This document shows, one piece after another, positions 1 to 64,000 of a DNA stretch of 64,000 bases. The notes under the pieces are model-generated. The model worked only from the letters and a program-made list of their open reading frames with translations. It had not been told where the DNA came from and made no database searches. A program made the position numbers and the translations under genes. Numbering within the stretch: the stretch's first letter is position 1; each line of letters begins with the position of its first letter. This stretch comes from Terriglobales bacterium (GTDB lineage: Bacteria > Acidobacteriota > Terriglobia > Bryobacterales > Bryobacteraceae): positions 1 through 64,000 of the forward strand of contig JAIXQP010000018.1 of assembly GCA_027485675.1 (NCBI GenBank). Reading direction: 5' to 3'.

Positions 1-135
1 CTGCGCTTGGCCTTGACGGCTGCGCGCGTTGGGCAAAACCACCTGATAACGAGGCGAAGGGCTTAACTGAAGGTCGAGATACTATGATCCCATTTGGACG
101 AAATCAGGGCGTCTTGACAGAGTCACAACGCCCCG

Positions 136-357
136 CTACGCCGCGGACCGTTCCCTATCGCCGGCCGGCAATGCCACCTTCCAAGGCAACAACTCCGCAA
201 TCCGCTGCACTGGATGGTCGGCGATCCGCTCCATCACAAAACGCAAATACCCCGTCGGATCAAGACCATTCAGCTTCGCCGACCCAATCATCGTATAGAT
301 CGCCGCCGCTCCCCGCTCGTATGAGACCCAGCGAATAAGTGATTCTTTCGCTAATGT
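136..357 (-). pseudogene. IS66-family transposase, C-terminal remnant
   Basis: Read on the minus strand, the open frame between a stop at 358-360 and a TAG at 136-138 translates to a peptide containing ERGAAAIYTMIGSAKLNG and then ERIADHPVQRIAELLPW. This is the usual ending of IS66 transposases, where the catalytic domain runs into a C-terminal element with the ERIADHP...LLPW signature. No DDE residues or N-terminal part remain, and no start codon is plausible, so it is a fragment left by an old insertion. It lies end to end with a second, unrelated IS66-like fragment on the opposite strand. Confidence 0.75.
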
Positions 358-369
358 TCAGGTGCACAT

Positions 370-561
370 AACCGGAAGAAGTGGATCCATGTAGGGAGGT
401 GGAGACGGGGCCGAAGGTGGCGGCGATCGTGTCGGGGATTGAAAGCTGCCGGCGGATCGGGTTGCCGGTGCCGGCGAGATGCTGCCGGGGTTGAGCGACC
501 GGAAGGTCAGCGAGGTGCGGGGCTGACGCCTTCGGCTTGGGTCCGACGGAGAATCGCTTAA
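370..561 (+). pseudogene. Second IS66-like transposase remnant, multiply frameshifted
   Basis: Three frames must be joined to read this fragment: NRKKWIHVG, then ETGPKVAAIVSGIESCRR, then EMLPGLSDRKVSEVR, and finally LTPSAWVRRR before TAA at 559-561. The order and wording match the end of IS66 transposases that carry GPKVAAI...ESCRR...LPGL...LTPxAW. At least three indels separate the pieces, so it cannot encode a working protein. The GC-rich stretch after the stop (about 562-607) may be the adjoining element end; this is inferred only from its position. Confidence 0.55.
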
Positions 562-687
562 CCCGAAACCGGGATTCGCGCGAGGCTGGGGTTGGACGAA
601 CGGATACAGTTCAGCACACGCGGCTTGATGATTCCCTCCGCCTTGCACAATGGAACTTCGTCGGGAACGCGCCGAACTCGCCGGAGT

Positions 688-974
688 TCATCGGATTTCC
701 GCCGGCTCGAAGCTGATCTTTAGGCGGCTGCCCGTTACCGCTCCAAGGTCCGCGTCGACGGCTTGCTGCCGCCGCCCTCCAGGCGCGCGATCACCGCCTG
801 GGTCGTGTTCATGCGCTGCGCCAGTTGCTCCTGTGTTAGTCCCGCCCGGCAACGCGCCTCAATCAGCGCGGCAGTAAGAGAAAATTCTTCCTCCAGAGCC
901 GTGTACCCTCGATGATACTCAGGGTTCTTCATCCACTCCTGGTGGAGCTCATCCGCAGTCGTCCGTTTCTTCAC
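688..974 (-). pseudogene. XRE-family antitoxin (HigA-like), C terminus frameshifted
   Basis: A GTG at 974, overlapping the stop of the preceding toxin fragment as GTGA, opens a frame of 79 residues with a helix-turn-helix: AGLTQEQLAQRMNTTQAVIA then RLEGG. This is the standard layout of HigA-type antitoxins encoded after their toxin. The frame stops at 735-737 right after KPSTRTLER, but the next frame continues as AVTGSRLKISFEPAE, the normal family ending, up to TGA at 688-690. A deletion of a few bases near 738-742 (probably between short GCGGTA repeats) therefore truncated the protein. The HTH itself is intact, so residual DNA binding is possible. Confidence 0.65.
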
Positions 975-1257
975 TCTTCCACCTCCATCGCTCTTCGCAG
1001 CGCGAGTTCTATCTCTTGCCTCGGCGTCTTCTGCGTTTTCTTCACAAATACCCGCAACACGACGATGCGGCGCCTTCGGGCCGTAACGTAGATGGCACGC
1101 GAAATCCCGTCCCTGCCCTTCATACGCATCTCCCACAGTGGGCCGTCCAGATGTTTAAGGTGAGGCTCTCCAACCCCGCCAGTCCGTACGCTTGGACCAG
1201 TTCAACAATCCGCCGAAAGCGGGCTTGCATGCCAAATCGCATCTTGGCGACTTCCAT
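971..1257 (-). pseudogene. HigB/RelE-type toxin (Gp49-like), frameshifted
   Basis: The upstream half reads MQARFRRIVELVQAYGLAG in one frame; the downstream half reads PHLKHLDGPLWEMRMKGRDG and then ISRAIYVT...VLRVFVKKTQKTPRQE in another, ending at TGA 971-973. Together they match phage-derived Gp49-like/HigB toxins, whose hallmark is GPLWEMR followed by KKTQKTP. The frame changes around 1165-1171, between the leucine-rich helix and the first strand of the fold, and the downstream frame has no start codon. The toxin is thus predicted to be dead. Its stop overlaps the antitoxin start, the usual toxin-first arrangement. Confidence 0.65.
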
Positions 1258-1462
1258 CCCGCACTGGCCCGCCGCCAGCAAAAATCCCCCCTTTTTTCGC
1301 CCCGCCGAAATCGTCGTTCACAACCAATTGGCCGAAAACTGAAAATACCCTCTATCCCTCTCATTCCAAACCAAATAAAGCCCAAAAAACACCCCGTTTT
1401 CACCCCCTCCCGCGCCGGTTTCCGCTTCCCCACCCCCCACAATCACGGGTGAGAGTCCTCCC
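1258..1462. other. Non-coding leader, pyrimidine-rich, ahead of the terminase-like genes
   Basis: No convincing reading frame is seen. The plus strand is unusually poor in G: it carries runs of C and A, and from about 1340 to 1440 is almost free of G except in short words. It separates the decayed toxin-antitoxin pair from the three-gene terminase-like unit and presumably carries that unit's promoter, but no clear -35/-10 pair stands out. Confidence 0.4.
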
Positions 1463-2104
1463 ATGGAAACCAACGAATTGCAGCCCCACAAGAATTCTCG
1501 CGCCGCACAGGCGCGCATCAACGGCGCCAAGTCCCAGGGACCTGTCACCGCCGCCGGCAAGGCCCGTTCCCGCCAAGCCCGCCTCAAACACGGCCGCTAC
1601 GCCCGGTCCGAAGCCAAAGGAGCGAGTTTCCTCCTCCGCAACGAAAATCCCGAAGAGTTCGCCCTGTTCCGCCAAGGCTGGCTCGCCCGGTTCCAACCCA
1701 AAACCGTCGCCGAACAGGAATACGCCGACACCTTCATCGCCAACGAATGGCGACTCATCCGGGCCCAGGCCGCCGATACCGCGCTGCTCAATAACGAAAT
1801 CCGGTCCAACAAAGCCGCGGTCGACGCCGAAATCCAGCATCTGCCACCGGCCGAACGCGAACAAGCCCGCTTAGGCCATGCCGTCGCCTCGCTCTATGCC
1901 AAGTCGGGCGCCGCCGAAGCGCTCGATCGCAAAATCAGCCAGATGCATCGCGCCCGGTTGTCCACGCTGCAAGCCTGGGCCATCCTGCGCGACCAATTCC
2001 CCAATCCGGAAGGAAGAACCCAGGAAGTCACTCATTCCAAACCGTTTCTCTGTTCGGATCATTCAAAAACGGCTCCCGCGGGAACCCGAAAGATCCCAGC
2101 GTAA
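1463..2104 (+). CDS. Hypothetical protein with GKARS-type N-terminal motif, partner of terminase-like genes
   Basis: The 213-residue product begins with a basic motif, RINGAKSQGPVTAAGKARSR followed by QARLKHG (about residues 17-45), that I recall from numerous acidobacterial proteins of unknown function. The rest is largely helical (FQPKTVAEQEYADTFIANEW, later AAEALDRKISQMHRARLSTL). There is no signal peptide and no membrane segment. It lies 21 nt ahead of a terminase-like ATPase and reads in the same direction, so a DNA-recognition role like that of a small terminase subunit is possible, but this is inference from position alone. The tail after about residue 185 is low-complexity. The start is the ATG at 1463; no strong ribosome binding site precedes it. 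Confidence 0.65.
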   Translation: METNELQPHKNSRAAQARINGAKSQGPVTAAGKARSRQARLKHGRYARSEAKGASFLLRNENPEEFALFRQGWLARFQPKTVAEQEYADTFIANEWRLIRAQAADTALLNNEIRSNKAAVDAEIQHLPPAEREQARLGHAVASLYAKSGAAEALDRKISQMHRARLSTLQAWAILRDQFPNPEGRTQEVTHSKPFLCSDHSKTAPAGTRKIPA

Positions 2105-2125
2105 ACCCAAATTGAGGCCAATCCT

Positions 2126-2938
2126 ATGTCTATCTGGAGCTATCTCGCACTCGCGGCCGAACCGCCCGAAGCCATCTTCCGGGCCCTCATGCGGCCGGCG
2201 GCCGCCGGGCCCGTCGTCACCGCCGACCCGGCCGACCTGGCCAGCCAACTCGTCCGGTTCGCGCTGGATCCCATCCAGCTCGAAATCCTGCGTTCTCCGG
2301 CGCGGTATATCGCCCTGTGTTGCCATCGCCAATGGGGCAAGACCCAATGCGCCGCGCTCAAGGCGGTCCATCTGGCGATCTACCGGCCGGGAGCGGAAAT
2401 CATCCTGGTGGCGCCGTCGCTGCGCCAGTCCGGGGCCCTGCTGCGGGCCATCTATCAGTTCCTCGACGCGCTCCAGATTCCGGTCAAGCGCGACGGGCTC
2501 AATCGGCTTTCGATGCTCCTGCCCAACGGGTCGCACATCGTCGCCATTCCCAATACGAGCGATACCGTTCGTGGCTTCTCCAATGTCAGCCTCATCATCA
2601 TCGACGAAGCCGCCTTTATCAAGGACGAAACCTACCGCGCCGTGTTCCCGTTTCTCGCCGCGTCCAACGGCAATCTGCTCCTGTTGAGCACCCCCAATGG
2701 ACAAACCGGCTTCTTCTATCGTGCCGTGCACGAACCGCAAAACGGCTTCGTTCGCTTCCAGGTTCGCGCGTCCGAATCCAGTCGACTCACGCCGGAGTTC
2801 CTCTCGATGGCCAGGCTCGAACTCGGCGACGCCTACGCGCAGGAGTTCGAATGCAGCTTCACCATGGGCGAAGAACAGATCTTCGACCGGGACCTGATCG
2901 ATCAGGCGCTCGATCCCATCATTCAGGCATTCCGGTAA
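2126..2938 (+). CDS. Terminase large subunit-like ATPase (ATPase half only)
   Basis: This 270-residue protein carries the terminase ATPase core: a deviant Walker A CHRQWGKT (about 66-73), strand EIILVAPSLRQS (about 91-102), Walker B SLIIIDEAAF (about 155-164) and a motif III-like LLLLSTPNG (about 187-195). It ends with the EFECSF...FDRDLI stretch that in phage large terminases links ATPase to nuclease. Here the frame stops at 2938 and the nuclease begins as a separate gene seven bases later. Terminases translocate DNA into capsids, but no capsid, portal or tail gene is nearby, so the target is unknown. Both the family-level call and the motif order are clear; the biological role is not. Confidence 0.8.
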   Translation: MSIWSYLALAAEPPEAIFRALMRPAAAGPVVTADPADLASQLVRFALDPIQLEILRSPARYIALCCHRQWGKTQCAALKAVHLAIYRPGAEIILVAPSLRQSGALLRAIYQFLDALQIPVKRDGLNRLSMLLPNGSHIVAIPNTSDTVRGFSNVSLIIIDEAAFIKDETYRAVFPFLAASNGNLLLLSTPNGQTGFFYRAVHEPQNGFVRFQVRASESSRLTPEFLSMARLELGDAYAQEFECSFTMGEEQIFDRDLIDQALDPIIQAFR

Positions 2939-2944
2939 ATCCAG

Positions 2945-3640
2945 ATGACACGACCTCAGATTCCCGATACCACGCAGCGTTACTTCCTCGGCCTCGACCT
3001 CGGCAAACGCGTCGATCGCTCCGCCTTGGCTATTCTCGAACTCCAATGGGAGGGCAATAGCTTCGACTACGCCTGGCACGTCCCCATTCGAAACCCCATC
3101 GTGCGGCTCATCCGGGCGGACCGCTTTCCGCTCGGTCTGCCGTACTCCCACATTCCTGGAATTCTGTCCAGCGCGCTGCACAAACTCGAGCGGATGCCGG
3201 TCCTCCCCGGCAATGCGAGTCGCGCCTATCAGAAGGACCTCGCCGTCGATTCCGCCAATGCGGGCAGCTTTCTGCTCGAAATTCTGCAGCAGCAGCGGCT
3301 GGCCGCGACCCTGGTCCCGGTCACCATCACCGGCGGTGAGCGCGAACACCAGATCCAGGGCGGCGTGTGGTCCGTCCCGCGGCCTGTCCTCTTTTCGAAC
3401 CTGCGCATCCTCTTCGAAGCTGGCAATCTTCGCATCGCGCACGATCTGCCCGGCTACCGAACGCTCATCGAAGAGCTGCTCACGGCGAAGGCCTCCGGGC
3501 CGCAGCGCGAACATGACGACGTGGCCATCGCCGTCGCGCTGGCCGCCTGGCGCGCCGCCCGGGAGATTCCGGCGCTGCGCCAACCGCATCCCGAACGCGT
3601 TATACGATCGAAGGGAGAAAACCTCGCATGTTACTCCTAG
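2945..3640 (+). CDS. Terminase-like RNase H-fold nuclease (nuclease half as separate gene)
   Basis: The 231-residue product has the acidic residues of the terminase nuclease: Asp18 in YFLGLDLGKR, Asp102 in LAVDSANAG and the pair Asp191-192 in HDDVAIAVALAAW. In ordinary phage terminases this domain is fused behind the ATPase; here it is a stand-alone frame that starts seven bases after the ATPase gene ends. The stretch RADRFPLGLPY (about 58-68) is the usual Arg-x-Leu-x-x-Pro-Tyr-like region before the second acid. The 3' end overlaps the next gene by 13 bases. All candidate metal ligands are kept, which argues against simple decay. Confidence 0.75.
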   Translation: MTRPQIPDTTQRYFLGLDLGKRVDRSALAILELQWEGNSFDYAWHVPIRNPIVRLIRADRFPLGLPYSHIPGILSSALHKLERMPVLPGNASRAYQKDLAVDSANAGSFLLEILQQQRLAATLVPVTITGGEREHQIQGGVWSVPRPVLFSNLRILFEAGNLRIAHDLPGYRTLIEELLTAKASGPQREHDDVAIAVALAAWRAAREIPALRQPHPERVIRSKGENLACYS

Positions 3641-5169
3641 CCGCTGCTCTCATCATCGACGCGCATGTCGCCGTTCCTATGCGCGACGGCATCGTCCTCT
3701 ATGCCGACGTCTATCGTCCCGCCGAACCCGGCAAGTATCCCACGCTCGTCATCCGCACCCCCTACGGCGTCCAGCGCGACGGCATGCATACCGATGTCTT
3801 CCGCTTCGCCAACAACGGCTACGCCGTCGTCGTGCAAGACGTCCGCGGCCGCTTCGAGTCCGAAGGCAAGTGGGTCCCCTTCCGCGACGAAGCCCAGGAC
3901 GGTTACGACACCATCGAATGGGCCGCCAAACAGCCGTGGTCCTCGGGCAAGGTCGGCTCGCAGGGCGGCAGCTACCTCGGCAACAACCAGTGGCTCGCCG
4001 GCGCGCTCGCGCCGCCGCATCTGGTCACCATGTTCCCGAAGGTCGCCTCCACCAGCATCTATCACAACTGGGCCTACTTCGGCGGCGTCTTCCGCCTCTC
4101 GTTCAACTACGGCTGGGGCGTCGTCCGCATGCCCTACCGCATCATGCAGCCCCAATACTGGCACACCGAGTCCTACGCGCCGCCCGAGCTGAACTATAGC
4201 AAGCTGCTGCTGAATCCTCCGGATCGCGGCATCCAGCACTACCGCGACTGGCTCGCCCACGACAAGTACGACGACTACTGGCGGCCCTTCTCGGTCGAGG
4301 ATCGCTTCGACAAGATCAAGGCGCCCACCCACACGATGGGCGGCTGGTTCGACATCTTCCTCGCCGGCACCATCAACGGCTATACCGGCCTGCGCAAGCA
4401 AGGGGTCAAAGCCAAGATGATCGTCGGCCCGTGGGGCCACGGGCCCAGCCGCTCCTTCGGCGACCTCGACTTCGGCCCCAGCGCCAACCGCGATATGAAC
4501 GAGATCGAGACCGCCTGGTTCGATCACTACCTGAAGGGCGCCGAGAACGGCGTTGATCGCGAACCGCCCGTCGAAATCTTCTACATGGGCGCCAACAAGT
4601 GGAAGAAGGAAGCCGATTGGCCCCTGCCCAACACGAAGTACACCAACCTCTACCTCGCGGCGAACAAGACCCTCGCCGCCGAAAAGCCCGCCGCCGGCAG
4701 CGACTCCTACAACTACGACCCGAACAACCCTGTTCCCACGCTCGGCGGCAACAACTGCTGCGGCAGCCCAACGATCGCCGGGCCCAAGGACCAGAGGCCC
4801 CTCGAAAGCCGGCCCGACGTCCTCAGCTATACCGGCGCCCCGCTCGCTGCGCCGCTGGCCATCGCCGGACCAGTCAAGATGAAGCTCACCGTCGCGACTA
4901 CCGCGCCCGACATGCACTGGATGGTCAAACTCATCGACGTCCACCCCGACGGCAAAGCCTACAACATCGCCGAAGGCATGCTCCGCTGCGTCGCCCGCGA
5001 ATGCGAGGTCGACATGGTTGGCACCGCGAACGTCTTCCTGCGCGGCCACAGCATCCGCGTGGACATTACATCGAGTAACTTCCCGCAGTTCGCCCGAGCC
5101 CCGCACGCCGGCAAAAACACCGTCTTCCACGGCTCGCACATCGTGCTGCCCGTGGTTCCGTTACCCTAG
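3628..5169 (+). CDS. CocE/NonD family hydrolase (X-Pro dipeptidyl-peptidase S15-like)
   Basis: A 513-residue serine hydrolase. Near the N terminus it has VPMRDGIVLYADVYRP and TPYG, typical of the S15/CocE alpha/beta hydrolase. The triad can be placed at Ser115 (SQGGSYLGNNQ), Asp242 (MGGWFDIF) and His271 (VGPWGHG). The part after about residue 300 fits the C-terminal jelly-roll domain of the family. Members cleave acyl groups from amino acids, esters or beta-lactam side chains; the substrate here cannot be told. The first ten residues are hydrophobic (MLLLAAALII), which may be a shortened signal peptide or simply the start. The ATG has GAAGGGAG a few bases upstream, and the gene begins within the end of the nuclease gene. 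Confidence 0.85.
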   Translation: MLLLAAALIIDAHVAVPMRDGIVLYADVYRPAEPGKYPTLVIRTPYGVQRDGMHTDVFRFANNGYAVVVQDVRGRFESEGKWVPFRDEAQDGYDTIEWAAKQPWSSGKVGSQGGSYLGNNQWLAGALAPPHLVTMFPKVASTSIYHNWAYFGGVFRLSFNYGWGVVRMPYRIMQPQYWHTESYAPPELNYSKLLLNPPDRGIQHYRDWLAHDKYDDYWRPFSVEDRFDKIKAPTHTMGGWFDIFLAGTINGYTGLRKQGVKAKMIVGPWGHGPSRSFGDLDFGPSANRDMNEIETAWFDHYLKGAENGVDREPPVEIFYMGANKWKKEADWPLPNTKYTNLYLAANKTLAAEKPAAGSDSYNYDPNNPVPTLGGNNCCGSPTIAGPKDQRPLESRPDVLSYTGAPLAAPLAIAGPVKMKLTVATTAPDMHWMVKLIDVHPDGKAYNIAEGMLRCVARECEVDMVGTANVFLRGHSIRVDITSSNFPQFARAPHAGKNTVFHGSHIVLPVVPLP

Positions 5170-5178
5170 GAGATACGC

Positions 5179-5772
5179 ATGCGCAGGATCCTGATCCCCC
5201 TCCTTCTGGCGAGCTCCCTGTGGGCCGACGAGAAAATCTCCGCCTTTGGCAAAACCTGGTCCGTGCCGATTGCCGCCGATTGGGAGTATGTCGATAACGT
5301 GCTGAGCTTGAACGTCGCCCGGCCCCAGACCGCGCCGCGCCGGCCCAAACAGTTCGCCCTGCTCGAAGAGGGTCCCTTCGATAAGGTGACCGTCGAAGTC
5401 GAAGCTCGCCGTCTGCAAGGCTCGCTCATTATCGTCTACGCCTATCGCGATGACGCCCATTTCAACTACGCCCATCTCTCCGTGGATGCGCCGGCCAAGC
5501 AACCGGTACACAACGGCATCTTCCATGTGTACGGAGGAGACCGCGTCCGCATCAGCCCCGAAGAGGGTCCCGGCGGCCTGCCCGATACCAACTGGCACAA
5601 AGTGAAGCTCGTGTGGTCCGGTCAGACCGGCGAGGTCACCGTTACCGTCGACGGGCAAACCACCGGCGCGCTGCGCGGCATCGACCTCAGCTTGAAGTCC
5701 GGCAAGATCGGGCTAGGCTCCTTCTTCGAGACCGCCCAGTTCCGCAACCTGAAAGTGATTCACGGGTCCTGA
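5179..5772 (+). CDS. Secreted LamG/DUF1080-like protein
   Basis: The 197-residue protein opens with a signal peptide (MRRILIPLLLASSLWADEK, cleavage after about residue 16). The remainder alternates beta strands typical of concanavalin-like jelly rolls: GPFDKVTVEVEARRLQGS, NYAHLSVDAP, NWHKVKLVWSGQTGEVTV and KSGKIGLGSFFETAQFRNL. This wording, with a final GKIGLGSFF...FRNLKV, is what DUF1080/3-keto-glycoside hydrolase-like domains show. It probably binds or cleaves a glycan in the periplasm, but catalytic residues cannot be picked. An AGGAG precedes the ATG. Its 3' end runs 60 bases into the convergent thiD gene. Confidence 0.7.
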   Translation: MRRILIPLLLASSLWADEKISAFGKTWSVPIAADWEYVDNVLSLNVARPQTAPRRPKQFALLEEGPFDKVTVEVEARRLQGSLIIVYAYRDDAHFNYAHLSVDAPAKQPVHNGIFHVYGGDRVRISPEEGPGGLPDTNWHKVKLVWSGQTGEVTVTVDGQTTGALRGIDLSLKSGKIGLGSFFETAQFRNLKVIHGS

Positions 5773-6498
5773 TCCGTGGCCTAACCCGGGGTTGGTCCGA
5801 ATCGCCCCGCTGATGTACTGTTTGGCCCGGCTCACCGCCTCGGGCAGGTTGAGCCCGTGCGCCAGCAGCGCAGTGATCGCCGCCGAATAGGTGCACCCGG
5901 TGCCGTGGGTATGCGGAGTATCAAACCGCTCGCCCGTGTACCACCGTTCGATCCCGTCAAACCAAAGCAGGTCGGCCGCCTCGCCGGCGAGGTGACCGCC
6001 TTTCAGCAGCACCGCCCGCGCGGGAATCCGCCGGGCCGCTTCCACCATCGCCGCGCGATCCCGGATCACCATTCCGGTCAGCGCTTCGGCCTCCGGCAGG
6101 TTCGGCGTCACCAGCGCCGCCACCGGAAACAAGTCGTCGATCAAAGCTTGCGCCGCCTCGGCCGCCAGCAACGGAGCCCCGTGCTTTGAGACCATCACCG
6201 GGTCCACCACGAGAGGCCCCCGCACCGCCTGGGCTACCGCCCGGATGATCCCCGCATTCCCGAGAGCGCCGGTCTTCGACGCCCCAACCGGGAGGTCCGA
6301 CTGGACCGCCGCAATCTGCTGGGTCACCAACTCCGGATCGAGACATTCGACGCGAGTTACCCCGATCGTGTTCTGCACCGTAATCAACGTAATCACCGCC
6401 GCGCCGTACACGCGATGCTGGTGAAACGTCTTCAGATCCGCTTGGATGCCGGCCCCGCCGCTGGGGTCGGAGCCGGCAATCGTTAAAGCAACTCGCAT
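5713..6498 (-). CDS. thiD: Hydroxymethylpyrimidine/phosphomethylpyrimidine kinase
   Basis: A 261-residue ribokinase-fold enzyme of thiamine biosynthesis that phosphorylates HMP and HMP-P. The signature ALTIAGSDPSGGAGIQADLK starts at residue 4, then VVDPVMVSKHG (about 111), TPNLPEAEALTG (about 146) and the anion-hole/catalytic stretch HGTGCTYSAAITALLAHG (about 208-225, Asp of the usual GTGD replaced by Thr-Tyr: GTGCTY is the normal ThiD form). Length is normal. It is the last gene of a long minus-strand operon, its ATG overlapping the upstream stop as TAATG. No thiamine-pyrophosphate riboswitch was recognised in front of it, which fits expression from the operon promoter. Confidence 0.93.
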   Translation of the reverse strand: MRVALTIAGSDPSGGAGIQADLKTFHQHRVYGAAVITLITVQNTIGVTRVECLDPELVTQQIAAVQSDLPVGASKTGALGNAGIIRAVAQAVRGPLVVDPVMVSKHGAPLLAAEAAQALIDDLFPVAALVTPNLPEAEALTGMVIRDRAAMVEAARRIPARAVLLKGGHLAGEAADLLWFDGIERWYTGERFDTPHTHGTGCTYSAAITALLAHGLNLPEAVSRAKQYISGAIRTNPGLGHGSGPVNHFQVAELGGLEEGA

Positions 6499-7766
6499 TA
6501 GGGAAGGTTCAGCTTGCCAACCTCGGTCCGGCCCACCGCATTCGCGATGGCCACCGTCACCGAACCCACTAGGCTAGCATCCCCGGCCACCGGGAAGACG
6601 GCGCGGAGCCGGAACATTCCGCCGAGGCCGCTCGACTGGTAGTAGCTTCTCCACTCGTTCTCCGGGGTGACGGAGAACACGCTGCCCAAAGGATTCCCGG
6701 CTTTGTCCGCAAACTGAAAGTTCATCGACGACACGCCTCGCGAGTTGTCGAAACCACTCAACGCTACGACGATGGTGGCCCCTTCCCGGGTCACTTTCGC
6801 GTCATCAATCGCCACCGGCTGGAACTCGGTCTGCAACTCCCGGCGTACCTCACTGCCGGGGGTCTTCACGAGCAGCCGGATCCGCCCCGCGACGGTCCCG
6901 GTCTGGAGCATGATCTCCTCGTGCTCCCCGAACCGCGCCAGGTTGCTGCCCGCCACAACCGTAAAGCTCGCTACCCGCCCGGTGCTCAAACGAACCGCCG
7001 GATCGTCTCCGCTGAACTCGAGTTCGAGAGTCCCGGCCGCGTTCGACCGCGCCGGTTCCGCAAACTCAACGCGGAGCCGGACCTGCTGGCCGCTCGTCAC
7101 GGTCGCTGCATCCGTCAAGATCCGCGCCTCGGAGAGCCGGGGCAACGTCCCGGTCACCCGCAGGACAAACGTCCGCCCCGCGATCGACAACACGCCCGAG
7201 CGCAAGCCGGCCGCCGCCGGCGTCACCGTCAGCCGCAAGGCGAATTCACCGCCCGGCTCAAGCACCAGCGGCAGCACCAACGGCTCGGCGAAAGGAAAGT
7301 CAGACGCGATCGAAGGAATGGTCAACGGCCGGGTGGAACGGTTCTGGAGCAGAACGATCGTCGCCGCCGGCGACCCCACCTCGGCGGAACCGAAGTCGAT
7401 CACCCCGCCCTGAAACAGCGGCGCGCCCTGATGGACCACCGTGGCCGCCGCCAACGCCGTCCCGCGAACAATCACGCTCGAACTGTCCACCGAGAGGTTG
7501 GCGCTGTAGCTGCCTTCGGCATCCGGCAGGAATCGAACCGTGAAGTCACCCGAAGGCTGGATCGCCCGCACCGAAAACCCAACCCCCGCGACGGCAAGGT
7601 TCGCCCCGGCGGGACCTCGAAATCTCACATCGAGCGGATCGCCGGGAGTCGTCGTCCCGAGGACGAAGCTTGCACTTACCGGGCGAAACCCATCGGGGGT
7701 CTCCACCTGAATCTGGGCCGCCAACACGGACGCGGCGAAGAGCAGAAGACTAACGGCTCTCTTCAT
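6498..7766 (-). CDS. Secreted protein with ASPM-SPD-2-Hydin-like Ig domain
   Basis: The start is set at the ATG at 7766: it is preceded by GGAGG at a good distance and gives a clean signal peptide (MKRAVSLLLFAASVLAAQ), whereas the frame extends further upstream without either. The 422-residue product contains an ASH-type immunoglobulin-like domain at about 130-225: VIDFGSAEVGSPAATIVLLQ, then NRSTRPLTIPSIAS and LSIAGRTFVLRVTG. The flanking parts are further beta-sandwich repeats (FTVRFLPDAEGSY; VTSGQQVRLRVEF). No enzyme motif is present, so it is probably an extracellular or periplasmic binding or scaffold protein. It overlaps the preceding gene by 17 bases. Confidence 0.75.
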   Translation of the reverse strand: MKRAVSLLLFAASVLAAQIQVETPDGFRPVSASFVLGTTTPGDPLDVRFRGPAGANLAVAGVGFSVRAIQPSGDFTVRFLPDAEGSYSANLSVDSSSVIVRGTALAAATVVHQGAPLFQGGVIDFGSAEVGSPAATIVLLQNRSTRPLTIPSIASDFPFAEPLVLPLVLEPGGEFALRLTVTPAAAGLRSGVLSIAGRTFVLRVTGTLPRLSEARILTDAATVTSGQQVRLRVEFAEPARSNAAGTLELEFSGDDPAVRLSTGRVASFTVVAGSNLARFGEHEEIMLQTGTVAGRIRLLVKTPGSEVRRELQTEFQPVAIDDAKVTREGATIVVALSGFDNSRGVSSMNFQFADKAGNPLGSVFSVTPENEWRSYYQSSGLGGMFRLRAVFPVAGDASLVGSVTVAIANAVGRTEVGKLNLP

Positions 7767-8253
7767 GATCAGCCTCCGGAATCTCATACCGGGCCTCGCG
7801 CCCGGGAGTCGTTCGCACCGCATAACTCCGGCCCCGGAGCCGGACATGCCACCACTCCTTGGCGATCGCCTCGGCCTCGTCCTCCGGCGCGGCGAACTCG
7901 GCCTCGTCCACGGCAACGTTCTTCAGCGACCCGCCATCCCAGCGATACGCCACGTTCTGACCCTTCAGCCAAACACCGGTTTCGCTGAACCGGGCCTCCT
8001 CGGCGGGGAGCCGGGCCACCGTCGCACCGGTCGCATCCAAGCGCTCAATCTCCGCTTCCGTACGAAGCCAACCGCCATCGCCGTACCAGGCAAAACCCAA
8101 GACGCCCTCGCGCACGACCGCGCCGGGGACAAAGCTGCCCGCCACACCATGGAGCGAACGAACCCGATTCTGCGCATCGCGCCAGAACCCGATGCGGGGA
8201 GCCTCGATCTGGCCGAAGGCAACCAAACAGAAGAAAAAGACTATGTATCTCAT
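7750..8253 (-). CDS. Small secreted protein of unknown function
   Basis: A 167-residue product with a signal peptide (MRYIVFFFCLVAFGQ) and no family I recognise. The mature part carries short repeats of the kind IGFWRDAQNRVRSLHGVAGS and VLGFAWYGDGGWL, suggesting a small beta-propeller-like or beta-sheet fold, and an acidic stretch (DEAEFAAPEDEAEAIAKEW). It starts inside the end of the previous gene by the ATGA overlap at 8250-8253 and ends inside the next gene's start, so the three secreted-protein genes are expected to be translated together. Confidence 0.65.
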   Translation of the reverse strand: MRYIVFFFCLVAFGQIEAPRIGFWRDAQNRVRSLHGVAGSFVPGAVVREGVLGFAWYGDGGWLRTEAEIERLDATGATVARLPAEEARFSETGVWLKGQNVAYRWDGGSLKNVAVDEAEFAAPEDEAEAIAKEWWHVRLRGRSYAVRTTPGREARYEIPEADHEESR

Positions 8254-8900
8254 GGCTTCCCTATCGCAATGCTCGGCGGTCCGATGGATACGGACGGCTG
8301 GTTCACGGCGGCCGGAGGCGGCGCACCGGGCGCCCTGGCTCCACGGTTAGCAGCGGCGGCCACTCCGCCGGCCGCGGCGCCGCCAATCAAAACGGCCAAC
8401 ACGGTCCACTTGCTTTTGGAGGGACCAATCTTAATTTTCGGCAGGACCGTTTGTTCGGGTTCCTGGGTTCGTTTTGCGGCGGCGGCCGGTTCGGTCAAGT
8501 ATTGCGCCGAGACGGTGCCGGAGCGGGCTTCGCCTTTGCTGGCGGTGATCCGGATTTGTAAGGGGCCGGAGACCCGGTTCCATTCGATTCCGCGGACAGC
8601 CACTTTACCGTCGAGCCCGGCGACGGCCACTTCCGTCCGCAAACCGGTGGTGAACGTCCCACTGGGCCCCTCATCGGGGAGGCGGAAACTTACGGACGCG
8701 CCGGAAACCGGACGGCCGCTTTCGTCAGTGATCCGCAACACCAGCGCCTGCGAGGCCCGGGTGCCGACCGTGTGAACTGCTCCTTCTCCTTCGATAACCC
8801 GAATCTGCAAGAGAGCCGGATCCTGGCCGAACAAGGCCGAATGGGCTGCAAAGCAGGCCGCTAACGCGCCTGCCACAGCACGACGCCATGGATACTGCAT
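8250..8900 (-). CDS. Ig-like (Big_1-type) exported protein with C-terminal hydrophobic segment
   Basis: The 216-residue protein has a signal peptide (AVAGALAACFAAHSALFGQ) followed by one bacterial Ig-like repeat: LVLRITDESGRPVSGASVSF, then FTTGLRTEVAVAGLDGKVAV. This 'D.G.PV.GA.V.F...G...TDA.G.A' grammar is that of Big_1/invasin-type domains. After a linker of about 30 residues comes a hydrophobic segment (WTVLAVLIGGAAAGGVAAAA, about 165-184) and a Pro-rich end, so it may be anchored in the inner membrane with the Ig domain in the periplasm. It sits 11 bases after the PP2C gene. Role unknown. Confidence 0.7.
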   Translation of the reverse strand: MQYPWRRAVAGALAACFAAHSALFGQDPALLQIRVIEGEGAVHTVGTRASQALVLRITDESGRPVSGASVSFRLPDEGPSGTFTTGLRTEVAVAGLDGKVAVRGIEWNRVSGPLQIRITASKGEARSGTVSAQYLTEPAAAAKRTQEPEQTVLPKIKIGPSKSKWTVLAVLIGGAAAGGVAAAANRGARAPGAPPPAAVNQPSVSIGPPSIAIGKP

Positions 8901-8911
8901 TGTTTAGAAGA

Positions 8912-9679
8912 CTATTGTGGGGTTTCGCTCTGCGTGATTTCGGCAGGAGCGAGCGGGGCCTCTTCGGTGGATACCACCCGAAGAAGAACGGCCGTGACAT
9001 TGTCCGGTCCGCCCGCTGCTTTGGCTGCTTCGATCAGAGTCTTACCTTTGTCTTCTAGTGCAGTTTCAGCCTGGAAAATTCTCTCAATTTGTTCGTCGGA
9101 AACGACGCCGTGCAAGCCGTCGCTGCAGAGCAGGATTTGCATGCCGGGCGCGAGTTCGACGCGGTAGGTGTGAACGCGCAACTGATCGCTGACGCCGATC
9201 GCCATCGTCAAGACGTGGCGCATGGGATGAACCTTCAGTTGGGACTCATCGATCCCCAGCTTGCGGCCCACTTCCTGCACCCAGGTCTGGTCTTCGGTCA
9301 ACGAAGTCAGGACGTTCTCGTGGAAGATGTAAGCCCGGCTATCGCCGACGCTGGCGATGTAGACTTCATGACCCGCATCGAGCACCGCGACCAGGGTGGT
9401 TCCCATGCCGTCGAGGGAGCTATCGCGGCTGGCTTCTTCAAGGACGCGGCGATTGGCTTCGGCGAAGGCGGTGGGGAGGAGGTTGATATCGTACTTCCCC
9501 ATGCGCCAGACGTATTCACCGACGGTTTCGGCAGCCAGTTGGGAGGCACACTCCCCCGCGGCGGCTCCGCCCATACCGTCTGCGACAAGGAAAAGGCCTA
9601 GCGACGGTGCCAGGAGATAGTAATCCTCGTTATTGCTCCGGACACAGCCGGGGTCAGAGAGGCCGAAGGCTTCGAGCAT
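8912..9679 (-). CDS. PP2C-type serine/threonine protein phosphatase
   Basis: A 255-residue soluble phosphatase of the PPM/Stp1/PrpC group. All metal-binding motifs are visible: CVRSNNEDYYL (about 12-22), LVADGMGGAAAG (about 32-43), ASVGDSRAYIF (about 111-121), SDGLHGVVSD (about 165-174) and GGPDNVTAVLL (about 218-228). Length is standard for the stand-alone bacterial form. It removes phosphate from Ser/Thr of proteins, normally countering Hanks-type kinases; no kinase gene is seen in the window. Placement between a TonB-type barrel gene and secreted Ig proteins is unusual and might mean that phosphorylation controls this envelope operon or its products. Confidence 0.9.
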   Translation of the reverse strand: MLEAFGLSDPGCVRSNNEDYYLLAPSLGLFLVADGMGGAAAGECASQLAAETVGEYVWRMGKYDINLLPTAFAEANRRVLEEASRDSSLDGMGTTLVAVLDAGHEVYIASVGDSRAYIFHENVLTSLTEDQTWVQEVGRKLGIDESQLKVHPMRHVLTMAIGVSDQLRVHTYRVELAPGMQILLCSDGLHGVVSDEQIERIFQAETALEDKGKTLIEAAKAAGGPDNVTAVLLRVVSTEEAPLAPAEITQSETPQ

Positions 9680-9777
9680 GAACTTTTTGATTATATGTCA
9701 GAACGGGTAAACGGTTGTTCCCAAATCTTGACACAAGACTCCTTAAGGGGCAACGCGGAAACGGCTTTCAAAGTCCA

Positions 9778-12252
9778 TCACAAAATTATGCGAAGTCCCA
9801 GCTGAAAAACGCGGCCGTCGTTGAGGGTGTTTGTGATCTTACCAAAGGCGGGGCTCGTCACGTTTCGCTGGGGTTCATCGAACTGGGGAGTATTGGTGGC
9901 GTTGTAGGCTTCGGCGCGGAACTGGAGGGAGCCATCGTGGGGCAGCTTCCAACTGCGCTGCAGGGCGGCGTTCCAATTAAAAATCCCTCCTTTGCGGAAA
10001 GTACCGCGGCCGAGGTTGCCCCGATCCTCGCCGACCGGGATGTAACTGAACAGGTCGCGGCGGAGGATGAAGGGCGCGGTGTCGGGGTTGCCGATGGTCA
10101 TGCCGAGAATCGAGGGGTCCAGGATGTTGGGACGTTCGCCGCCGGAGCCATCGACGTTGCCGATGCCGGGGGCATCGGAGCCAATGAACAAAGTCAGCGG
10201 GGTGCCGGTTTTCATGGTGCCGACGCCGCTGAGTTGAAAGGCGTAGGGCAGGTCGTAGACGGTTTGGAGGGAGAAGGCGTGCGTCGAGTCGAAGTTGCTG
10301 AGGCCCTTGCGGTCCGGGAGCATGTTGAACATGGACTGGGGCCGGGCGTTCAACATGTCCTTGTTGGCGGCGGTGCCGGTGTAGTCCACGCCGTTGTCGA
10401 GACCTTTGCCGAAGGTATACGAGGCGCTGACGAGCAGGCCGCGGCGCGCAGGGAGGTCGATGGCGACCTGGGCTCCGTCATACCAGGCGGTTCCGGCGTT
10501 GACGACGCGGCGGAGCTCGTTGATGGAGGGGTCGGGCCGGCGGAGGTCGATGTTGCCGGTGGTGGGGGGGAGGCCGGGGACGAAAACCGCCCGGTTTTCG
10601 ACGAAGGCATAGGGCAGCTTGAACGTCCGGCTGCCGATGTAGCCGAGGCGGAGCTGGGTGTTGTTGGTCCAACGGCGTTCGAGCCGGAGGCTGTACTGAT
10701 GCGCGTAGGCGGACACGAGGCCGGAATCGAGCGCATGAATCGAGGGCTTCACGTTGCCGACGTTGTTGAGCGGATTGAGCAGATCCGGGTTCTGGAGATA
10801 GATGTACTCCGCGTTGGGCGGATTGTTGCGCACCTGCTGATAGGCGACGGGGGGCACGGGGGAGAAGGAGACGGCGTACATGCTGCGTAGCGTCCAATCG
10901 TTGGTGGCGCGCCAGGCGAGCGAGAAGCGGGGGGCGAGATTGTTGCAGTCGCAGGGATAAGGGATGGGTTCGCGATTGTTGACTTCGCGGGGGGAGCCGT
11001 CCGGGCTGTAGCGGACGCCGAGGTAGAGCTGGAGGCGGGAGTGCAGTTGGGTACGGAGCGCGATATAGGCTTGGCCGGACCAGTTGCGGAAGCCGCGCGA
11101 GACGCTGCCGAGGGTGATCTCGTAGTTCGTCGGATCGCCGTAGCGGAGGTTTTCAATGGCGGTGCGGCCGAAGTTGTTCGAGAACTGGTAGTAGCCGCGG
11201 AGGTTGTTGGCTTCGATGCCGTTCAACTGATAACGGGTGGCGTCGCCGCCGAAGGAGAGCGTATGGCGGCCCATCACCTTCTGGGCGGCGAAGCCGTAGC
11301 GGAAGGAGTTCTGGGCCCGGTCGACCGGGAAGGTGCTGTCCGGCCCGAGCTCCTCGATCTGATAGCCGAAGCGGACGCGGGGGCCGACGGCGCCGGGCGG
11401 GCTCACCAGCAGGGATACGTTTCTTTGAAACGTGATACCGGTTTGCAGGTTGAACGTGGGGGACAAAGCGCGGCGCCAGGTGAGGCGGGCGGTATGGTTT
11501 TCAAGGGTCGTATTGGGATTCTGCCCGGCAACGAGTTGGAAGGCTTCGATGTTTTGGGTGCCCCGGCTGTAGAACCCCGAGAGGTCCTTTTTATCGAGGC
11601 GGACATCGAGGTCGGTGGCGTTGATGCGCTGCGGGGAGTTGGTATTGAGGGCGCGGGGATCGAAGTCGGGGCGATTGGGCGGCTCGGCGGGATAGGCGGC
11701 GAAGATGCGGTTGATCCAGGCGCGCTTGGCGGGGTCGGGGGTGAGGGGGGAGCGTTCCGAGAACAGGGGGACGAGGACGTTGCCGTTGACCATGCCGCGG
11801 ACATAACGCTGGCCGAGGTTGACCGTGAGATTTCCCAGGCGGCCGAGGGGCCCGGTGGCGCGGCCGCCGAAGGAGTTCTGGCGGCTGGGCTTGACGCCGC
11901 CCACCTGGAAGAAGGCCCGGGCGTTGAAGATGCTGTTCTGGTGGCGATGAAAGAGTTCGCCATGCCAGTCGGCGATCTTGGCCGGGGCGGCCAGGAAGGG
12001 CTGCGCGCTGCTGGCGTTGCCCTGCTCGCCGGCGAAGGTACTGACTTCGACGGGGGATTCGGTGAGGATCTGCACACGGTTGCCGAGGCGGACGTTGGCT
12101 TCCTTGGCGGCATTGGTATCGATCAGGTAGACGGCGACGTTCTCATTGCGCATCGCTTCGGTGCGCATGCGGGGAACGGGCTTCGCGGGCGCCGGTTTCG
12201 GCGGGTCGGCGGCGAGGAGGGCCAAGGGCAGAAGCAGGCAGAGAGGGCGCAT
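9778..12252 (-). CDS. TonB-dependent receptor-like outer-membrane barrel
   Basis: The 824-residue protein has a signal peptide (MRPLCLLLPLALLAADPP) followed by a proline-rich stretch and then a receptor-like body. The usual CarboxypepD-regulatory domain is absent. A plug-like stretch (VEVSTFAGEQGNASS, HGELFHRHQNSIFNARAFFQ) is followed by long alternating beta strands such as HTARLTWRRALSPTFNLQTG and LYLGVRYSPDGSPREV, and a closing strand GRVFQLGLRIIL. This matches the barrel of Oar/TonB-dependent receptors common in Acidobacteria, though shorter than the 1,100-residue type at 58-64 kb. Substrate unknown. The ATG overlaps the stop of the upstream TPR gene as TAATG. Confidence 0.8.
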   Translation of the reverse strand: MRPLCLLLPLALLAADPPKPAPAKPVPRMRTEAMRNENVAVYLIDTNAAKEANVRLGNRVQILTESPVEVSTFAGEQGNASSAQPFLAAPAKIADWHGELFHRHQNSIFNARAFFQVGGVKPSRQNSFGGRATGPLGRLGNLTVNLGQRYVRGMVNGNVLVPLFSERSPLTPDPAKRAWINRIFAAYPAEPPNRPDFDPRALNTNSPQRINATDLDVRLDKKDLSGFYSRGTQNIEAFQLVAGQNPNTTLENHTARLTWRRALSPTFNLQTGITFQRNVSLLVSPPGAVGPRVRFGYQIEELGPDSTFPVDRAQNSFRYGFAAQKVMGRHTLSFGGDATRYQLNGIEANNLRGYYQFSNNFGRTAIENLRYGDPTNYEITLGSVSRGFRNWSGQAYIALRTQLHSRLQLYLGVRYSPDGSPREVNNREPIPYPCDCNNLAPRFSLAWRATNDWTLRSMYAVSFSPVPPVAYQQVRNNPPNAEYIYLQNPDLLNPLNNVGNVKPSIHALDSGLVSAYAHQYSLRLERRWTNNTQLRLGYIGSRTFKLPYAFVENRAVFVPGLPPTTGNIDLRRPDPSINELRRVVNAGTAWYDGAQVAIDLPARRGLLVSASYTFGKGLDNGVDYTGTAANKDMLNARPQSMFNMLPDRKGLSNFDSTHAFSLQTVYDLPYAFQLSGVGTMKTGTPLTLFIGSDAPGIGNVDGSGGERPNILDPSILGMTIGNPDTAPFILRRDLFSYIPVGEDRGNLGRGTFRKGGIFNWNAALQRSWKLPHDGSLQFRAEAYNATNTPQFDEPQRNVTSPAFGKITNTLNDGRVFQLGLRIIL

Positions 12253-13442
12253 TACTTTTTCTCGACGGTCGACTTTTCGAAGATCGACTTCAGTTGGAGG
12301 AAGGCCGATTCCTCATATTGTTCCTTAATCCGTTCGAGGCCTTCCGTGCGGGCGTCACCGGGCCGGGCGGGATCTTTCTTGAGGCAGCGGCCGAGCATGG
12401 AGATGGCCTGCTGGTCGTCGGGAACCCGATCGAGCACCGCGCGGAAGCGTTCGGCCGCTACTTCGAAGCTGCCGTTTTTCCAGAGCGCGTAGCCGGCGTT
12501 GAAGTGGTAGTCGGGGTCGGACTCGTCGCCTTCGAGAGCTTTGAGGAAATTGTCCAGCGCCTCGGACGAATTGCGGCGCATTTGGGCGGCGCCGAGGTTG
12601 TTGAACACCTCGTTCAAGGGCACGGTGGAGGCAACGACTTGAAACGCCTGTTCGGCGGCGAGGTAGTCGGCGACGCGGTACTTGCAGATGCCGAGATAGA
12701 AGAGCGCCTCGCGGTAGTGGGAGTCGGTGGGGCGGACGCGTTGGAACCAGTTGGCGGCTTCGCGGTAGGCATCTTTCTCCCAATGGTAGAGACCGAGTTG
12801 GAAGCAGGGCGGGGAGTAGTTGGCGTCGAGACGGGCGGCCTGGGTGAAGAAGCGATGTTTGGCGGCGGGGTCGGTGGAGAGCAGGCCGCGGATATAGTTT
12901 TCGAGGGCGTCGACGCGGGTGCGGGTGCGTTTGGCGAGGAAGGCCTGCTCGTCGATGCGGGTTTCCGGCAGGAGTTCGAGCAGGGTGCGATAGCAGAGCT
13001 TGTTCTGGAGGGAGGCGAGGTCTTCGAGGAGGCCCTTTTCGACGAGCTCGTCGCTTTGGCGCAAGCGGCGGAGATCGAGAACACGGGCGCGAATGGTGAT
13101 GGCGGACTTGGTGGGCGGGGTTTGGGGGACGATCTCGAAGCTGCCGTAGATGACGTGGGCGGCGTCGAGTTCATCGCCGATTTTGACGACGGAGGCGCGG
13201 GTTAACAGCGCGTAGGGACGGATGCCGAGCCGCAAGTAGGCCTGCTCGCGTTCACTCCGGTCGAGCACGAGAAGACCTTCGCCCGCGACTGCTTCGTGGA
13301 CCATTTCGGCGATGCTCTCGCCGATCCAGTCGAGGTTCTTATCCTGGGAGAGATTGGAGAACGGAAGGACTACGGAAGAGGCAGCAAAAACGGACGAGAG
13401 GGACGCGAGCAGGAGGGCTGAAAAAATCAGACAACGCTGCAT
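12252..13442 (-). CDS. Periplasmic TPR protein with CsgG/TolB-like N-terminal domain
   Basis: A 396-residue product with a signal peptide (LIFSALLLASLSSVFAAS). Residues about 20-130 (VVLPFSNLSQDKNLDWIGES, then LVLDRSEREQAYLRLGI and AAHVIYGSFEIV) have the wording of the CsgG/FlgO/TolB N-terminal-like domain that often precedes TPRs. The C-terminal 200 residues are tetratricopeptide repeats (SPPCFQLGLYHWEKDAYREA, EALFYLGICKYRVADYLAAE, YHFNAGYALWKNGSFEVAAE). It is the first gene of the minus-strand operon and is probably an assembly or scaffold factor for the barrel encoded next. Confidence 0.8.
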   Translation of the reverse strand: MQRCLIFSALLLASLSSVFAASSVVLPFSNLSQDKNLDWIGESIAEMVHEAVAGEGLLVLDRSEREQAYLRLGIRPYALLTRASVVKIGDELDAAHVIYGSFEIVPQTPPTKSAITIRARVLDLRRLRQSDELVEKGLLEDLASLQNKLCYRTLLELLPETRIDEQAFLAKRTRTRVDALENYIRGLLSTDPAAKHRFFTQAARLDANYSPPCFQLGLYHWEKDAYREAANWFQRVRPTDSHYREALFYLGICKYRVADYLAAEQAFQVVASTVPLNEVFNNLGAAQMRRNSSEALDNFLKALEGDESDPDYHFNAGYALWKNGSFEVAAERFRAVLDRVPDDQQAISMLGRCLKKDPARPGDARTEGLERIKEQYEESAFLQLKSIFEKSTVEKK

Positions 13443-13464
13443 CCCTCTCAGTGTAGCGTGAGGG

Positions 13465-13779
13465 CTAGTTCACGACCAGCTTGGTATTGGTGCCGCCGAT
13501 GCGGATTTCGGTGACGGTGTACTTGCCATCGCCGTTCACGTAGCGGACGGAGGTGGAGCCGAACTTCGAATCGACCTGCTCGGACTTCACGGAGGCTTCG
13601 ATGACCTTTTTGCCGTTCTTGATGGTCATCTTGTCGCCGTTGACCTGGACCTTGTACTCACCGGGCTTCAGCTCGGTTCCGGCGACGACGGAAGGCTGGA
13701 AGAGGGTGACGTTGAAATTGGTGGCGCTGGCGAGAGCGAACGACACCGTCAATGCGAACATGGCAACTAACTTTTTCAT
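13465..13779 (-). CDS. Small secreted beta-rich protein
   Basis: 104 residues with a clear signal peptide (MKKLVAMFALTVSFALASA). The mature protein has the run LKPGEYKVQVNGDKMTIKNG, a short pattern I associate with small acidobacterial secreted proteins. It is rich in beta strands and lysine and lacks cysteine. The gene stands alone between miaA and the TPR gene; AGGAG lies about 9 bases before its ATG. Function unknown; abundance in the periplasm is a guess. Confidence 0.7.
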   Translation of the reverse strand: MKKLVAMFALTVSFALASATNFNVTLFQPSVVAGTELKPGEYKVQVNGDKMTIKNGKKVIEASVKSEQVDSKFGSTSVRYVNGDGKYTVTEIRIGGTNTKLVVN

Positions 13780-13859
13780 GGGATTACTTGGCTCCTGAAT
13801 TGACTTTCGAAACTTGTTGGTGGGCTAGCTTGACTCGTTGCATCACCCGGTATGCCTAT

Positions 13860-14774
13860 CTATACGAAGAAGCGCAGGAAACGTTCCGTATGGATCAAAG
13901 ATTGTTCGAAAATTTCTTTTTCAGAGCCGAAGCCCGGGAGCCAGATCACATCGTTTTCGGCCCGAAACCACGTCAATTGGCGTTTGGCGTAGTGGCGGGT
14001 CTTGGTTTGCATTTCGGTTAGGGCCTCCTGCCGGGAGAGGCGGCCGGCAAGAAAGTCAAGCATTTGTTTGTATCCTAGAGCGGCGAAGGGCTTAGCCGTG
14101 GCGGGATAGTGAGCGAGTAACTCTGTCGCTTCTTCGCACAGTCCACCGTCCCACATCCGGACACAACGGTCATTTAGATTGCTATAGAGCAATTCACGGG
14201 GCGGATCGAGGCCAAGCTGCAGGGTGCGGTAGCCGGTGAGGGCGTCGAGGCCCTGGGCGAAGACGTCGGCGGCGGGACGTCCGGTGAGGAGGCGGATTTC
14301 GAGGGCGCGGAGGGTTTTGTTGCGGTCGTGGGGATGGATGCGGGCGGCGGCGGCGGGGTCGAGGCGGGAGAGGAGCCGGTGGACGTGGGGCCGGGCGGCG
14401 AGGCGGGCGCGGAGGGCGGGGTCGGCGACGGGCCCGGGGGAGAGGCCGCGGAGGAGGGCGCGGAGATAGAAGCCGGTGCCGCCGCAGAGGATGGGGAGCC
14501 GGCCGCGGGCGGTGATGGCGGGGAGGAGGGATTTGACGGCGCGGGCGAAGTCGCCGGCGGTGAAGGTTTCCTCGGCGCTACAGATGTCGAAGAGGTGGTG
14601 CGGAGGGTGTTGGCGGTCGGCGGCGGGGAGTTTGGCGGTGCCGATATCGAAGCCGCGGTAGACCTGGAGGGAGTCGGCGTTGATGATTTCGCCATTGAAA
14701 TGATGGGCCAGAGCAATGGCGAGGGCGCTTTTGCCGGAGCCGGTGGGGCCGACGACAGCGAGGAGGGGGCTCAT
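13860..14774 (-). CDS. miaA: tRNA dimethylallyltransferase
   Basis: MiaA adds a dimethylallyl group to A37 of tRNAs reading UNN codons. The P-loop LLAVVGPTGSGKSALAIAL lies at residues 4-22 of the form that starts at the ATG at 14774; a GTG 21 bases upstream (14795) is an alternative. Next come NADSLQVYRGFDIGTAKLP (about 40), HHLFDICSAEETFTAGDFAR (about 65), PILCGGTGFYLRALLRGLSP (about 98) and the tRNA-contacting KQMLDFLAGRLSRQEALTEM then TRHYAKRQLTWFR near the C terminus. Length (304 residues) is normal. Confidence 0.93.
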   Translation of the reverse strand: MSPLLAVVGPTGSGKSALAIALAHHFNGEIINADSLQVYRGFDIGTAKLPAADRQHPPHHLFDICSAEETFTAGDFARAVKSLLPAITARGRLPILCGGTGFYLRALLRGLSPGPVADPALRARLAARPHVHRLLSRLDPAAAARIHPHDRNKTLRALEIRLLTGRPAADVFAQGLDALTGYRTLQLGLDPPRELLYSNLNDRCVRMWDGGLCEEATELLAHYPATAKPFAALGYKQMLDFLAGRLSRQEALTEMQTKTRHYAKRQLTWFRAENDVIWLPGFGSEKEIFEQSLIHTERFLRFFV

Positions 14775-14879
14775 GAGGGGAACAGGGACGGACACGATTT
14801 CAGTTTAGGTTCGAAACCGTTTCAGCGGCCGGAGAATCAAAAACGGCAGGTATATACTAAGAGGCAGAAAGTAGGCAGG

Positions 14880-16916
14880 ATGCGTCTTCTTCAACGTTGT
14901 TTCATGACCCTGGCCGGGCTGTCGGTCGCCGTGTCCGCATATGGGCAGGCTGCGCCCGGAGGTGGTCCTCGCCGGCCGGAGGATCGGGGTGCGTCGTACT
15001 ACAACTACGCGATGGGCCATTTGTACGCCGATCTGGCGCAGACGTACGGCAACCGCGCGGAGTATCTGAACAAGGCGATCGATTTTTTCAAAGCGGCCAT
15101 GAAGGAAGACCCTTCGGCGAAGTTCCTGGCCGAGGAGATGTCGGACCTGTACATTCAGGCCGGGCGTTTGCGCGAAGCGGTGACGGAGTCGGAGGCGGCG
15201 ATTAAGGCCAATCCGAACGACCTGACGGCGCGGCGCATTCTGGGACGGATCTTCTCGCGGCTGGTGGGCGACCCGCAGACGCGCGGATTGAACGAAGAGA
15301 TGCTGAAGCGGGCGACCGAGCAGTATACAAAGATCACGGAACTGGACCCGAGCGACGCCGAGAGCTGGATGATGCTGGGGCGGCTGCATAAGATTGGACA
15401 GAACTCGGTGGACGCCAAGATCGCCTATGAGAAGGCGCTGGCGCTGGACGCGGACAACGTGGACGCCCTGAGCGGCCTGGCGCTGGTGCTGGCGGACGTG
15501 GGGGATACGGCGAAGGCTGCAGAGTTGCTGAAGAAGGTGGCGGAGAAGAGCCCGAATCTGCGGACGCTGACCGCGCTGGCGCAGGCTTACGAGCAGATGC
15601 GCGACTTCGGGATGGCGAGCGAGACGCTGCGGAAGGCTCTCGAGATGCAGCCGGAGAATCTGGACATCAAGAAGGATTTCGCCAATTCGCTGGTGATGGC
15701 CGACAAGGTGGACGAAGCGCTGACCACCTACGAAGAGCTGGTGAAAGAAGACCCGAAGGATGCGCTGAGCTACCTGCGGCTGTCGCAGATTTACCGGCAG
15801 AAGGGCCAGTTTGAAAAGGCCTGGGAGGCGAGCAACTCGGCCAAGCGGATTGATCCGAACAATCTGGAGATCCGCTACAACGAAGTGAACCTGAACGAGT
15901 CGCAGGGCAAGTACGCCGAGGCGATTGCGGGGTTGAAAGAGGTGCTGGCGCAGTCGTTGCGCGGGTCGAGCGCGGCGGAGAAGAGCAACCGGGCGATGCT
16001 GGTGGAGCGGCTGGGGCTGCTGTACCGGAACAACGATCAGCCGGCCGAAGCGGTGCAGCAGTTCACGGAGATGGCGACGCTCGATAAGGACCTGGGAGCC
16101 CGGAGCGCGGCGCAGGTGATCGACACCTGGCGGCAGGCGCGGGAGTACCAGAAGTCGATCGACGCGGCCGAAGAGGCGCTGAAGAAGTATCCGAACGACC
16201 GGATGATCCGGCTGGTGCGGGCCACTTCGCTGGCGGAGTTGGGCCGGGGCGGCGAGGCGGTGGCCGATGTGAAGAAGATGCTCGACGGCAAGACCGACCG
16301 CGAGACCCATCTGCAATTGGCGCAGCTCTACGACAAGACCAAGAACTACGGCGAGATGGCGAAGAGCCTGGACTCCGCCGAGGGTTTGTCGAAGTCGGAC
16401 GAAGAAAAAGAGGCGGTGTGGTTCAGCCGCGGGGCAATGCTCGAAAAGCAGAAGAAGTTCGACGAGGCCGAGCGGGAGTTCCGGAAGGTGCTGGCGGTGA
16501 GCCCGAACAATCCGGGCGCGTTGAACTATCTGGGCTATATGCTGGCGGACCGCAACGTGCGGGTGGCCGAGGCCGAGAAGATGATCGCCAAGGCGCTCGA
16601 ACAGGAGCCGAACAACGGCGCCTATCTGGACAGCCTGGGCTGGGCGCAGTACCGGCTGGGCAAATACGATGAGGCATTAGCGACGCTGCAACGGTCCGTG
16701 GCGCTGGTGCAGAAGGACTCGACGATTCACGACCACCTGGGCGATGTATATTTCAAGCTGAATAAGCTGAAGGAGGCCATCGCCGCGTGGCAACAGTCGA
16801 TCAAGGAATGGGAAGCGAGTTCGCCGAGCGAACGCGAGAACGTCGACATTTCGAAGGTGCAGAAGAAACTCGAAAGCGCCAAATCCAAAATGGCGCGCGA
16901 GGGTGGCAACAAGTAG
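14880..16916 (+). CDS. Secreted multi-TPR protein
   Basis: The ATG at 14880 is chosen because it starts a signal peptide (MRLLQRCFMTLAGLSVAVSA); the frame is open upstream but only as antisense to miaA. The 678-residue product is almost entirely tetratricopeptide repeats: successive copies such as NPNDLTARRILGRIFSRL, ESWMMLGRLHKIGQNSVDAK, DALSYLRLSQIYRQKGQFEK and GALNYLGYMLADRNVRVAEA, ending with AYLDSLGWAQYRLGKYDEAL. There is no enzymatic domain. It is probably a periplasmic protein-protein scaffold. A PQQ dehydrogenase begins within its last 130 bases. Confidence 0.85.
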   Translation: MRLLQRCFMTLAGLSVAVSAYGQAAPGGGPRRPEDRGASYYNYAMGHLYADLAQTYGNRAEYLNKAIDFFKAAMKEDPSAKFLAEEMSDLYIQAGRLREAVTESEAAIKANPNDLTARRILGRIFSRLVGDPQTRGLNEEMLKRATEQYTKITELDPSDAESWMMLGRLHKIGQNSVDAKIAYEKALALDADNVDALSGLALVLADVGDTAKAAELLKKVAEKSPNLRTLTALAQAYEQMRDFGMASETLRKALEMQPENLDIKKDFANSLVMADKVDEALTTYEELVKEDPKDALSYLRLSQIYRQKGQFEKAWEASNSAKRIDPNNLEIRYNEVNLNESQGKYAEAIAGLKEVLAQSLRGSSAAEKSNRAMLVERLGLLYRNNDQPAEAVQQFTEMATLDKDLGARSAAQVIDTWRQAREYQKSIDAAEEALKKYPNDRMIRLVRATSLAELGRGGEAVADVKKMLDGKTDRETHLQLAQLYDKTKNYGEMAKSLDSAEGLSKSDEEKEAVWFSRGAMLEKQKKFDEAEREFRKVLAVSPNNPGALNYLGYMLADRNVRVAEAEKMIAKALEQEPNNGAYLDSLGWAQYRLGKYDEALATLQRSVALVQKDSTIHDHLGDVYFKLNKLKEAIAAWQQSIKEWEASSPSERENVDISKVQKKLESAKSKMAREGGNK

Positions 16917-18760
16917 TTGGCCTGGCCCTCGCTTTGGCCCTGCCTTTGGCGGGGCAGGAGTGGCGGCACTGGGGCGGAGACGCCGGGGGGCAGAAGCACT
17001 CGGCGCTGCGGCAGATTCACCGGGGTAACGTCGGGAAGCTGAAGGTCGCCTGGACGTACCGAACGGGTGAGATCAGCGATGGGAGCGAGGCTCCGTCGCG
17101 GAGCGCGTTTGAGACGACGCCGCTTTATGTCGACGGGGTGCTGTACGTGACCACCCCGTTTAACCGGTTGGTGGCGCTGGATGCGGAGACGGGGAAGGAG
17201 CGATGGTCGTTTGATCCGCAATTGGACCGGACGAAGCCGCTGAACCTGTTTATCAGCCGGGGCGCGGCGTACTGGACGGACGGGAAGGCGCGCCGGATTG
17301 TTTACGGAACGCAGGGCGGGCGGCTGTATTCGGTGGACGCGGCTTCCGGGAAACTGGACGCGGCGTTTGGCGAAGCGGGGTCGATCGACCTGCGGAAGGG
17401 CGTGGCGGAGACCTGGCCGGATAAGGGATATGGCATGACCTCGCCGCCGGCGATCTACCGGAATGTCGTGATCTGCGGGGCGTGGACGGCGGACGGGGAG
17501 CCGCAGGGTCCGGCGGGGGATATTCGCGGCTTTGATGTGCGGACGGGGAAGCTGCTGTGGACCTTTCATACGGTGCCGCGAAAGGGAGAGTTCGGCTACG
17601 CGACGTGGCCGGAAGGCGCGGGCAAGGACCGGGCGGCAGTGAACGCCTGGAGCGTGTTGAGCGTGGATGAGGAGCGGGGCATGGTGTTCGTGCCGCTGAC
17701 CTCCCCGGCCTACGATTACTATGGCGGCGACCGGAAGGGGGACGGCTTGTTCGGCGACTCCGTGGTGGCGCTGGATGCGTTGACGGGCGAACGGAAGTGG
17801 CACTTTCAAACGATTCACCACAACATTTGGGACTATGACCTGCCGGCGCAGCCGAACCTGGTGACGGTGCGGCACGGGGGCCGGATGGTGCCGGCGGTGG
17901 CGCAGATTACGAAAACGGGGTTTGTGTTTCTGCTGGACCGCGTGACGGGGAAGCCGCTGTTTCCCGTGGAGGAGCGGCCCGTGCCGGCGAGCGAGGTGCC
18001 GGGGGAGCAGGCGTCAGCGACGCAGCCGATTCCCGTGAAGCCGCCGCCGTTTACGCGGCAAGTGATGAAGCCGGAGGAGTTGACGACGGTGACGCCGGAG
18101 TCGCGGAAGTTCTGCGAGGAGATCGTAAAGGGCGCGAAGTTCGGGGGCCTTTACACGCCGATTGGACTCGAACGGACCATTCTGTTTCCCGGGACGAACG
18201 GAGGGACGAACTGGGGCGGCGCGTCGTTCGACCCGGCGACGCGGACGCTTTACGTAAACTCGATGGACGTGGGGATGACCTTTCAGATGGAGAAGCGGCC
18301 GGAGGGTTCGTTGATTCCCTACCGGGCGCGCGGGGCGCGGACGCCGAGTTCGCGGTTTTGGGATAACAACCTGTATTCGTGCCAGCAGCCGCCGTGGGGG
18401 AGCCTGACAGCGATTGACCTGGACACCGGGACGTTCCGCTGGCGGGTGGTGCTGGGCGAGTACGAGGAGTTGACAAAGCGCGGGGTGCCGAAGACGGGGA
18501 CGCCGAACCTGGGCGGATCCCTGGTGACGGCCGGGGGGCTGCTGTTTATCGCGGCGACGAACGACGGGCGGTTTCGGGCTTTCGATAAAGACACGGGCAA
18601 GCAGCTTTGGGAGACGCGGCTGCCGGCGAGCGGGCACGCCAATCCGATGACGTTTGCCGGACCGCGGTCGAAGAAGCAGTTCGTGGTGATTGCGGCGGGG
18701 GGCGGTAACAAGTACAACGCGACGTTCGCCGATACGTTGGTGGCATTTGCGCTGGAGTAA
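16787..18760 (+). CDS. PQQ-dependent alcohol/glucose-type dehydrogenase
   Basis: The protein carries the eight-bladed propeller of quinoprotein dehydrogenases: EWRHWGGDAGGQKHSALRQI, NVGKLKVAWTYRTGE, LVALDAETGKERWSFDP, HHNIWDYDLPAQPNLV, LYVNSMDVG, GGLLFIAATNDGRFRAFDKD and VVIAAGGGNKYN at the end. No CxxCH haem motif is seen, so electrons must leave by a separate carrier. The start is uncertain: GTG at 16787 follows AAGGAGG by ten bases, ATG at 16808 is next; both give a long basic region before the hydrophobic signal core (VVGLALALALPLAGQ, about residues 43-57). Substrate cannot be deduced. Confidence 0.85.
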   Translation: MATVDQGMGSEFAERTRERRHFEGAEETRKRQIQNGARGWQQVVGLALALALPLAGQEWRHWGGDAGGQKHSALRQIHRGNVGKLKVAWTYRTGEISDGSEAPSRSAFETTPLYVDGVLYVTTPFNRLVALDAETGKERWSFDPQLDRTKPLNLFISRGAAYWTDGKARRIVYGTQGGRLYSVDAASGKLDAAFGEAGSIDLRKGVAETWPDKGYGMTSPPAIYRNVVICGAWTADGEPQGPAGDIRGFDVRTGKLLWTFHTVPRKGEFGYATWPEGAGKDRAAVNAWSVLSVDEERGMVFVPLTSPAYDYYGGDRKGDGLFGDSVVALDALTGERKWHFQTIHHNIWDYDLPAQPNLVTVRHGGRMVPAVAQITKTGFVFLLDRVTGKPLFPVEERPVPASEVPGEQASATQPIPVKPPPFTRQVMKPEELTTVTPESRKFCEEIVKGAKFGGLYTPIGLERTILFPGTNGGTNWGGASFDPATRTLYVNSMDVGMTFQMEKRPEGSLIPYRARGARTPSSRFWDNNLYSCQQPPWGSLTAIDLDTGTFRWRVVLGEYEELTKRGVPKTGTPNLGGSLVTAGGLLFIAATNDGRFRAFDKDTGKQLWETRLPASGHANPMTFAGPRSKKQFVVIAAGGGNKYNATFADTLVAFALE

Positions 18761-18776
18761 AGGGATACTAGAGAAC

Positions 18777-19220
18777 ATGCAAAAACTTGCGATGGCGTTG
18801 GCGATGGCTGCCTGTGCGATGGCAGCGGAGAAGTTCGGCAAGGGGCTGACGTTGAGCCAGCCGACCCCGGTGGCGACGATTCTGGCGAGCCCGGACAACT
18901 ACGTGGGCAAGACGGTGCAGGTGCGCGGGAAAGTGAGCGAGGTGTGCACCATGATGGGCTGCTGGATGCAGCTGGTGGACAACAAGGACGGCATGCGCAT
19001 CAAGGTGAACGACGGGGAGATCATGTTCCCGAAGAACGCCGTGGGGAAGACCGCGATTGCCGAAGGGCAGCTGCGGAAGCTGGTGCTGAGCAAGGAGCAG
19101 GCGATTGCCCGGGCCAAGCACGAGGCTGAGGAGCAGGGGCGGAAGTTTGACCCGGCGTCGGTGAAGAGCGGCGGCGTGGTCTATCAGGTGCAGGGCACTG
19201 GGGCGGTCCTGGTCGACTAA
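18777..19220 (+). CDS. DUF4920 domain secreted protein
   Basis: The ATG at 18777 gives a signal peptide (MQKLAMALAMAACAMAAEKF); the longer frame begins inside the previous gene. The 147-residue product has the DUF4920 pattern: VATILASPDNYVGKTVQVRG, then VSEVCTMMGCWMQLVDNKDG and MRIKVNDGEIMFP. The two cysteines of the VCxxxGCWM motif might bind metal or form a disulphide. The domain looks like an OB-type small beta barrel. Its stop overlaps the start of the following phosphatase (TAATG), so the two are co-translated. Confidence 0.8.
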   Translation: MQKLAMALAMAACAMAAEKFGKGLTLSQPTPVATILASPDNYVGKTVQVRGKVSEVCTMMGCWMQLVDNKDGMRIKVNDGEIMFPKNAVGKTAIAEGQLRKLVLSKEQAIARAKHEAEEQGRKFDPASVKSGGVVYQVQGTGAVLVD

Positions 19221-20779
19221 TGCAGCGTAGAAAATTGTTGCTGATGGCGGGTGCGGCCGCCGGCTGCGCGTTCGGACAGACGGTGGCGCCGGCCCGGCCG
19301 CGCGTGAAGCTGGTGCTTGCGATTACCGTCGACCAGTTCCGCTATGACTATTTGACGCGGTTCCGGAGCGAGTACACGGGAGGGATCGCCCGGCTGCTGA
19401 CGCAGGGCGCGGTGTTCACGAACGCGTTTTATGAGCACACCCCGACGGTGACGGCCGTGGGCCACGCGACGATGATGAGCGGGGCGAGCCCGATCCTTTC
19501 GGGGATTGTGGGCAACGACTGGTGGGACCGGGAATTGAACCGGGAGGTGACCAGCGTGTTCGACCCGAAGGCCAAGACGCTGGGCGCGCCGGACCGGGAA
19601 GCGGCATCGCCGCACCGGCTGCTGGTTTCCACCATCGGCGACGAGATCAAGATGTCGGCCAAGGGCGAGAGCAAGACCATCGGGATTTCGGTGAAGGACC
19701 GGGGGGCGATTTTGCCGGCGGGACGCATGGCGGATGCGGCGTACTGGTTCGACAACGAGTCCGGCAAGTTTGTTTCGAGCACGTGGTACCAGAAGGCGCT
19801 GCCGGGTTGGGTGGACGAGTTCAACGGCAAGAAACCGGGCGAGAAGTTTTTGGGCGCGGAGTGGAAGGCCGGGGACGTGCTGCTGAAGAAGATGCCGGCG
19901 AAAGCGGACACGATGTTCTACTCGAACATGGAAGCGAGTCCGTTCGGCAACGATCTGCTTGAAGAGTTCACCGAGGCGGCCATTGAGAACGAGAAGCTGG
20001 GACAGCACGCGGGCGTGGACCTGCTGGCGGTGAGTTTCTCGTGCAACGACTACGTGGGACACGCCGAAGGGCCGGATTCGCCGCACGCACACGATATCAG
20101 CGTGCGGACGGACAAGATGCTGGCGAAGCTGTTCGCCTTCCTCGAACGGAAGATCGGGATGCGGAACGTGCTGGTGACGTTCACGGCCGACCATGGCGTG
20201 GCGCCGGTGCCGGAAGTGAATACCGCGCGGAAGATGCCGGGCGGACGGCTGCGGGACCGGGATATTGGCGCGGCCATTGAAGAGGCGCTGAACGCCAAGT
20301 ACGGGGCCGGGAAGTGGTTGACGCAGGCTAAATCGCAGTATGTGCCGTACCTGAACTATGACCTGCTTTCGGCGCGCCGGATTGACCCGCGCGAAGCCCG
20401 GGCGGTGGCGGCGGAGGCGGTGCGGAACCTTCCGCACATTGCGCGCGTCTACACCAAAGATCAGATGGTAGAAGGAATCGCCATTACGGATTTCCTGGCC
20501 CGGCGGGCGCACAACGGCTACTATCCAGGCCGTGGGCCGGACCTGATCGTATTGACCGAGCCGTATTACATGTATTCGGCGCGTGGTACGACGCACGGCG
20601 CGGCGTATCACTACGACGCGCAGGTGCCGGTGATTCTGATGGGTCCCGGGGTGAAGGCGGGGCGGTACCACAAGGCTGTAGCGGTGAACGACATCGCGCC
20701 GACGTTGGCGACGCTGCTGGATGTCGCGATGCCGAGCGGGAATATGGGCCGGACGCTGGACGAGTGTTTAACGTATTGA
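19220..20779 (+). CDS. PafA-like alkaline phosphatase (type I phosphodiesterase fold)
   Basis: A 519-residue exported hydrolase; the N terminus (MQRRKLLLMAGAAAGCAFGQ) is a signal, possibly lipoprotein- or Tat-like. Motifs of the PafA branch of the alkaline phosphatase superfamily are clear: LAITVDQFRYDYLTRF with metal-binding Asp (about 37), the nucleophile region HTPTVTAVGHATMMSGASP (Thr about 75), GIVGNDWWDRE, NDYVGHAEGPDSPHAHD (about 274) and TADHGVAPVPE (about 330), and GAAYHYDAQVPVIL with the last His. It releases phosphate from monoesters in the periplasm. The leading TAATG overlap couples it to the DUF4920 gene. Confidence 0.88.
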   Translation: MQRRKLLLMAGAAAGCAFGQTVAPARPRVKLVLAITVDQFRYDYLTRFRSEYTGGIARLLTQGAVFTNAFYEHTPTVTAVGHATMMSGASPILSGIVGNDWWDRELNREVTSVFDPKAKTLGAPDREAASPHRLLVSTIGDEIKMSAKGESKTIGISVKDRGAILPAGRMADAAYWFDNESGKFVSSTWYQKALPGWVDEFNGKKPGEKFLGAEWKAGDVLLKKMPAKADTMFYSNMEASPFGNDLLEEFTEAAIENEKLGQHAGVDLLAVSFSCNDYVGHAEGPDSPHAHDISVRTDKMLAKLFAFLERKIGMRNVLVTFTADHGVAPVPEVNTARKMPGGRLRDRDIGAAIEEALNAKYGAGKWLTQAKSQYVPYLNYDLLSARRIDPREARAVAAEAVRNLPHIARVYTKDQMVEGIAITDFLARRAHNGYYPGRGPDLIVLTEPYYMYSARGTTHGAAYHYDAQVPVILMGPGVKAGRYHKAVAVNDIAPTLATLLDVAMPSGNMGRTLDECLTY

Positions 20780-20835
20780 ACTTGTTGCCTGTGGTAGGCT
20801 AACAGATAGCTCAAAAGGGAGTTCGATCAAGATTT

Positions 20836-21348
20836 ATGTTTATCCGTTCGCTGCTTTTGCCGGCCATTTTGCTCGCCGGCGCCTCGATTGCCTCGGCCCA
20901 GATGAAGGTGGCTATTATCAACCTGCAGAAGGCCGTGCTCGACACAGCGGAGCTGACCAAGGCGCAAAAGGACCTGGAAGCGAAGTTTAAGCCGCGTCAG
21001 GATCAGATGGAAGCCATCCAGAAGGAACTGCAGCAGATCCAGACGCAGTTGCAGACGATGCAGGGGAAACTGACGCCGGCCGCGGAGCAGGAACTGACGA
21101 TTCGGGGCCAGCGCCGGCAGCGGGAGTTGCAGCGGATGACCGAGGACCTGCAGGGCGACGTGGACCGCGAACGGCAGGATGTGCTGGGCCGGAGCGCTAA
21201 GCGGATGGAAGAAGTGGTGAAGAAGGTTTCGGAAGCGGGTGGCTACGACGTCGTGATCGACGTGAGCAACGCGGTTTTCTTCAAGCCGGCGTTAGAGATC
21301 ACTAAGACCGCGACCGACGAATATAACAAAGCCTACCCGGTACAGTAG
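20836..21348 (+). CDS. OmpH/Skp-like periplasmic chaperone
   Basis: 170 residues: signal peptide (LLLPAILLAGASIASAQ), then MKVAIINLQKAVLDTAE, the typical beta strand and first helix of Skp/OmpH, and a long coiled coil (DQMEAIQKELQQIQTQLQTM, REVLQ-type heptads to about residue 140), ending in YDVVIDVSNAVFFKPALEIT, the second half of the trimerisation body. Length and order match Skp, which holds unfolded outer-membrane proteins. Given the many beta-barrel receptors in this segment, a housekeeping role is likely. The usual neighbours bamA and lpxD are not here. Confidence 0.88.
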   Translation: MFIRSLLLPAILLAGASIASAQMKVAIINLQKAVLDTAELTKAQKDLEAKFKPRQDQMEAIQKELQQIQTQLQTMQGKLTPAAEQELTIRGQRRQRELQRMTEDLQGDVDRERQDVLGRSAKRMEEVVKKVSEAGGYDVVIDVSNAVFFKPALEITKTATDEYNKAYPVQ

Positions 21349-21375
21349 GCCGCTTCGATTTCGGAGGTAAATCCG

Positions 21376-21807
21376 ATGGGCAGCTATCTCGAAGAGTTTG
21401 GCGTCAAGGACGCGAAGCGGGAACGGCTGATCAAGCGAATTGTGTTGACGCTGCTGGCGACCGTGATCGCCGGCGGCGTCCTTTGGTTTCTCTTCCGGAA
21501 CTTCCGGGAGGAGTCGCGCGTGAAGGAGTTTATTACCGCGCTCGAGCGGAAGGACTACAAGGCGGCGCACGCTTTGTGGGGGTGTACGGACGCGACGCCG
21601 TGCCGGGACTACGGCATGACGCAGTTTCTCGAGGATTGGGGCGAGAAAGCGGGTACGGTGACGCGGAGCAGCGTGAAGAGCTGCGAGGGCGGGATTATCC
21701 AGACGGTGACCGTAAAGGGCAAAGAGACGCTGCTTTACGTGGACCGGGAGACGCTCCTGATTGGATTTTCACCGTGGCCGGTGTGTACTCCGCGCGTTAA
21801 GATGTAG
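21376..21807 (+). CDS. Small membrane protein with one TM segment and periplasmic domain
   Basis: 143 residues; a GGAGG lies nine bases ahead of the ATG. One membrane segment (RIVLTLLATVIAGGVLWFLF, about 22-41) follows a charged cytoplasmic start; the rest is a small domain with four cysteines (HALWGCTDATPCRDYG, KSCEGG, PVCTP), presumably in the periplasm with disulphides. The wording VKEFITALERKDYKAAHALW suggests a nuclear-transport-factor-2/SnoaL-like fold, but this is a guess. The 3' end overlaps the convergent YfiT-like gene by 11 bases. Confidence 0.65.
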   Translation: MGSYLEEFGVKDAKRERLIKRIVLTLLATVIAGGVLWFLFRNFREESRVKEFITALERKDYKAAHALWGCTDATPCRDYGMTQFLEDWGEKAGTVTRSSVKSCEGGIIQTVTVKGKETLLYVDRETLLIGFSPWPVCTPRVKM

Positions 21808-22318
21808 CGCCAGTAATGTGCGCGAGGTGATGGGCGCCGTGCCAGGCGTAAAGGGCCAGGGTTTCGTCGAGGCGGCGGGGACCGTGGTCGGGATGGACGA
21901 AGGTGCGCTGCCACTGCTCTTCGGTTAGAGATTCGAGCAGAAGCACCCAACGAAGATGCAGGGCGGAGAGCAGGACGATGGAGATGTCGACTTCAGCGTT
22001 GGCGGCGTCGGCGAGTTCGGCCCAGCGGGCTTCGTCGTAGGGCTTGATGACCGGGGCGTCTTCGGTGAGCGCGAGGCGGAAGCGGACGTAGCTGTTCATG
22101 TGGCTATCGGCGACATGGTGGATCGTCTGGCGGAGGGTCCAGCCGCCGGGGCGGTAGGGCGTGGCGAGTTGGGCTTCGGTGAGTGGGGCCACGGCGGTGC
22201 GGAGTTGGCTCGGGAGTGCTGCGAGGGCGTCGATCCATTGGCGGCGGTCTTGCGCAGTGATCGCGGTGGGCCACTGGAAGCGGCCGATGGGGTATTGGAG
22301 GTTGGGTGCGGGTGTCAT
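21797..22318 (-). CDS. YfiT/BstA-like DinB-family metal-dependent protein
   Basis: The 173-residue protein carries the YfiT pattern: LQYPIGRFQWP at the start, then LATPYRPGGWTLRQTIHHVA and DSHMNSYVRFRLALTED, DEARWAEL, and YAWHGAHHLAHI at the end. His residues in HHVADSH and HGAHHLAH are the usual nickel/zinc ligands of the four-helix DinB fold. Relatives are bacillithiol or related thiol S-transferases; whether bacillithiol is made here is unknown. It is the third gene of an operon (DinB, globin, YfiT) with an ATGA overlap (22315-22318) to the globin gene. Confidence 0.85.
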   Translation of the reverse strand: MTPAPNLQYPIGRFQWPTAITAQDRRQWIDALAALPSQLRTAVAPLTEAQLATPYRPGGWTLRQTIHHVADSHMNSYVRFRLALTEDAPVIKPYDEARWAELADAANAEVDISIVLLSALHLRWVLLLESLTEEQWQRTFVHPDHGPRRLDETLALYAWHGAHHLAHITGATS

Positions 22319-22698
22319 TCGGGTTGGTTGATCATGAAGTTCGCAACTTGTAGAAAGAATGGGCGAAGGATGGCTTCGGCGTCGGCCGGCAGGGCCGCGA
22401 CCGTGAAGGCGTGGTTCATGAGGGTGAGCCAGCGATCGCGCGCGGCGGCGTTGATGACGTAGGGGGCGTGGCGCATGCGGAGGCGGGGGTGGCCCCGTTG
22501 TTCGATGTAACGCGGGGGGCCGCCGAAGCGGCCGATGAGAAAATCGCGGAGGCGTTGTTCGGCGCCGGGGAGGTCGTCGGCGGGATACATGGGGCCGAGG
22601 ATGTCGTCAGCGGGAATCTGCGCGTAGAAGGCGGCGACGAGACGGGTGAAGCCGTCTTCGCCGATCGCGTCGTACAACTGCATCTCGTTGAGATTCAT
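22315..22698 (-). CDS. Truncated haemoglobin (group II-like globin)
   Basis: The 127-residue protein starts at the ATG at 22698, which overlaps the upstream stop as ATGA; the longer open frame is antisense noise. Motifs: LYDAIGEDGFTRLVAAFYAQ, then MYPADDLPGAEQRLRDFLIG, RFGGPPRYIEQRGHPRLRMR, HAPYVINAAARDRWLTLM, and a final helix AILRPFFLQVANFMIN. The His in RGHPRLRMRH is the likely proximal or nearby haem ligand, and the Tyr/Phe-rich helix follows truncated haemoglobin of the GlbO type. It may handle oxygen, NO or peroxide. Confidence 0.9.
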   Translation of the reverse strand: MNLNEMQLYDAIGEDGFTRLVAAFYAQIPADDILGPMYPADDLPGAEQRLRDFLIGRFGGPPRYIEQRGHPRLRMRHAPYVINAAARDRWLTLMNHAFTVAALPADAEAILRPFFLQVANFMINQPE

Positions 22699-23186
22699 AC
22701 GGTTTGCTGCAGATAGAAGTAGAAGAGGTCGGTGGCTGGGGGGACGTGGCCGAGTTGGCGGAGCATGGCCATGACCTGGCCGCGATGCAGCGTGGCGTGG
22801 TTGACGACGTGGAGAATCACCTTCCAACGGGCGATGGTGAAGGTGTCGTTGTTGAGGCGGCGGGCGGTGAGGTCGCCGTCGAGGTTCGACTCGGCATCGA
22901 CGTAGGCGCGCAGGGCGGCCAATACGGCGGGCCAGTGTTCTTTGAGCTGCTCGAGGTTGGGACCCGGGGCGGGATCGGCGAAGTCGATCTGGCGGCCTTC
23001 GAGACGGGCGAGCCAAACTCTATCGGCGTAGTAGATGTGTTGGAGAGTGGCGAGGACCGAGGTATGGGAGACTTGCAGGTCGCGGGTCAACTGCTCCGGG
23101 GAGAGGCGGGAGGCGGCGTCGAGGAGCTTGGAGGTGGCCCAGAGGCTGTAGTCGAGATGGGTAAGGAGGGTGGATTTAGGTTCCAT
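22695..23186 (-). CDS. DinB-family protein
   Basis: 163 residues with the four-helix DinB layout: LLTHLDYSLWATSKLLDAAS, LATLQHIYYADRVWLARLEG, and a C-terminal helix KVILHVVNHATLHRGQVMAM. The three metal-binding histidines of the family are present (LQHIYYAD, VVNHATLHRG). The ATG is at 23186, and its 3' end overlaps the globin start (ATGA). DinB proteins are diverse thiol transferases or metal-dependent hydrolases; the particular reaction is unknown. As first gene of the operon it pairs with a globin and a YfiT-like relative, which together suggest stress detoxification. Confidence 0.87.
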   Translation of the reverse strand: MEPKSTLLTHLDYSLWATSKLLDAASRLSPEQLTRDLQVSHTSVLATLQHIYYADRVWLARLEGRQIDFADPAPGPNLEQLKEHWPAVLAALRAYVDAESNLDGDLTARRLNNDTFTIARWKVILHVVNHATLHRGQVMAMLRQLGHVPPATDLFYFYLQQTV

Positions 23187-23248
23187 AACGCGAAAGCCGG
23201 GATTGAGACTGGCTCAACCCCGGCGATAGTCGGCTTGCGGGAAAATGG

Positions 23249-24808
<1,560 letters not shown>

Positions 24809-25031
24809 CTAGACTCACTCTCCCGTGGAGGGTCTGGCCGTAAACTGTCGGAGGTAAAAAGGACTTAGAGGTACAGACCAACGCAGCAGGAGTGCCTTGG
24901 GTGATTGTACCATTGCCCTTAACCTGTTTGAAAGACCAAAGTTGGCTTCCAGAAAACTCACACCCTTACGCATTAAGAGATGTTTGGAAAGACGAACGGT
25001 TTCAAGTCAATGTTTCTACTACTAAAATAGT

Positions 25032-25499
25032 TTATTGACCGGAACGCCGGGTGCGCAGTAAATTCTGGAGCTCGCTCAGGAACGCCTGCTCATCCTGGAA
25101 GTCTCGGTAGACGGACGCGAAGCGGACATAGGCGATCTTATCGAGCTGGCGCAGTTCGTCCATTAGTACTTCTCCTATTGTTGTAGTAGATAGCTCTCGT
25201 TCGGGGCTGTCCGCAATGCGGCTCTCGATGTGGTCAACGATGGCGGCGAGCTTGGAGATAGAAATCGGCCGCTTTTCACAGGCTTTGATTAATCCGTTCA
25301 AGACTTTCTGGCGCTCGAACTTCTCCCGGCGGCCGTCCTTCTTGATGACCATGTAGGGGATTTCGTCGATTTTCTCGTAGGTGGTGAAGCGTCGTTCGCA
25401 GGCGAGGCACTGGCGGCGGCGGCGAATGGCGTCCCCTTCCTTGCTTTCGCGGGAGTCGATGACTTTGTCTTCGGAGTGGGCGCAGAACGGGCACTTCAT
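25032..25499 (-). CDS. nrdR: Transcriptional repressor of ribonucleotide reductase genes
   Basis: 155 residues, the normal NrdR size. The N-terminal zinc ribbon MKCPFCAHSEDKVIDSRES then RRRRQCLACERRFTTYEKID has the CxxC...CxxC set; the ATP-cone follows (IPYMVIKKDGRREKFERQKV, then ISKLAAIVDHIESRIADS, STTTIGEVLMDELRQLD, IAYVRFASVYRDFQ). The start at 25499 overlaps the stop of the upstream membrane protein by ATGA. The longer frame reading through from further upstream is antisense/offset noise. NrdR binds (d)ATP and represses nrd operons; those genes are not in this window. Confidence 0.95.
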   Translation of the reverse strand: MKCPFCAHSEDKVIDSRESKEGDAIRRRRQCLACERRFTTYEKIDEIPYMVIKKDGRREKFERQKVLNGLIKACEKRPISISKLAAIVDHIESRIADSPERELSTTTIGEVLMDELRQLDKIAYVRFASVYRDFQDEQAFLSELQNLLRTRRSGQ

Positions 25500-26551
25500 G
25501 TGGCAATTTCCTTTTCGATTTTCTTGAGGGCACCCCACGAGAGACCTTGGCGGGCGGCGAGAACCAGGCCGAACGGGATAACTACTACCCATGTAGCAAG
25601 CCAACAGGCAATGGCGATCCCCGTGGCCGGGGCCGCCGGCACCGCGAAGAGCTGAGAAAGGACGAGGAAGCCGACCAACTGGGCTCCGCCGCCGATGCCG
25701 GGAATCTGGACGATGCTGCCAAAGGAGACGAAGCCCAGGTAGACGATGACGTCGAGCCAAGAGAGGCTGTTGGTTTGCGGAAAGGCCCAAAGAATGAACA
25801 GGCAGGCGCCGAGAATGCTGCCCCACTCGAGCGCGGTGTAGAAGACGATGAGGCCGATGTCGGCGGGCCGGCCGCAGGAGGCAAGTCCCGTGGCGAAGTT
25901 CTCGAGGGTTCCCCCGATCTTCGCCTGGATGTGGGCGGGCAGGAACGCCAGCGACTCCCGCAGGCGGGTGACGAGGGCATTGCCGCCCAGCGCGGCCGTA
26001 ATCAGGATGATCAGGCAGGCGGCGCAGAGTACTGCGATGAAGACGCCTCCGGTTTGCAGGACCCATTGCAGGGCGGGGCCGACGTTGCGGCCTTGGGGAT
26101 TAAACGTGGCGAGGCCGATACCGAACAGGAGCAGGACGGCCAGCAGGTCGTAGATGCGCTCGAGGAACCAGGCGGCCATTTGGGAGGAGAGCGGGACGTT
26201 TTCCGAGCGGGAGATGAGGTAGGGCCGGACGAGTTCGCCGGGCCGGCCGAACAGGACGATGGCGGTGAAGCCGATCATCGTATTGTTGAGAATCCGCAGG
26301 AGCGAGGAACGGGGGTTCAGGGGCCGGAGCATGACCTGCCAGCGGAGGGCGCGGGCCAGGTAGCTGGCCAGGACCGTGGCGGCGCCCGGCAGCATCCAGC
26401 GCCAGTCGATTTGGTTGTAGACCTGACCGAAGGCGGCCCAATCGAATGCAGCGAGCCGCTGCCAGGAGAACCAGACGAGCGCCGGCAGGAAAATGGCGGC
26501 CGCGGCGAGGGCCCAGCGCCGGAATTTTGGCGAGGAGAGAAAGTTCAGCAA
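25496..26551 (-). CDS. Lysylphosphatidylglycerol synthase TM-region/flippase-like protein
   Basis: A 351-residue integral membrane protein with about eight hydrophobic segments, the first at WALAAAAIFLPALVWFSW. Family markers are RALRWQVMLRPLNPRSSLLR, NNTMIGFTAIVLFGRPGELV followed by RPYLIS, and FVSFGSIVQIPGIGGGAQLV; the GRPGE and PGxxG motifs are those of the LPG_synthase_TM/UPF0104 (AglD-like) flippase family. The catalytic synthase domain is missing, so it more likely flips or transfers lipids. Its stop overlaps nrdR's start, so both are cotranscribed. Confidence 0.85.
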   Translation of the reverse strand: MLNFLSSPKFRRWALAAAAIFLPALVWFSWQRLAAFDWAAFGQVYNQIDWRWMLPGAATVLASYLARALRWQVMLRPLNPRSSLLRILNNTMIGFTAIVLFGRPGELVRPYLISRSENVPLSSQMAAWFLERIYDLLAVLLLFGIGLATFNPQGRNVGPALQWVLQTGGVFIAVLCAACLIILITAALGGNALVTRLRESLAFLPAHIQAKIGGTLENFATGLASCGRPADIGLIVFYTALEWGSILGACLFILWAFPQTNSLSWLDVIVYLGFVSFGSIVQIPGIGGGAQLVGFLVLSQLFAVPAAPATGIAIACWLATWVVVIPFGLVLAARQGLSWGALKKIEKEIAT

Positions 26552-26669
26552 ATCAGTAGTTACAATGAGGGTGCTCGTGCACTTCGAGCGAACTTATTAT
26601 GCCAAATCCTCGTACTTGTTTACGAACGGCCCGGGAACGGGCGAACCATAGGAGACAGGGAAGGGCGAA

Positions 26670-27335
26670 ATGGCAGCGGCTGCTACAGTTGAGCAAGGAA
26701 TTTGGGCGGCCGCCGAAGGCTTGACGCCGCCACTCCGCGGGAATCATCGCTTGGACCAAAGTTTCGACCTTGATTTGCGGTTGGTGGAGCGCTGTCTGGC
26801 TGGGGACGAGACGGCCTGGGAGGATCTTGTCAAGACGCATACGCGCCGCGTCTACGCCATCTGCTACCGGTTTACCGGGACGGATAGCGAAGCGCAGGAT
26901 CTGACGCAGGATGTGTTTCTGCGGCTGTTTAAGACGCTGCGGTCCTTTCGTTCCGGGGAGGGTTCGTTTACGGTTTGGCTGACGCGGATGACGCGGAATC
27001 TGCTGATCGACAACTACCGGAGAACGAAGCAGAACCGGGTGACGGATTCGATTGAAGACCAGTTGCCGATGCTCGAAGAGCGCAGCGCCGGAAGCGGCGG
27101 CCGGGCCGACGGTTTGCTGGCGGGCCGGGAGGCCAGCGAGATTTTGCAAGGCGCCCTGCAGAAGTTGTCTCCCGAGCTGCGCGAGACGGTGATTTTGCGG
27201 GACCTCGAAGAGTTGGACTATAAAGAAATTGCGGCGGTTTTGAATGTGCCGGAAGGTACGGTGAAGTCGCGGCTGAACCGGGGGCGAGCCGAGTTGGCCC
27301 GGCTGCTCAAAAAGTATCAGGTGGCTTTGGTATGA
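26670..27335 (+). CDS. ECF-family RNA polymerase sigma factor (RpoE-like)
   Basis: 221 residues: sigma2 with LDLRLVERCLAGDETAWEDL and AICYRFTGTDSEAQDLTQD then VFLRLFKTLRSF, TWxx-like FTVWLTRMTRNLLIDNYRR, and sigma4 LQKLSPELRETVILRDLEEL, DYKEIAAVLNVPEGTVKSRL with NRGRAEL. A purine-rich stretch AGGGAAGGG lies just before the ATG. The N-terminal 30 residues are an extension with no motif. The downstream anti-sigma gene overlaps by ATGA (27332-27335), the standard arrangement, and envelope genes follow, so the pair probably controls an envelope-stress response. Confidence 0.92.
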   Translation: MAAAATVEQGIWAAAEGLTPPLRGNHRLDQSFDLDLRLVERCLAGDETAWEDLVKTHTRRVYAICYRFTGTDSEAQDLTQDVFLRLFKTLRSFRSGEGSFTVWLTRMTRNLLIDNYRRTKQNRVTDSIEDQLPMLEERSAGSGGRADGLLAGREASEILQGALQKLSPELRETVILRDLEELDYKEIAAVLNVPEGTVKSRLNRGRAELARLLKKYQVALV

Positions 27336-27943
27336 AGTTGAACTGCGCCGAATTCGAAATCCTGCTTTGCGACGCCGTCGATGGCCAGTTGCGGGGCGAG
27401 GCCCGGGAGGCCTTTGAGGCCCACCGGACGAGTTGCGCGGCGTGCGCGGAATATGCGGCGGATGTGTTGGGGGCGACGGCGTTTCTCGAGCGGGTGGCCA
27501 CGGTGGAACCGCCGAAGGAACTGGTTACCAAGATTCTCTATGATGCGCCGCGGGGTCCGCAGAGCTTGGCTAAGGGCGGCGCGGGCGGATTGCGGAGCCT
27601 GCTGAGCCGCTGGCTCGGTCCGGTGTTGGCGCCGAAGCTGGCGATGGGGATGGCGATGACGGTGTTATCGCTTTCGATGCTGGCCAATGTTTTCAAAGTG
27701 CCGGTCCGGCCGCTGAGCGCGGTGGACCTGGACCCGGTGAAGATCTGGGTGAGCGTCGACGACCAGGCGCATCGCGCGTGGAACCGGGCGGTGAAGTATT
27801 ACGAGAATCTCCGGTTGGTATTTGAGATTCAGAGCCGGTTGCAGGAATGGACCGAGCAGGAAGAGATGGAAAGGCAGAACCAATTACGGAACGAAGCCGA
27901 GAAACTTTCCGTACCTTCCAGTGAAGCTAAGCCTTTGCAGTAG
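27332..27943 (+). CDS. Zinc-finger anti-sigma factor, membrane-anchored
   Basis: 203 residues. The N-terminal zinc-binding anti-sigma domain shows HRTSCAACAEY (His31, Cys35, Cys38 pattern of ZAS proteins) after FEILLCDAVDGQLRGEAR. A hydrophobic segment (KLAMGMAMTVLSLSMLANVF, about 107-127) would anchor it in the inner membrane; the C-terminal part (WNRAVKYYENLRLVFEIQSR, then LQEWTEQEEMERQN) is helical and charged, probably periplasmic. It would hold the preceding ECF sigma factor inactive until an envelope signal is sensed. Confidence 0.87.
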   Translation: MKLNCAEFEILLCDAVDGQLRGEAREAFEAHRTSCAACAEYAADVLGATAFLERVATVEPPKELVTKILYDAPRGPQSLAKGGAGGLRSLLSRWLGPVLAPKLAMGMAMTVLSLSMLANVFKVPVRPLSAVDLDPVKIWVSVDDQAHRAWNRAVKYYENLRLVFEIQSRLQEWTEQEEMERQNQLRNEAEKLSVPSSEAKPLQ

Positions 27944-27965
27944 TTGGAGTTCGGGGGATAGGACT

Positions 27966-28637
27966 ATGGAACAGAACGTACCACCACCACAGTCGGCATA
28001 TTGCCGGATCTGCGGCAAACAACTGGAGCCGGAAGCGCAAAAGATCGCCCTCGGCACCGTGTACTGCGCCGAGCATGTGCCGGCGACCGAGACGGCCGGA
28101 TCGCCTTGGACGGCGCCTCCGACCGTTCCGCCTCCGTACGCGGCGGGTGTGAACAACAGCGTCTCCCCTGGGCTAGCGTTCATTCTCGGCCTGTTGCCGG
28201 GGGTCGGCGCCATCTACAACGCGCAGTACGCCAAGGGCCTCGTCCACGTTCTGGTCTTCGGCATGCTGATTAGCCTGGCGAATTCGGACAGCGCGGGAGA
28301 TCTCGAGGTGTTCTTCGGCATGCTGATCCCGACCTGGGTGATCTATCAGGCGTTCGAGGCCTACCATACGGCGCGGCGGCGGCAGATGGGTGAGACGGTG
28401 GATGAGTTTTCCGGCATGGTGCCGGCGCGTGGGAGCCAGAGCGGATTTCCCATGGGGCCGCTGGTACTGATCGCCTTGGGCGTGGTCTTCTTGTTGCACA
28501 ACTTCGAGTTGCTGCGGATTTCGCAGCTGCTGAAGTTCTGGCCGTTGGGGTTGATTGGGGCGGGAGTCTATATGCTCTATGTGCGCTTGCAGGCGCCGGC
28601 AGCGCCTTTGCAGGAGGAGGTGCGCCGTGAACAATAA
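27966..28637 (+). CDS. B-box-like zinc-binding membrane protein with LiaI/LiaF-type TM end
   Basis: The ATG at 27966 starts a 223-residue product; the frame is open earlier but runs in the anti-sigma gene. It begins with CRICGKQLEPEAQK...VYCAEH (about 12-35), a short zinc-binding finger. Four hydrophobic segments follow (LAFILGLLPGVGAIYNAQYA, KGLVHVLVFGMLISLANS, FFGMLIPTWVIYQAFEAY, LVLIALGVVFLLHNFELLRI with ISQLLKFWPLGLIGAGVYML). The last pair resembles the LiaF/DUF5668 transmembrane module. It lies between the sigma/anti-sigma pair and two more such proteins, suggesting one envelope-stress operon. Confidence 0.75.
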   Translation: MEQNVPPPQSAYCRICGKQLEPEAQKIALGTVYCAEHVPATETAGSPWTAPPTVPPPYAAGVNNSVSPGLAFILGLLPGVGAIYNAQYAKGLVHVLVFGMLISLANSDSAGDLEVFFGMLIPTWVIYQAFEAYHTARRRQMGETVDEFSGMVPARGSQSGFPMGPLVLIALGVVFLLHNFELLRISQLLKFWPLGLIGAGVYMLYVRLQAPAAPLQEEVRREQ

Positions 28638-28848
28638 CTTGTTTGCCGCGATTCGCGGTCCGATTTTGCTGATTGCGGTGGGGGTCCTGTTTGCGATTGA
28701 CCACGCGGGGATCTTCGGGATCCGGCAGTCCTGGCCGGTGCTGCTCGTGCTGCTGGGGCTGTTGAAGCTGATGGAGCATTTGACGACGGAGCCGCGGCAG
28801 CCAGCGCCGCCCATGCCGCCGATGCCACCAATGCCGGGGGGGAACTAA
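28627..28848 (+). CDS. Small LiaI/LiaF-like transmembrane protein
   Basis: A GTG at 28627, with GGAGGAGG just upstream and overlapping the preceding stop by 11 bases, opens 73 codons: two hydrophobic segments (GPILLIAVGVLFAIDHAGI and PVLLVLLGLLKLMEHL) joined by a short loop GIRQSW, then a Pro/Met-rich tail (PPMPPMPPMPGGN). The FGIRQSWPVLLVLLG wording is that of the LiaF-type TM domain (DUF5668). It could be a small partner of the larger DUF4097-containing protein encoded next. Too short for most gene finders to rank. Confidence 0.7.
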   Translation: MNNNLFAAIRGPILLIAVGVLFAIDHAGIFGIRQSWPVLLVLLGLLKLMEHLTTEPRQPAPPMPPMPPMPGGN

Positions 28849-28851
28849 GCC

Positions 28852-30297
28852 ATGCGCCGCGCTTCGATTACGGGACCGATTATTCTGATCGTGATCGGGT
28901 TGCTGTTCCTCCTGCGGAACTTTCTGCCCGGGCTGCAACTGTTGGATCTGATGAGTCAGTATTGGCCTTACGGGCTGATCGCCTGGGGCTGCCTGCGCCT
29001 GGTGGAGGTGCTCGTTTGGAACCAGAAGGGCCAGCTCTCGGTGCGGCGGGGAGTGTCGGGCGGCGAATGGGTGATGGTGGTCTTCATCTGCATCGTGGGC
29101 TCGAGCCTCTTTTGGGGGATCAAGCAGCGGAATGCATGGGGCAACCGGATTTCGTTGGGCGCGTGGGAGCTGATGGGCGAAGCCTTTGACTACCCCTTGA
29201 GCGGCAGCATGAGCGGGGGAAAGACGCCGCGGATTCTCATCGACAACTCGCGGGGCAATACCCGGATCACGGGCACCGACTCCGAGGAGATCCGGGTGAC
29301 CGGGACCAAGACCATCCGGGCGATGAGCCGGGAGGATGCCGACAAGGACGATAAGAAGTCGGAGTTTGAACTGGTGAAAGAGGGCGATGTGATTATCGTC
29401 CGGACCAATCTCGACCGGGTGGCCAACGGCCCCCAGATCAGCGCCAACCTGGAGATCCAACTCCCGCGGGGGGCCCGCGTGGAGACCAAGGGCCGCTACG
29501 GCGATATTGACCTCGAGAATCTCGGCGGCGATGTGGAGATCCGCAGCGACAACGCGGGTGTGCGGCTGAACAACGTCGGAGGCGACGTGCGGGTGGACCT
29601 GCGCCGGAGCGACATCGTGCGGGCGACCAACGTGAAGGGCAATGTCGAATTGAAGGGCCGGGGCGACGATGTGGAGCTCGAGAACATCGGGGGTACGGTT
29701 TCCGTGAATGGCAGCTATTCGGGGGACCTGGAGTTCCGGCAGATTGCGCGGCAACTGCGGTTTGAAGGGCCCTCCACCAACCTGCGGGTAGAGAAAGTGG
29801 CGGGGACGCTCCGGTTTGCCGGCGGCTCCATGATTGGCAGTGACGTAACCGGTCCGCTCGTGCTGCGGGCGAAGTCGAAGGACGTGGAACTGAGCGGCTT
29901 TACCGACTCGATTGATGTGGATGTGCAGCGGGGCGACATTACGCTGCGCCCGTTGGGATCCGCGTTTGGCAAGATGGCGGCGAAGACGAATGCGGGGGAG
30001 ATCGAACTGATTCTGCCGACGGCGGCGAAGTTTGAACTGGCGGCGAAGACCCGGCGCGGGGACATCGAGAACGATTACGGGGCTCCGTTGCGGACGTCGA
30101 GCGAGGAGCGGGGCGGGACCTTGAGCGGCAGCGTAGGATCGGGCCCGCGGCTCGAACTGGAGACGGACCGGGGCGAGATCCGCGTGCGGAAGTCGGACGA
30201 GCGGTTCGAGACACGGGAGGTGGAGAAGCCCGCCGAAGCGGTTGCCCCGCCGCCGGCCGCTCCTCCTGCGGTTCCCTTGCAGCGAAGCGTGCAGTAG
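28852..30297 (+). CDS. LiaF-like TM protein fused to DUF4097 beta-helix
   Basis: 481 residues. The start has two hydrophobic segments (ITGPIILIVIGLLFLLRNFL and YWPYGLIAWGCLRLVEVL) of the LiaF type, plus a third (EWVMVVFICIVGSSLFWGI). From about 110 to 440 it is a right-handed repetitive sheet in which short strands recur: NSRGNTRITGTDSEEIRV, RYGDIDLENLGGDVEIRSD, NVKGNVELKGRGDDVELENI, RGDITLRP. This is a DUF4097/DUF4098 adhesin-type beta-helix. A Pro-rich tail ends it. It would sit in the membrane and expose a beta-helix, likely in the periplasm, as a sensor or envelope protein. Confidence 0.8.
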   Translation: MRRASITGPIILIVIGLLFLLRNFLPGLQLLDLMSQYWPYGLIAWGCLRLVEVLVWNQKGQLSVRRGVSGGEWVMVVFICIVGSSLFWGIKQRNAWGNRISLGAWELMGEAFDYPLSGSMSGGKTPRILIDNSRGNTRITGTDSEEIRVTGTKTIRAMSREDADKDDKKSEFELVKEGDVIIVRTNLDRVANGPQISANLEIQLPRGARVETKGRYGDIDLENLGGDVEIRSDNAGVRLNNVGGDVRVDLRRSDIVRATNVKGNVELKGRGDDVELENIGGTVSVNGSYSGDLEFRQIARQLRFEGPSTNLRVEKVAGTLRFAGGSMIGSDVTGPLVLRAKSKDVELSGFTDSIDVDVQRGDITLRPLGSAFGKMAAKTNAGEIELILPTAAKFELAAKTRRGDIENDYGAPLRTSSEERGGTLSGSVGSGPRLELETDRGEIRVRKSDERFETREVEKPAEAVAPPPAAPPAVPLQRSVQ

Positions 30298-30308
30298 ACT
30301 AGCGGGCG

Positions 30309-30770
30309 ATGCTACGTCGCGAGTTTTTATTCGTCAGCGCGGGCGCTATGTTCGCGCAAGGAAAGGTGGACCGGGGAATCGGCAAGTGGCGGTTTCGCAA
30401 GGACCTCTCCACCTATGAGTCCGGGCCGGGGCCGAAGGAGTCCACGCGGCAGTGGGTGAAGGACGGGGACCGGGTGAAGTTCCTTCACGACGGGACCAGC
30501 ATGGAGGGTAAGCCGTTCCACACGGAGTTCACCGCGCGGTACGACGGCAAGCAGTATCCGTTTCAGGGCGGTACGCTCTATAACTCCGTGGCGCTCTTTC
30601 TGCGGAGCCCCGACCATGTGGACCAGGTGTTTCAGTTGGACGGCAAGGTGACGGTGGAAGCCTCGAGGAAGATCTCGCCGGACGGCAAGCGCATGACGAT
30701 TGACTCGCGCGGCACGCTGCCATCGGGCAAGAAGTTTCGGAACCTGCTGATCTACGAGCGGGTGGAGTAG
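30309..30770 (+). CDS. Small exported protein of unknown function
   Basis: 153 residues; begins MLRREFLFVSAGAMFAQGK, a short signal with paired arginines that could be Tat-like. The rest is beta-rich: VKFLHDGTSMEGKPFHTEFT, RYDGKQYPFQGG, then GKVTVEASRKISPDGKRMTI. Such repeated 'DG' strands suggest a lipocalin-like small barrel. It immediately follows the DUF4097 gene and abuts the next, convergent gene with stops side by side. No catalytic motif. Confidence 0.65.
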   Translation: MLRREFLFVSAGAMFAQGKVDRGIGKWRFRKDLSTYESGPGPKESTRQWVKDGDRVKFLHDGTSMEGKPFHTEFTARYDGKQYPFQGGTLYNSVALFLRSPDHVDQVFQLDGKVTVEASRKISPDGKRMTIDSRGTLPSGKKFRNLLIYERVE

Positions 30771-31808
30771 TTAGGGTTTCGTGGGTTCGACGGGTTTGGC
30801 CGGATCCGCCGGTTTGGCGGGATCGGGCTTGGCCGGGTCGGCAACCGGGGGACGGCGGCGGCGCGGCGCGCGGGGTACCGGCTTGGCGCTGGCCAGCGTT
30901 GTCATGGTTTCAAGGAGTTCGGTGCGTTTGGCGGGATCGACCTGGAGCAGGTGATGCTGACCGGCGCCGGCCTTCCACACGAGCGTGTGCTTGGGAGTGA
31001 GGGTGGCGATGCCCGCGGCGGAGACCGAGAAGAAGCTTTCGGGCTTCACGGCGTAGAGCACGGCGGAGACGGCGGCCGTGGTGGCGTCATAGGGCATCTT
31101 CTGGGCGGCGCGGTAGGCGTCGGCGATGGGATGCACCTCGGACCATGCGAAATTGGTTTCGACCGCCGTCGCGGGGAACTTGACGGCGGCGCCGAGTTCC
31201 GGGGTGGCCAGGTAGATGGCCGTGGGCCATTCGGCTAACAGCTTTTGGGCCGCGGCGGGGTCCAGGCTGAGACGGTCCGGGGCCCAAACCAGCGCCTTAC
31301 ACTTCTGCTTGATCAGGTCTTTGACGCCGGGCAGCGAGAGGACTCCGGCCAGGTTGGTGGCGGGACCGGCGAGCACCGTGACGCAATTCTGATCGTATTG
31401 CGAGGTGTAGGCGTTGCGGATGACGGCGTGGACGTCCGCGGTATCGTTCAACTCCAGAATGCCGTGGTTGTAGACCGGTTTGCCTTCGGGGGTCTTTCGT
31501 TCAAGAACGGCTTTGAGGAGCGGCGTCTCGCTGGTCGATTTGCCGGCGATGGACATGCCGACGGGCAGGCCGCGGCCTACGGCGCCGAAGTCGGCGCTGA
31601 CGGTGCCGGCGTAGAACCGGGCGATGACTTCGGCCATGGCGGCCGAGCTGAGGCTGTGCTTGGAAACCGTGGTGGCCACGACGCGGCACTCGTTCTTGCC
31701 GTCCATTCCGTAGAGGACGGCCATGGCGAGCACGGCGTCGATGGCATTCCCAAGGTCGGCGTCAAAGATGACGCCCAGTGGGGGTCTGGCCGCGCCAATG
31801 GCTTGCAT
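30771..31808 (-). CDS. Inosine-uridine-type nucleoside hydrolase family protein, altered metal motif
   Basis: The 345-residue protein begins with LGVIFDADLGNAIDAVLAMA, which is the nucleoside hydrolase signature (usually DTDxGNDVDDALAL) but with two Asp replaced by Ala (positions about 22 and 25). Further motifs are VTVLAGPATNLAGVLSL (about 147), LLAEWPTAIYLATPELG, and MPYDATTAAVSAVLYAV. The C-terminal 50 residues are a Pro/Lys repeat, PAKPDPAKPADPAKP. The changed calcium site might abolish hydrolysis. The gene lies four bases behind a DUF1552 gene. No signal peptide is evident. Confidence 0.75.
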   Translation of the reverse strand: MQAIGAARPPLGVIFDADLGNAIDAVLAMAVLYGMDGKNECRVVATTVSKHSLSSAAMAEVIARFYAGTVSADFGAVGRGLPVGMSIAGKSTSETPLLKAVLERKTPEGKPVYNHGILELNDTADVHAVIRNAYTSQYDQNCVTVLAGPATNLAGVLSLPGVKDLIKQKCKALVWAPDRLSLDPAAAQKLLAEWPTAIYLATPELGAAVKFPATAVETNFAWSEVHPIADAYRAAQKMPYDATTAAVSAVLYAVKPESFFSVSAAGIATLTPKHTLVWKAGAGQHHLLQVDPAKRTELLETMTTLASAKPVPRAPRRRRPPVADPAKPDPAKPADPAKPVEPTKP

Positions 31809-31812
31809 GGAC

Positions 31813-33159
31813 TTAGCTCAGGTTCAAACCGTCGAGACGGCCGGTGGACTCGCCGAAGTGCTCGACGTTCACGCCCATCCGGTCCATCATCGTGAGGTAC
31901 ATGTTCGAGATGGGGGTCTCTTTGCGGTAGACGATGCGGCGGCCGGTCTTGAAGGCGCCACCCGCTTTGCCGAACATCAGCGTGGGCAGGTCTTCGTGGT
32001 TGTGGCGGTTGCCGTCGGCGAGGCCGGCGCCGTAGACGATCATCGAGTTATCGAGGATGTTCGAATCGCCTTCCTTGGTGGCCTTGAGCTTCGACAGCCA
32101 GCCGGCGAACTGCTTCACGTGATAGGTGTTGATCTGCGCCACCTTCTCAATCGACGCCGGGTTGAAGAGGTGGTGCGTGAGCGGGTGGTGACCGTCGGAG
32201 ATCCCGATCTCGCGGTAGGAGCGGGAGGTGCCTTCGCGGGTGACGAGGAAGGTGACCACGCGGGTCATGTCGGACTGGAAGGCGACGGTGATCATGTCCG
32301 TCATGAGCTTGAAGTGCTCGGCGAAATCGGCGGGGATGCCGTAGGGCTTCTCCATGCCGGGGTTGATCTGCGCGGTATCGCTCTCGGCCTTTTCGAGCTG
32401 CTTTTCGATGGCGCGAATCGAAGAGAGATACTCATCGAGCTTCCGGCGGTCGGTGGGTCCAAGGTTGGACTGGAGCTTGCGGGTATCGTCGGTGACGAAG
32501 TCGATGATGCTGCGGCGGAACTTGCCCTGCCGCTCGCGGGCTTCGGGGCTGAGGATCTGGCCGGTGCCGAACAGGCGTTCAAACAGAGCGCGCGGGTTCA
32601 GGATCGGCGGCATCGGCTGGGTTTCGCTGCGCCACGACAGGTTGTTCGTGTAGGCGCAGGAGTAGCCGGAGTCGCAGTCGCCGGCCTGGCGGCCGTCTTC
32701 GAGACCGACTTCGAGCGAGGCGAAACGGGTACCGCTGCCAACCTTGTTGGCGACGATCTGATCGCAGGTGATGCCGGCCTTGATATCCACGGCGGTCTTG
32801 CGGGGCTGAATGCCGCTAAGGTAGCCGCCGCAGCAACGGCCGTGGTCCCCGGCGCCGTCGAGAAGGGCGCGGCCGCCGTTGTGGGTCAGGTTGCCGAGGT
32901 GGAGCGTGTCGCCCTGGAAACCGTCGAGCGGCTTCAACAGGCGGGGCAGTTCGCCGAGAGGCCCCACGGGGACATTCCACAGCTTATGATCGACGATGCC
33001 GTTCGGCACATAGACGAAAGCCATGCGCACCGGCGTTTTGCCGGGCAGTTGGCTCGACGCCATAGCCGGAGCCATGGCATCCATGGCCGGCAGCGCAATG
33101 GCAGCGCCGAGGCCGCGGAGAAAGGTGCGACGGGGAAGAGCTTTGCGAGTGATCATCAT
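31813..33159 (-). CDS. DUF1552 family exported protein
   Basis: 448 residues starting with a Tat-type signal (RRTFLRGLGAAIALPAMDAM). Then RMAFVYVPNGIVDHKLWN, LKPLDGFQGDTLHLGNLTHN, GRCCGGYLSGIQPRKTAVDI, and a C-terminal LPTLMFGKAGGAFKTGRRIV with NMYLTMMDRMGVNVEHFGES. This is the DUF1552 family, found in Planctomycetes, Verrucomicrobia and Acidobacteria, always alongside a DUF1592-type cytochrome protein. Function of the family is not established; sulfatase/alkaline-phosphatase-like folding has been suggested. Its start overlaps the upstream gene by ATGA (33156-33159). Confidence 0.88.
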   Translation of the reverse strand: MMITRKALPRRTFLRGLGAAIALPAMDAMAPAMASSQLPGKTPVRMAFVYVPNGIVDHKLWNVPVGPLGELPRLLKPLDGFQGDTLHLGNLTHNGGRALLDGAGDHGRCCGGYLSGIQPRKTAVDIKAGITCDQIVANKVGSGTRFASLEVGLEDGRQAGDCDSGYSCAYTNNLSWRSETQPMPPILNPRALFERLFGTGQILSPEARERQGKFRRSIIDFVTDDTRKLQSNLGPTDRRKLDEYLSSIRAIEKQLEKAESDTAQINPGMEKPYGIPADFAEHFKLMTDMITVAFQSDMTRVVTFLVTREGTSRSYREIGISDGHHPLTHHLFNPASIEKVAQINTYHVKQFAGWLSKLKATKEGDSNILDNSMIVYGAGLADGNRHNHEDLPTLMFGKAGGAFKTGRRIVYRKETPISNMYLTMMDRMGVNVEHFGESTGRLDGLNLS

Positions 33160-35444
33160 CGGTTGGCTACCTGTTGGCTGGAGTTTTCACGGGGTGCTTC
33201 GCCACGCCGCATCTGGAACGGCAGGCTATGCACAATCTCTTTCACGAGCGCCTGGAAGGGGTAGTTGGCGGGCGCCAGCGATTTCGTAATCGTTTCTACA
33301 GTTCTCCGATCATATCGCTCCAGGCCGCGGCCGAGGGCGTAGGTCAGCATCTTTTCGGTGACGCAGCGGGCGAAGTCCGGGATTTCCGATTGCAGCACGA
33401 CCCGCATTTCGGCGGGACTTTGGAAGGACTTGCCGTTGGGCATGGTGCCGGAGGTGTCGAGATCGAAGTTGCCGTCCTTGGTGCGCCAGGCGCCGATGCC
33501 GTCGTAGTTCTCGAGACCGAAGCCGAGAACGTCCATGCGGTTGTGGCAGGAGGCGCAGGTGGCATTGGTGCGATGCTTTTCCATCTGCTGGCGAAGCGAG
33601 CCGGCGGTTGCCATCTTGTCTTCGTCAAGGGCGGGAACGTCCGGGGGCGGCGCCGGAGGAGGCGTGCCGAGGATATTCTGCAGAATATATTTGCCGCGGA
33701 TGACGGGCGAGGTGCGCGTGGGGTAGCTTGAAACCGTCAGCACGCTGGCATGCGAGAGAATGCCGCCCCGCTGCGGGTTGGCCAGTTCCACGCGGCGGAA
33801 GTCCGTGCCCGAAACGCCGTTAATGCCGTAGTGCTTGGCCAGGGTTTCGTTCAGGAAGGTAAACCGGGAATCGAGGAACTCGGCCATGGGCCGGTTCTCG
33901 GTGAGCATCGTCTGGAAGAAGAGCCGGGTTTCGGTCTTCATGGCGTCGCGCAGTTCGGGGTTCCAGGCGGGGAACTTGCCGGGGTCCGGCTTCACGCTAT
34001 CGAGGTTGCGAATTTCGAGCCACTGGCCGGCGAAGTTTTCGGCAAACGCCGAAGCCTTGGGGTCGCCCAGCATGCGCTTGATCTGCGCGTCGAGCGCAGG
34101 ACGGAGCTTGTTGGATTCGGCCAGTTGGAGCAGTTCCTCATCCGGCATGGAGCTCCACAGGAAGTAGCTGAGCCGGGAGGCGAGTTCGAGATCGGTCACC
34201 TGGCGGGGCTCGGCGGGATCGGAATCCCGCTCGACGCGGAAGAGGAAGTGGGGCGAGACAAGGACAGCCTGGATCGCCAGTTGGAGACCTTGTTCCGTAG
34301 AGAGCCCTTCCTGCTTGGCGATGCCGACGAAGCGGGTGAGCTTGGCGACCTCATCCTTCGTCACCGGCCGGCGGTAGGCGCGGCGGGCGAGGTTCGAAAG
34401 AATCGTCTCGATGCAGGCGTCGCCGGACTTCGGGTCGCAGGTCAGCAGCTTTTTGCGGCTCGGACGTTCCGTCTTCTCTTGGAAGGGCCCAATGAAGAGG
34501 ATCGATTCCAGCCACTTGTTCTTCTTGTTGTTGTAAGCGTCTTTGTCGGAGAGGTCTTTGACGAAGGGATCGTCGATGAAGCCGACGCGGAAGACATGGT
34601 CGCCTTCGGGGAGCGAAAGGCGCATCTCCTCTTCGGAGTAGGGGTTGAAGTAGACGAGCTTCGATGGCTTCGTTTCGGCCATCAGGGTATGGAGCAGCTT
34701 GCCGTCCATCCACAGACCGAGCTTGACCGGGGCGGCATCGGCCGCGCGCTCGCCCGGGAGACCAAACCGGATGATGTACTCGCCTTCGAAATCGACGCGG
34801 TGGCTGGCTTCGATGGTGCTGCGGTCGATGCGGCGGATGGCCTTATCACGGTTGTGGTAGAGCTTCTCGACGGGCTTGGGCAGAGGGTCGGCGCCAATGG
34901 CGCGCGCGGCGATGCGCTCGGCGGCGTTGAGGTACTTCTCCATCAGGATGGGCGAGATGGTGAGCACGTCGCCGATGTTGTCGAAACCGTATCCGGAGTC
35001 GTCGGTGGGGAAGTCGCGATCGGCGCGGAAATCGACGCCGAGGAGGTCGCGGATCGTATTCGTGTATTCGTTCCGATTGAGGCGGCGGGCGGTGACGCGG
35101 CCAGGATCGGGCTTCACCAATTTATCGGCCCGTTCGAATTCCGCCGTGACAAAGGCCATCAGCTCTTCGGCCTGCGCCTGGGTAGGCTTCGGCATGCCTT
35201 TGGGCGGCATCTCGCCGGTGCGGATCTTCTGAATAATTCGTTCCCAATCGTCGCGGTTCGAAGCGAGGCTGGCGGGATTTTGGAATGGAACGATATTCAA
35301 TCCACCGGAGGCGGAGCGATCGTTGTGGCAGGCCACGCAGGACTTATTGATCACCGGTTGAACGGAATGTTCAAACGATGGCTGAGCCAGCGCGACGCCA
35401 ACGGCAAAAAAGCAGGACGGGGCTAGAAGACGCATCGGATACAC
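33156..35444 (-). CDS. PSD1-type cytochrome c protein (DUF1587/1592/1588/1585)
   Basis: A 762-residue exported protein. After a signal (LLAPSCFFAVGVALAQP; ATG 35444, or 35435) comes a haem-c-type segment SCVACHNDRSASGGLN (CxxCH) then KIRTGEMPPKG. DUF1587 is seen at ARRLNRNEYTNTIRDLLGVD; DUF1592/1595 at SRLSYFLWSSMPDEELLQLA; DUF1588 at ANPQRGGILSHASVLTVSSY; and at the C terminus NATCASCHNRMDVLGFGLEN (a second CxxCH) with YALGRGLERYDRRTVETI. Order and length match the family. It presumably works with DUF1552 in the periplasm, in an oxidative degradation of unknown substrates. Confidence 0.9.
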   Translation of the reverse strand: MYPMRLLAPSCFFAVGVALAQPSFEHSVQPVINKSCVACHNDRSASGGLNIVPFQNPASLASNRDDWERIIQKIRTGEMPPKGMPKPTQAQAEELMAFVTAEFERADKLVKPDPGRVTARRLNRNEYTNTIRDLLGVDFRADRDFPTDDSGYGFDNIGDVLTISPILMEKYLNAAERIAARAIGADPLPKPVEKLYHNRDKAIRRIDRSTIEASHRVDFEGEYIIRFGLPGERAADAAPVKLGLWMDGKLLHTLMAETKPSKLVYFNPYSEEEMRLSLPEGDHVFRVGFIDDPFVKDLSDKDAYNNKKNKWLESILFIGPFQEKTERPSRKKLLTCDPKSGDACIETILSNLARRAYRRPVTKDEVAKLTRFVGIAKQEGLSTEQGLQLAIQAVLVSPHFLFRVERDSDPAEPRQVTDLELASRLSYFLWSSMPDEELLQLAESNKLRPALDAQIKRMLGDPKASAFAENFAGQWLEIRNLDSVKPDPGKFPAWNPELRDAMKTETRLFFQTMLTENRPMAEFLDSRFTFLNETLAKHYGINGVSGTDFRRVELANPQRGGILSHASVLTVSSYPTRTSPVIRGKYILQNILGTPPPAPPPDVPALDEDKMATAGSLRQQMEKHRTNATCASCHNRMDVLGFGLENYDGIGAWRTKDGNFDLDTSGTMPNGKSFQSPAEMRVVLQSEIPDFARCVTEKMLTYALGRGLERYDRRTVETITKSLAPANYPFQALVKEIVHSLPFQMRRGEAPRENSSQQVANR

Positions 35445-35505
35445 TACAACCAGATTAACGTTTTCTCGCGACCCGAGGTTACCGGTGGGGGTACGGTAGA
35501 AGGGA

Positions 35506-35579
35506 TGGCTGGGAGACAGGGATTCGAACCCCGATAGGCAGAGTCAGAGTCTGCAGTCCTACCATTGAACGATCTCCCA
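35506..35579 (-). tRNA. tRNA-Gln (anticodon CTG), CCA encoded
   Basis: On the minus strand the arms fold as: acceptor TGGGAGA/TCTCCCA, D arm GTTC...GGAC, anticodon stem GCAGA/TCTGC around the loop CTCTGAC (anticodon CTG, reading CAG), T arm with TTCGAAT loop. The discriminator G and an encoded CCA (35506-35508) follow. No neighbouring tRNA is seen. It is not the target of the nearby integrated element. Confidence 0.95.
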
Positions 35580-35602
35580 GCAACAGGCGAATTTCAAGTT
35601 TA

Positions 35603-37132
35603 CTACGAAGTCAGCTTCAGCGCCAACTCCCGGCCATAGATTTGTCGGAAGACGTCGGCAACGCGTTCTCCGGCCCAGAGTTCGAGGTTGATATTGCCCT
35701 CTTCCTCGAGAAAGATCGTGACGGTTTTCGGGGAGATCTGGACGCGGGCCGATTCGGCGTGGTGGTCGGGGCTGCCGGCGAGACTGTCGGCGAGCCGGAC
35801 GATGGGGGTGAGCCACAGCACGATCTTCTTCACGTTGGCCGTGAGGTCCTGGAAGAAGCCGTGGCGGGCCTGCGGCATCGACTTGCGATGGAAGCGGCAG
35901 AGCAGGGCGATGATCTGGCGTTCCTCGTTGGTGAAGGCGGGCAGGTCACCGTTAGCAACGAGGTAGTAGCTGTGCTTGTGGTGGGCCATGTCGCTGACGT
36001 AATGGCCGCAATCGAGCAGATAGGCGGCGGCTTCGAGCAGCCTGCCCGCGCCGGCCGGGAGTTGGTGCAGCGACTGGAGACCGACGAACAGCGAGTTGGC
36101 GAGATGGGCCGTCTGGCGGGCGTGTTTCATATCGACGGCGTAGCGGCGGGCCATGGCTTCGATCACCTGCCGCTGCTCTTTGCTCATGCGGGTGAGGTCG
36201 CTGCCGCTGCGGCGCTCGGCGAGGTCGGCGATGATGCCATCGCGGACGCCCGCGGTGGAGTAGAAGACCTCCGTCTGGCCGTAGGCTTTGAGGATGCGAT
36301 GGAGCACGCTGATGCCGGCCACAATGATTTCGGCGCGGCGGGGGCCGATGCCGGGCACCTTGCGGCGGGCGGCCAGGGTGGACTTGGCCAGGAAGTTTTC
36401 GAGGTCGGCGATGTCGGCGGTTTTGGCCGAAAGGCGGTCGGCGCGGTCGCGATCCTTGCGGGGGATCTTGTTCAGGGCGCTGATGACGGCGGCGGCCGTG
36501 GAGGAGGTGGCGACGACCCGGTCAAACGGGCCGGGGCCGGTGCGCTTCAACGCGGGGGCCAGTTTCTCCTTGATATAGGCATCCAGGCGCTCGAGTTGCT
36601 CGCGGGCAGGCGGATCGCCCTGCAGAAACATCTCTTTCAAGCGGACGGCGCCGAGGGGCCGGGAGACGCCGCTTTCGAGCTTGCCGCCGTCCGAGACGAT
36701 GACCTCGGCGCTGCCGCCGCCGATGTCGATGATGAGGACGCGTTCGTCCGGCAGCGGCCAGGTGGCGAAGACGCCGGCGTTGATGAGGCGCGACTCCTCG
36801 AGGCCGGAGATGATTTCCACCGGCGCTCCGATGGCCTGGCTGGCGCGGTAGAGAAAATCGTCCTGGTTGCGGGCGTCGCGGACGGCGCTGGTGGCGACGG
36901 CGCGAACACCGGTGGCGCCGAGGCGGTGATAGGTGGCGGCGAAGCGGCTGAGGGTGCGGAGGAGCAGCTCCATGGCCTCTTTCGAGATGGCTCCTTCGGT
37001 GAACACACTGGTGCCAAGGCGCGTGACTTCGCGTTCGGCGGCGAGCATCTTTGACGGTTCGCCCGGGTTGACCTCGGCTACGGCGAGGCGGGTGGAGTTG
37101 CTTCCAATGTCGATGGCGGCGTAGCGGGGCAT
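35603..37132 (-). CDS. Ppx/GppA family exopolyphosphatase with HD domain
   Basis: 509 residues: an actin/Hsp70-like ATPase-fold phosphatase with AAIDIGSNSTRLAVAEV (about 5-21), LIIDIGGGSAEVIVSDGG (about 135-152), and a domain 2 GISVLHRILKAYGQTEVFYS with TAGVRDGIIADLAE. The C-terminal part has HD-like histidines: LDCGHYVSDMAHHKHSYYL and LCRFHRKSMPQ. This is the Ppx architecture, which hydrolyses polyphosphate or pppGpp. Upstream and divergent is the pair of thymidylate kinase-like genes. Confidence 0.9.
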   Translation of the reverse strand: MPRYAAIDIGSNSTRLAVAEVNPGEPSKMLAAEREVTRLGTSVFTEGAISKEAMELLLRTLSRFAATYHRLGATGVRAVATSAVRDARNQDDFLYRASQAIGAPVEIISGLEESRLINAGVFATWPLPDERVLIIDIGGGSAEVIVSDGGKLESGVSRPLGAVRLKEMFLQGDPPAREQLERLDAYIKEKLAPALKRTGPGPFDRVVATSSTAAAVISALNKIPRKDRDRADRLSAKTADIADLENFLAKSTLAARRKVPGIGPRRAEIIVAGISVLHRILKAYGQTEVFYSTAGVRDGIIADLAERRSGSDLTRMSKEQRQVIEAMARRYAVDMKHARQTAHLANSLFVGLQSLHQLPAGAGRLLEAAAYLLDCGHYVSDMAHHKHSYYLVANGDLPAFTNEERQIIALLCRFHRKSMPQARHGFFQDLTANVKKIVLWLTPIVRLADSLAGSPDHHAESARVQISPKTVTIFLEEEGNINLELWAGERVADVFRQIYGRELALKLTS

Positions 37133-37192
37133 GGTTCCCCACCATGATAAGGGGCGCGAAGGCTGCGGCTATAATTATCGAAGCCTCTTCCC

Positions 37193-37924
37193 ATGCAATT
37201 ACTGACCCCGAATCGATTCAAGGGCAAGCTCATCATCGTTGAAGGCATTGATGGATCCGGAAAGTCCACGCAGTTGGCGTTGCTCGCGCAGTGGCTGCGT
37301 GCCCAGGGCTTGGCGGTGGCGTTCAGCGAATGGAACTCGTCCCCGCTGGTGAGCGATACCACCCGGCGCGGCAAGAAAAAGATGATGTTCACGCCGACGA
37401 CCTTCAGCCTGATTCACGCCACTGACTTCGCCGACCGGCAGGAGCGCTACATCATCCCGCTGTTGAAAGCCGGGGCGATTGTTTGCGCGGACCGGTTTGC
37501 CTATACGGCCTTTGCGCGCGACGTGGTTCGCGGGGTGTCGCCGCGATGGGTGCGGAATCTCTACCGGTTTGCGATTCAGCCGAATCTCGCGTTCTACTTT
37601 CGCGTGCCGCTCGAAGTGGCGCTGGGGCGGATTCTGGGCGGGCGTGATTCGATCAAATACTACGAAGCCGGCATGGATTTGAATCTGGCCAAGCGGGTAG
37701 AGGAGTCGTTCCGCATCTTTCAGGGCCGGATTCTGGAGCAGTACGAGGCCATGGTGGAGGAGATGGGGTTCCACATCATCGACGCCTCGCAGTCGATTGA
37801 AGAGCAGCAGTTTCAGATGCGGCGCATTGTGATGGAGCGGTTGGGCGACGCCGTCGCCAGCGGGCAGATTCTCAACCAGGAGGGGACTTCGCATGCTTTC
37901 GAAGCAACCACTCCAGTTTTATAG
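37193..37924 (+). CDS. Thymidylate kinase-like P-loop kinase, first of a tandem pair
   Basis: 243 residues: GKLIIVEGIDGSGKSTQLAL (Walker A, about 10-28), then FADRQERYIIPLLKAGAIVC, ADRFAYTAFARDVVRG (the DR.xxSxxAY-like lid motif, about 101-116), PLEVALGRILGGRDSIKYYE. This is the TMPK fold, but the total of 243 is longer than usual dTMP kinases (about 210), and the insert FSEWNSSPLVSDTTRRGKKK is not typical. It might use another nucleotide or polyphosphate as substrate. The next gene, a paralogue, starts within its last 32 bases. Confidence 0.8.
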   Translation: MQLLTPNRFKGKLIIVEGIDGSGKSTQLALLAQWLRAQGLAVAFSEWNSSPLVSDTTRRGKKKMMFTPTTFSLIHATDFADRQERYIIPLLKAGAIVCADRFAYTAFARDVVRGVSPRWVRNLYRFAIQPNLAFYFRVPLEVALGRILGGRDSIKYYEAGMDLNLAKRVEESFRIFQGRILEQYEAMVEEMGFHIIDASQSIEEQQFQMRRIVMERLGDAVASGQILNQEGTSHAFEATTPVL

Positions 37925-38618
37925 CGAACCGCTGCCCGGCGTCGATACAGCGGAACTGCAGGGCAAGCTGATCGTCATTGAAGGCCCGGACGCAGTGGGG
38001 CGCAGCACCCAGGTGGCGCGATTGAAGGCCTGGCTCGAGCAGCAGGGCCACGCCGTACTCGATACGGGCATGGCGCGGAGCGCGCTGGCGGGCAAAGGCA
38101 TTGCGCAGGCCAAAGAGGGGCATACGCTGGGGTCCGTAACGATGACGTTGTTCTACGCAACGGACTTCGCGGATCGCCTGGAGAACGAAATCATTCCGGC
38201 GCTGCGGGCGGGCTTCGTCGTGCTGACGGACCGCTATATTTTCTCCCTGATGGCGCGGGGCATCGCACGCGGCGAAGATAACGGATGGCTTGAAAAGGTG
38301 GCCGGCTTTGCGCTGGTGCCGCATGCGGTTTACTATCTCCGCGCCGAGGTGCCCACGCTGATCTCCCGGACCGTGATGGGACGCGGGCAGTTCGACTTCT
38401 GGGAGAGCGGCATGGATATGCGCTTCGGCCCGGACATGTACGACAGCTTCGTGCGGTATCAGGCGCGCGTGATCCGGGCACTCGACCGCATGTCGATGCG
38501 ATACGGCTTCGTGACGGTGGACGCCGCCAAGCCGGCGGACACGATCTTCCGCGAACTGCAACGGCACATTGCGGGGCACTTTGCTCCGAAGAAGCGGCCG
38601 TCGAAAAAGGTGAAATGA
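37893..38618 (+). CDS. Thymidylate kinase-like paralogue with altered Walker A
   Basis: 241 residues, plainly related to the preceding gene along its whole length: GKLIVIEGPDAVGRSTQVAR, FADRLENEIIPALRAGFVVL, DRYIFSLMARGIARGED, SRTVMGRGQFDFWESGMDM. The P-loop reads GPDAVGRST, so the usual lysine that contacts the phosphates is an arginine. Lid and DR motifs are kept. A regulatory or heterodimer role with the intact partner is the simplest view, though activity with Arg is not excluded. Frames overlap at both ends (32 bases before, ATGA after), which argues for coupled expression of all three genes. Confidence 0.78.
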   Translation: MLSKQPLQFYSEPLPGVDTAELQGKLIVIEGPDAVGRSTQVARLKAWLEQQGHAVLDTGMARSALAGKGIAQAKEGHTLGSVTMTLFYATDFADRLENEIIPALRAGFVVLTDRYIFSLMARGIARGEDNGWLEKVAGFALVPHAVYYLRAEVPTLISRTVMGRGQFDFWESGMDMRFGPDMYDSFVRYQARVIRALDRMSMRYGFVTVDAAKPADTIFRELQRHIAGHFAPKKRPSKKVK

Positions 38619-39316
38619 TCCCGGCGGGTATATTTCTCGAGATTCCCTGCCCCGACGTCGTGGAGATGGCGAGTCTGGCCGGCTGGGACTTCGTCGTGAT
38701 CGACACCGAGCACGGGGCCCTGGGGACGGCCCAGTTGCCGGACATGCTGCGGGCTTCGCGGGTGCCGGCCATCGTCCGGGTGGCGGGCCGGGCGGATCTG
38801 CTACAGGGCGCGTTGGATTCCGGGGCGGCGGGCGTGTTGGTCCCGCAGATTCATTCCGCTGCGGAGGCCGCGGCCGTGGTGGCGGCGAGCCGGTTTTATC
38901 CGCGGGGAAAGCGGGGATTGAATGGCTTCGTGCGGGCGGCGGGGTATTCGCTCGTGCCGATGCACGAGTATATCCAGCAGCCGGTGCGCGTGGTCATTCA
39001 AATCGAGACGGCGGGCGCGCTCGCCGAGGTGGACGCGATTGCGGGGCTGGATGGCGTCGATGAGTTGTTTATTGGGCCCTATGATCTTTCGCAGGCGCTG
39101 GGGAGGCCGGGCGACGTGATGCATGCCGAGGTGCTGGGCGCGGGGCAGCGGGTGATCCACTCCGCCCACGCCGCGGGCATTGCAGTGAGCGCGTTTGCCA
39201 ATAGCCTCGAAGCCGCCGACCGCTGGCGGCAGATGGGCGTGGACCGGCTGCTCTATTCGGCCGATGGGTACCTGCTGGCGCAGGCGCTGCGGCAGGCGCG
39301 CGAATCGTTGCGTTAA
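38615..39316 (+). CDS. HpcH/HpaI aldolase family protein
   Basis: A 233-residue TIM-barrel enzyme: GIFLEIPCPDVVEMASLAGW, DFVVIDTEHGALGTAQL (catalytic His in EHG), a metal-site strand VVIQIETAGALAEVDAIAGL (Glu), then DELFIGPYDLSQALG (Asp). These are marks of class II pyruvate aldolases (HpaI/GarL). It would cleave 2-keto-3-hydroxy acids to pyruvate plus an aldehyde. The ATG overlaps the stop of the kinase paralogue (ATGA), an unusual partnership. A convergent gene begins four bases inside its end. Confidence 0.87.
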   Translation: MIPAGIFLEIPCPDVVEMASLAGWDFVVIDTEHGALGTAQLPDMLRASRVPAIVRVAGRADLLQGALDSGAAGVLVPQIHSAAEAAAVVAASRFYPRGKRGLNGFVRAAGYSLVPMHEYIQQPVRVVIQIETAGALAEVDAIAGLDGVDELFIGPYDLSQALGRPGDVMHAEVLGAGQRVIHSAHAAGIAVSAFANSLEAADRWRQMGVDRLLYSADGYLLAQALRQARESLR

Positions 39317-39771
39317 CTGGCGGGGTAGTAGCGGCCGTTCGGAAAGAGCGAGACCACGGCGGTGACCGTGGCGTCGATCCGGGTGGTGAGCTTCCATTGC
39401 GGGCAGCCGGCGCCGGGAGGGTACTGGTCGTCGTTGGCCATGGTGGCGTCGTGGCCGATGGCGGGGAAGACTTTCACGAGGCGATCGCCGCCGTCGGTTG
39501 CAAAGGAGGCCGCGGCCATGTGCGACACCTTATCGACGTCGATACCGGTCGGCGGCGTCGAGCGATGGTCGGCGACTTGGGAGTAGCCGGCGAGGCTGAA
39601 TTCGCCGGGCTTGGGAACGCGGTCGAGCTTGAGGAAGGTCGCCCCGCTCGCGAGGCGGCCGGCGTGGTAGCCGAGCGTCCTCTCGATCTCCTCGAGCGTG
39701 CGGCCCTTCAGGAATTTCTCCTTCGTGACGTAGCCGGAGACTTGGGTCTTGGACCCGACGGAAAGTGCCAT
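39313..39771 (-). CDS. Hypothetical protein
   Basis: 152 residues, no signal peptide or membrane segment. Segments that stand out: SGYVTKEKFLKGRTLEEIER, GATFLKLDRVPKPGEFSLAG and VVSLFPNGRYYPAS at the end. The Pro/Gly-rich body with conserved-looking blocks suggests a real protein, but I do not recognise a family. It is convergent with the aldolase gene (4-base overlap) and stands 17 bases behind the dehydrogenase gene, with which it may be cotranscribed. Confidence 0.55.
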   Translation of the reverse strand: MALSVGSKTQVSGYVTKEKFLKGRTLEEIERTLGYHAGRLASGATFLKLDRVPKPGEFSLAGYSQVADHRSTPPTGIDVDKVSHMAAASFATDGGDRLVKVFPAIGHDATMANDDQYPPGAGCPQWKLTTRIDATVTAVVSLFPNGRYYPAS

Positions 39772-39788
39772 ACCTGGTAACGCGGAAA

Positions 39789-40829
39789 TCAGTAACCCTT
39801 TTGCTTATCGACGACGTTCATTAATTCCATGCCGAGGGCGTAGCGACGGAGGTTTTCGGCGAACAGGTCGACGAGGCGGCGCTGCCGGTCCGGCCCCCAG
39901 CCGGAGGTGTGGGCGGTCATGACGACGTTGGGCGCGTCGAAGATAGGATGGTCGGCCGGCGGCGGTTCGGTGGGGAAGACATCGAGTCCGGCGCCGCCGA
40001 TCCAACCTTCTTTTAAGGCCTTGACGAGCGCCATATCGTCAAACAGATCGCCGCGGCTCATGCCGAGGAAGATGGCATGTTTCTGCATCTTGCGGAAGAC
40101 GCTTTCGTTGAACATGCGGCGGGTCTTCGGCGTGGAGGGCGCGGCGCTGACGAGAACGTCAACGCGCGGCACCATCTCCATGAGCCAGGACGGATCGCGC
40201 AGCTCCTCCACCCATTCGGGTTTGTGCATGGGCTTGGCGTCGGTGGCGAGCACCTTCATATCGAAGCCGAAATGGGCGCGGCGGCCGATTTCGTAACCGA
40301 TGCCGCCGAAGCCGACCAGGCCGATGGTGCGGCCGCCGAGCTCCCAATGGTCCGGGCTCTTCACGGTGCCGACCGGCTTCATCTGCCGCTTGGCGAACTG
40401 GGGCATGTAGTATTTCGTGATGCCGCGGGTGAGGCAGAGCAGCAGGCCCATGGCGGTCTCGGCGATGCCGGGGGCGAAGATGCGGGCCATGTTCGTGAAG
40501 AGAATCGGGCTCGCCATGAACTTGGGGTCGGCGCTTTCGACGCCCGCGCCGGGCGACTGCACCCATTTCACTTTCGGGGCGAAATCGAGATCGGCGCCGG
40601 TGAGGCCGCCGTAGACGATGTCGGCGTCACGGAGCTCCTTGCGGAAGGTCTCGCGGTCCTTGGCCACGACGAGGCGAATGGGGACGGCTTTGCCTTGCGT
40701 CAGCTTGGCGAGTTCGGCGGGTTCGAACTCCACCATGCTCACGACCTTCAAGGGGCCGGTCTGCGCCGTCATGACTTGCGGAGCGGCCGCGAGGCCGGAA
40801 GCTTGGAGCACTGTACGCCGGGTAATCAT
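39789..40829 (-). CDS. D-2-hydroxyacid dehydrogenase with Tat-like N terminus
   Basis: 346 residues. The NAD-binding fold shows IGLVGFGGIGYEIGRRA (GxGxxG), substrate Arg in AIFLGMSRGDLFDD, Glu in GLDVFPTEPPP and catalytic His in VVMTAHTSGWG. This is the PdxB/SerA/GhrA superfamily. The start MITRRTVLQASGLAAAPQ is a twin-arginine-like signal, rare for this normally cytoplasmic enzyme. Its ATG (40829) abuts the left copy of the element's 23-bp repeat; before the element inserted, the M20 peptidase start lay only about 18 bases away on the other strand. Confidence 0.85.
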   Translation of the reverse strand: MITRRTVLQASGLAAAPQVMTAQTGPLKVVSMVEFEPAELAKLTQGKAVPIRLVVAKDRETFRKELRDADIVYGGLTGADLDFAPKVKWVQSPGAGVESADPKFMASPILFTNMARIFAPGIAETAMGLLLCLTRGITKYYMPQFAKRQMKPVGTVKSPDHWELGGRTIGLVGFGGIGYEIGRRAHFGFDMKVLATDAKPMHKPEWVEELRDPSWLMEMVPRVDVLVSAAPSTPKTRRMFNESVFRKMQKHAIFLGMSRGDLFDDMALVKALKEGWIGGAGLDVFPTEPPPADHPIFDAPNVVMTAHTSGWGPDRQRRLVDLFAENLRRYALGMELMNVVDKQKGY

Positions 40830-40830
40830 G

Positions 40831-40853
40831 TGTGTTGTTCTATCACAATGCGC
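40831..40853 (+). repeat. Left attachment site copy (attL core, 23 bp)
   Basis: Identical over 23 bases to 51770-51792, in the same orientation. The centre has TTGT and ACAA half-sites six bases apart, the form of a tyrosine recombinase core. It lies directly upstream of the dehydrogenase start codon. Confidence 0.85.
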
Positions 40854-40877
40854 TTTTCGCGTGGGTTTCGACGTATT

Positions 40878-40901
40878 TGCTAGAACTCTGCTAGAACGCG
40901 C
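40878..40901 (+). repeat. Left inner 24-bp repeat with two TGCTAGAAC words (candidate integrase arm sites)
   Basis: The 24 bases match 51648-51671 with one difference and the same orientation. Each copy contains TGCTAGAAC twice, spaced 12 bases apart. Such tandem words close to both ends are what arm-type binding sites of tyrosine integrases look like. The left copy is 24 bases inside the att core; the right copy is 98 bases inside. Confidence 0.6.
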
Positions 40902-40912
40902 CTTCGACCGTC

Positions 40913-42121
40913 CTAATTCTTCGTTTCTTTCGAGGATTCAAGCCGGACCTTCGCCATCTGCATTTCCCAGATATCCGCCGCCTGGATCTCATCCTGCTTC
41001 AGCGCGTGGCTGTAGACCTTCGCGGTTACGCCCGTATCCTTGTGACCCAGGCGCGAGCTCACCGCGGGAAGTGGAACGCCGCCGCTTAAGAGTTGGCTCC
41101 CGTAGCTGTGGCGTAGGCTGTGAAGGCTCACCTGCTTTAATCCGGCCTTTCGCAGCATTCTTGTCGCCGCCGTGGAAACGGAACTAGGCGAACGATGCCG
41201 GCCGAGTTCATCGCCGAAAACGAGATCGGCTTCGGGCTGGTGGAGGGCCGCAATCCGCTGGCGCTGAATCTCCTGCTCCATTCGGTGGGCCTGGAGTACT
41301 TCAATCGCAGTGGGGGCAAGTTGGGCAACCCGCGCCATTCTTCCCTTTGTGCACTTGACCCGTAAGCCGGTACTGGACTGCTCGAGGTTTTTCGATATGG
41401 TTACGGTGCGAGCCTTGAAATCGATGTCCGACCACTCAAGGGAAAGCAGTTCGCCGCGCCTGGCGCCCGTCGCAGCACCCAGGACGAGTATCGGGTAGAT
41501 CCAAGTCCCTTTGGCAAACTGCAGGAGCATGTCGGTTTGCTTGAAGTCGAGGGCGATCTTCTCGGCCTCATGGATCGGGGGCATACTCACGACGTCACAG
41601 GGGTTTGAAGGAATCAATCCCCAACGAACCGCGCTCTTCAGAACGCCACTCAGTACGGTGCGGACGGAACGAACGGTTTTAGGCGCGAGGCCTTTTCTAC
41701 GGTCGCCTTTCAGCACCCGCCGCGCTCCCGTCTTCAGGAGCCCATTGAGCACTTGCTCGACTTGCATGGTCGTGATGTCCGCAAGGCGCATCGGTCCAAG
41801 TTCCGGCAGGAAGAAGCTTGCCAAGTACTCGTAGCGTTCAACTGTGGCCGCCGTGCATCGGCCGGAGGCGAACTCCCTGATCCATCGTGGGAAGAACTGC
41901 GCCAGCGTCCCAGGATCGCGCCGCGCCGCCTCTGCCGCCGCCTTCTCTGCCTTCCATTCGGCTATCGCCTTATCTTTGGCGTCTTCGGCGTCTCGCTTGA
42001 GAGGAAAGCCCGAGCCGTAAAGGAAGCGCTTCTTTCCCGCCGCATCCTTCCCGACGAAGACGCTGTATCCCCAGGAGGGCGCGTTCTTTCGCTTCGAGCG
42101 ATTGAAGATTGAGCCTGTCAT
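40913..42121 (-). CDS. Tyrosine-type site-specific integrase
   Basis: 402 residues. SAM-like core-binding region around TLAQFFPRWIREFASG and PKTVRSVRTVLSGVLKSAVR; catalytic domain with Arg in LGAATGARRGELLSLEWSDI, HSLRHSYGSQLL (HxxR), the His in RLGHKDTGVT and the tyrosine in VYSHAL. An arm-binding-like N terminus (SWGYSVFVGKDAAGKKRFLY) is typical of phage/island integrases. It sits at the extreme left next to the att site and overlaps the regulator's stop (ATGA), so the two are cotranscribed away from the rest. Confidence 0.93.
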   Translation of the reverse strand: MTGSIFNRSKRKNAPSWGYSVFVGKDAAGKKRFLYGSGFPLKRDAEDAKDKAIAEWKAEKAAAEAARRDPGTLAQFFPRWIREFASGRCTAATVERYEYLASFFLPELGPMRLADITTMQVEQVLNGLLKTGARRVLKGDRRKGLAPKTVRSVRTVLSGVLKSAVRWGLIPSNPCDVVSMPPIHEAEKIALDFKQTDMLLQFAKGTWIYPILVLGAATGARRGELLSLEWSDIDFKARTVTISKNLEQSSTGLRVKCTKGRMARVAQLAPTAIEVLQAHRMEQEIQRQRIAALHQPEADLVFGDELGRHRSPSSVSTAATRMLRKAGLKQVSLHSLRHSYGSQLLSGGVPLPAVSSRLGHKDTGVTAKVYSHALKQDEIQAADIWEMQMAKVRLESSKETKN

Positions 42122-42594
42122 TCTGACTCGACCTCATCCTCTAGCCGCTCTTTGGAGTCGGTACGGAAGGGATTGGCCTCCTCTAAAATTTGGAGCGCCG
42201 CCCGAAGTTTCAGCGCGGCCAATTGGATTGCCTGCTGTTCTTCCGTCGTTGACCATTTCAACTTGGGGATGTCCTCAGTAAGGACTCCACGGATCAATGT
42301 CGCTGCCCGAAGGGAGATCTTGGCCGATACCCCAAGGCTTTGAATGATCTTGTCGTTGAAGTAGGTGGCGAGATCCATATGGTTTTTCTCGGCTGCAAGG
42401 TTGGCGAATACGGTCATTTGACCAGGTTTGGGGATTCGGTCTGACTCGTAGTGCGCAATCGTCCGAATCGCCAAACCGAGATCGTTGGCGAACTGCTGTT
42501 GAGTTCTGCCGAGCCTTCGGCGCAACTCCTTAATCGCTTCCGGCACACTCAATTCCAGTGGATAGTGTTCAAGTTTGTTTTCTTGTTCCTGCAC
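42118..42594 (-). CDS. XRE-family regulator (satellite repressor candidate)
   Basis: The GTG at 42594, with AGGA a few bases upstream, is the chosen start; the longer frame runs through the divergent promoter. The 158-residue product has an HTH near the N terminus: VPEAIKELRRRLGRTQQQFA and NDLGLAIRTIAHYESDRIPK, then a helical part (ISLRAATLIRGVLTEDIPKL). It reads away from the excisionase/replication genes, across a region with repeated ATGCAC words, so it probably represses the early promoter. Integrase follows by ATGA overlap. Confidence 0.8.
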   Translation of the reverse strand: MQEQENKLEHYPLELSVPEAIKELRRRLGRTQQQFANDLGLAIRTIAHYESDRIPKPGQMTVFANLAAEKNHMDLATYFNDKIIQSLGVSAKISLRAATLIRGVLTEDIPKLKWSTTEEQQAIQLAALKLRAALQILEEANPFRTDSKERLEDEVESE

Positions 42595-42606
42595 GTTTTT
42601 TTCCTG

Positions 42607-42635
42607 TTGACATGCACGAGCGTTCCGGTTAGAGT
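42607..42635 (+). promoter_or_regulatory. Sigma-70-type early promoter, TTGACA-17-TAGAGT
   Basis: A consensus -35 (TTGACA, 42607-42612) and a -10-like TAGAGT (42630-42635), separated by exactly 17 bases, face the excisionase and replication genes. It is the only clear consensus promoter noticed by eye in the element. Its ATGCAC word falls in the spacer. Confidence 0.6.
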
Positions 42636-42676
42636 GGTGAACAGTTGGGCATGCACACTTTGGATTATCCGTGCAT
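42612..42676. promoter_or_regulatory. Phased ATGCAC/GTGCAT operator candidates
   Basis: ATGCAC occurs at 42612-42617 and 42651-42656 and its complement GTGCAT at 42671-42676. The starts are 39 and 20 bases apart, close to four and two DNA turns. One word is inside the promoter spacer, so binding of the XRE protein could shut off the early genes. Confidence 0.45.
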
Positions 42677-42691
42677 TCTCTGGTCCTGTCA

Positions 42692-42910
42692 ATGCCAAAA
42701 ACTCTACTCACTCCCAAAGACCTCGAAGCTGAGCTTCCCGACTTGGGCCGCTCGACCATCTACTCTCTGCTCAAGGCCGGAACGATTCCCTCGATTCGTC
42801 TCGGCAAGAAATTCTTCACCCCGCGAGCCGCGTTTGAGAAGTGGCTTGCGAACTGCTGCGAGTTAGCTATCCCGAACAACGCCGCCAAGGAGGGCGATCA
42901 AGGTGCCTAA
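42692..42910 (+). CDS. Excisionase/MerR-type small DNA-binding protein
   Basis: 72 residues from ATG 42692. The start MPKTLLTPKDLEAELPDLGR with STIYSLLKAGTIPSIRLGKK and FFTPRAAFEKWL is the winged-helix HTH_17 layout (LxxxLGxSxxTVYxLLxxGxIPxxRIGxxxxxxRxxLxxWL) of excisionase and AlpA-like proteins. It is the first gene behind the early promoter and reads divergently from the XRE gene. Likely role: directing excision by the integrase, or activating it, as AlpA does in P4-like elements. Confidence 0.83.
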   Translation: MPKTLLTPKDLEAELPDLGRSTIYSLLKAGTIPSIRLGKKFFTPRAAFEKWLANCCELAIPNNAAKEGDQGA

Positions 42911-43088
42911 GAGAATTCCACCGGATTCCCCGAAGAAAGGGAAGACACTTTTGAAGAAGGTGTTGCAGATGCCTTCCCGAGAGAAGACGCCTGCCCAGAA
43001 GCGAGCCGACGATCTCAACCGCGCAGCGCGCTGCCTTGAGCTGCTCGCCCGCCTTCTCCGGCGCATTGCGTTGGAGGTGGGCGACTGA
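42903..43088 (+). CDS. Small basic protein of unknown function
   Basis: GTG at 42903 with AAGGAGGG about eight bases upstream; 61 residues, very basic and helical: KRIPPDSPKKGKTLLKKVLQ, QKRADDLNRAARCLELLARL, LRRIALEVGD. It overlaps the previous stop by 8 bases and its own stop overlaps the next ATG (TGATG). The good ribosome site and the tight packing make it a real gene. It may bind nucleic acid. Confidence 0.6.
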   Translation: MPKRIPPDSPKKGKTLLKKVLQMPSREKTPAQKRADDLNRAARCLELLARLLRRIALEVGD

Positions 43089-43291
43089 TGAGCCGCCCCC
43101 GTGTGAACGGGTTCGACCCTCAAACGCCGAAGCTGAAGCGGCTGCAGCGTCGTCTCGACGTTGCCAACCTGAATGGCGTCGTTCGCGTCCTGAAGCGGTA
43201 CGGCACCCATGACGACCTGGCCGCCGCGACGTTGGCGCTGTGGTGTATCAGCGGACCGGCGCGGGAGAAGGCGCGGGAGGCCAGCGAATGA
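43088..43291 (+). CDS. Small protein of unknown function upstream of primase
   Basis: 67 residues: NGFDPQTPKLKRLQRRLDVA, NLNGVVRVLKRYGTHDDLAA, ATLALWCISGP. No motif recognised. Both ends overlap neighbours (TGATG and ATGA), so it is translated together with the primase-helicase and may be a partner of it. Confidence 0.55.
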   Translation: MSRPRVNGFDPQTPKLKRLQRRLDVANLNGVVRVLKRYGTHDDLAAATLALWCISGPAREKAREASE

Positions 43292-45489
43292 GTGCCGCCG
43301 CGGTTCAGCCGCGCCGCGTTGCTCCTCGTGTGCCTTCCGAGCTCCTCGACTTGGCCCAGTGGTGCCTATGGGGGCTGCACGAGGGGAGAAAGCGCCCCAT
43401 GGCACTGGAGGGTTACTGGGGGAGTTCGACCAACCCGGCGACGTGGGGAGAATACGCCGAAGCTATCGAGGCACTGGAGAACGTTCGAAACGCCGAGGGC
43501 ATAGGGTTCGTATTTACGGCCGACGACCCTTACACTGGCGTTGACCTGGACGACTGCCTGGACAACGCCGGCCGCCTGAAGCCGTGGGCTGTCGATATCC
43601 TTCGCCGGTTCGCTGGCACCTATGCCGAAGTCTCCCCGAGCGGGAGCGGCATCAAGCTGTGGTGTCGTGGCACCACCACCGCCGCCGCCAAGTTCGCCTA
43701 TCATGACGGGGCCATTGAGATCTATTCGACCGCACGGTTCTTCACCGTCACCGGCAACCTGTGGCCCGGTTCACTCCTGGAGATCGCCGATTGTCAGGAG
43801 TCGCTTGATTGGCTGCTGACGCTGAATCCGGCTGGAGCGAAGAAAGGGCCGTTTGTGCTGCCGGAGAAGATCAACCACCCGACCCAGCATAAAGACTTGC
43901 TGAGTCTGGCTGGTTCCTATCGAAGCAAAGGGATGAACCAAGCGGAGATCGAGGCCGCCTTGATTGCAGTGAGTAAGGCACGCTGCGAAGAGATTCCGCC
44001 CGAGTCTCATATGCGGACGATGGCCGCAAGCGTTTGCAAGTATCCTCCGGGGCCTTCGCTGGAGCTCGCCCAGCAAGTAGACCGGCCAACAAACTTCGGC
44101 TGGCACGATACCGGGAACGCGGACCGCCTAGTATGCCGACACGGATCAGAGCTGCTTTGGTGCGAGGAGCGTAAATCCTTTGGAGTCTGGACGGGCCAGT
44201 ATTGGAAACTCGGATCAGACTTACTGGTCAAGCGAATGGCCGAAAGAGTAATGCGAGACGCCTACGCCGAAGTCGGATCGATCGACGATACGGACAAGCG
44301 GAAAGAGTTTTTGCGGTTCCTGAATAAATCACTCTCCCGTTCTGGCGTGGCGAATATGGTGGAAGTCGCCCAGCGGAAGGTAGACCTGGTTTCGCCTGGC
44401 GACTTTGACGCCGATCCGTTTCTGTTGAACTTCGAAAACGGAACACTAGACCTCAGAAGCGGATTACTTCGGGAGCATCGACCGGCGGACAAGATCACGC
44501 GATGCATCCCATATGCGTTCGATTGGAACGCGCCATGCTCGAGGTTTCACCGATTCTTAGGCCGGATCATGGGCGACCATCCGGCCGCGACCCCCCAGGA
44601 GTGCGAGCGGGCCTATCGAATCATTGGCTACCTGCAGCGCCTCTTTGGATGCGCCTTGACCGGCAAGCCGGAGAAGATTCTCGCAATCCTGCACGGATCG
44701 GGGAACAACGGCAAAAGCACCTTGATAGAGACCATTCGAGCCGCGTTGGGCGGCAAGCAGTACGCCGGCCAAATGCAAATTGAATCCCTGATGGTCAACC
44801 CAGCACAGGCTTCTGGTTCCAACGCGATCAACGCTGACCTGGCGGACCTGCAGGGATGCCGGTTTGTGACCGCCAGTGAGCCGGAAAAGGGGATGCGGTT
44901 CTCTGTTGCTCGTATCAAGTACCTGACCGGCCTAACCGAGGTGAAGGCCCGGTATCTGAAAGAGAACCCTTTCACTTTCAAGCCGAGTCACAAGGTCTTT
45001 GTCGACGCCAACGATAGGCCGATCATCAACGATCCGCACGATGCAGTATGGAACCGCGTGAAGCTGATCCCGTTCGAAGTGAAGATCCCTGATAGTGAAA
45101 TCGACACCGGCTTAGGCGATGCCCTACTGAAGGAACTACCGGGCATAATGGCCTGGCTTGCAGAGGGCGCCCGCGAGTACATCCGCCACGGATTGCAGGA
45201 GATCCCCGAAGTTTCGGCCGCCACCGAGGAATACCGGCAGGAGTCCGACCGGCTTAAAGACTTCATCGAGGATCACTGCATCGTTCTGCCTACCGCTTGG
45301 GTAGGCGTCTCTAACCTTTGGGATGCCTACCGCAAGTGGGAAGAGGAAAACGGCGTCAAGTTCCCGCTCGTGAAAACCGCTTTCGATGAGCGTATTCAAC
45401 GACTTGGCTGCACAAAGAAGGTGAAGGAGTGCGGGACTATACGCGCTTGGCAGGGCATCGGCCTGAAGGCTAGTGGAGTGACAAAGTGA
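43288..45489 (+). CDS. P4-type primase-helicase (AEP-like primase plus D5/SF3 helicase)
   Basis: 733 residues from ATG 43288 (ATGA overlap). The N-terminal part has a primase-polymerase-like active site GIGFVFTADDPYTGVDLDDC (DxD-type acids about 86-89) and YAEVSPSGSGIKLWCRG (about 107-123, GSGIKxW is a catalytic motif). D5 N-terminal region FDADPFLLNFENGTLDLRSG, then an SF3 helicase with Walker A ILHGSGNNGKSTLIETI (about 467-483), CRFVTASEPEKGMRF (Walker B region), PSHKVFVDANDRPIINDPHD and AVWNRVKLIPFEV. Such proteins start replication of P4-like satellites and bind repeats near the origin. Repeats follow the gene directly. Confidence 0.9.
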   Translation: MSAAAVQPRRVAPRVPSELLDLAQWCLWGLHEGRKRPMALEGYWGSSTNPATWGEYAEAIEALENVRNAEGIGFVFTADDPYTGVDLDDCLDNAGRLKPWAVDILRRFAGTYAEVSPSGSGIKLWCRGTTTAAAKFAYHDGAIEIYSTARFFTVTGNLWPGSLLEIADCQESLDWLLTLNPAGAKKGPFVLPEKINHPTQHKDLLSLAGSYRSKGMNQAEIEAALIAVSKARCEEIPPESHMRTMAASVCKYPPGPSLELAQQVDRPTNFGWHDTGNADRLVCRHGSELLWCEERKSFGVWTGQYWKLGSDLLVKRMAERVMRDAYAEVGSIDDTDKRKEFLRFLNKSLSRSGVANMVEVAQRKVDLVSPGDFDADPFLLNFENGTLDLRSGLLREHRPADKITRCIPYAFDWNAPCSRFHRFLGRIMGDHPAATPQECERAYRIIGYLQRLFGCALTGKPEKILAILHGSGNNGKSTLIETIRAALGGKQYAGQMQIESLMVNPAQASGSNAINADLADLQGCRFVTASEPEKGMRFSVARIKYLTGLTEVKARYLKENPFTFKPSHKVFVDANDRPIINDPHDAVWNRVKLIPFEVKIPDSEIDTGLGDALLKELPGIMAWLAEGAREYIRHGLQEIPEVSAATEEYRQESDRLKDFIEDHCIVLPTAWVGVSNLWDAYRKWEEENGVKFPLVKTAFDERIQRLGCTKKVKECGTIRAWQGIGLKASGVTK

Positions 45490-45583
45490 CAGGTAGTGAC
45501 AGTATTTCCCCTATGCCTTACGAGGCAAAAAGAACAACTCAATCCTTAGTGGTTTTGGTGTCACTCGATGTCACTATGTCACT
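45477..45583. repeat. Mirror-symmetric heptamer repeats, candidate replication origin
   Basis: AGTGACA occurs at 45477, 45485 and 45495; its complement TGTCACT at 45559, 45569 and 45577. Steps are 8 and 10 on the left, 10 and 8 on the right, an exact mirror. The 57 bases between are AT-richer than the surroundings and contain a small hairpin (TGCCT/AGGCA, 45514-45527). It overlaps the stop of the primase-helicase gene. In P4 the initiator binds iterons at the origin, which makes this the best candidate origin in the element. Iterons may alternatively serve transcription. Confidence 0.6.
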
Positions 45584-45598
45584 CGACGAGGCAACCCG

Positions 45599-45805
45599 AT
45601 GAGCTTCCAACCCTACATCGTGCGGATTCGCCCCTGCCGCATCTGCCACGACCCGACGCCCGCGCATCGGCGGGAGCGGTTCTGTTCACCCGCCTGCCGC
45701 GCCGTCTGGAAGGAATCGTATGGTGCTCTATCCGCAGCACCGCTCGACGAATCAAACGCAACCGAAAATAACTCCCGAAATCGAAAAGGAGGCTCCAATG
45801 CCTGA
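45599..45805 (+). CDS. Small zinc-finger-like protein
   Basis: 68 residues from ATG 45599. RPCRICHDPTPAHRRERFCS and PACRAVWKES has CxxC...H...C...C, a small metal-binding finger as seen in phage-encoded zinc-ribbon/HNH-like scraps. Ends in a polar tail (DESNATENNSRNRKGGSNA). The 3' end overlaps the next start. It is the first gene behind the candidate origin. Confidence 0.55.
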   Translation: MSFQPYIVRIRPCRICHDPTPAHRRERFCSPACRAVWKESYGALSAAPLDESNATENNSRNRKGGSNA

Positions 45806-45989
45806 TTCAGACTTCAAGAAATTCATGCTGGGCCTGCGGGCCGATGCGAGACTCGGCCGGTACGTCGCGCCAGTCTGCGAGCAAACGCCCGAGGTTGTCG
45901 TTCTGACGCTGACCATGGCGCTGGCGGACGCCCGAGAGGGAAACAACCCGCACCCGGCGCACGAGCTCCTGGAGAGGCTCCAATCATGA
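45798..45989 (+). CDS. Small protein of unknown function before small terminase
   Basis: 63 residues from ATG 45798, with AAAGGAGG six bases upstream, the best ribosome site in this part. FKKFMLGLRADARLGRYVAP and VVVLTLTMALADAREGNNPH; no recognised domain. It overlaps both neighbours (8 and 4 bases), which supports reality. It might regulate the late module. Confidence 0.55.
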   Translation: MPDSDFKKFMLGLRADARLGRYVAPVCEQTPEVVVLTLTMALADAREGNNPHPAHELLERLQS

Positions 45990-46276
45990 GACCACCTAAA
46001 CACCTATCCGCCGAGAGCCGGAAGCTATTCCGGGAAATCGCCGCCGCCGTCGAGCTCGACGCCCAAGCCGCCACACTCCTACAGGGAGCGCTCGAGCAAT
46101 GGGACCGCGCCCAAGCCGCCCGCGCCCAGGTCACCGCCGATGGGCTCATGGTCGACGGCAAGCGCCATCCGCTGATCGAAGTGGAGAAGGCCGCGTATCG
46201 GGGAGCGCTGGCTTACTTCCGGGAGCTTGGCTTAGATCCGCCCAACCCGGTGGGACGCCCGAGCACGAGTTTATAG
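45986..46276 (+). CDS. Small terminase subunit (P27-like)
   Basis: 96 residues: RPPKHLSAESRKLFREIAAA, VELDAQAATLLQGALEQWDR, ADGLMVDGKRHPLIEVEKAA and YFRELGLDPPNPVGRPSTSL. The 'PPxHLSxxSRxLFREI...HPLIxVExxA...FRxLGLxP' grammar is that of P27-type small terminases. They recognise packaging sites in the element's DNA. Preceded by ATGA overlap; the large subunit is separated by a small membrane protein gene. Confidence 0.88.
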   Translation: MRPPKHLSAESRKLFREIAAAVELDAQAATLLQGALEQWDRAQAARAQVTADGLMVDGKRHPLIEVEKAAYRGALAYFRELGLDPPNPVGRPSTSL

Positions 46277-46314
46277 TATGATTCACACCACCACCCCAAA
46301 TCGCAGCGCTACCT

Positions 46315-46662
46315 ATGGAAATCATTATTTTCCCAGTAGTCATACTGGTCATACTTGGCCTGTTCCTGAATGGGTTATACAAGATGGTGACCGCATTAGC
46401 TCAAGGCCGCCAACCAGACGACGGCTTTATGGTCGTAATCGGTTATCTTCTCTTTTTGTGCAACTTGTATCCATTCGTTTTGATCGCGAAAGCGTATGGG
46501 TTTTGGGGAGGCGCCTTGTATCTTGGCTGCTCCTACCTAGCCTTTCTCCACGTGATTCTGCCATGGATAGGAGCACTTCGCAGAAGCGACTTGCCCGACA
46601 AGGGGAAGCGAGATGAGAAGGCTAAAGCGCCGCACAACCCTCAGGGCATCAACCGGCGCTGA
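46315..46662 (+). CDS. Small three-TM membrane protein between terminase genes
   Basis: 115 residues from ATG 46315. Three hydrophobic segments: IIIFPVVILVILGLFLNGLY (3-22), FMVVIGYLLFLCNLYPFVLI (38-57) and ALYLGCSYLAFLHVILPWIG (67-86), then a charged tail RRSDLPDKGKRDEKAKAP. It overlaps the large terminase gene by 50 bases in another frame. The stretch is AT-richer than the rest of the element. The slot between small and large terminase is often used for HNH genes; a membrane protein here is unexpected and could be cargo affecting helper or superinfecting phages. Confidence 0.6.
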   Translation: MEIIIFPVVILVILGLFLNGLYKMVTALAQGRQPDDGFMVVIGYLLFLCNLYPFVLIAKAYGFWGGALYLGCSYLAFLHVILPWIGALRRSDLPDKGKRDEKAKAPHNPQGINRR

Positions 46663-48238
46663 CCCTATCGCCGAAGCGCTGGCCGGGCTCTCCGGGGCCG
46701 AGCGGGTTATCCGGTTCATAGAGACGTTCCTGCGTCACTCGAAGGGATTCCGAGCCGGGGAGCCGTTCATCCTGGCCGACTGGCAGAAGGATGAAATCAT
46801 CCGGCCGCTGTACGATGCCATCGGCGAAGAAGGGCGCCGCCGCTACCGGCAAGGCTACGTCTCCATGGCACGGAAGGCCGGCAAGACCTGTTTAGCCGCG
46901 GCGCTGGCACTCTATCACCTGCTAGGCGACGAGGACATGGAGCCCGGCATCCGGGAAGTTTACGCCGCCGCCGCAAGCCGAGATCAAGCGGGGCTGCTGT
47001 TCATCCAAGCGGCCGACTTCGTGAACGCATCGCCCGAGCTATCCGCCCGCTGCGTCGTCTCCCGCGCAACCAAGCGAATCACCGACCGCGTGAGCCGTTC
47101 GTTCCTCCGCGCCGTCTCCGCGGATGCCCACACACAGCACGGGCTCAACGCCGCGTTCGTCGTCCTCGACGAGATCGCCCAGCAACCCAACCGGGATCTC
47201 TTCGACGTTCTCCAGACTTCCCAGGGAGCCCGCCGCAATCCGCTGATACTGGCCATCGGCACCGCGGGCAATGATCGCAACTCCATCGCATACGAGCTCT
47301 ACCAGCACGGCAAGCGAGTCCTGGCCGGAGACGCCGTCGACCGGAGTTTCTTCGCCTGCGTCAAAGAGCTTCCCGAGGGCCTGGACTGGGCCGAGGAGTC
47401 CAACTGGATCTATGCCAATCCGGGCTTAGACGACTTCCGCGACCGGCAGGAGCTCCGCGATATGCGCGACCGGGCCTTACTGCTGCCGAGCTTGGCCGGG
47501 ACGTTCCAGAACCTCTACTGCAATCAATGGACCGATGCTGAGACGACCTGGCTGTCAATGTCCGCATGGGACGAATGCGCCGGTATGGTGACCGATGCCG
47601 AGTTACAGAAGGCGACCGCATACGCGGGGCTCGACCTATCGAGTACGACCGACCTAACTGCGCTGGCGATTGTCTTCCGCCTGCCTGACGACCGCTACGC
47701 CGTCAAGACGTGGGCCTGGATTCCCGAGGCTGGCATCGTCGAGCGGGAGCGCCGCGACCGTGTTCCCTATCGCCAGTGGATCAAGGAAGGGCGCGTCGAG
47801 ACGACGCCCGGAGACGTGATTGATTCCCGCATCGTCGCCCGCCGCTGCATCGAGGAGTGCGAGCGCTGGAACGTCCGTTACTTGGCCTTCGACCGCTGGG
47901 GCTCTAAGATCGTCACGCCGATTCTGCAGGAGGCCGGGCTCGAAATCTTCGAGCATGGGCAAGGGTTCCGCGATATGTCGCCACCGACCAAGCACCTGCA
48001 GGATCTTGTACTTTCCCGCCGCCTGCTGCATGGAGGCTGCCCGCTGCTTCGCTGGCAGGCATCGACGGTAACGGTAGCGTCTGATCCCGCTGGCAACATC
48101 AAGCTGGTGAAACCCGATGCCATGGCCTATGCCAAGCGGATTGACTGCATCATCGCAACTGTGATGGCGCTATCTCCCGCCGCCGCATTTCCGCCCGTGG
48201 ATCACTCCGGGCTGTTCTCCGAACTCATTTCATTCTGA
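46613..48238 (+). CDS. Large terminase subunit
   Basis: 541 residues. Walker A-like GYVSMARKAGKTCLAAALAL (about 82-101), Walker B AAFVVLDEIAQQ (about 182-193), motif III-like ILAIGTAGND; nuclease domain with YAGLDLSSTTDLTALAIVF (Asp about 345) and YAKRIDCIIATVMAL at the end. ATPase and nuclease are fused as usual, in contrast to the split pair at 2.1-3.6 kb. It pumps DNA through the portal and cuts it. Start ATG 46613 lies within the membrane protein gene. Confidence 0.92.
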   Translation: MRRLKRRTTLRASTGADPIAEALAGLSGAERVIRFIETFLRHSKGFRAGEPFILADWQKDEIIRPLYDAIGEEGRRRYRQGYVSMARKAGKTCLAAALALYHLLGDEDMEPGIREVYAAAASRDQAGLLFIQAADFVNASPELSARCVVSRATKRITDRVSRSFLRAVSADAHTQHGLNAAFVVLDEIAQQPNRDLFDVLQTSQGARRNPLILAIGTAGNDRNSIAYELYQHGKRVLAGDAVDRSFFACVKELPEGLDWAEESNWIYANPGLDDFRDRQELRDMRDRALLLPSLAGTFQNLYCNQWTDAETTWLSMSAWDECAGMVTDAELQKATAYAGLDLSSTTDLTALAIVFRLPDDRYAVKTWAWIPEAGIVERERRDRVPYRQWIKEGRVETTPGDVIDSRIVARRCIEECERWNVRYLAFDRWGSKIVTPILQEAGLEIFEHGQGFRDMSPPTKHLQDLVLSRRLLHGGCPLLRWQASTVTVASDPAGNIKLVKPDAMAYAKRIDCIIATVMALSPAAAFPPVDHSGLFSELISF

Positions 48239-48302
48239 AAGTGCTTTATACTGACAAGTAGATATCTAAATCAGCGCTGCGATAGTGCGAAGGAACGTTC
48301 CC

Positions 48303-49502
48303 ATGAAACCAACCTACGCTGAAGCCGTTGCGCTGCATAGCGAACTCACCGGCATCATTGCCAAAGCCGCCGCCGAAAGCCGCGAGCTTACCGATAACGA
48401 GAAGACCCGCGTTGTCGAGATTCAAACCAAATCGGCCGAGTTTCAGGCCGCCGCCGTCGATGCCTCCGAAGGCCGCAAAGCCTTCCTGAGTGGCGTCGAG
48501 AAGAGCGACCGGAAGAAGGGCCTGGTGCTCAAGGGCGCCGATAGCTTCGCCGATCACTTCAAGACCGGCGACGAGCCCGAGCTTAGCCTGGCGAAGTCCC
48601 TGCGCGGCTACCTGACCGGCGAATGGGACGGGGCTGAACTCGAGCGCAAGGCTATGGCGTCGAGCGCCCTTGGCGCGATTCTCCCCACGCCGATCAGCAA
48701 CCAGATTATCGACCTGGCGCGGAATCAGAGCACCGTCATTCGGGCCGGGGCTGTTACCGTGCCGATGACGACCGCGACCCTGAAGCTGGCGCGGATGACC
48801 GGCGACGTTACGGCCGCCTGGTACGCCGAAGCCGGGGAGATCAGCGAATCGGACGCCACCCTGGACAGCGTGACCCTGACCGCCCGCAAGATGGCCTGTC
48901 TGGTCCGCATCAACCGCGAGATCCTGGAGGACTCCGACCCTGGCGTCGACGGCATCATCCGCAACTCTGTGGCCCAAGCCATGGCCCTGGAGCTCGACCG
49001 TGTGGCGCTGGTAGGCACCGGCACGGCACCGCAACCGCGTGGCCTGCAGAACTTCTCCGGCATCAACACCGTTACCAGCGTGGGGACGCCGGCCGATTAC
49101 TCGAAGTTTCTCGATGCCATCTTCGAGGTACGCCTGGACAACTTCGAGCCCAACGCGATCATCAATTCCGTGCGCACGGCGAAGACCCTGGCGAAGCTGT
49201 ACACCGGCATTTCCAGCGACAAAACGCCGCTGACCGCACCGGCTGACTACACCGCGTTGCAGCGCTTCGCGTCCAATCAGGTTCCCGTCAACCTTGGCGT
49301 CGGCACCAACGAATCGTTGGCCTTTGTCGGCGACTTCTCCCAACTGATGATTGGCCTTCGCCAGAACATCATCGTAGAAGTCTCGAACGCCGCGAAGGAT
49401 GTCTTCGAGAAGGATCAGATTATGCTTCGCGCCACTTGGCGCGGCGACGTTCAGGTCACCCGCGCAACCGCGTTCTGCCTGATGTCCGGCATCACTGCCT
49501 AA
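48303..49502 (+). CDS. HK97-type major capsid protein
   Basis: 399 residues from ATG 48303 (AAGGAA ahead). An N-terminal scaffold-like delta segment (about 1-115, coil KPTYAEAVALHSELTGIIAK and EIQTKSAEFQAAAVD) is followed by the mature capsid fold: SALGAILPTPISNQIIDLAR, RARMTG-like LARMTGDVTAAWYAEAGEIS, VRINREILEDSDPGVDGIIR, and LMIGLRQNIIVEVSNAAKDV to QIMLRATWRGDVQV. The presumed protease site precedes about residue 115. It is placed ahead of portal and protease, the reverse of the common order. Confidence 0.92.
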   Translation: MKPTYAEAVALHSELTGIIAKAAAESRELTDNEKTRVVEIQTKSAEFQAAAVDASEGRKAFLSGVEKSDRKKGLVLKGADSFADHFKTGDEPELSLAKSLRGYLTGEWDGAELERKAMASSALGAILPTPISNQIIDLARNQSTVIRAGAVTVPMTTATLKLARMTGDVTAAWYAEAGEISESDATLDSVTLTARKMACLVRINREILEDSDPGVDGIIRNSVAQAMALELDRVALVGTGTAPQPRGLQNFSGINTVTSVGTPADYSKFLDAIFEVRLDNFEPNAIINSVRTAKTLAKLYTGISSDKTPLTAPADYTALQRFASNQVPVNLGVGTNESLAFVGDFSQLMIGLRQNIIVEVSNAAKDVFEKDQIMLRATWRGDVQVTRATAFCLMSGITA

Positions 49503-49511
49503 CCCTGATGG

Positions 49512-49529
49512 GGGCTCTTCGGAGCCCCT
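49512..49529 (+). terminator. Intercistronic UUCG-capped hairpin behind capsid gene
   Basis: GGGGCTC and GAGCCCC pair perfectly around a TTCG loop, ten bases behind the capsid stop and 20 ahead of the portal start. No run of T follows, so it is probably an attenuator or RNA stabiliser that raises the ratio of capsid to portal. Confidence 0.6.
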
Positions 49530-49548
49530 ACTCCGAAATGGAGGGACC

Positions 49549-50745
49549 ATGATCCGAAAGGCAATCGAGTATCTTCTCACCAAGTCGGGTTTCGCCCGCC
49601 CGGAGCCCTGGCTCCGCGATACGTTAGGCATCCAAGAGACCTGGAGCGGGGCCGAAGTCACCGCTGAGAACTCGCTCCAGTCTTCCGCCGTGGCCGCCTG
49701 CGTCCGCCTCCTCTCTGAGAGCGTGGCATCGCTGCCGCTGTTCGTCTATCGTCGCACCGACGACGACAAGGCGAAGGCGCCGGACCATCCGTTGTATGCC
49801 ATCCTGCACGACCAACCGAACGATTATCAATCGGCCTGGACGTTCAAACAACAACTGCTGTCCCACGTTCTGCTCTACGGCAACGCCTACAGCATCATCG
49901 ACCGCGACGACTCCGGCCGCGTGAAGGCGCTATGGCCGCTGATGCCGGGAAACGTGTCTATCCGCGCCGTCGATGGCCGCCTGGTCTATGAGGTATGGCA
50001 GAACGGCAAGCGGGCGGAATACGATTCTGAGGACGTGCTCCACGTTCGCGGGCCAAGCTTGGACGGTATCCGCGGCATGAGCATTATCAGCATGGCGCGG
50101 CAAGGCATCGGCCTGGATCAAGCGCTGGCGCAACACGGCGCTAGCACGTTCAAGAATGGCGGCCGCCCGGGGCTGATCGTGAAGACGCCGCAAGTACTCA
50201 ACAACGAAGCCCGCCAACAATTTGTCAAGAGTTGGGCCGATCAATTCTCCGGGGCTCTCCGTGCGGGAAAGACGGCGTTGGTCGATGGTGGCTTCGACGT
50301 TCAGGAAATCAAGTCGAGCAACGACGACGCCCAGTTTCTGCAATCGCGTCAATTCAGCGTTCAGGAGATCGCCCGATGGTTCCGCGTAAGCGCCCACATG
50401 ATCGGCGACCCGTCGCGCCTGGCCTACGCCAGTAGCGAAGTCGAGATGCTGGCCTTCCTGCAGCATTCCTTGCGCCCGTGGCTGGTGAACATAGAGAGCG
50501 AGATCAACCGGACGTTGCTACCGTGGCGAACGCAATTCTTCGCCGAGTTCAGCATCGACGCCCTGCAGCGGGCCGACACCAAGAGCCGGTATGAGTCCTA
50601 CGCCATCGGCATCGACAAGGGCTTTCTGGAGGTCGAGGACATTCGCAAGTGGGAGAATCTCCCGCCCAAGCGGACGCCCGCCGCCGCGCCCGCAATGATT
50701 CCTGCGCAACCCGCGCCCGAGGTGACCGCCGATGTTGTTCAATGA
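49549..50745 (+). CDS. HK97-family portal protein
   Basis: 398 residues: VTAENSLQSSAVAACVRLLS, SVASLPLFVYRRTDDDK, ILHDQPNDYQSAWTFKQQLL, LLYGNAYSIIDRDDSGRVKA, LHVRGPSLDGIRGMSIISMA, GRPGLIVKTPQVLNNEARQQ, IARWFRVSAHMIGDP (the portal signature 'ARxFxVPPxxIG'), RTLLPWRTQFFAEFSIDALQ. Full-length and intact. It would form the dodecameric entry for DNA. The protease gene starts 14 bases inside its end. Confidence 0.92.
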   Translation: MIRKAIEYLLTKSGFARPEPWLRDTLGIQETWSGAEVTAENSLQSSAVAACVRLLSESVASLPLFVYRRTDDDKAKAPDHPLYAILHDQPNDYQSAWTFKQQLLSHVLLYGNAYSIIDRDDSGRVKALWPLMPGNVSIRAVDGRLVYEVWQNGKRAEYDSEDVLHVRGPSLDGIRGMSIISMARQGIGLDQALAQHGASTFKNGGRPGLIVKTPQVLNNEARQQFVKSWADQFSGALRAGKTALVDGGFDVQEIKSSNDDAQFLQSRQFSVQEIARWFRVSAHMIGDPSRLAYASSEVEMLAFLQHSLRPWLVNIESEINRTLLPWRTQFFAEFSIDALQRADTKSRYESYAIGIDKGFLEVEDIRKWENLPPKRTPAAAPAMIPAQPAPEVTADVVQ

Positions 50746-51223
50746 ACTGGAGCTCAAGAGCCTGACTGAGGCGGGAGAGTTCGAGGGATGGGCCGCCCGC
50801 TACTCGAACGTGGATTCCCAGAACGATCGCATCGAGCCGGGGGCCTTCGCCGCGGATGACGGGAAGGAAATCCCGATTCTCTGGAACCACAAACAGGATG
50901 TTGTGGCCGGAGTCGGCACCCTGCAGGAGCGCCCGGAAGGGCTCTATCTCAAGGGCCGTTTGCTACTCGACACGACCGAGGGCCGGGACGTATACGCCCG
51001 ACTCCGAGCGGGAGCCGCGAAAGGTTTGTCCGTGGGTTTCCGACTGCTCGAAAAGGCCGCCGAGGGAGCCCTGCGGCTGATCCTGCGGGGCTCCGTGGCC
51101 GAAGTGAGCGTTACCACCTTTCCCGCCAATCCCGCCGCCCTGGTGACCGCTGTGAAGGCGAAGCCGGGGCCGTGCGAATCCATTCACCGACTTTTAGCAC
51201 CGGAGCTCTACCTCCGGCGCTAG
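50732..51223 (+). CDS. HK97-family prohead protease
   Basis: 163 residues: FEGWAARYSNVDSQNDRIEP, IPILWNHKQDVVAGVGTLQE (His about 51), GRDVYARLRAGAAKGLSVGF (Ser about 97), LRGSVAEVSVTTFPANPAAL. These are the His and Ser of the HK97 U35-type protease that trims the capsid delta domain. The length is at the short end for the family but the catalytic part is whole. It overlaps the portal gene by 14 bases and is the last head gene. Confidence 0.9.
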   Translation: MLFNELELKSLTEAGEFEGWAARYSNVDSQNDRIEPGAFAADDGKEIPILWNHKQDVVAGVGTLQERPEGLYLKGRLLLDTTEGRDVYARLRAGAAKGLSVGFRLLEKAAEGALRLILRGSVAEVSVTTFPANPAALVTAVKAKPGPCESIHRLLAPELYLRR

Positions 51224-51225
51224 AA

Positions 51226-51282
51226 CGCCGTGCTGTACACGGCGATACCCCCCGCTGGCTTTTCGCGTTAGCTGGCGGGGGG
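51226..51282. terminator. Pair of hairpins between head genes and the right-end minus gene
   Basis: Two stems follow the protease stop: CGCCGTG/CACGGCG with a five-base loop (51226-51244) and CCCCCCGC/GCGGGGGG (51248-51255 with 51275-51282). No T run follows on either strand. They lie between convergent genes and probably end both transcripts. Confidence 0.55.
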
Positions 51283-51288
51283 AGAGAA

Positions 51289-51615
51289 TCAACTGTCCTG
51301 GAACTTTCTCAGATAGTTCACTCGATCCCGGAATTCGACCTTCGCCTCTGCAAGAACGTCGAACCATTTACCACTCGGCTTGGTGTTTGTCCTCGCTTGA
51401 TTGGTGGTGTTGAGAGCCTGAAGGATAACCTTGGCGGCTTCCGCTCCCTTCACTTCATCAGCAATGGAGCGCCAACGGGCTTTCAATTCCTCGTATCGTG
51501 CACGGGCCAATTGAGGATCGGAGAATCGACCTCCAAGAAATAATTCGTCGATCCTGGCGATGTCTCCCAAACAGGACTCGTGAATCATGATCTCTTCTTC
51601 GCGGGAAAGTTCCAT
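51289..51615 (-). CDS. Accessory protein of the satellite, function unknown
   Basis: 108 residues: MELSREEEIMIHESCLGDIA, RIDELFLGGRFSDPQLARAR, YEELKARWRSIADEVKGAEA, KWFDVLAEAKVEFRDRVNYL. Entirely soluble and helical, no motif recognised. It is the only gene beyond the head module and reads opposite to it, ending at the hairpins. The placement at the distal end near att is typical of cargo or helper-interference genes in satellites. A GGAAAGTTCC stretch precedes the ATG; the ribosome site is weak. Confidence 0.6.
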   Translation of the reverse strand: MELSREEEIMIHESCLGDIARIDELFLGGRFSDPQLARARYEELKARWRSIADEVKGAEAAKVILQALNTTNQARTNTKPSGKWFDVLAEAKVEFRDRVNYLRKFQDS

Positions 51616-51647
51616 GGCCGTATTGTAGCCGCGCCAACAGGACTCTC

Positions 51648-51671
51648 TGCTAGAACGCTGCTAGAACGCGC
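51648..51671 (+). repeat. Right inner 24-bp repeat with two TGCTAGAAC words
   Basis: Matches 40878-40901 except for one base, same orientation. Contains TGCTAGAAC at its start and again 12 bases on. Candidate arm-type sites for the integrase on the right end. Confidence 0.6.
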
Positions 51672-51769
51672 TGAAAACGGCCTGATATCTGGCAGCATTG
51701 GCCGAACTACTTAAACGGAAAATCAACAAGATAGCATCGGGGCAAACAGGTTGATATGCGGGGAGGGCA

Positions 51770-51792
51770 TGTGTTGTTCTATCACAATGCGC
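51770..51792 (+). repeat. Right attachment site copy (attR core, 23 bp)
   Basis: Identical to 40831-40853. Its last six bases (ATGCGC) supply the start codon and second codon of the M20 peptidase, so insertion leaves this coding start whole. The left copy carries the same ATGCGC without a gene behind it. Confidence 0.85.
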
Positions 51793-53178
51793 CTTCTGAT
51801 TTGCCTCCTCGCTCCCTTGCTGCACGGCCAGGTGACGGCGAAGGTCGACCTGCACGCCGAGCGGCTCGGCACGCTCTCCCGGCAGATCTGGGAGTTGGCC
51901 GAAGTCGGCTACAAAGAGGAGAAGAGCTCCGCCTTGCTGCAGGCCGAACTGCGGCGCGCGGGGTTCACCGTGGAGACCGGAACCGGCGGCATTCCCACGG
52001 CCTTCGTCGCCACCTACGGCTCCGGCAAACCGGTCATCGGCCTGATGGCGGAGTACGACGCGCTGCCCGGCCTGTCGCAGGAAGACTCGCCGAAACGCGC
52101 CCCCCGCGTCGCCAATGCCCCCGGCCATGGATGCGGCCACAACCTGCTCGGCGCCGGCTCCGTACTCGCGGCCATCGCCCTCAAGGAACAGGGCTTCCGC
52201 GGCACCCTGAAAGTCTTCGGCACCCCGGCCGAAGAGGGCGGCGGCGGCAAGGTCTACATGATCCGCGCGGGCGCCTTCGCCGATGTCGACGCCGTGCTCG
52301 CCTGGCACCCCGGCGATGCCAACCAAGCCAGCCTGCGCACCACCCTCGCCAACATCACCGCGAAGTTCCGCTTCCGCGGCACCGCCGCCCACGCCGCCAT
52401 GAACCCGGAGCAGGGCCGCTCCGCGCTCGACGCCGCAATGCTGTTCAACCACGCCATCGACCTGCTCCGCGAGCACGTGCCCCAAGAGACCCGGATGCAC
52501 TACATCGTCACGCAGGGCGGCGTGGCGCCGAACGTGGTGCCGGACTTCGCCGAAGTCTATGTCTACGCGCGGCACCCGTCGATGAAGGTGCTCGACAACG
52601 TCTGGAGCCGCATTGAAAAGGCCGCCGCCGGCGCAGCGCTCGCCACCGAAACCAGGCAGGAGATGGCCATTCAATCCTCCGTCTACAACATGCTGCCCAA
52701 CGACGGGCTGGCCGCAATGTACGACCGGCACCTGCGGGTGCTCGGCGGCATTCAGTACGGCGCCGAGGAGAAGGAGTTCGCCACCAAACTGCGAGCGACT
52801 CTCTTCGCGGAACCCGAACTCGCCCTCGGCAGCGAAGCGCAGATTCAGCCAGTGGCCAACGGGGCCGGCACGGGGTCGACCGACGCCGCCGATGTCTCCT
52901 GGGTGGTGCCGACCTCGGAACTCAGCATCGCCACCTTCGCCCCCGGCATTCCCTTTCACTCGTGGCAATCGACCGCCTGCTCCGGAATGAGCATTGGCCG
53001 CAAAGGCATGGTGCTCGCCGCCAAGGTGCTCGCCCTCACGGCGATGGACCTCTATAGCGACCCCAAACAGTTAGCGGCCGTTCGCGCCGCTTTCGACAAG
53101 CGGCGCGCCGGATTCACCTACGAATCGCGACTGCCGAAAGACGCCAAGCCGCCGCTGAACTACCGCGACACCAAGTAA
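51787..53178 (+). CDS. M20 family metallopeptidase (AbgB-like amidohydrolase)
   Basis: 463 residues from ATG 51787, which lies in the att repeat and starts a signal peptide (MRLLICLLAPLLHGQ); longer starts come from element sequence. Metal-site motifs are IGLMAEYDALPGLSQED, APGHGCGHNLLGAG (about 113-126) and GTPAEEGGGGK (about 145-155, catalytic Glu). The dimerisation domain follows (KFRFRGTAAHAAMNPEQGRS), then GSTDAADVSWVVPTSELSIA. Relatives cleave amide bonds of N-acyl amino acids or p-aminobenzoyl-glutamate. Exported form. Its 3' end overlaps the convergent DUF6986 gene by 19 bases. Confidence 0.9.
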   Translation: MRLLICLLAPLLHGQVTAKVDLHAERLGTLSRQIWELAEVGYKEEKSSALLQAELRRAGFTVETGTGGIPTAFVATYGSGKPVIGLMAEYDALPGLSQEDSPKRAPRVANAPGHGCGHNLLGAGSVLAAIALKEQGFRGTLKVFGTPAEEGGGGKVYMIRAGAFADVDAVLAWHPGDANQASLRTTLANITAKFRFRGTAAHAAMNPEQGRSALDAAMLFNHAIDLLREHVPQETRMHYIVTQGGVAPNVVPDFAEVYVYARHPSMKVLDNVWSRIEKAAAGAALATETRQEMAIQSSVYNMLPNDGLAAMYDRHLRVLGGIQYGAEEKEFATKLRATLFAEPELALGSEAQIQPVANGAGTGSTDAADVSWVVPTSELSIATFAPGIPFHSWQSTACSGMSIGRKGMVLAAKVLALTAMDLYSDPKQLAAVRAAFDKRRAGFTYESRLPKDAKPPLNYRDTK

Positions 53179-54071
53179 GAAGCCCGCTCGGCAAAGGCGC
53201 GGAGGCCGCGAATGGTCGCCGCGTCGTCGAACTGCGCGCCCAGCCGCGTGGCCGTGCCTTCGAAATTGGCCAGGCGCTCGCGGACCGCCGGCAGGTGCTC
53301 CATGTAGAACTCCATCAGCGTCGCGTAGCGGGAAACCAACTGCGCCGGATGGATATCCCAGCTCTGGTAGAAGCCCTCGCTCAGCGATCGCCAGATATCC
53401 TCGCGATGCTTCTTCCAGCCCTCCTGCGGATTCTCGCCCACGGGGAGCATCTTGGTGGGGCCGTCCACCACGGTCTTGCCGGTGAGCAGCATCTGCATGC
53501 GGACCATGGTGCAAGCCGGATGGTGCAGATGCTGGAACGCGGCCGGAATGCCGAGCGAGGCCAATAGGTCATACGGGCCGAGGTGGAGGCTATGCGCCGG
53601 AATCTCGTGCAAGCGCGGGATCACCGGACCAGTCTCGATGAGCGCTTCGATATGCGCCTCCGGACACTCGGCAGCCACGATGGCCACCTCCTCCGGACGC
53701 TCCACCTTGGGCACGGTGACGCGGAAGCCGGGCGGCACCGTGCCCACGCTATCGAGAAAGATCCGTAGCGTGCGCAGGCCGCCCCGCTTAATGCGGATGC
53801 CCACCGCGGGCAAGCCGGTGCCGGCGGCTACGATCTTGCCGCAGCGGTAGGCGTCGGCATCTTCTTCGTCCTGCCGACGCTCGCCATAGCCGTCTTCAAA
53901 GTCGATCCGGAAGTCTTCCACCGGCTCCGCCTTCAGCTTGGCTTCGATCTGCTTGCGGTACGGCGTTTCAAAACTGGGCAGCGCGCGCAAGGCCACGCCG
54001 CCGATCTTTTCAATAATGTCGGGGCGGAACAGATGGGCGCCGCCGTAGAAGACGTGGACCGGTTGTCTCAT
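53160..54071 (-). CDS. DUF6986-like, HpcH/HpaI-related aldolase-fold protein
   Basis: 303 residues. QPVHVFYGGAHLFRPDIIEK at the start, then FRIDFEDGYGERRQDEEDAD, VGIRIKRGGLRTLRIFLDSV, PPGFRVTVPKVERPEEVAIV, HIEALIETGPVI, SLHLGPYDLLASLGI and SFYQSWDIHPAQLVSRYATL. The FEDG, E of IEALIET, and DIHPAQ motifs are those of malate synthase/citrate lyase beta-like TIM barrels. Its ATG shares one base with the stop of the upstream deoxyhypusine synthase-like gene, so both form one unit. Its reaction is unknown. Confidence 0.78.
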   Translation of the reverse strand: MRQPVHVFYGGAHLFRPDIIEKIGGVALRALPSFETPYRKQIEAKLKAEPVEDFRIDFEDGYGERRQDEEDADAYRCGKIVAAGTGLPAVGIRIKRGGLRTLRIFLDSVGTVPPGFRVTVPKVERPEEVAIVAAECPEAHIEALIETGPVIPRLHEIPAHSLHLGPYDLLASLGIPAAFQHLHHPACTMVRMQMLLTGKTVVDGPTKMLPVGENPQEGWKKHREDIWRSLSEGFYQSWDIHPAQLVSRYATLMEFYMEHLPAVRERLANFEGTATRLGAQFDDAATIRGLRAFAERASYLVSR

Positions 54072-55315
54072 TACTTTGGGATGGCGAGCGGGTAGGTTAG
54101 CGTTTCATTCAGCCAGTCGGCATTTTCGCGGACGGCGTCCCGCAGCTTGCCAACGAGCGCCTCGCGCTGCTCAAACAGGCGATAGCCTTCGCGCGAGCGC
54201 AGGTAGCCCTTGGCTTCGGGATGCCGCTCGAACAAGGTAGCCTCGCCGAGTTCCTCCCGCAGACGTTCGAACTTCTTGCGCCGGTCGAGCAGCGCCTTGA
54301 TGAGAAACGGCACCACCATCGAGTAGTCGCCCTGCATGCTTTCGGTGGACTGCTGATAGGTGTCCCGATCCACCTTGCCCCAGGTGACCGCTTCGGCCGG
54401 CGGACAACTGGAGAGGCTGCCATCCGTCACCGGCGCCGAGGTGATCTGCACGTCAAACTCATAGCCGCGCACGTCGGGCAGGCCGAGGATCTGGCCCAGG
54501 GCCGGCTCCGGCTGCAGGTTATAGTTCTTCGGCACGCCGCCGCCGAGCATGAACGTCGCGAGCGATTTCGCCTCCGAGTCGAACAGGCCCCAGCGGTGAT
54601 ACGCGCAAGCCTCGAACACCTCGGCGTGGACATCGAGATCGAAGCCGTACGACGGGATCAAGCCGGCCTCCCGCATCGCCCAAAGCTTCATCGAATTCAG
54701 GAAGACGCTGCCATCGCCCGGCGCGCCGACGAAGACGGGGATCGCCATCTCATGACACTTGGCCAGCAGCCCCTGCTCCACGCCGTTGCGCTCTTCGATC
54801 GCCTGGTACCAGCGGCCGAGCTTGTTCCGCATCTCGGTGCCGGTCATCTTCTTCTGGAAGTCTTCGTGATTGAGAAGGGCGGTCAGGAAGCGGTCCTGAT
54901 CGAGCAGGACGTCTTCATCGAAGGCCATGTCGGTGACGCGGATGGTTTTCTCATCGCGCAGCGCGCCGTCGTCGCCGAAGATCGGCACTTCGAAGACCGG
55001 ATCCTTGCGGCCATCGAGCGAGCGGTGGCCATCGTGGTAGCAGACGGCGTCGGTGGTGGAGAGATAAGCGACCCAGCCGGTTTCGAGCAGCGGGATCAGC
55101 CACGTCTGGTGCTGGCCGGAGACGGTGACCGGCCCGGCGATGGCGAGCGTGAGCGGGCAGCCCATGCCGATGGCGCGGTCGAGGATCTCATAGATGCGGC
55201 GGAGGTAGGCGCCGCCGAACGCCGGCAGACAGTGCCGGAACATTTCGTCGAGCGAATTCACTTCGTCGACGCGTTTCACGCGGACGGTGCGGCGGTGGGA
55301 ATCGTGATGGTTCAT
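54071..55315 (-). CDS. Deoxyhypusine synthase-like protein
   Basis: 414 residues. Motifs of the deoxyhypusine/homospermidine synthase family: MFRHCLPAFGGAYLRRIYEI, PLTLAIAGPVTVSGQHQTWL, ATFMLGGGVPKNYNLQPEPA, ITSAPVTDGSLSSCPPAEAV and TWGKVDRD, where Lys about 314 corresponds to the enzyme-intermediate lysine (the family reads EAVSWGK). NAD-site pieces are VFVGAPGDGSV. Bacteria have no eIF5A, so such homologues probably transfer the aminobutyl group of spermidine to a small amine, or something new. The gene is coupled to a DUF6986 aldolase. Confidence 0.8.
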   Translation of the reverse strand: MNHHDSHRRTVRVKRVDEVNSLDEMFRHCLPAFGGAYLRRIYEILDRAIGMGCPLTLAIAGPVTVSGQHQTWLIPLLETGWVAYLSTTDAVCYHDGHRSLDGRKDPVFEVPIFGDDGALRDEKTIRVTDMAFDEDVLLDQDRFLTALLNHEDFQKKMTGTEMRNKLGRWYQAIEERNGVEQGLLAKCHEMAIPVFVGAPGDGSVFLNSMKLWAMREAGLIPSYGFDLDVHAEVFEACAYHRWGLFDSEAKSLATFMLGGGVPKNYNLQPEPALGQILGLPDVRGYEFDVQITSAPVTDGSLSSCPPAEAVTWGKVDRDTYQQSTESMQGDYSMVVPFLIKALLDRRKKFERLREELGEATLFERHPEAKGYLRSREGYRLFEQREALVGKLRDAVRENADWLNETLTYPLAIPK

Positions 55316-55322
55316 CCAGCTT

Positions 55323-58004
55323 CTATTGTAGGGAGGTGGCCTGATGCTCCGGCAGGTCCCGTTCGATGTAGGGGATGCCCTTCTCCATCCACTTTGGCTT
55401 CGTTTCGTTTTTTAGATAGTGGCCGAAGAACTGGAATAGGCGCAGAGCGTAGTCCATCTGGTTGGCGCGCTTGCGAATGCCGTGGGGCTCGCCGTTGTAG
55501 TTGAAGAAGTAGGCCTCTTTATCCAGGCGGCGGAGCGCGAGGAAGAACTCGATGCCCTGCGTCCACGGTACGGCGTCGTCGGCGTCGTTGTGCAGCATCA
55601 GGATGGGGGTCTGCACGCGGTCCGCCATGAAGATCGGCGAGTTTTCGAGGAAACGCAGCGGAAATTGCCACGGCGTGCCGCCGATGCGGCTCTGCGTCCG
55701 CTCGTATTGAAACTGCCGGGGAATGCCCGTGCCGTAGCGGATGCCGGAGTAGGCGGCGAACATGTTGCCGACGAGCGCCCCCGGCGCGGCGGCGCGGAAG
55801 CGGTTCGTCTTCGTCACCATGTAGGCGATCTGGTAGCCGCCCCACGAGTGGCCTTGAATGCCGATGCGGGCTTCGTCGATGTAGCCTTCGTCCACCACTT
55901 TCTGCACGGCCGGCAGCACGGCGTTCATGCCGCTCTGGCCGGGGTAGCCGATGGTGTAGGCGATATCGGGCATGAGTACGACGTAGCCGTTCGAGGCGTA
56001 GACGGCTGGGTTCACGCGGTGGCTCGGCGCGGGATCGTAGAAGGTATGCAGCGTCTGCGAGAGACGCTTATAGATATAGACCATCAGCGGGTACTTCTTC
56101 GTGGGGTCGAAGCCGGGCGGCTTGACGAGCACCCCCTGCAGAGGCACGCCGTTGAGATTGGTGAACTTCATCAGCTCCGCCGAGCCCCAGGCCATCTGCG
56201 CCTGCTGAGGGTTGGCGCGGGTTACCTTGTCGAGTTTGGCAAAAGAGGAATCGGTGATGAGCAGATCCGGGTACTCGGAGAAGCTGCTGGCGGAGAGCAG
56301 CAGGACGTCGGCGTCCTTCGCCTTGACGGGAGTGCGGAAGTTCTTCGCGGCCATAAGGATCTTCTGCGGCGGGGCATCGCCGGCGAAGGAGTCGCGATAG
56401 AAGCCGGAGTCCCGGGTGACCTCGTTTTCGGCGCGGAGCAGCAGGGGCTCAGCGGGGTCGAGGTGGCGGTTGCGGGGATCGTTGCGCAAGCGGACGAGGC
56501 GGAACTGGATCTTCTGCTTCCGGCCCTCGCCTTCGGTCAGGTTTTTCGCCGAAAGGGCGTCGGGCGTCAGCGCCCAGATGTCGTAGCGGTCGTAGGCGAG
56601 GAAGTGCTTGCTGTCTTTGGTCCAGCCGGCCTGCCCGTAGCTGGCGCCGCCGCCGGGGGAGTCGTGGAGCTCGTTGCGGAAGCGGACGGGCAGGTGGGCG
56701 GTGAGGTTGGTCACGGTGTTCGTCGCCACATTGATCACCCACCATTGGCCGAACGAGTAGTAGGTGGCGTACTTGCCGTCCGGCGAGAGCACCGGGGCGC
56801 CCGCGGCTCGCTGAACGATCAGGCTGCGGTCTCCCGTCACGGTGTTGAGCAGCCAGAAGTCGCTGTAGCGATCGTTGTAGTCGTTCTCCTTGCGGTAGGG
56901 TTGGTCGTCCACGCCCACGGCCACGAGGCCGTCTTCGCTGGGGGTCACCTCCGGCAGGTCCGGCGCGGCGAGTTGCGTGAACTTTCCGTCCAGGATGCTG
57001 AATACGGCGCGGTAGCTGCGATTGCGTTCCTGCTCGGCGCGAACCTTCTGAATGGTCTGGACGCGGTCGTCCTGATAGTGCCAGAGATCGAAGACGGCCT
57101 TCTCTTCGGCGGGGTCGGACTCCGGCTTTTTGGGGCGTTCGGGGACGGTGTTAAAGAAGACGCGGGCGCCATCGCGGGAGAAGAGCAGGTTGGCGCGGTC
57201 GCTGATGCTGGCGCGGCGCCATTCGGTGGCGGCCGCCTGGCCGCGCTTCCATCCGAACAAGGCTTGTTTGGTGACGAAGGCGAGTTGGGTCTGAGAGTCA
57301 TCCCAAGTGAGCTTGGCGTAGGAGCCCGTGGCGGTGGTGATGGTCTGGACCTCCGGGTTGAGCACCTTGACGGCATCCTTGGTGATGATGGCGAGCAGCT
57401 TGCCGTCTTTGGTGAAGGAGTACTCACTGACGTCGGCGAACTTGCGTTCGGCGTTGCCCGGGAGGGAGCGGACCACCAGTTCCGTGGGCCCCTTGCCGCT
57501 GCGGCGGAAGGCGACGGCATTGGTCACATCCTCAGGAAAAGCGAAACTTTGCACGTCTTCAATGCGGGTTGGCTGTCCGCTGGGAACGTCCACGATGACG
57601 AGTCCGTTGGGAGGCGCCGGCTTCTTGTCGCGCTTGGCTTGGAGTGTGGCCGCCTTGGGCGGATAGCTGGTGACGAACAGGTAGCGGCCATCGCCACTGA
57701 AGTCGAGCCGCGGTCCGCGCGCGGGCGCCGGGGCATCCTCGCCCTCCCCGTCGGTGGCCGGAGGAGGCATGGCGCCGATGGGGATGCGGGTCTCGCGGCC
57801 CGTCGCCAGTTCGCGGAGCACCGCTTCGCCGTCGCCGGCTTGGGGCATGAGGCAGTACGCGAGGTACTTGCCGTCCGGGGAGAGCTCCTGACTCTGAATG
57901 GAACGCCAGGAATCGAAATCCTTGAAGGCGATCGGCCGGGGGACTTGAGCCAGCAGCGGTGCGAAGCTCAGGAGAAAGGCGCAGGCAACTCGAAAAAGAC
58001 CCAT
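55323..58004 (-). CDS. S9 family prolyl oligopeptidase-like serine peptidase
   Basis: 893 residues: signal (GLFRVACAFLLSFAPLLAQ), beta-propeller with WD-like repeats (QELSPDGKYLAYCLMPQAGD, LDFSGDGRYLFVTSYPP, VLSPDGKYATYYSFGQWW), then an alpha/beta hydrolase domain. The triad is at Ser720 (IQGHSWGGYQ), Asp807-810 (HNDADDAVPW) and His841 (GEPHGIRK). Length and order match the long, exported branch of the DPP4/acylaminoacyl peptidase group. It cuts short peptides in the periplasm. Confidence 0.9.
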   Translation of the reverse strand: MGLFRVACAFLLSFAPLLAQVPRPIAFKDFDSWRSIQSQELSPDGKYLAYCLMPQAGDGEAVLRELATGRETRIPIGAMPPPATDGEGEDAPAPARGPRLDFSGDGRYLFVTSYPPKAATLQAKRDKKPAPPNGLVIVDVPSGQPTRIEDVQSFAFPEDVTNAVAFRRSGKGPTELVVRSLPGNAERKFADVSEYSFTKDGKLLAIITKDAVKVLNPEVQTITTATGSYAKLTWDDSQTQLAFVTKQALFGWKRGQAAATEWRRASISDRANLLFSRDGARVFFNTVPERPKKPESDPAEEKAVFDLWHYQDDRVQTIQKVRAEQERNRSYRAVFSILDGKFTQLAAPDLPEVTPSEDGLVAVGVDDQPYRKENDYNDRYSDFWLLNTVTGDRSLIVQRAAGAPVLSPDGKYATYYSFGQWWVINVATNTVTNLTAHLPVRFRNELHDSPGGGASYGQAGWTKDSKHFLAYDRYDIWALTPDALSAKNLTEGEGRKQKIQFRLVRLRNDPRNRHLDPAEPLLLRAENEVTRDSGFYRDSFAGDAPPQKILMAAKNFRTPVKAKDADVLLLSASSFSEYPDLLITDSSFAKLDKVTRANPQQAQMAWGSAELMKFTNLNGVPLQGVLVKPPGFDPTKKYPLMVYIYKRLSQTLHTFYDPAPSHRVNPAVYASNGYVVLMPDIAYTIGYPGQSGMNAVLPAVQKVVDEGYIDEARIGIQGHSWGGYQIAYMVTKTNRFRAAAPGALVGNMFAAYSGIRYGTGIPRQFQYERTQSRIGGTPWQFPLRFLENSPIFMADRVQTPILMLHNDADDAVPWTQGIEFFLALRRLDKEAYFFNYNGEPHGIRKRANQMDYALRLFQFFGHYLKNETKPKWMEKGIPYIERDLPEHQATSLQ

Positions 58005-58076
58005 GTAGGGTAAGATACACCGGTTCAGGCTACCTCATATTCGTGATATGCTGGCGCAAATTCCAGGAGGTCCTGA

Positions 58077-61000
58077 ATGTTATCCCGAGTAGTACTAAGT
58101 GTCCTATTGGCCGCCGCTGCTTGCTTCGGCCAAGCAGAACGTGGAACTTTTAATGGGTCCGTGACAGACTCTTCCGGCGCCGCGGTAGCGGGCGCCAGCG
58201 TGAAGATCTACAACATGGCCACAGGCGTTGAGTTGAATGCCGTTTCGACAGAAGCTGGCGTTTATCGCGCGCCCTCATTGTCCCCCGGTACCTACCGCAT
58301 CACTGTGGCGGCTCCCGGCTTTAAAACGTCCGTCCGGCAGAACATCGTGCTCGCCGTGGCGCAGACCCTGACCATCGACTTCGCCCTCGAAGTCGGCAAC
58401 CTGACCGAGTCGGTGACGATTACTGCCGAAACGCCGCTGCTCGAAACGGGCACCGCGGAGATCGGCTCCTACGTCACGAAGAAAGAGTTCGACGAATGGC
58501 CCATCGCCGTGGGCGGCGGCCGGCGTCAGATCCAGCAGTTCATCTTCACCTCGCTCCCCGGCACCACCGGCGGCACCTGGCAGGGTTCGATCAACGGCGG
58601 ACAGAACTATTCGCACGAGATCCTGATCGACGGTATCTCCGTCGGCCGTATGGACCTCGCCGGCGGTTCCAACAGCGAGTTCAGCCCGTCCGCGGAGTCG
58701 ATCTCGGAGTTCAAGCTGCAGACCGGCACCGTGTCGGCGCAGTACTCGGGTGGTCAGACCTCCGTCGCCAACTTCGCGACCAAGTCCGGCACGAACGAAG
58801 TGCACGGTTCGGCTTATTACTACGGCCAGAACGACGCCCTGCGCGCCAATGCGTTCAACTCGAACGCGGCCGGTGTCCGGCGGCAGCCCTTCAAGCAGCA
58901 CAACTATGGCTACTCGATTGGCGGCCCGGTGGTGATCCCGAAACTGTACAACGGCAAGAACCGCACCTTCTTCTTCCACAACTTTGAACGGACGACGACG
59001 AAGGACTACAACCAGGCGGGCTTCTCCACGCTGCCCATGCCGGAGTTTCAACAGGGCGACTTCAGCCGGATCCTGAACGCCGGTTTCACCGGTAACGCCA
59101 TCTCCGGCACCAATGTCGGAACGGACGCACTGGGACGGCCCGTGATCGGCGGCGCGATTTATGATCCGCGCTCGTCCCGTCAGGTGGGCAACTCCTGGGT
59201 TCGGGACATCTTCCCCGGCAACATGATTCCGCGCACCCGGTTCAGCCCGGTGTCGCAGAAGATCCTGGACGTCGCCACGATCGACCGTCCGCAGTTCGAC
59301 ACCATGTTGAACAACATCCCCGCCCTCGGCGCTTGCTGCCCCGAGTTCCGCGAGCGCATGTTGACCTTCAAGGGTGACCACAATCTGAACGAGCGCCACC
59401 GCATCAGCGGCATGGTGAACCGGAACTTCCGTGTCCGGAACAACTCGATCGGCGGCCGCTGGGGCGGGCCTCCGGGAGCGCCGACCAACGTCTACCAGAA
59501 CCAGGACACCCCGGGCACGATGGTGCGTGGCGCGTATGACTTCACGCTTCGGCCCACCTTGCTCGGCCGCTTGAACCTCGGCTACAACCGCTTCGGCAAC
59601 ATCAACGAAAGCGTGTTTGTCGATCAGGATTGGCCCGCCAAGATCGGTCTGCAGAACGTTCCGGGCGTCCACTTCCCCGCCCTGAACTTTGCCGGCCTGC
59701 CCTTCCAGGGCGGTGGCATCGGCGCCGGCGGCCGTCTCGGCTCGAACAGCCGTGGCGCCAGCTTCAACGGCTCCACCATTATCCAGGCCGACTTTACGAA
59801 AGTGAGCGGCAAGCACAACTACAAGTTCGGCTTCGAAAATCGCCGCTACTACTACAACATCCGCAGCAAGTCCGGCTCCGGCGACTTCAACTTCTCGCCG
59901 AACCAGACCGCACTGCCGGGCTTCATTAACCAGACCGGCCACAGCTTCGCCAGCTTCCTGCTCGGCGACTACGCCTCCACCAACCGCGGCATCGTGGCGA
60001 TGAACCCCGGCCACCGGTGGCGCACCGCCGGCTTCTACTTCCAGGACGACTGGAAGGTTTCCCGCAAGCTGACCCTCAACATCGGTATGCGCTGGGAGGT
60101 TATCGGCGGCCTGATCGAAGTTGCGGGCCGCATGTCGGCCATCGACTTCGCCGCCCCGAACCCGGGCGCCGGCAATCGTCCGGGCGCCCTCGTCTTCGCG
60201 GAAGACCGCGATCGGCGTGGCTTCCAGGACACCTACTGGAAGCAGATCTCGCCGAAGTTCGGTTTCGCTTATGCGATGTCCGATAAGCTCGTCTTCCGCG
60301 GCGGCTACGGCATCAACAACACCCCGGCCATCTCGAATGGCTTCGGCTTCGGTGGCACCCTGGGCTACAACGGCAACATCGTTGTGAACACGGGTAACAC
60401 GCAGGTGCCGTTCGCCGAAGCGCCGGTGGGCAACCTGTCGAATCCCTACCCGAACTTCACCGGCACCTTGCCGAACAAAGTTCCGACGCTCGCCAACGGT
60501 CAGGGCATCGACTACTACAGCCCGCAAGGCAACCGCATGCCGTACGTGCAGAACTGGAACTTCGGCTTCCAGTATCAGCTCCCGGCCAGCATGGTGCTCG
60601 AACTCAACTACGTTGGCAATAAGGGCACCCGCCTGATTGCCCGTGGCTTCGAGCAGCCGAACAACCTGCCGTTCTCGGTTACCGAGCAGTATGGCGACAT
60701 CCTGCCGCGTCCGTGGAGCCCTTCGAGCCCGATCCCGCAGCCGTTCCCCGGGTTCGCCGGCACCAACTTGCAGGCGTTGCGTCCCTTTCCCCAGTTCACA
60801 GGCATCAATAGCATCATCCCGAACATGGGGTCTTCGTCCTACAACTCTCTGCAGATGCAGTTGACCCGGCACTTCAAGCAGGGCATCTCGGTGCTGGGAG
60901 CTTACACCTGGTCGAAGGCGATCGGACTTGCCGATAACGCCATCGACGCCGAGGGCGTGGCGGACGTCTTCAACCGCAACCTCGAACGGTCCATCACCAA

Positions 61001-61598
61001 CTACCACTTCCCGCATGTGGCGAAGTTGAGCTGGATCTATGAGATCCCGGTTGGCAAGGGCCGCGCACTGAAAACCAACGGCGTGCTGGACGCTTTCATC
61101 GGCGGCTGGCAGATGAGCGGTATTCAGAACTGGCGCAGCGGTAACCCCGTGGCGATCGGCACCGGTGGCATCAGCCTGCCCACCGGTAGTGCGGTCCGTC
61201 CGGACCTCGTCGCCGGCGTACCCATCGTGCTGAACTCGGATGCCGGCATCAACTTCCGCGGCATTAACGGCGGCACCGCTTACCTCAACCGTGCAGCGTT
61301 CACCAATCCTCCGGTCTTCACCGGCGGCCAGAACGTTGTGCAGCGGCTCGGCACCGTTGGGCCTTTCCTGCCCAACATCCGGGACCGTCACCTGGTCACC
61401 TTCGACGGCAGCATCCAGAAGTTCTTCAAGTTCGATGAGGTGCGGAACATTCAGCTCCGCGGCACGTTCTTGAACGCCTTCAACTGGGCCGGCATCGGCG
61501 GCTTGAACACCAACCTCCAGAGCCCCTTCTTCGGCCAGTTCACCGGCCAACAGTTGGGACCGCGGAACATCGAACTCGCGCTTCGCTTTACTTTCTAA
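58077..61598 (+). CDS. TonB-dependent receptor with CarboxypepD-regulatory domain (Oar-like)
   Basis: 1173 residues: signal (LLAAAACFGQ), regulatory beta-sandwich GSVTDSSGAAVAGASVKIYN with SLSPGTYRITVAAPGFKT (25-95), plug (SAEISEFKLQ-type VSAQYSGGQTSVANFATKSG, TNEVHGSAYYYGQNDAL), and a barrel that ends in the aromatic-terminated strand LGPRNIELALRFTF. The C-terminal Phe is the BAM recognition signal. SD AGGAGGT lies six bases before ATG. A paralogue follows directly. Such receptors are abundant in Acidobacteria; the ligand is unknown. Confidence 0.92.
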   Translation: MLSRVVLSVLLAAAACFGQAERGTFNGSVTDSSGAAVAGASVKIYNMATGVELNAVSTEAGVYRAPSLSPGTYRITVAAPGFKTSVRQNIVLAVAQTLTIDFALEVGNLTESVTITAETPLLETGTAEIGSYVTKKEFDEWPIAVGGGRRQIQQFIFTSLPGTTGGTWQGSINGGQNYSHEILIDGISVGRMDLAGGSNSEFSPSAESISEFKLQTGTVSAQYSGGQTSVANFATKSGTNEVHGSAYYYGQNDALRANAFNSNAAGVRRQPFKQHNYGYSIGGPVVIPKLYNGKNRTFFFHNFERTTTKDYNQAGFSTLPMPEFQQGDFSRILNAGFTGNAISGTNVGTDALGRPVIGGAIYDPRSSRQVGNSWVRDIFPGNMIPRTRFSPVSQKILDVATIDRPQFDTMLNNIPALGACCPEFRERMLTFKGDHNLNERHRISGMVNRNFRVRNNSIGGRWGGPPGAPTNVYQNQDTPGTMVRGAYDFTLRPTLLGRLNLGYNRFGNINESVFVDQDWPAKIGLQNVPGVHFPALNFAGLPFQGGGIGAGGRLGSNSRGASFNGSTIIQADFTKVSGKHNYKFGFENRRYYYNIRSKSGSGDFNFSPNQTALPGFINQTGHSFASFLLGDYASTNRGIVAMNPGHRWRTAGFYFQDDWKVSRKLTLNIGMRWEVIGGLIEVAGRMSAIDFAAPNPGAGNRPGALVFAEDRDRRGFQDTYWKQISPKFGFAYAMSDKLVFRGGYGINNTPAISNGFGFGGTLGYNGNIVVNTGNTQVPFAEAPVGNLSNPYPNFTGTLPNKVPTLANGQGIDYYSPQGNRMPYVQNWNFGFQYQLPASMVLELNYVGNKGTRLIARGFEQPNNLPFSVTEQYGDILPRPWSPSSPIPQPFPGFAGTNLQALRPFPQFTGINSIIPNMGSSSYNSLQMQLTRHFKQGISVLGAYTWSKAIGLADNAIDAEGVADVFNRNLERSITNYHFPHVAKLSWIYEIPVGKGRALKTNGVLDAFIGGWQMSGIQNWRSGNPVAIGTGGISLPTGSAVRPDLVAGVPIVLNSDAGINFRGINGGTAYLNRAAFTNPPVFTGGQNVVQRLGTVGPFLPNIRDRHLVTFDGSIQKFFKFDEVRNIQLRGTFLNAFNWAGIGGLNTNLQSPFFGQFTGQQLGPRNIELALRFTF

Positions 61599-61619
61599 CC
61601 AGAAAAGCAAAGCTAAGTT

Positions 61620-61669
61620 GTAAACACTACGGCCCGGGGGCAGCCATGCTCCCGGGCCGTAGTGTTTAC
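61620..61669 (+). terminator. Perfect 19-bp-arm hairpin between the two receptors
   Basis: The 19 bases at 61620-61638 are exactly complementary, in reverse, to 61651-61669, with a 12-base loop. GC-rich core (GGCCCGGG) and AT-rich base (GTAAACAC). No T tract follows, so it may terminate transcription, stabilise the upstream mRNA or be a dispersed palindromic element. It begins 21 bases behind the stop of the first receptor. Confidence 0.65.
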
Positions 61670-61711
61670 GGACGCTTTGTGATAACCTTCGACAACCTCA
61701 GGAGGTCGTAA

Positions 61712-64000
61712 ATGATTCCTCGTTTGCTTTTGGGTGCCCTATTGGCCGCCCTTTCCTGCTTCGGCCAAGCCGAACGCGGAACCTTTAACGGTTCCATCAC
61801 CGACTCCTCCGGCGCCGCCGTGGCCGGGGCCAATGTCAAGATTTACAACATGGCGACGGGCGTAGAATTGAACGCCGCCTCAACCGAAGCCGGCGTCTTC
61901 CGCGCCCCTTCGCTTTCCCCCGGCACCTACCGCATCACCGTCTCGGCCCCCGGCTTCAAGACGTCGGTGCGGCAGAACATCGTGCTGGCCGTCGCGCAGA
62001 CGCTCACCGTCGACTTTGCCCTCGAAGTCGGCAACCTGACCGAGTCGGTGACCATCACCGCCGAGACCCCGCTGCTCGAAACGGGCACCGCGGAGATTGG
62101 CTCCTACGTCTCGAAGAAAGAGTTCGACACTTGGCCCATCGCCGTCGGCGACGGGCGCCGCCAAATCCAGCAGTTCATCTTCACGTCGCTGCCGGGCACC
62201 GTGGGCGGCACGTGGCAGGGTTCGATCAATGGCGGGCAGAACTACTCGCACGAGATCCTGATCGACGGCATCTCGATCGGCCGCATGGACCTCGCCGGCG
62301 GCGCCAACAACGAGTTCAGCCCCTCGGCCGAATCCATCTCGGAGTTCAAACTGCAGACCGGCACCGTCTCGGCGCAGTACTCCGGCGGTCAGACCTCGGT
62401 GGCCAACTTCGCCACCAAGTCGGGTACGAACGAACTGCACGGTTCGGCCTATTACTACGGGCAGAACGACGCTTTGCGGGCGAATGGTTTCAGCCAAAAC
62501 GCCGCGAGCGTCCGGCGGCAACCGTTCAAGCAGCACAACTACGGGTACTCCGTTGGCGGCCCCGTGATGCTTCCGAAGCTCTACGACGGCAGGAACAAGA
62601 CGTTTTTCTTCCACAATATGGAACGGACGAAGCAGAAGAATTACAGCCAAACCTCGTTCACTACGCTGCCGATGCCCGAGTTCCAGCAAGGCGACTTCCG
62701 CCGCATTCTGAATCCGGCGTTCACCGGCAACAGCGTCTCCGGCTCCTCGGTCGGCACGGACGCGCTCGGCCGGCCCGTGATCGGCGGCACCATCTACGAT
62801 CCCGCCTCGGCTCGCCAGGTCGGCAACGCGTGGGTTCGGGACATCTTCCCCGGCAACATGATTCCGCGGACGCGCATCAGCCCGGTGTCGCAGAAAATCC
62901 TGGACGTCGCCACGCTCGACAAGCCGGTGTTCGACACCATGCTCAACAACATCCCGGCCCTGGCCTCCGGCAGCCCGGAGTTCAACGAGACGATGCTCAC
63001 CTTCAAGGGGGATCACAACATCAACGAGAAGCACCGTTTGAGCGGCATGGTGAATCGCAATTTCCGGCAGCGGTACAACTCGCCGGCCGGCCGTTGGGGA
63101 ACGCCTCCGGGAACTCCCACGGGCGTCTATCAGAACCAGAACACCCCCGGCACGATGGTCCGGCTGGCTTATGACTTCACGGTCACGCCCACCTTGCTTG
63201 GCCGCGCCAACCTGGGCTACAACCGGTTCGGCAACATCAACGAAAGCTACTTCGTCGACCAGGATTGGCCCGCCAAAATTGGTCTGCAGAACGTTCCCGG
63301 CGTGCACTTCCCGGTGCTGACCTTCTCCGGACTCCCGTTCCAGGGAGGCGGCATTGGCGCGGGCGGACGCGTCGGCTCCGGCAATCGCGGCGCCGGTTTT
63401 AACGGCTCGACGATCGCGCAGGTGGACTTCACCAAGGTCTCCGGCAAACACAATTACAAGTTCGGCTTTGAAAACCGCCGCTACTACTACAACACCCGCA
63501 ACAAGTCCGGCTCCGGCGACTTTGCCTTCTCGCCGAACCAGACCGCCCTGCCCGGCTTCATCAACCAGACCGGCCACAGCTTCGCCAGCTTCCTGCTCGG
63601 CGACTACGCCTCCACCAGCCGTGGCATTGCGGCCGCCAACTTCGGCCACCGCTGGCGCACCGCCGGCTTCTACTTCCAGGACGATTGGAAGATCTCCCGC
63701 AAACTGACCTTCAATGTCGGTCTGCGTTGGGAGATGGTCGGCGGCCTCATCGAAGTCGCAGGCCGCATGTCGGCCATTGATTTCGGGGTGCCCAACCCGG
63801 GCGCGGGCAACCGGCCGGGGGCGCTCGTCTTCGCCGACGACCGCAACGCCAAAGGTTTCCAGGATACCTACTGGAAGCAGATCTCGCCCAAGTTCGGCTT
63901 CGCTTACGCGATGTCCGACAAGTTGGTTTGGCGCGGCGGCTACGGCATCAACAACACTCCGGCCATCTCGAACGGCTTCGGCTTCGGCGGTACGCTCGGC
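61712..64000 (+). CDS. Second TonB-dependent receptor paralogue (cut by window end)
   Basis: Begins at ATG 61712 behind GGAGGT; 763 codons are inside the window and the frame is open to the last base. The N terminus (MIPRLLLGALLAALSCFGQ) differs from the neighbour but the rest, AERGTFNGSITDSSGAAVAG on, matches it almost residue by residue, with differences such as VTKKEFDEW to VSKKEFDTW and changes around 520-570. Regulatory domain, plug and the first part of the barrel are seen. A tandem duplication is evident. The missing C-terminal part would lie beyond 64000. Confidence 0.9.
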   Translation, partial: MIPRLLLGALLAALSCFGQAERGTFNGSITDSSGAAVAGANVKIYNMATGVELNAASTEAGVFRAPSLSPGTYRITVSAPGFKTSVRQNIVLAVAQTLTVDFALEVGNLTESVTITAETPLLETGTAEIGSYVSKKEFDTWPIAVGDGRRQIQQFIFTSLPGTVGGTWQGSINGGQNYSHEILIDGISIGRMDLAGGANNEFSPSAESISEFKLQTGTVSAQYSGGQTSVANFATKSGTNELHGSAYYYGQNDALRANGFSQNAASVRRQPFKQHNYGYSVGGPVMLPKLYDGRNKTFFFHNMERTKQKNYSQTSFTTLPMPEFQQGDFRRILNPAFTGNSVSGSSVGTDALGRPVIGGTIYDPASARQVGNAWVRDIFPGNMIPRTRISPVSQKILDVATLDKPVFDTMLNNIPALASGSPEFNETMLTFKGDHNINEKHRLSGMVNRNFRQRYNSPAGRWGTPPGTPTGVYQNQNTPGTMVRLAYDFTVTPTLLGRANLGYNRFGNINESYFVDQDWPAKIGLQNVPGVHFPVLTFSGLPFQGGGIGAGGRVGSGNRGAGFNGSTIAQVDFTKVSGKHNYKFGFENRRYYYNTRNKSGSGDFAFSPNQTALPGFINQTGHSFASFLLGDYASTSRGIAAANFGHRWRTAGFYFQDDWKISRKLTFNVGLRWEMVGGLIEVAGRMSAIDFGVPNPGAGNRPGALVFADDRNAKGFQDTYWKQISPKFGFAYAMSDKLVWRGGYGINNTPAISNGFGFGGTLG

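Follow-up and report, generated by a model that had tools for sequence, protein, structure and literature searches.

Terminases serve as markers of phages and prophages, and in known phages packaging starts at the small terminase gene and runs toward the large one. The large terminase of phages, such as T4 gp17 and the TerL proteins of Thermus phage P74-26 and phage D6E, is composed of an ATPase domain and an RNase H-type nuclease domain. Phage satellites, which include the capsid-forming PICIs (cf-PICIs), carry terminase genes outside of a complete phage (PMC10690885). In the lateral transduction of defence islands, the terminase is supplied by a prophage or a PICI, and the islands lie downstream of it (PMC12829572). 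In the literature searched, no paper was found on orphan terminases or on split terminase genes.

The cassette described here belongs to a bacterial genome of 6.59 Mb. The analysed stretch of DNA, which is referred to as the window, comprises the initial 64 kb of its contig 33. The host genus appears to be Candidatus Sulfopaludibacter (Bryobacteraceae/Solibacteraceae), which NCBI taxonomy lists under Solibacteraceae and other record titles assign to Bryobacteraceae. As the initial annotation had noted, three co-directional open reading frames encode a small protein with a GKARS motif, a terminase-type ATPase and a separate nuclease (Table 1). The nuclease gene extends at its 3' end into the beginning of the core gene that follows, and blastn similarity of the window to the corresponding loci of G014, G001, G011, G009 and G008 begins at 1255-1313. 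The trio has further copies in its genome, which contains a total of seven ATPase, six nuclease and 18 small-protein genes.

Table 1. Features of the terminase-like cassette and of a separate element in the window.
Feature	Position	Strand	Remarks
Conserved cassette, leader and three genes	1255..3640	+	Left edge approximates the start of nucleotide similarity to orthologues of other species
Leader box, GTTCACAAC	1316..1324	+	147 bases 5' of the small-protein start
Small GKARS protein, 213 aa	1463..2104	+	Open reading frame; short N-terminal helices, then a long coiled coil
Terminase-type ATPase, 270 aa	2126..2938	+	Pfam Terminase_6N (1.8e-10); PHROG 7579 "terminase large subunit" (2.7e-37)
RNase H-type terminase nuclease, 231 aa	2945..3640	+	PHROG 27743 (9.1e-17)
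cf-PICI-like element	40913..51223		

The ATPase and the nuclease share all catalytic residues with phage large terminases. The Walker A lysine is present in 98 and the Walker B glutamate in all of 99 aligned ATPase copies, in which the residues of the coupling motif are also kept, and the acidic triad of the RNase H-type nuclease appears as three columns that hold aspartate wherever a letter stands in 70 aligned sequences (68, 70 and 68). Both halves retain their catalytic residues, as had been noted initially, with near-invariance over about 100 copies. For a homologue in which the ATPase and nuclease are fused, the predicted structure (mean pLDDT 71) is that of a large terminase with two domains, and its best structural match, T4 gp17 (E 2.8e-18), extends over both of them, although the pTM of 0.45 leaves the placement of one domain relative to the other uncertain. 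Unlike phage TerL, the cassette usually has the two activities in separate genes, has no adjoining portal or capsid gene, and is found in many chromosomal copies.

Among orthologues at the window site in seven species, dN/dS ranges from 0.03-0.21 for the ATPase and from 0.05-0.29 for the nuclease. For the small protein it is 0.14-0.57 (window trio against orthologues in six other species), and the adjoining core genes S15, LamG and ThiD give comparison values of 0.05-0.19. The ATPases of near copies that are dispersed in one genome yield 0.04-0.14. Judged by these ratios, selection on the cassette is purifying, which together with the near-invariant catalytic residues supports the earlier notion of function rather than decay.

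A search of acidobacterial genomes, which the initial annotation had proposed, revealed ATPase matches in 19/19 genomes of the genus, with 3-23 in each, and dozens of genera of the family carry the cassette. In a set of 299 genomes from the class, only this family has strong matches in multiple copies; genomes outside of it have only weak matches that are nearly always single. The arrangement of the genes varies: 61 copies in the genus comprise 22 that are split, 17 with a fused ATPase-nuclease and 22 that lack the nuclease, and 40 copies from other genera comprise 32, 3 and 5, respectively, such that the nuclease is absent beside 27 of 101 ATPases. In a tree rooted with sequences from Ancylobacter, Bradyrhizobium and a viral contig, all of which are split, the fused copies of the genus form one clade, indicating that fusion is derived and the split state ancestral. 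Hence the window gene is no recent breakage, and the origin of the two halves from a recently broken single gene, which had been named as an outcome that would speak against the initial reading, is ruled out. In six other copies the small protein and the ATPase form a single open reading frame of 475-480 aa; these fusions, along with those of ATPase and nuclease, provide the strongest indication of a joint function of the three proteins. In G010, the cassette orthologous to that of the window has a partially duplicated nuclease (L101:4554-5600).

Elsewhere, the closest relatives are split trios carried by small plasmids and satellite-like elements. A comparison with 50,697 phage records gave Thermus and Meiothermus phage terminases as the best matches of the ATPase (39-40%); the window nuclease and the small protein have no match in these records, and the small protein was found twice in viral contigs. 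Split trios of the same order are present in an Ancylobacter element, together with an integrase and MmeI-type restriction-modification; in Bradyrhizobium, 3' of a probable primase; and on plasmids of 11-16 kb from Salinibacter ruber and Streptomyces virginiae, with a primase plus ParA or an integrase. In addition to the trio and the MmeI-type enzyme, the Ancylobacter element (L364:4157-14532) has a P4-type integrase and a 448-aa protein that matches no known family. PHROG 27743 is also the family of the nucleases from both plasmids tested; among the plasmid genes tested, no capsid or portal family was seen, with two genes giving weak tape-measure matches. The Salinibacter ruber plasmids pSR11 and pSR14 have the cassette's order of small protein, ATPase and nuclease, and their ATPases are 34-41% identical to that of the cassette (nuclease 31% for pSR14), but they differ from it as plasmids of 11-15 kb with a primase and ParA, and their small protein matches another PHROG.

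The surroundings of the window trio contain no integrase, portal or capsid gene within 37 kb, and no head, portal or tail genes stand beside the terminase in its own genome. The only portal and capsid genes of this genome are found in the same window, 45-48 kb from the trio, in a separate cf-PICI-like element that has an integrase, an HTH regulator, a primase, a small TerS-like gene, capsid, portal and protease genes, and its own, different large terminase of 542 aa. None of the genome's four integrases is near any of its seven ATPase copies. The cassettes do not combine an integrase, a regulator and a primase in the same element, as PICIs, cf-PICIs and P4-like satellites do, and they differ from phage satellites in the lack of integrase, primase and capsid. 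The initial statement that phage structural genes and integrases are missing nearby is thereby confirmed, and the copies examined do not lie inside complete prophages, the other outcome that had been named as contradicting it. The further statement that the motor is not connected to phage heads is correct for the gene neighbourhood, but heads from a phage or from the cf-PICI-like element could still serve for docking.

The place of the window copy beside core genes is kept in G001, G014, G010, G008, G009 and G011. A different location in G008, G009 and G011 was considered and rejected, as the LamG and ThiD neighbours identify the same site with other genes in between. The search for a clean empty site yielded a contig end in G012 and a decayed copy in G018, and G012:C374 had no clean junction. 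Neither inverted ends nor target-site duplications were seen at the ends of four dispersed copies or at 3' junctions. A repeat of about 95 bases, often paired, recurs at dozens of dispersed positions in G008, G009 and G011 (e.g., L281:6675-6863 and 7837-8024).

The small protein belongs to no family in Pfam, PHROG and further family searches. Its predicted structure (mean pLDDT 77) matches only coiled coils in the PDB, with no small-terminase fold among the matches; it is proposed to be a small-terminase-like partner of the ATPase. Near the ATPases of other genera, it was recognized by its motif in 12 of 40 copies. Its leader carries a box, GT(T)CACA[A/G], in 19 of 28 non-redundant leaders, compared to 1.3 in shuffles and 1/25 controls. 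In the window this box overlaps a promoter-like match, TTCACA-18-GAAAAT, and a promoter-like pair follows the box in many copies, as judged by eye; the box may be a promoter element or a binding site. A hairpin with a T-run is found in 13/28 leaders against 0-1 in shuffles. Solo small-protein genes have a similar leader, with the strict box in 1/10. Several of these stand between core genes (L264, L265, L266, L267, L269 and L271) and, in addition to the leader architecture, have a conserved downstream tail with CCCGAAGTGTGTC repeats. A palindrome, GGGGACA...TGTCCCC, lies between the small-protein and ATPase genes at L081 (~4880-4970) and is kept in four dispersed copies of G017.

Within the genus, the cassettes sit at a boundary between core genes on the 3' side and a variable 5' island, in which genes for defence and toxin-antitoxin systems are frequent (Hma, BREX, Dnd, Lamassu). 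The 5' side of the window-copy orthologues differs wherever it is readable, with HmaB, HmaC and a PifA-like protein in G008, DndB and an Old/AriA-like ATPase in G014, and Lamassu LmuA in G001, and another copy in the window's own genome is near BREX genes. Across 29 cassettes of the genus, PADLOC matches (threshold 1e-15) were found for at least 15/115 proteins on the 5' side, a lower bound, against at most 4/101 on the 3' side (p = 0.028); against background proteins (at most 2/86) the 5' side is likewise enriched (p = 0.009). The 5' flank has the lower GC content in 27/32 genus copies (58.7 vs 63.2%), and contigs break 39 times on the 5' side and eight times on the 3' side. Owing to orthologues, these comparisons are not fully independent, and genes were called with a simple script. 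The comparison with defence islands that had been called for therefore supports an association with defence genes within the genus. Elsewhere in the family the link is suggestive: BrxL, HmaC, Cas9, Cas1, a SAVED protein and DarG are encoded near ATPases of other genera, the enrichment there is not significant (about 8/127 vs 2/86 proteins, p = 0.32), and no GC polarity is seen at the 32 loci tested among the 40 copies (p = 0.59). Polarity thus finds no support as a general law and is specific to the genus. In another genus, a Cas9-like gene is located upstream of a terminase ATPase (L417:5313-8399).

The cassette resembles the setting of lateral transduction in that a terminase is near defence islands and could package adjoining DNA; the difference is that no phage is present here and the island is on the opposite side. 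The small-to-large direction of packaging would here lead away from the island, which does not fit lateral transduction of the island, and this explanation was rejected.

The best explanation, with a probability of roughly 35%, is that the cassette is a chromosomal, capsid-less terminase module, derived from a satellite and kept by the host, that acts in phage infection. The small protein would bring the ATPase motor to DNA, along with the nuclease in copies that have one, and together the three would rebuild a small/large terminase. The module probably acts when phages infect the cell. Most likely it docks on proheads of phages or cf-PICIs, so that other DNA is packaged in place of phage DNA; this would hamper the phage and might now and then transfer neighbouring DNA from cell to cell, and diverged copies would fit different phage portals. 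Action on phage heads is what we infer from the activities of terminases, and the function of the module as a whole is likewise inferred. Consistent with this explanation are the two-domain TerL homology, the near-invariant catalytic residues, the fusions, the purifying selection, the presence in 19/19 genomes, the satellite and plasmid relatives and the 5' defence genes. Speaking against it are the 22/61 genus copies that lack a nuclease, a small protein with no detectable small-terminase fold that is recognized near only 12/40 copies of other genera, the lack of significant defence enrichment and of polarity outside of the genus, and the packaging direction. A more far-reaching proposal is tentative and rather doubtful: a host-owned, capsid-less terminase system across a bacterial family would take over or block the packaging step of phages that enter the cell, and might carry defence genes to other cells in the heads of these phages.

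Other explanations account for parts of these observations. The conserved ATPase and nuclease sites, the defence-gene neighbourhood in the genus and the lack of adjoining head genes would also fit a stand-alone, capsid-free anti-phage system, in which foreign DNA, once bound by the small protein, is translocated by the ATPase and cut by the nuclease, and nuclease-less copies block or recruit another enzyme. This is unlikely, as the three trio proteins themselves have no PADLOC match and no large terminase is known to act in cells without a portal. Equally unlikely is a selfish module that multiplies within genomes, spreads between them and builds up in islands that tolerate insertions: G017 contains near copies (85-90%) with unrelated flanks, copies are many per genome and some have lost the nuclease, but neither inverted ends nor a consistent right end were seen, and the window copy, which is under purifying selection, has kept its site in several species.

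The polarity of the genus copies, in GC content and contig breaks, and the position of the box close to the start of similarity would be accounted for by a device at the island edge that cuts or marks the leader and so promotes exchange of the island's content. This is improbable, considering that the polarity is absent in the 40 copies of other genera, that no second box was found at the far end of the G014 island examined, and that the box may be a promoter. The terminase homology, the decayed G018 copy and the nuclease-less copies could be taken as signs of decaying prophage remnants, an explanation made very improbable by purifying selection, near-invariant catalytic residues and the presence in every genome of the genus.

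A family with many selected terminase copies and no adjoining phage indicates that terminases can be a misleading marker, and what was a packaging motor seems to have turned into a host trait. If the module acts on infecting phages, it would represent a mechanism of defence or transfer that operates at packaging, and it would bear on the movement of chromosomal defence islands without an integrase.

Follow-up and report, generated by a model that had tools for sequence, protein, structure and literature searches.

Within the window (the whole stretch of 64,000 nucleotides that was analyzed), positions 40831-51792 hold a 10.96-kb element bounded by an exact 23-bp direct repeat, TGTGTTGTTCTATCACAATGCGC, at 40831-40853 and 51770-51792; about 1e-6 exact pairs of this kind would be expected by chance in 14 kb. 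The contig that carries the element (C33) belongs to a draft assembly, from a soil-type acidobacterium, of 6.59 Mb in 54 contigs. All reading frames of the element are intact, and matches to Pfam and PHROG families were obtained for an integrase, an XRE regulator, an HTH_17 excisionase-like protein, a D5-type primase-helicase, a P27-type terminase small subunit (TerS), a terminase large subunit (TerL), an HK97 capsid protein, a portal protein, and an S78 protease. These matches and open frames bear out an earlier note on this DNA, which had named the integrase, regulatory, terminase, and head genes as apparently intact.

The left end is occupied by two genes on the minus strand, encoding a tyrosine integrase of 402 aa (40913-42121; PF00589, E value of 2.3e-25; phrog_1, 5.7e-64) and a candidate XRE-type repressor (42118-42594; PF12844, 2.9e-8). 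The open frame of the latter extends to 42759 and its start is uncertain, the GTG at 42594 being the likely one on inspection of start codons. The plus strand carries an excisionase/AlpA-like HTH_17 protein of 72 aa (42692-42910; PF12728, 1.3e-7; phrog_66, 4.5e-7), which is 81% identical to its counterpart in a related viral contig, L016; a 61-aa ORF without family match (42903-43088); an early 67-aa ORF with 96% identity to its L016 counterpart (43088-43291); and a primase-helicase of 733 aa (43288-45489; PF08706, 2.5e-28; phrog_1829, 1.1e-129), for which an upstream GTG at 43240 would give 749 aa. The earlier note had called this last protein a P4-type primase-helicase; the function stands, but the type was loosely named, the protein being of the D5_N/phrog_1829 kind.

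Two conserved small ORFs lie beside terS on the plus strand: a 68-aa zinc-finger-like one (45599-45805; phrog_1271, E value of 0.005; 60% identity in L016) with weak likeness to HNH endonucleases, and one of 64 aa (45795-45989; 46% in L016 and in another related locus, L015). Between TerS of the P27/Terminase_4 family (45986-46276; PF05119, 1.7e-5; phrog_83, 2.8e-7) and TerL of 541 aa (46613-48238; PF20441, 6.4e-38; PF03354, 2.9e-24; phrog_9, 3.9e-143) is a hydrophobic accessory ORF of 115 aa without family match (46315-46662), which probably spans the membrane and is absent from L016, where terS directly abuts terL. The genes for an HK97-fold major capsid protein of 399 aa (48303-49502; PF05065, 1.2e-35), a portal protein of 398 aa (49549-50745; PF04860, 4e-109), and an S78 prohead protease of 163 aa (50732-51223; PF04586, 4.5e-23; phrog_80, 3.3e-37) follow, all on the plus strand as are those of the terminase subunits and the 115-aa ORF. 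Adjoining attR is a 108-aa accessory ORF on the minus strand (51289-51615), absent from L016 and replaced in L015, the position of which varies among relatives.

As the earlier note had stated, no connector, tail, or lysis gene was recognized with Pfam and PHROG: the remaining small ORFs gave zero matches to such families, no head-closure gene was matched, and the closure and connector proteins of the Escherichia coli EDL933 element and the adaptor of a further related locus, L030, gave no significant match in the element when used as queries. An Rfam scan of 38000-54500 gave no match.

Attachment sites and integration

Each end of the element combines a core, attL (40831-40853) or attR (51770-51792), with a putative integrase arm-type site of repeat family D8 on the plus strand: the left one, composed of two TGCTAGAAC units, at 40878-40901, 47 bp from the core, and the right one at 51648-51671, 122 bp from the core. 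Both spacings recur in L016, in which a single attP between the protease and integrase genes has a core identical to that of the window at 22 of 23 bases and paired TGCTAGAAC arms that precede it by 122 bp and follow it by 47 bp; across the viral contigs, L016 was the sole match to the core pattern. Besides, the joined flanks of the window run on without a break for 0.9 kb across the same core (attB) in four genomes congeneric with that of the window (G149, G154, G156, and G157), so that the empty sites which the earlier note had recommended seeking in related genomes were found. Because of the attP core and arm geometry in circular L016 and the uninterrupted attB in the four congeners, the 23-bp repeats are the true ends, as had been claimed.

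In the window genome, the att core spans nearly all of an 18-bp gap that separates the start codons of two divergent host genes, one 2-hydroxyacid dehydrogenase-like and the other M20-peptidase-like (names read from sequence alone), and attR contains the ATG (51787) of the downstream M20-peptidase-like gene. Both start codons are kept after integration, and each host gene gains new upstream DNA. From the arrangement of these sites, we regard insertion at the 18-bp gap by the element's own predicted tyrosine integrase as shown. In another genome (G004), what had looked like a second element in this attB proved on inspection to consist of host genes and was rejected.

A circular relative and selection on shared genes

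L016 is a metagenomic viral contig of 10,121 bp with an identical 123 bp at both termini, which makes it a circle with a 9,998-bp unit on the basis of assembly overlap rather than reads. Its gene set matches that of the window element, with 83% identity in the integrase and 84% in the capsid protein (as also in L015), and no tail gene was recognized in it by sequence comparison; when rotated to the att core, it is colinear with the window element end to end. Between the window and L016, dN/dS was 0.08 for the integrase, 0.20 for terL, 0.18 for the capsid, 0.23 for the portal, and 0.17 for the protease, and no shared gene that was tested reached 0.45. Judged by these ratios, the shared genes are working genes under purifying selection.

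The tail-less head block is common to L015, L016, and the window element. The L016 primase is related to that of the window with only 41% identity, L015 has a replication helicase of a different kind, and the 115-aa and 108-aa ORFs occur in the window alone among the three. As read from these three loci, replication and cargo genes are modular. With a circular relative, an exact attP/attB pair, and empty sites at hand, excision is directly testable.

Conserved gene order and phylogeny

Among 80 viral loci with a related TerL, the order TerS-TerL-capsid-portal-protease was found only in L015, L016, L030, and L086-L090, several of which are partial contigs. It is also carried by the genome of an uncultured Acidobacteria bacterium of the same family (CADECY010000019; G088), the sole return of a scan of genome contigs for relatives, and this record accords with the acidobacterial host proposed in the earlier note. 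In G088, an integrase gene lies just past the protease end of the head block and replication genes lie past TerS, where the contig ends. The gene-order group is monophyletic in the TerL and capsid trees (SH-aLRT of 98 and 100, respectively), both of which are quick trees without bootstrap. No tail gene was recognized in its members by sequence comparison and reading, with PHROG run on some ORFs; a 303-aa ORF downstream of the protease in L030 gave a marginal tail match (E value of 0.075).

Not one of the phages examined has its genes in the order TerL-capsid-portal-protease. TerL and the portal show about 40% identity to cultured and database phages, tailed phages reach less than 30% identity to the capsid, and no close tailed relative was found among the phages compared. 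Tail, connector, or lysis genes of the element outside the repeats, false ends, and close relatives that are complete prophages, all of which the earlier note had listed as findings that would speak against it, were not encountered. Outside the clade, the capsid neighbors come mostly from acidobacterial loci that carry integrase or replication genes, for which no portal, TerL, or tail family appeared among the 25 most-matched PHROGs; the Clostridioides difficile plasmid pCD630 is also among these neighbors. Such capsid-only elements, together with the small Clostridioides plasmid, hint that capsid genes circulate among satellites.

Helper search and a gene-transfer-agent-like cluster

A helper prophage in the same genome, which the earlier note had suggested looking for, did not emerge: neither a second PF04860 portal, nor a second PF03354 terminase, nor any PF10145 tape measure was found in the window genome (G000). 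PF03237 gave eight matches there, at least several of which come from a recurring pair of non-prophage genes and one of which belongs to the cluster described below. The lack of a resident helper prophage does not imply the lack of a helper, because the helpers found for the capsid-forming phage-inducible chromosomal island (cfPICI) of EDL933 were foreign, with 0 of 17 resident prophages detectably mobilizing it (PMC11389934).

One head-tail cluster is present in the window genome (C34:11092-27661), where it is the sole tail-gene set with the families tested. Integrase and replication genes are missing from it, its capsid is P22-type, and its portal family differs from that of the element. A homologue of its tail hub occurs in 199 of 237 genomes of the family (84%), covering 71 of 76 genera, and in only one sampled genome outside the family. 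Furthermore, its gene order is maintained in nine sampled genomes, it adjoins ilvBNC both in the window genome and in three congeners that were sampled, and its capsid has a dN/dS of 0.012. By these signs, the cluster has the profile expected of a domesticated, gene-transfer-agent (GTA)-like particle. A cluster of this type was also observed in G088, which has the satellite relative. Found incidentally, this family-wide GTA-like cluster may be of greater importance than the satellite.

Proposed life cycle and alternatives

We consider it very likely that this is a phage satellite of the integrative, capsid-forming kind. Since its head genes recur in close relatives, it represents, by sequence comparison, a real family that is being maintained rather than the remains of a prophage, and most likely it spreads by borrowing the tails of another phage. 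A helper phage would lift XRE repression, the excisionase and integrase would then excise the element, and the element's primase-helicase would replicate the excised DNA. Capsid, portal, and protease would assemble small heads, into which its own TerS and TerL would self-specifically package the 10- to 11-kb genome, while neck, tail, and lysis functions would be supplied by the helper. Both neck and tail probably come from the helper, because the element, unlike that of EDL933, is without a recognizable connector or head-closure protein; either this holds or an unrecognized small protein serves as the neck. The clade, with its unusual gene order and mostly missing neck genes, poses the question of how a satellite head docks a foreign tail without a connector of its own.

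Decay from a full prophage, with tail and lysis genes lost and the remnant now inactive or still eroding, would fit the roughly 40% identity of TerL and portal to cultured and database phages, but such an origin is highly improbable. The tail-less head block recurs in L015 and in the complete circle of L016, purifying selection acts on the genes, attR is intact with the protease gene near it, and neither the gene order nor a close tailed relative was seen among the phages examined. On L016, purifying selection, and the clade-wide common order, we rejected this explanation.

Other alternatives concern the tail. We give little credence to the resident GTA-like cluster, rather than an infecting phage, as the donor: it is the only tail-gene set found in the genome, its tail hub is present in most genomes of the family, and G088 has both cluster and satellite relative, but the cluster comes with a P22-type capsid and with a portal from a different family, and a fit of its tail to HK97-type heads is a supposition. 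Since the cluster is present in almost all genomes, finding the two together is not informative. It seems similarly far-fetched that an old, satellite-only Acidobacteriota capsid lineage, comprising full head-block members and capsid-only mini-elements, builds its own heads and takes neck and tail from a GTA-like particle fixed in the chromosome of the host family instead of from an infecting phage. Heads that stay tail-less, the DNA-filled capsids of a tail-less integrative element acting inside the cell or leaving by lysis or vesicles, would suit an element that encodes neither neck nor tail and in whose host genome no helper prophage was identified. Nevertheless, the portal and dedicated terminase pair resemble tailed-phage heads, no entry function is seen, and the recovery of L016 as a viral contig fits tailed transmission at least equally, so that we think this outcome hardly probable.

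Comparison with known satellites

As a putative satellite with borrowed tails, the element would function as cfPICIs do, and it shows these features of theirs: att-bounded integration with its own integrase, an AlpA/excisionase-like regulator, its own primase/replication gene, and its own capsid, protease, portal, TerS, and TerL. The tail and lysis genes that mark a complete prophage were not recognized in it. Our literature search found no paper pairing phage satellites with Acidobacteria or Acidobacteriota, and the capsid-forming satellites found in the literature are from other phyla.

The cfPICI in EDL933 is mobilized by helper phages, according to a review that also reports three radiations of cfPICI capsids (PMC11389934). 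We infer from content and strain that the EDL933 element compared here (NZ_CP008957, 1680329-1694760) is the published EcCIEDL933. It and the window element are both about 10 to 15 kb, are both without tail and lysis genes, and both encode an integrase, an AlpA/HTH protein, a replication protein, an HK97-type capsid, a portal, a protease, a P27 TerS, and a TerL. The annotated order in EDL933 is int-HTH-replication-capsid-protease-portal-closure-connector-HNH-TerS(P27)-TerL, whereas that in the window is TerS-TerL-capsid-portal-protease, with no recognizable closure or connector gene and no clear HNH gene. Identity is 32% for TerL, 31% for the portal, and 24% for the protease, the capsid match is not significant, and the two elements are far apart in the TerL and capsid trees, in which EDL933 is the single cfPICI reference sampled. 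Because the neck genes are absent, the order differs, identity is confined to 24 to 32%, and no significant capsid match was obtained, we do not file the element among the described cfPICIs; as judged from its genes, it is cfPICI-like by composition. The cfPICI-like label of the earlier note is supported as one of composition, with the qualification that neck genes are missing, the gene order differs, and the EDL933 element lies far off in the trees.

Within its own clade, L030 (IMGVR 3300020147_000134) shares the gene order, with 53% identity in the capsid, 51% in TerL, and 57% in the portal, but differs in its replication genes and in encoding an HNH nuclease and an adaptor of the head-tail type (phrog_442, 3.9e-27), neither of which has a counterpart in the window element. 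Candidate capsid-encoding PICIs of Mycobacterium, including phiRv1 and phiRv2, are PICI-like (PMC10654092); they resemble the window element, by description only, as small integrated elements defined by an integrase and a capsid, and their hosts are actinobacterial. In the Mulch and Flayer systems, Streptomyces satellites encode encapsidation machinery and, as described, lack key replication genes (PMC10690885), whereas the window element, set apart from them by description only, carries a primase-helicase.

A head-tail cluster and terminase-like genes in the source genome

The genome from which the window derives also carries a 16.6-kb head-tail cluster (contig C34, positions 11092 to 27661; loci L200/L201) encoding TerL, portal, a P22-type capsid, tail proteins, a 1304-aa tail hub, and a 928-aa tail TIM-barrel protein, with neither an integrase nor replication genes within it. 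The tail hub was found in 84% of the genomes of the host family, representing 71 of its 76 genera, and was nearly absent outside the family. Besides, gene order in the cluster is conserved, and the P22-type capsid gene showed a dN/dS value of 0.012. The cluster is thus a strong candidate for a gene-transfer-agent-like particle of Acidobacteriota, undescribed so far.

The same genome has eight matches to PF03237, one of them at positions 1463 to 2938 of the window. Several of the eight belong to a repeated gene pair, in which the gene for a terminase-like ATPase comes directly after one whose protein bears the motif NGAKSQGPxTxxGK. No obvious prophage was seen around these pairs in the short stretches viewed.

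Integration site and candidate related satellites

In genomes with an empty site, the att core of the window element (whose two junctions are at window positions 40827 to 40853 and 51770 to 51789) covers almost all of the 18-bp gap between two divergent start codons. Integration hence cuts the two genes off from the DNA that normally lies upstream of them and may alter how they are expressed. In genome G113, attB is occupied by 876 bp of inserted DNA (L054; contig C127, 67541 to 68417) with degraded core copies at both ends and an ORF related (E value, 7e-12) to the cargo gene beside the integrase of the element in a second acidobacterium, G088. This insert is probably a scar left by an earlier satellite at the same attB site.

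Four related IMG/VR contigs of 9.3 to 9.6 kb (L094, L096, L097, and L098) carry TerL, portal, and an integrase-like gene, group in a sister region of the TerL tree, and probably represent another family of complete small satellites. A capsid was detected in L094 and L096, and L097 appears to be a circular permutation of L096. In six acidobacterial loci (L024 in G116, L025 in G100, L026 in G030, L028 in G008, L029 in G049, and L080 in G418), integrase or replication genes lie close to a gene for a related HK97 capsid, with no portal, TerL, or tail families among the top matches of these loci, which are possibly capsid-only satellites.

The 7.9-kb Clostridioides difficile plasmid pCD630 (NC_008226.2, 5996 to 7327) contains HK97 capsid and HNH genes and is possibly a satellite in plasmid form; its capsid matched that of the window element at 1e-25, better than any phage among the matches listed.
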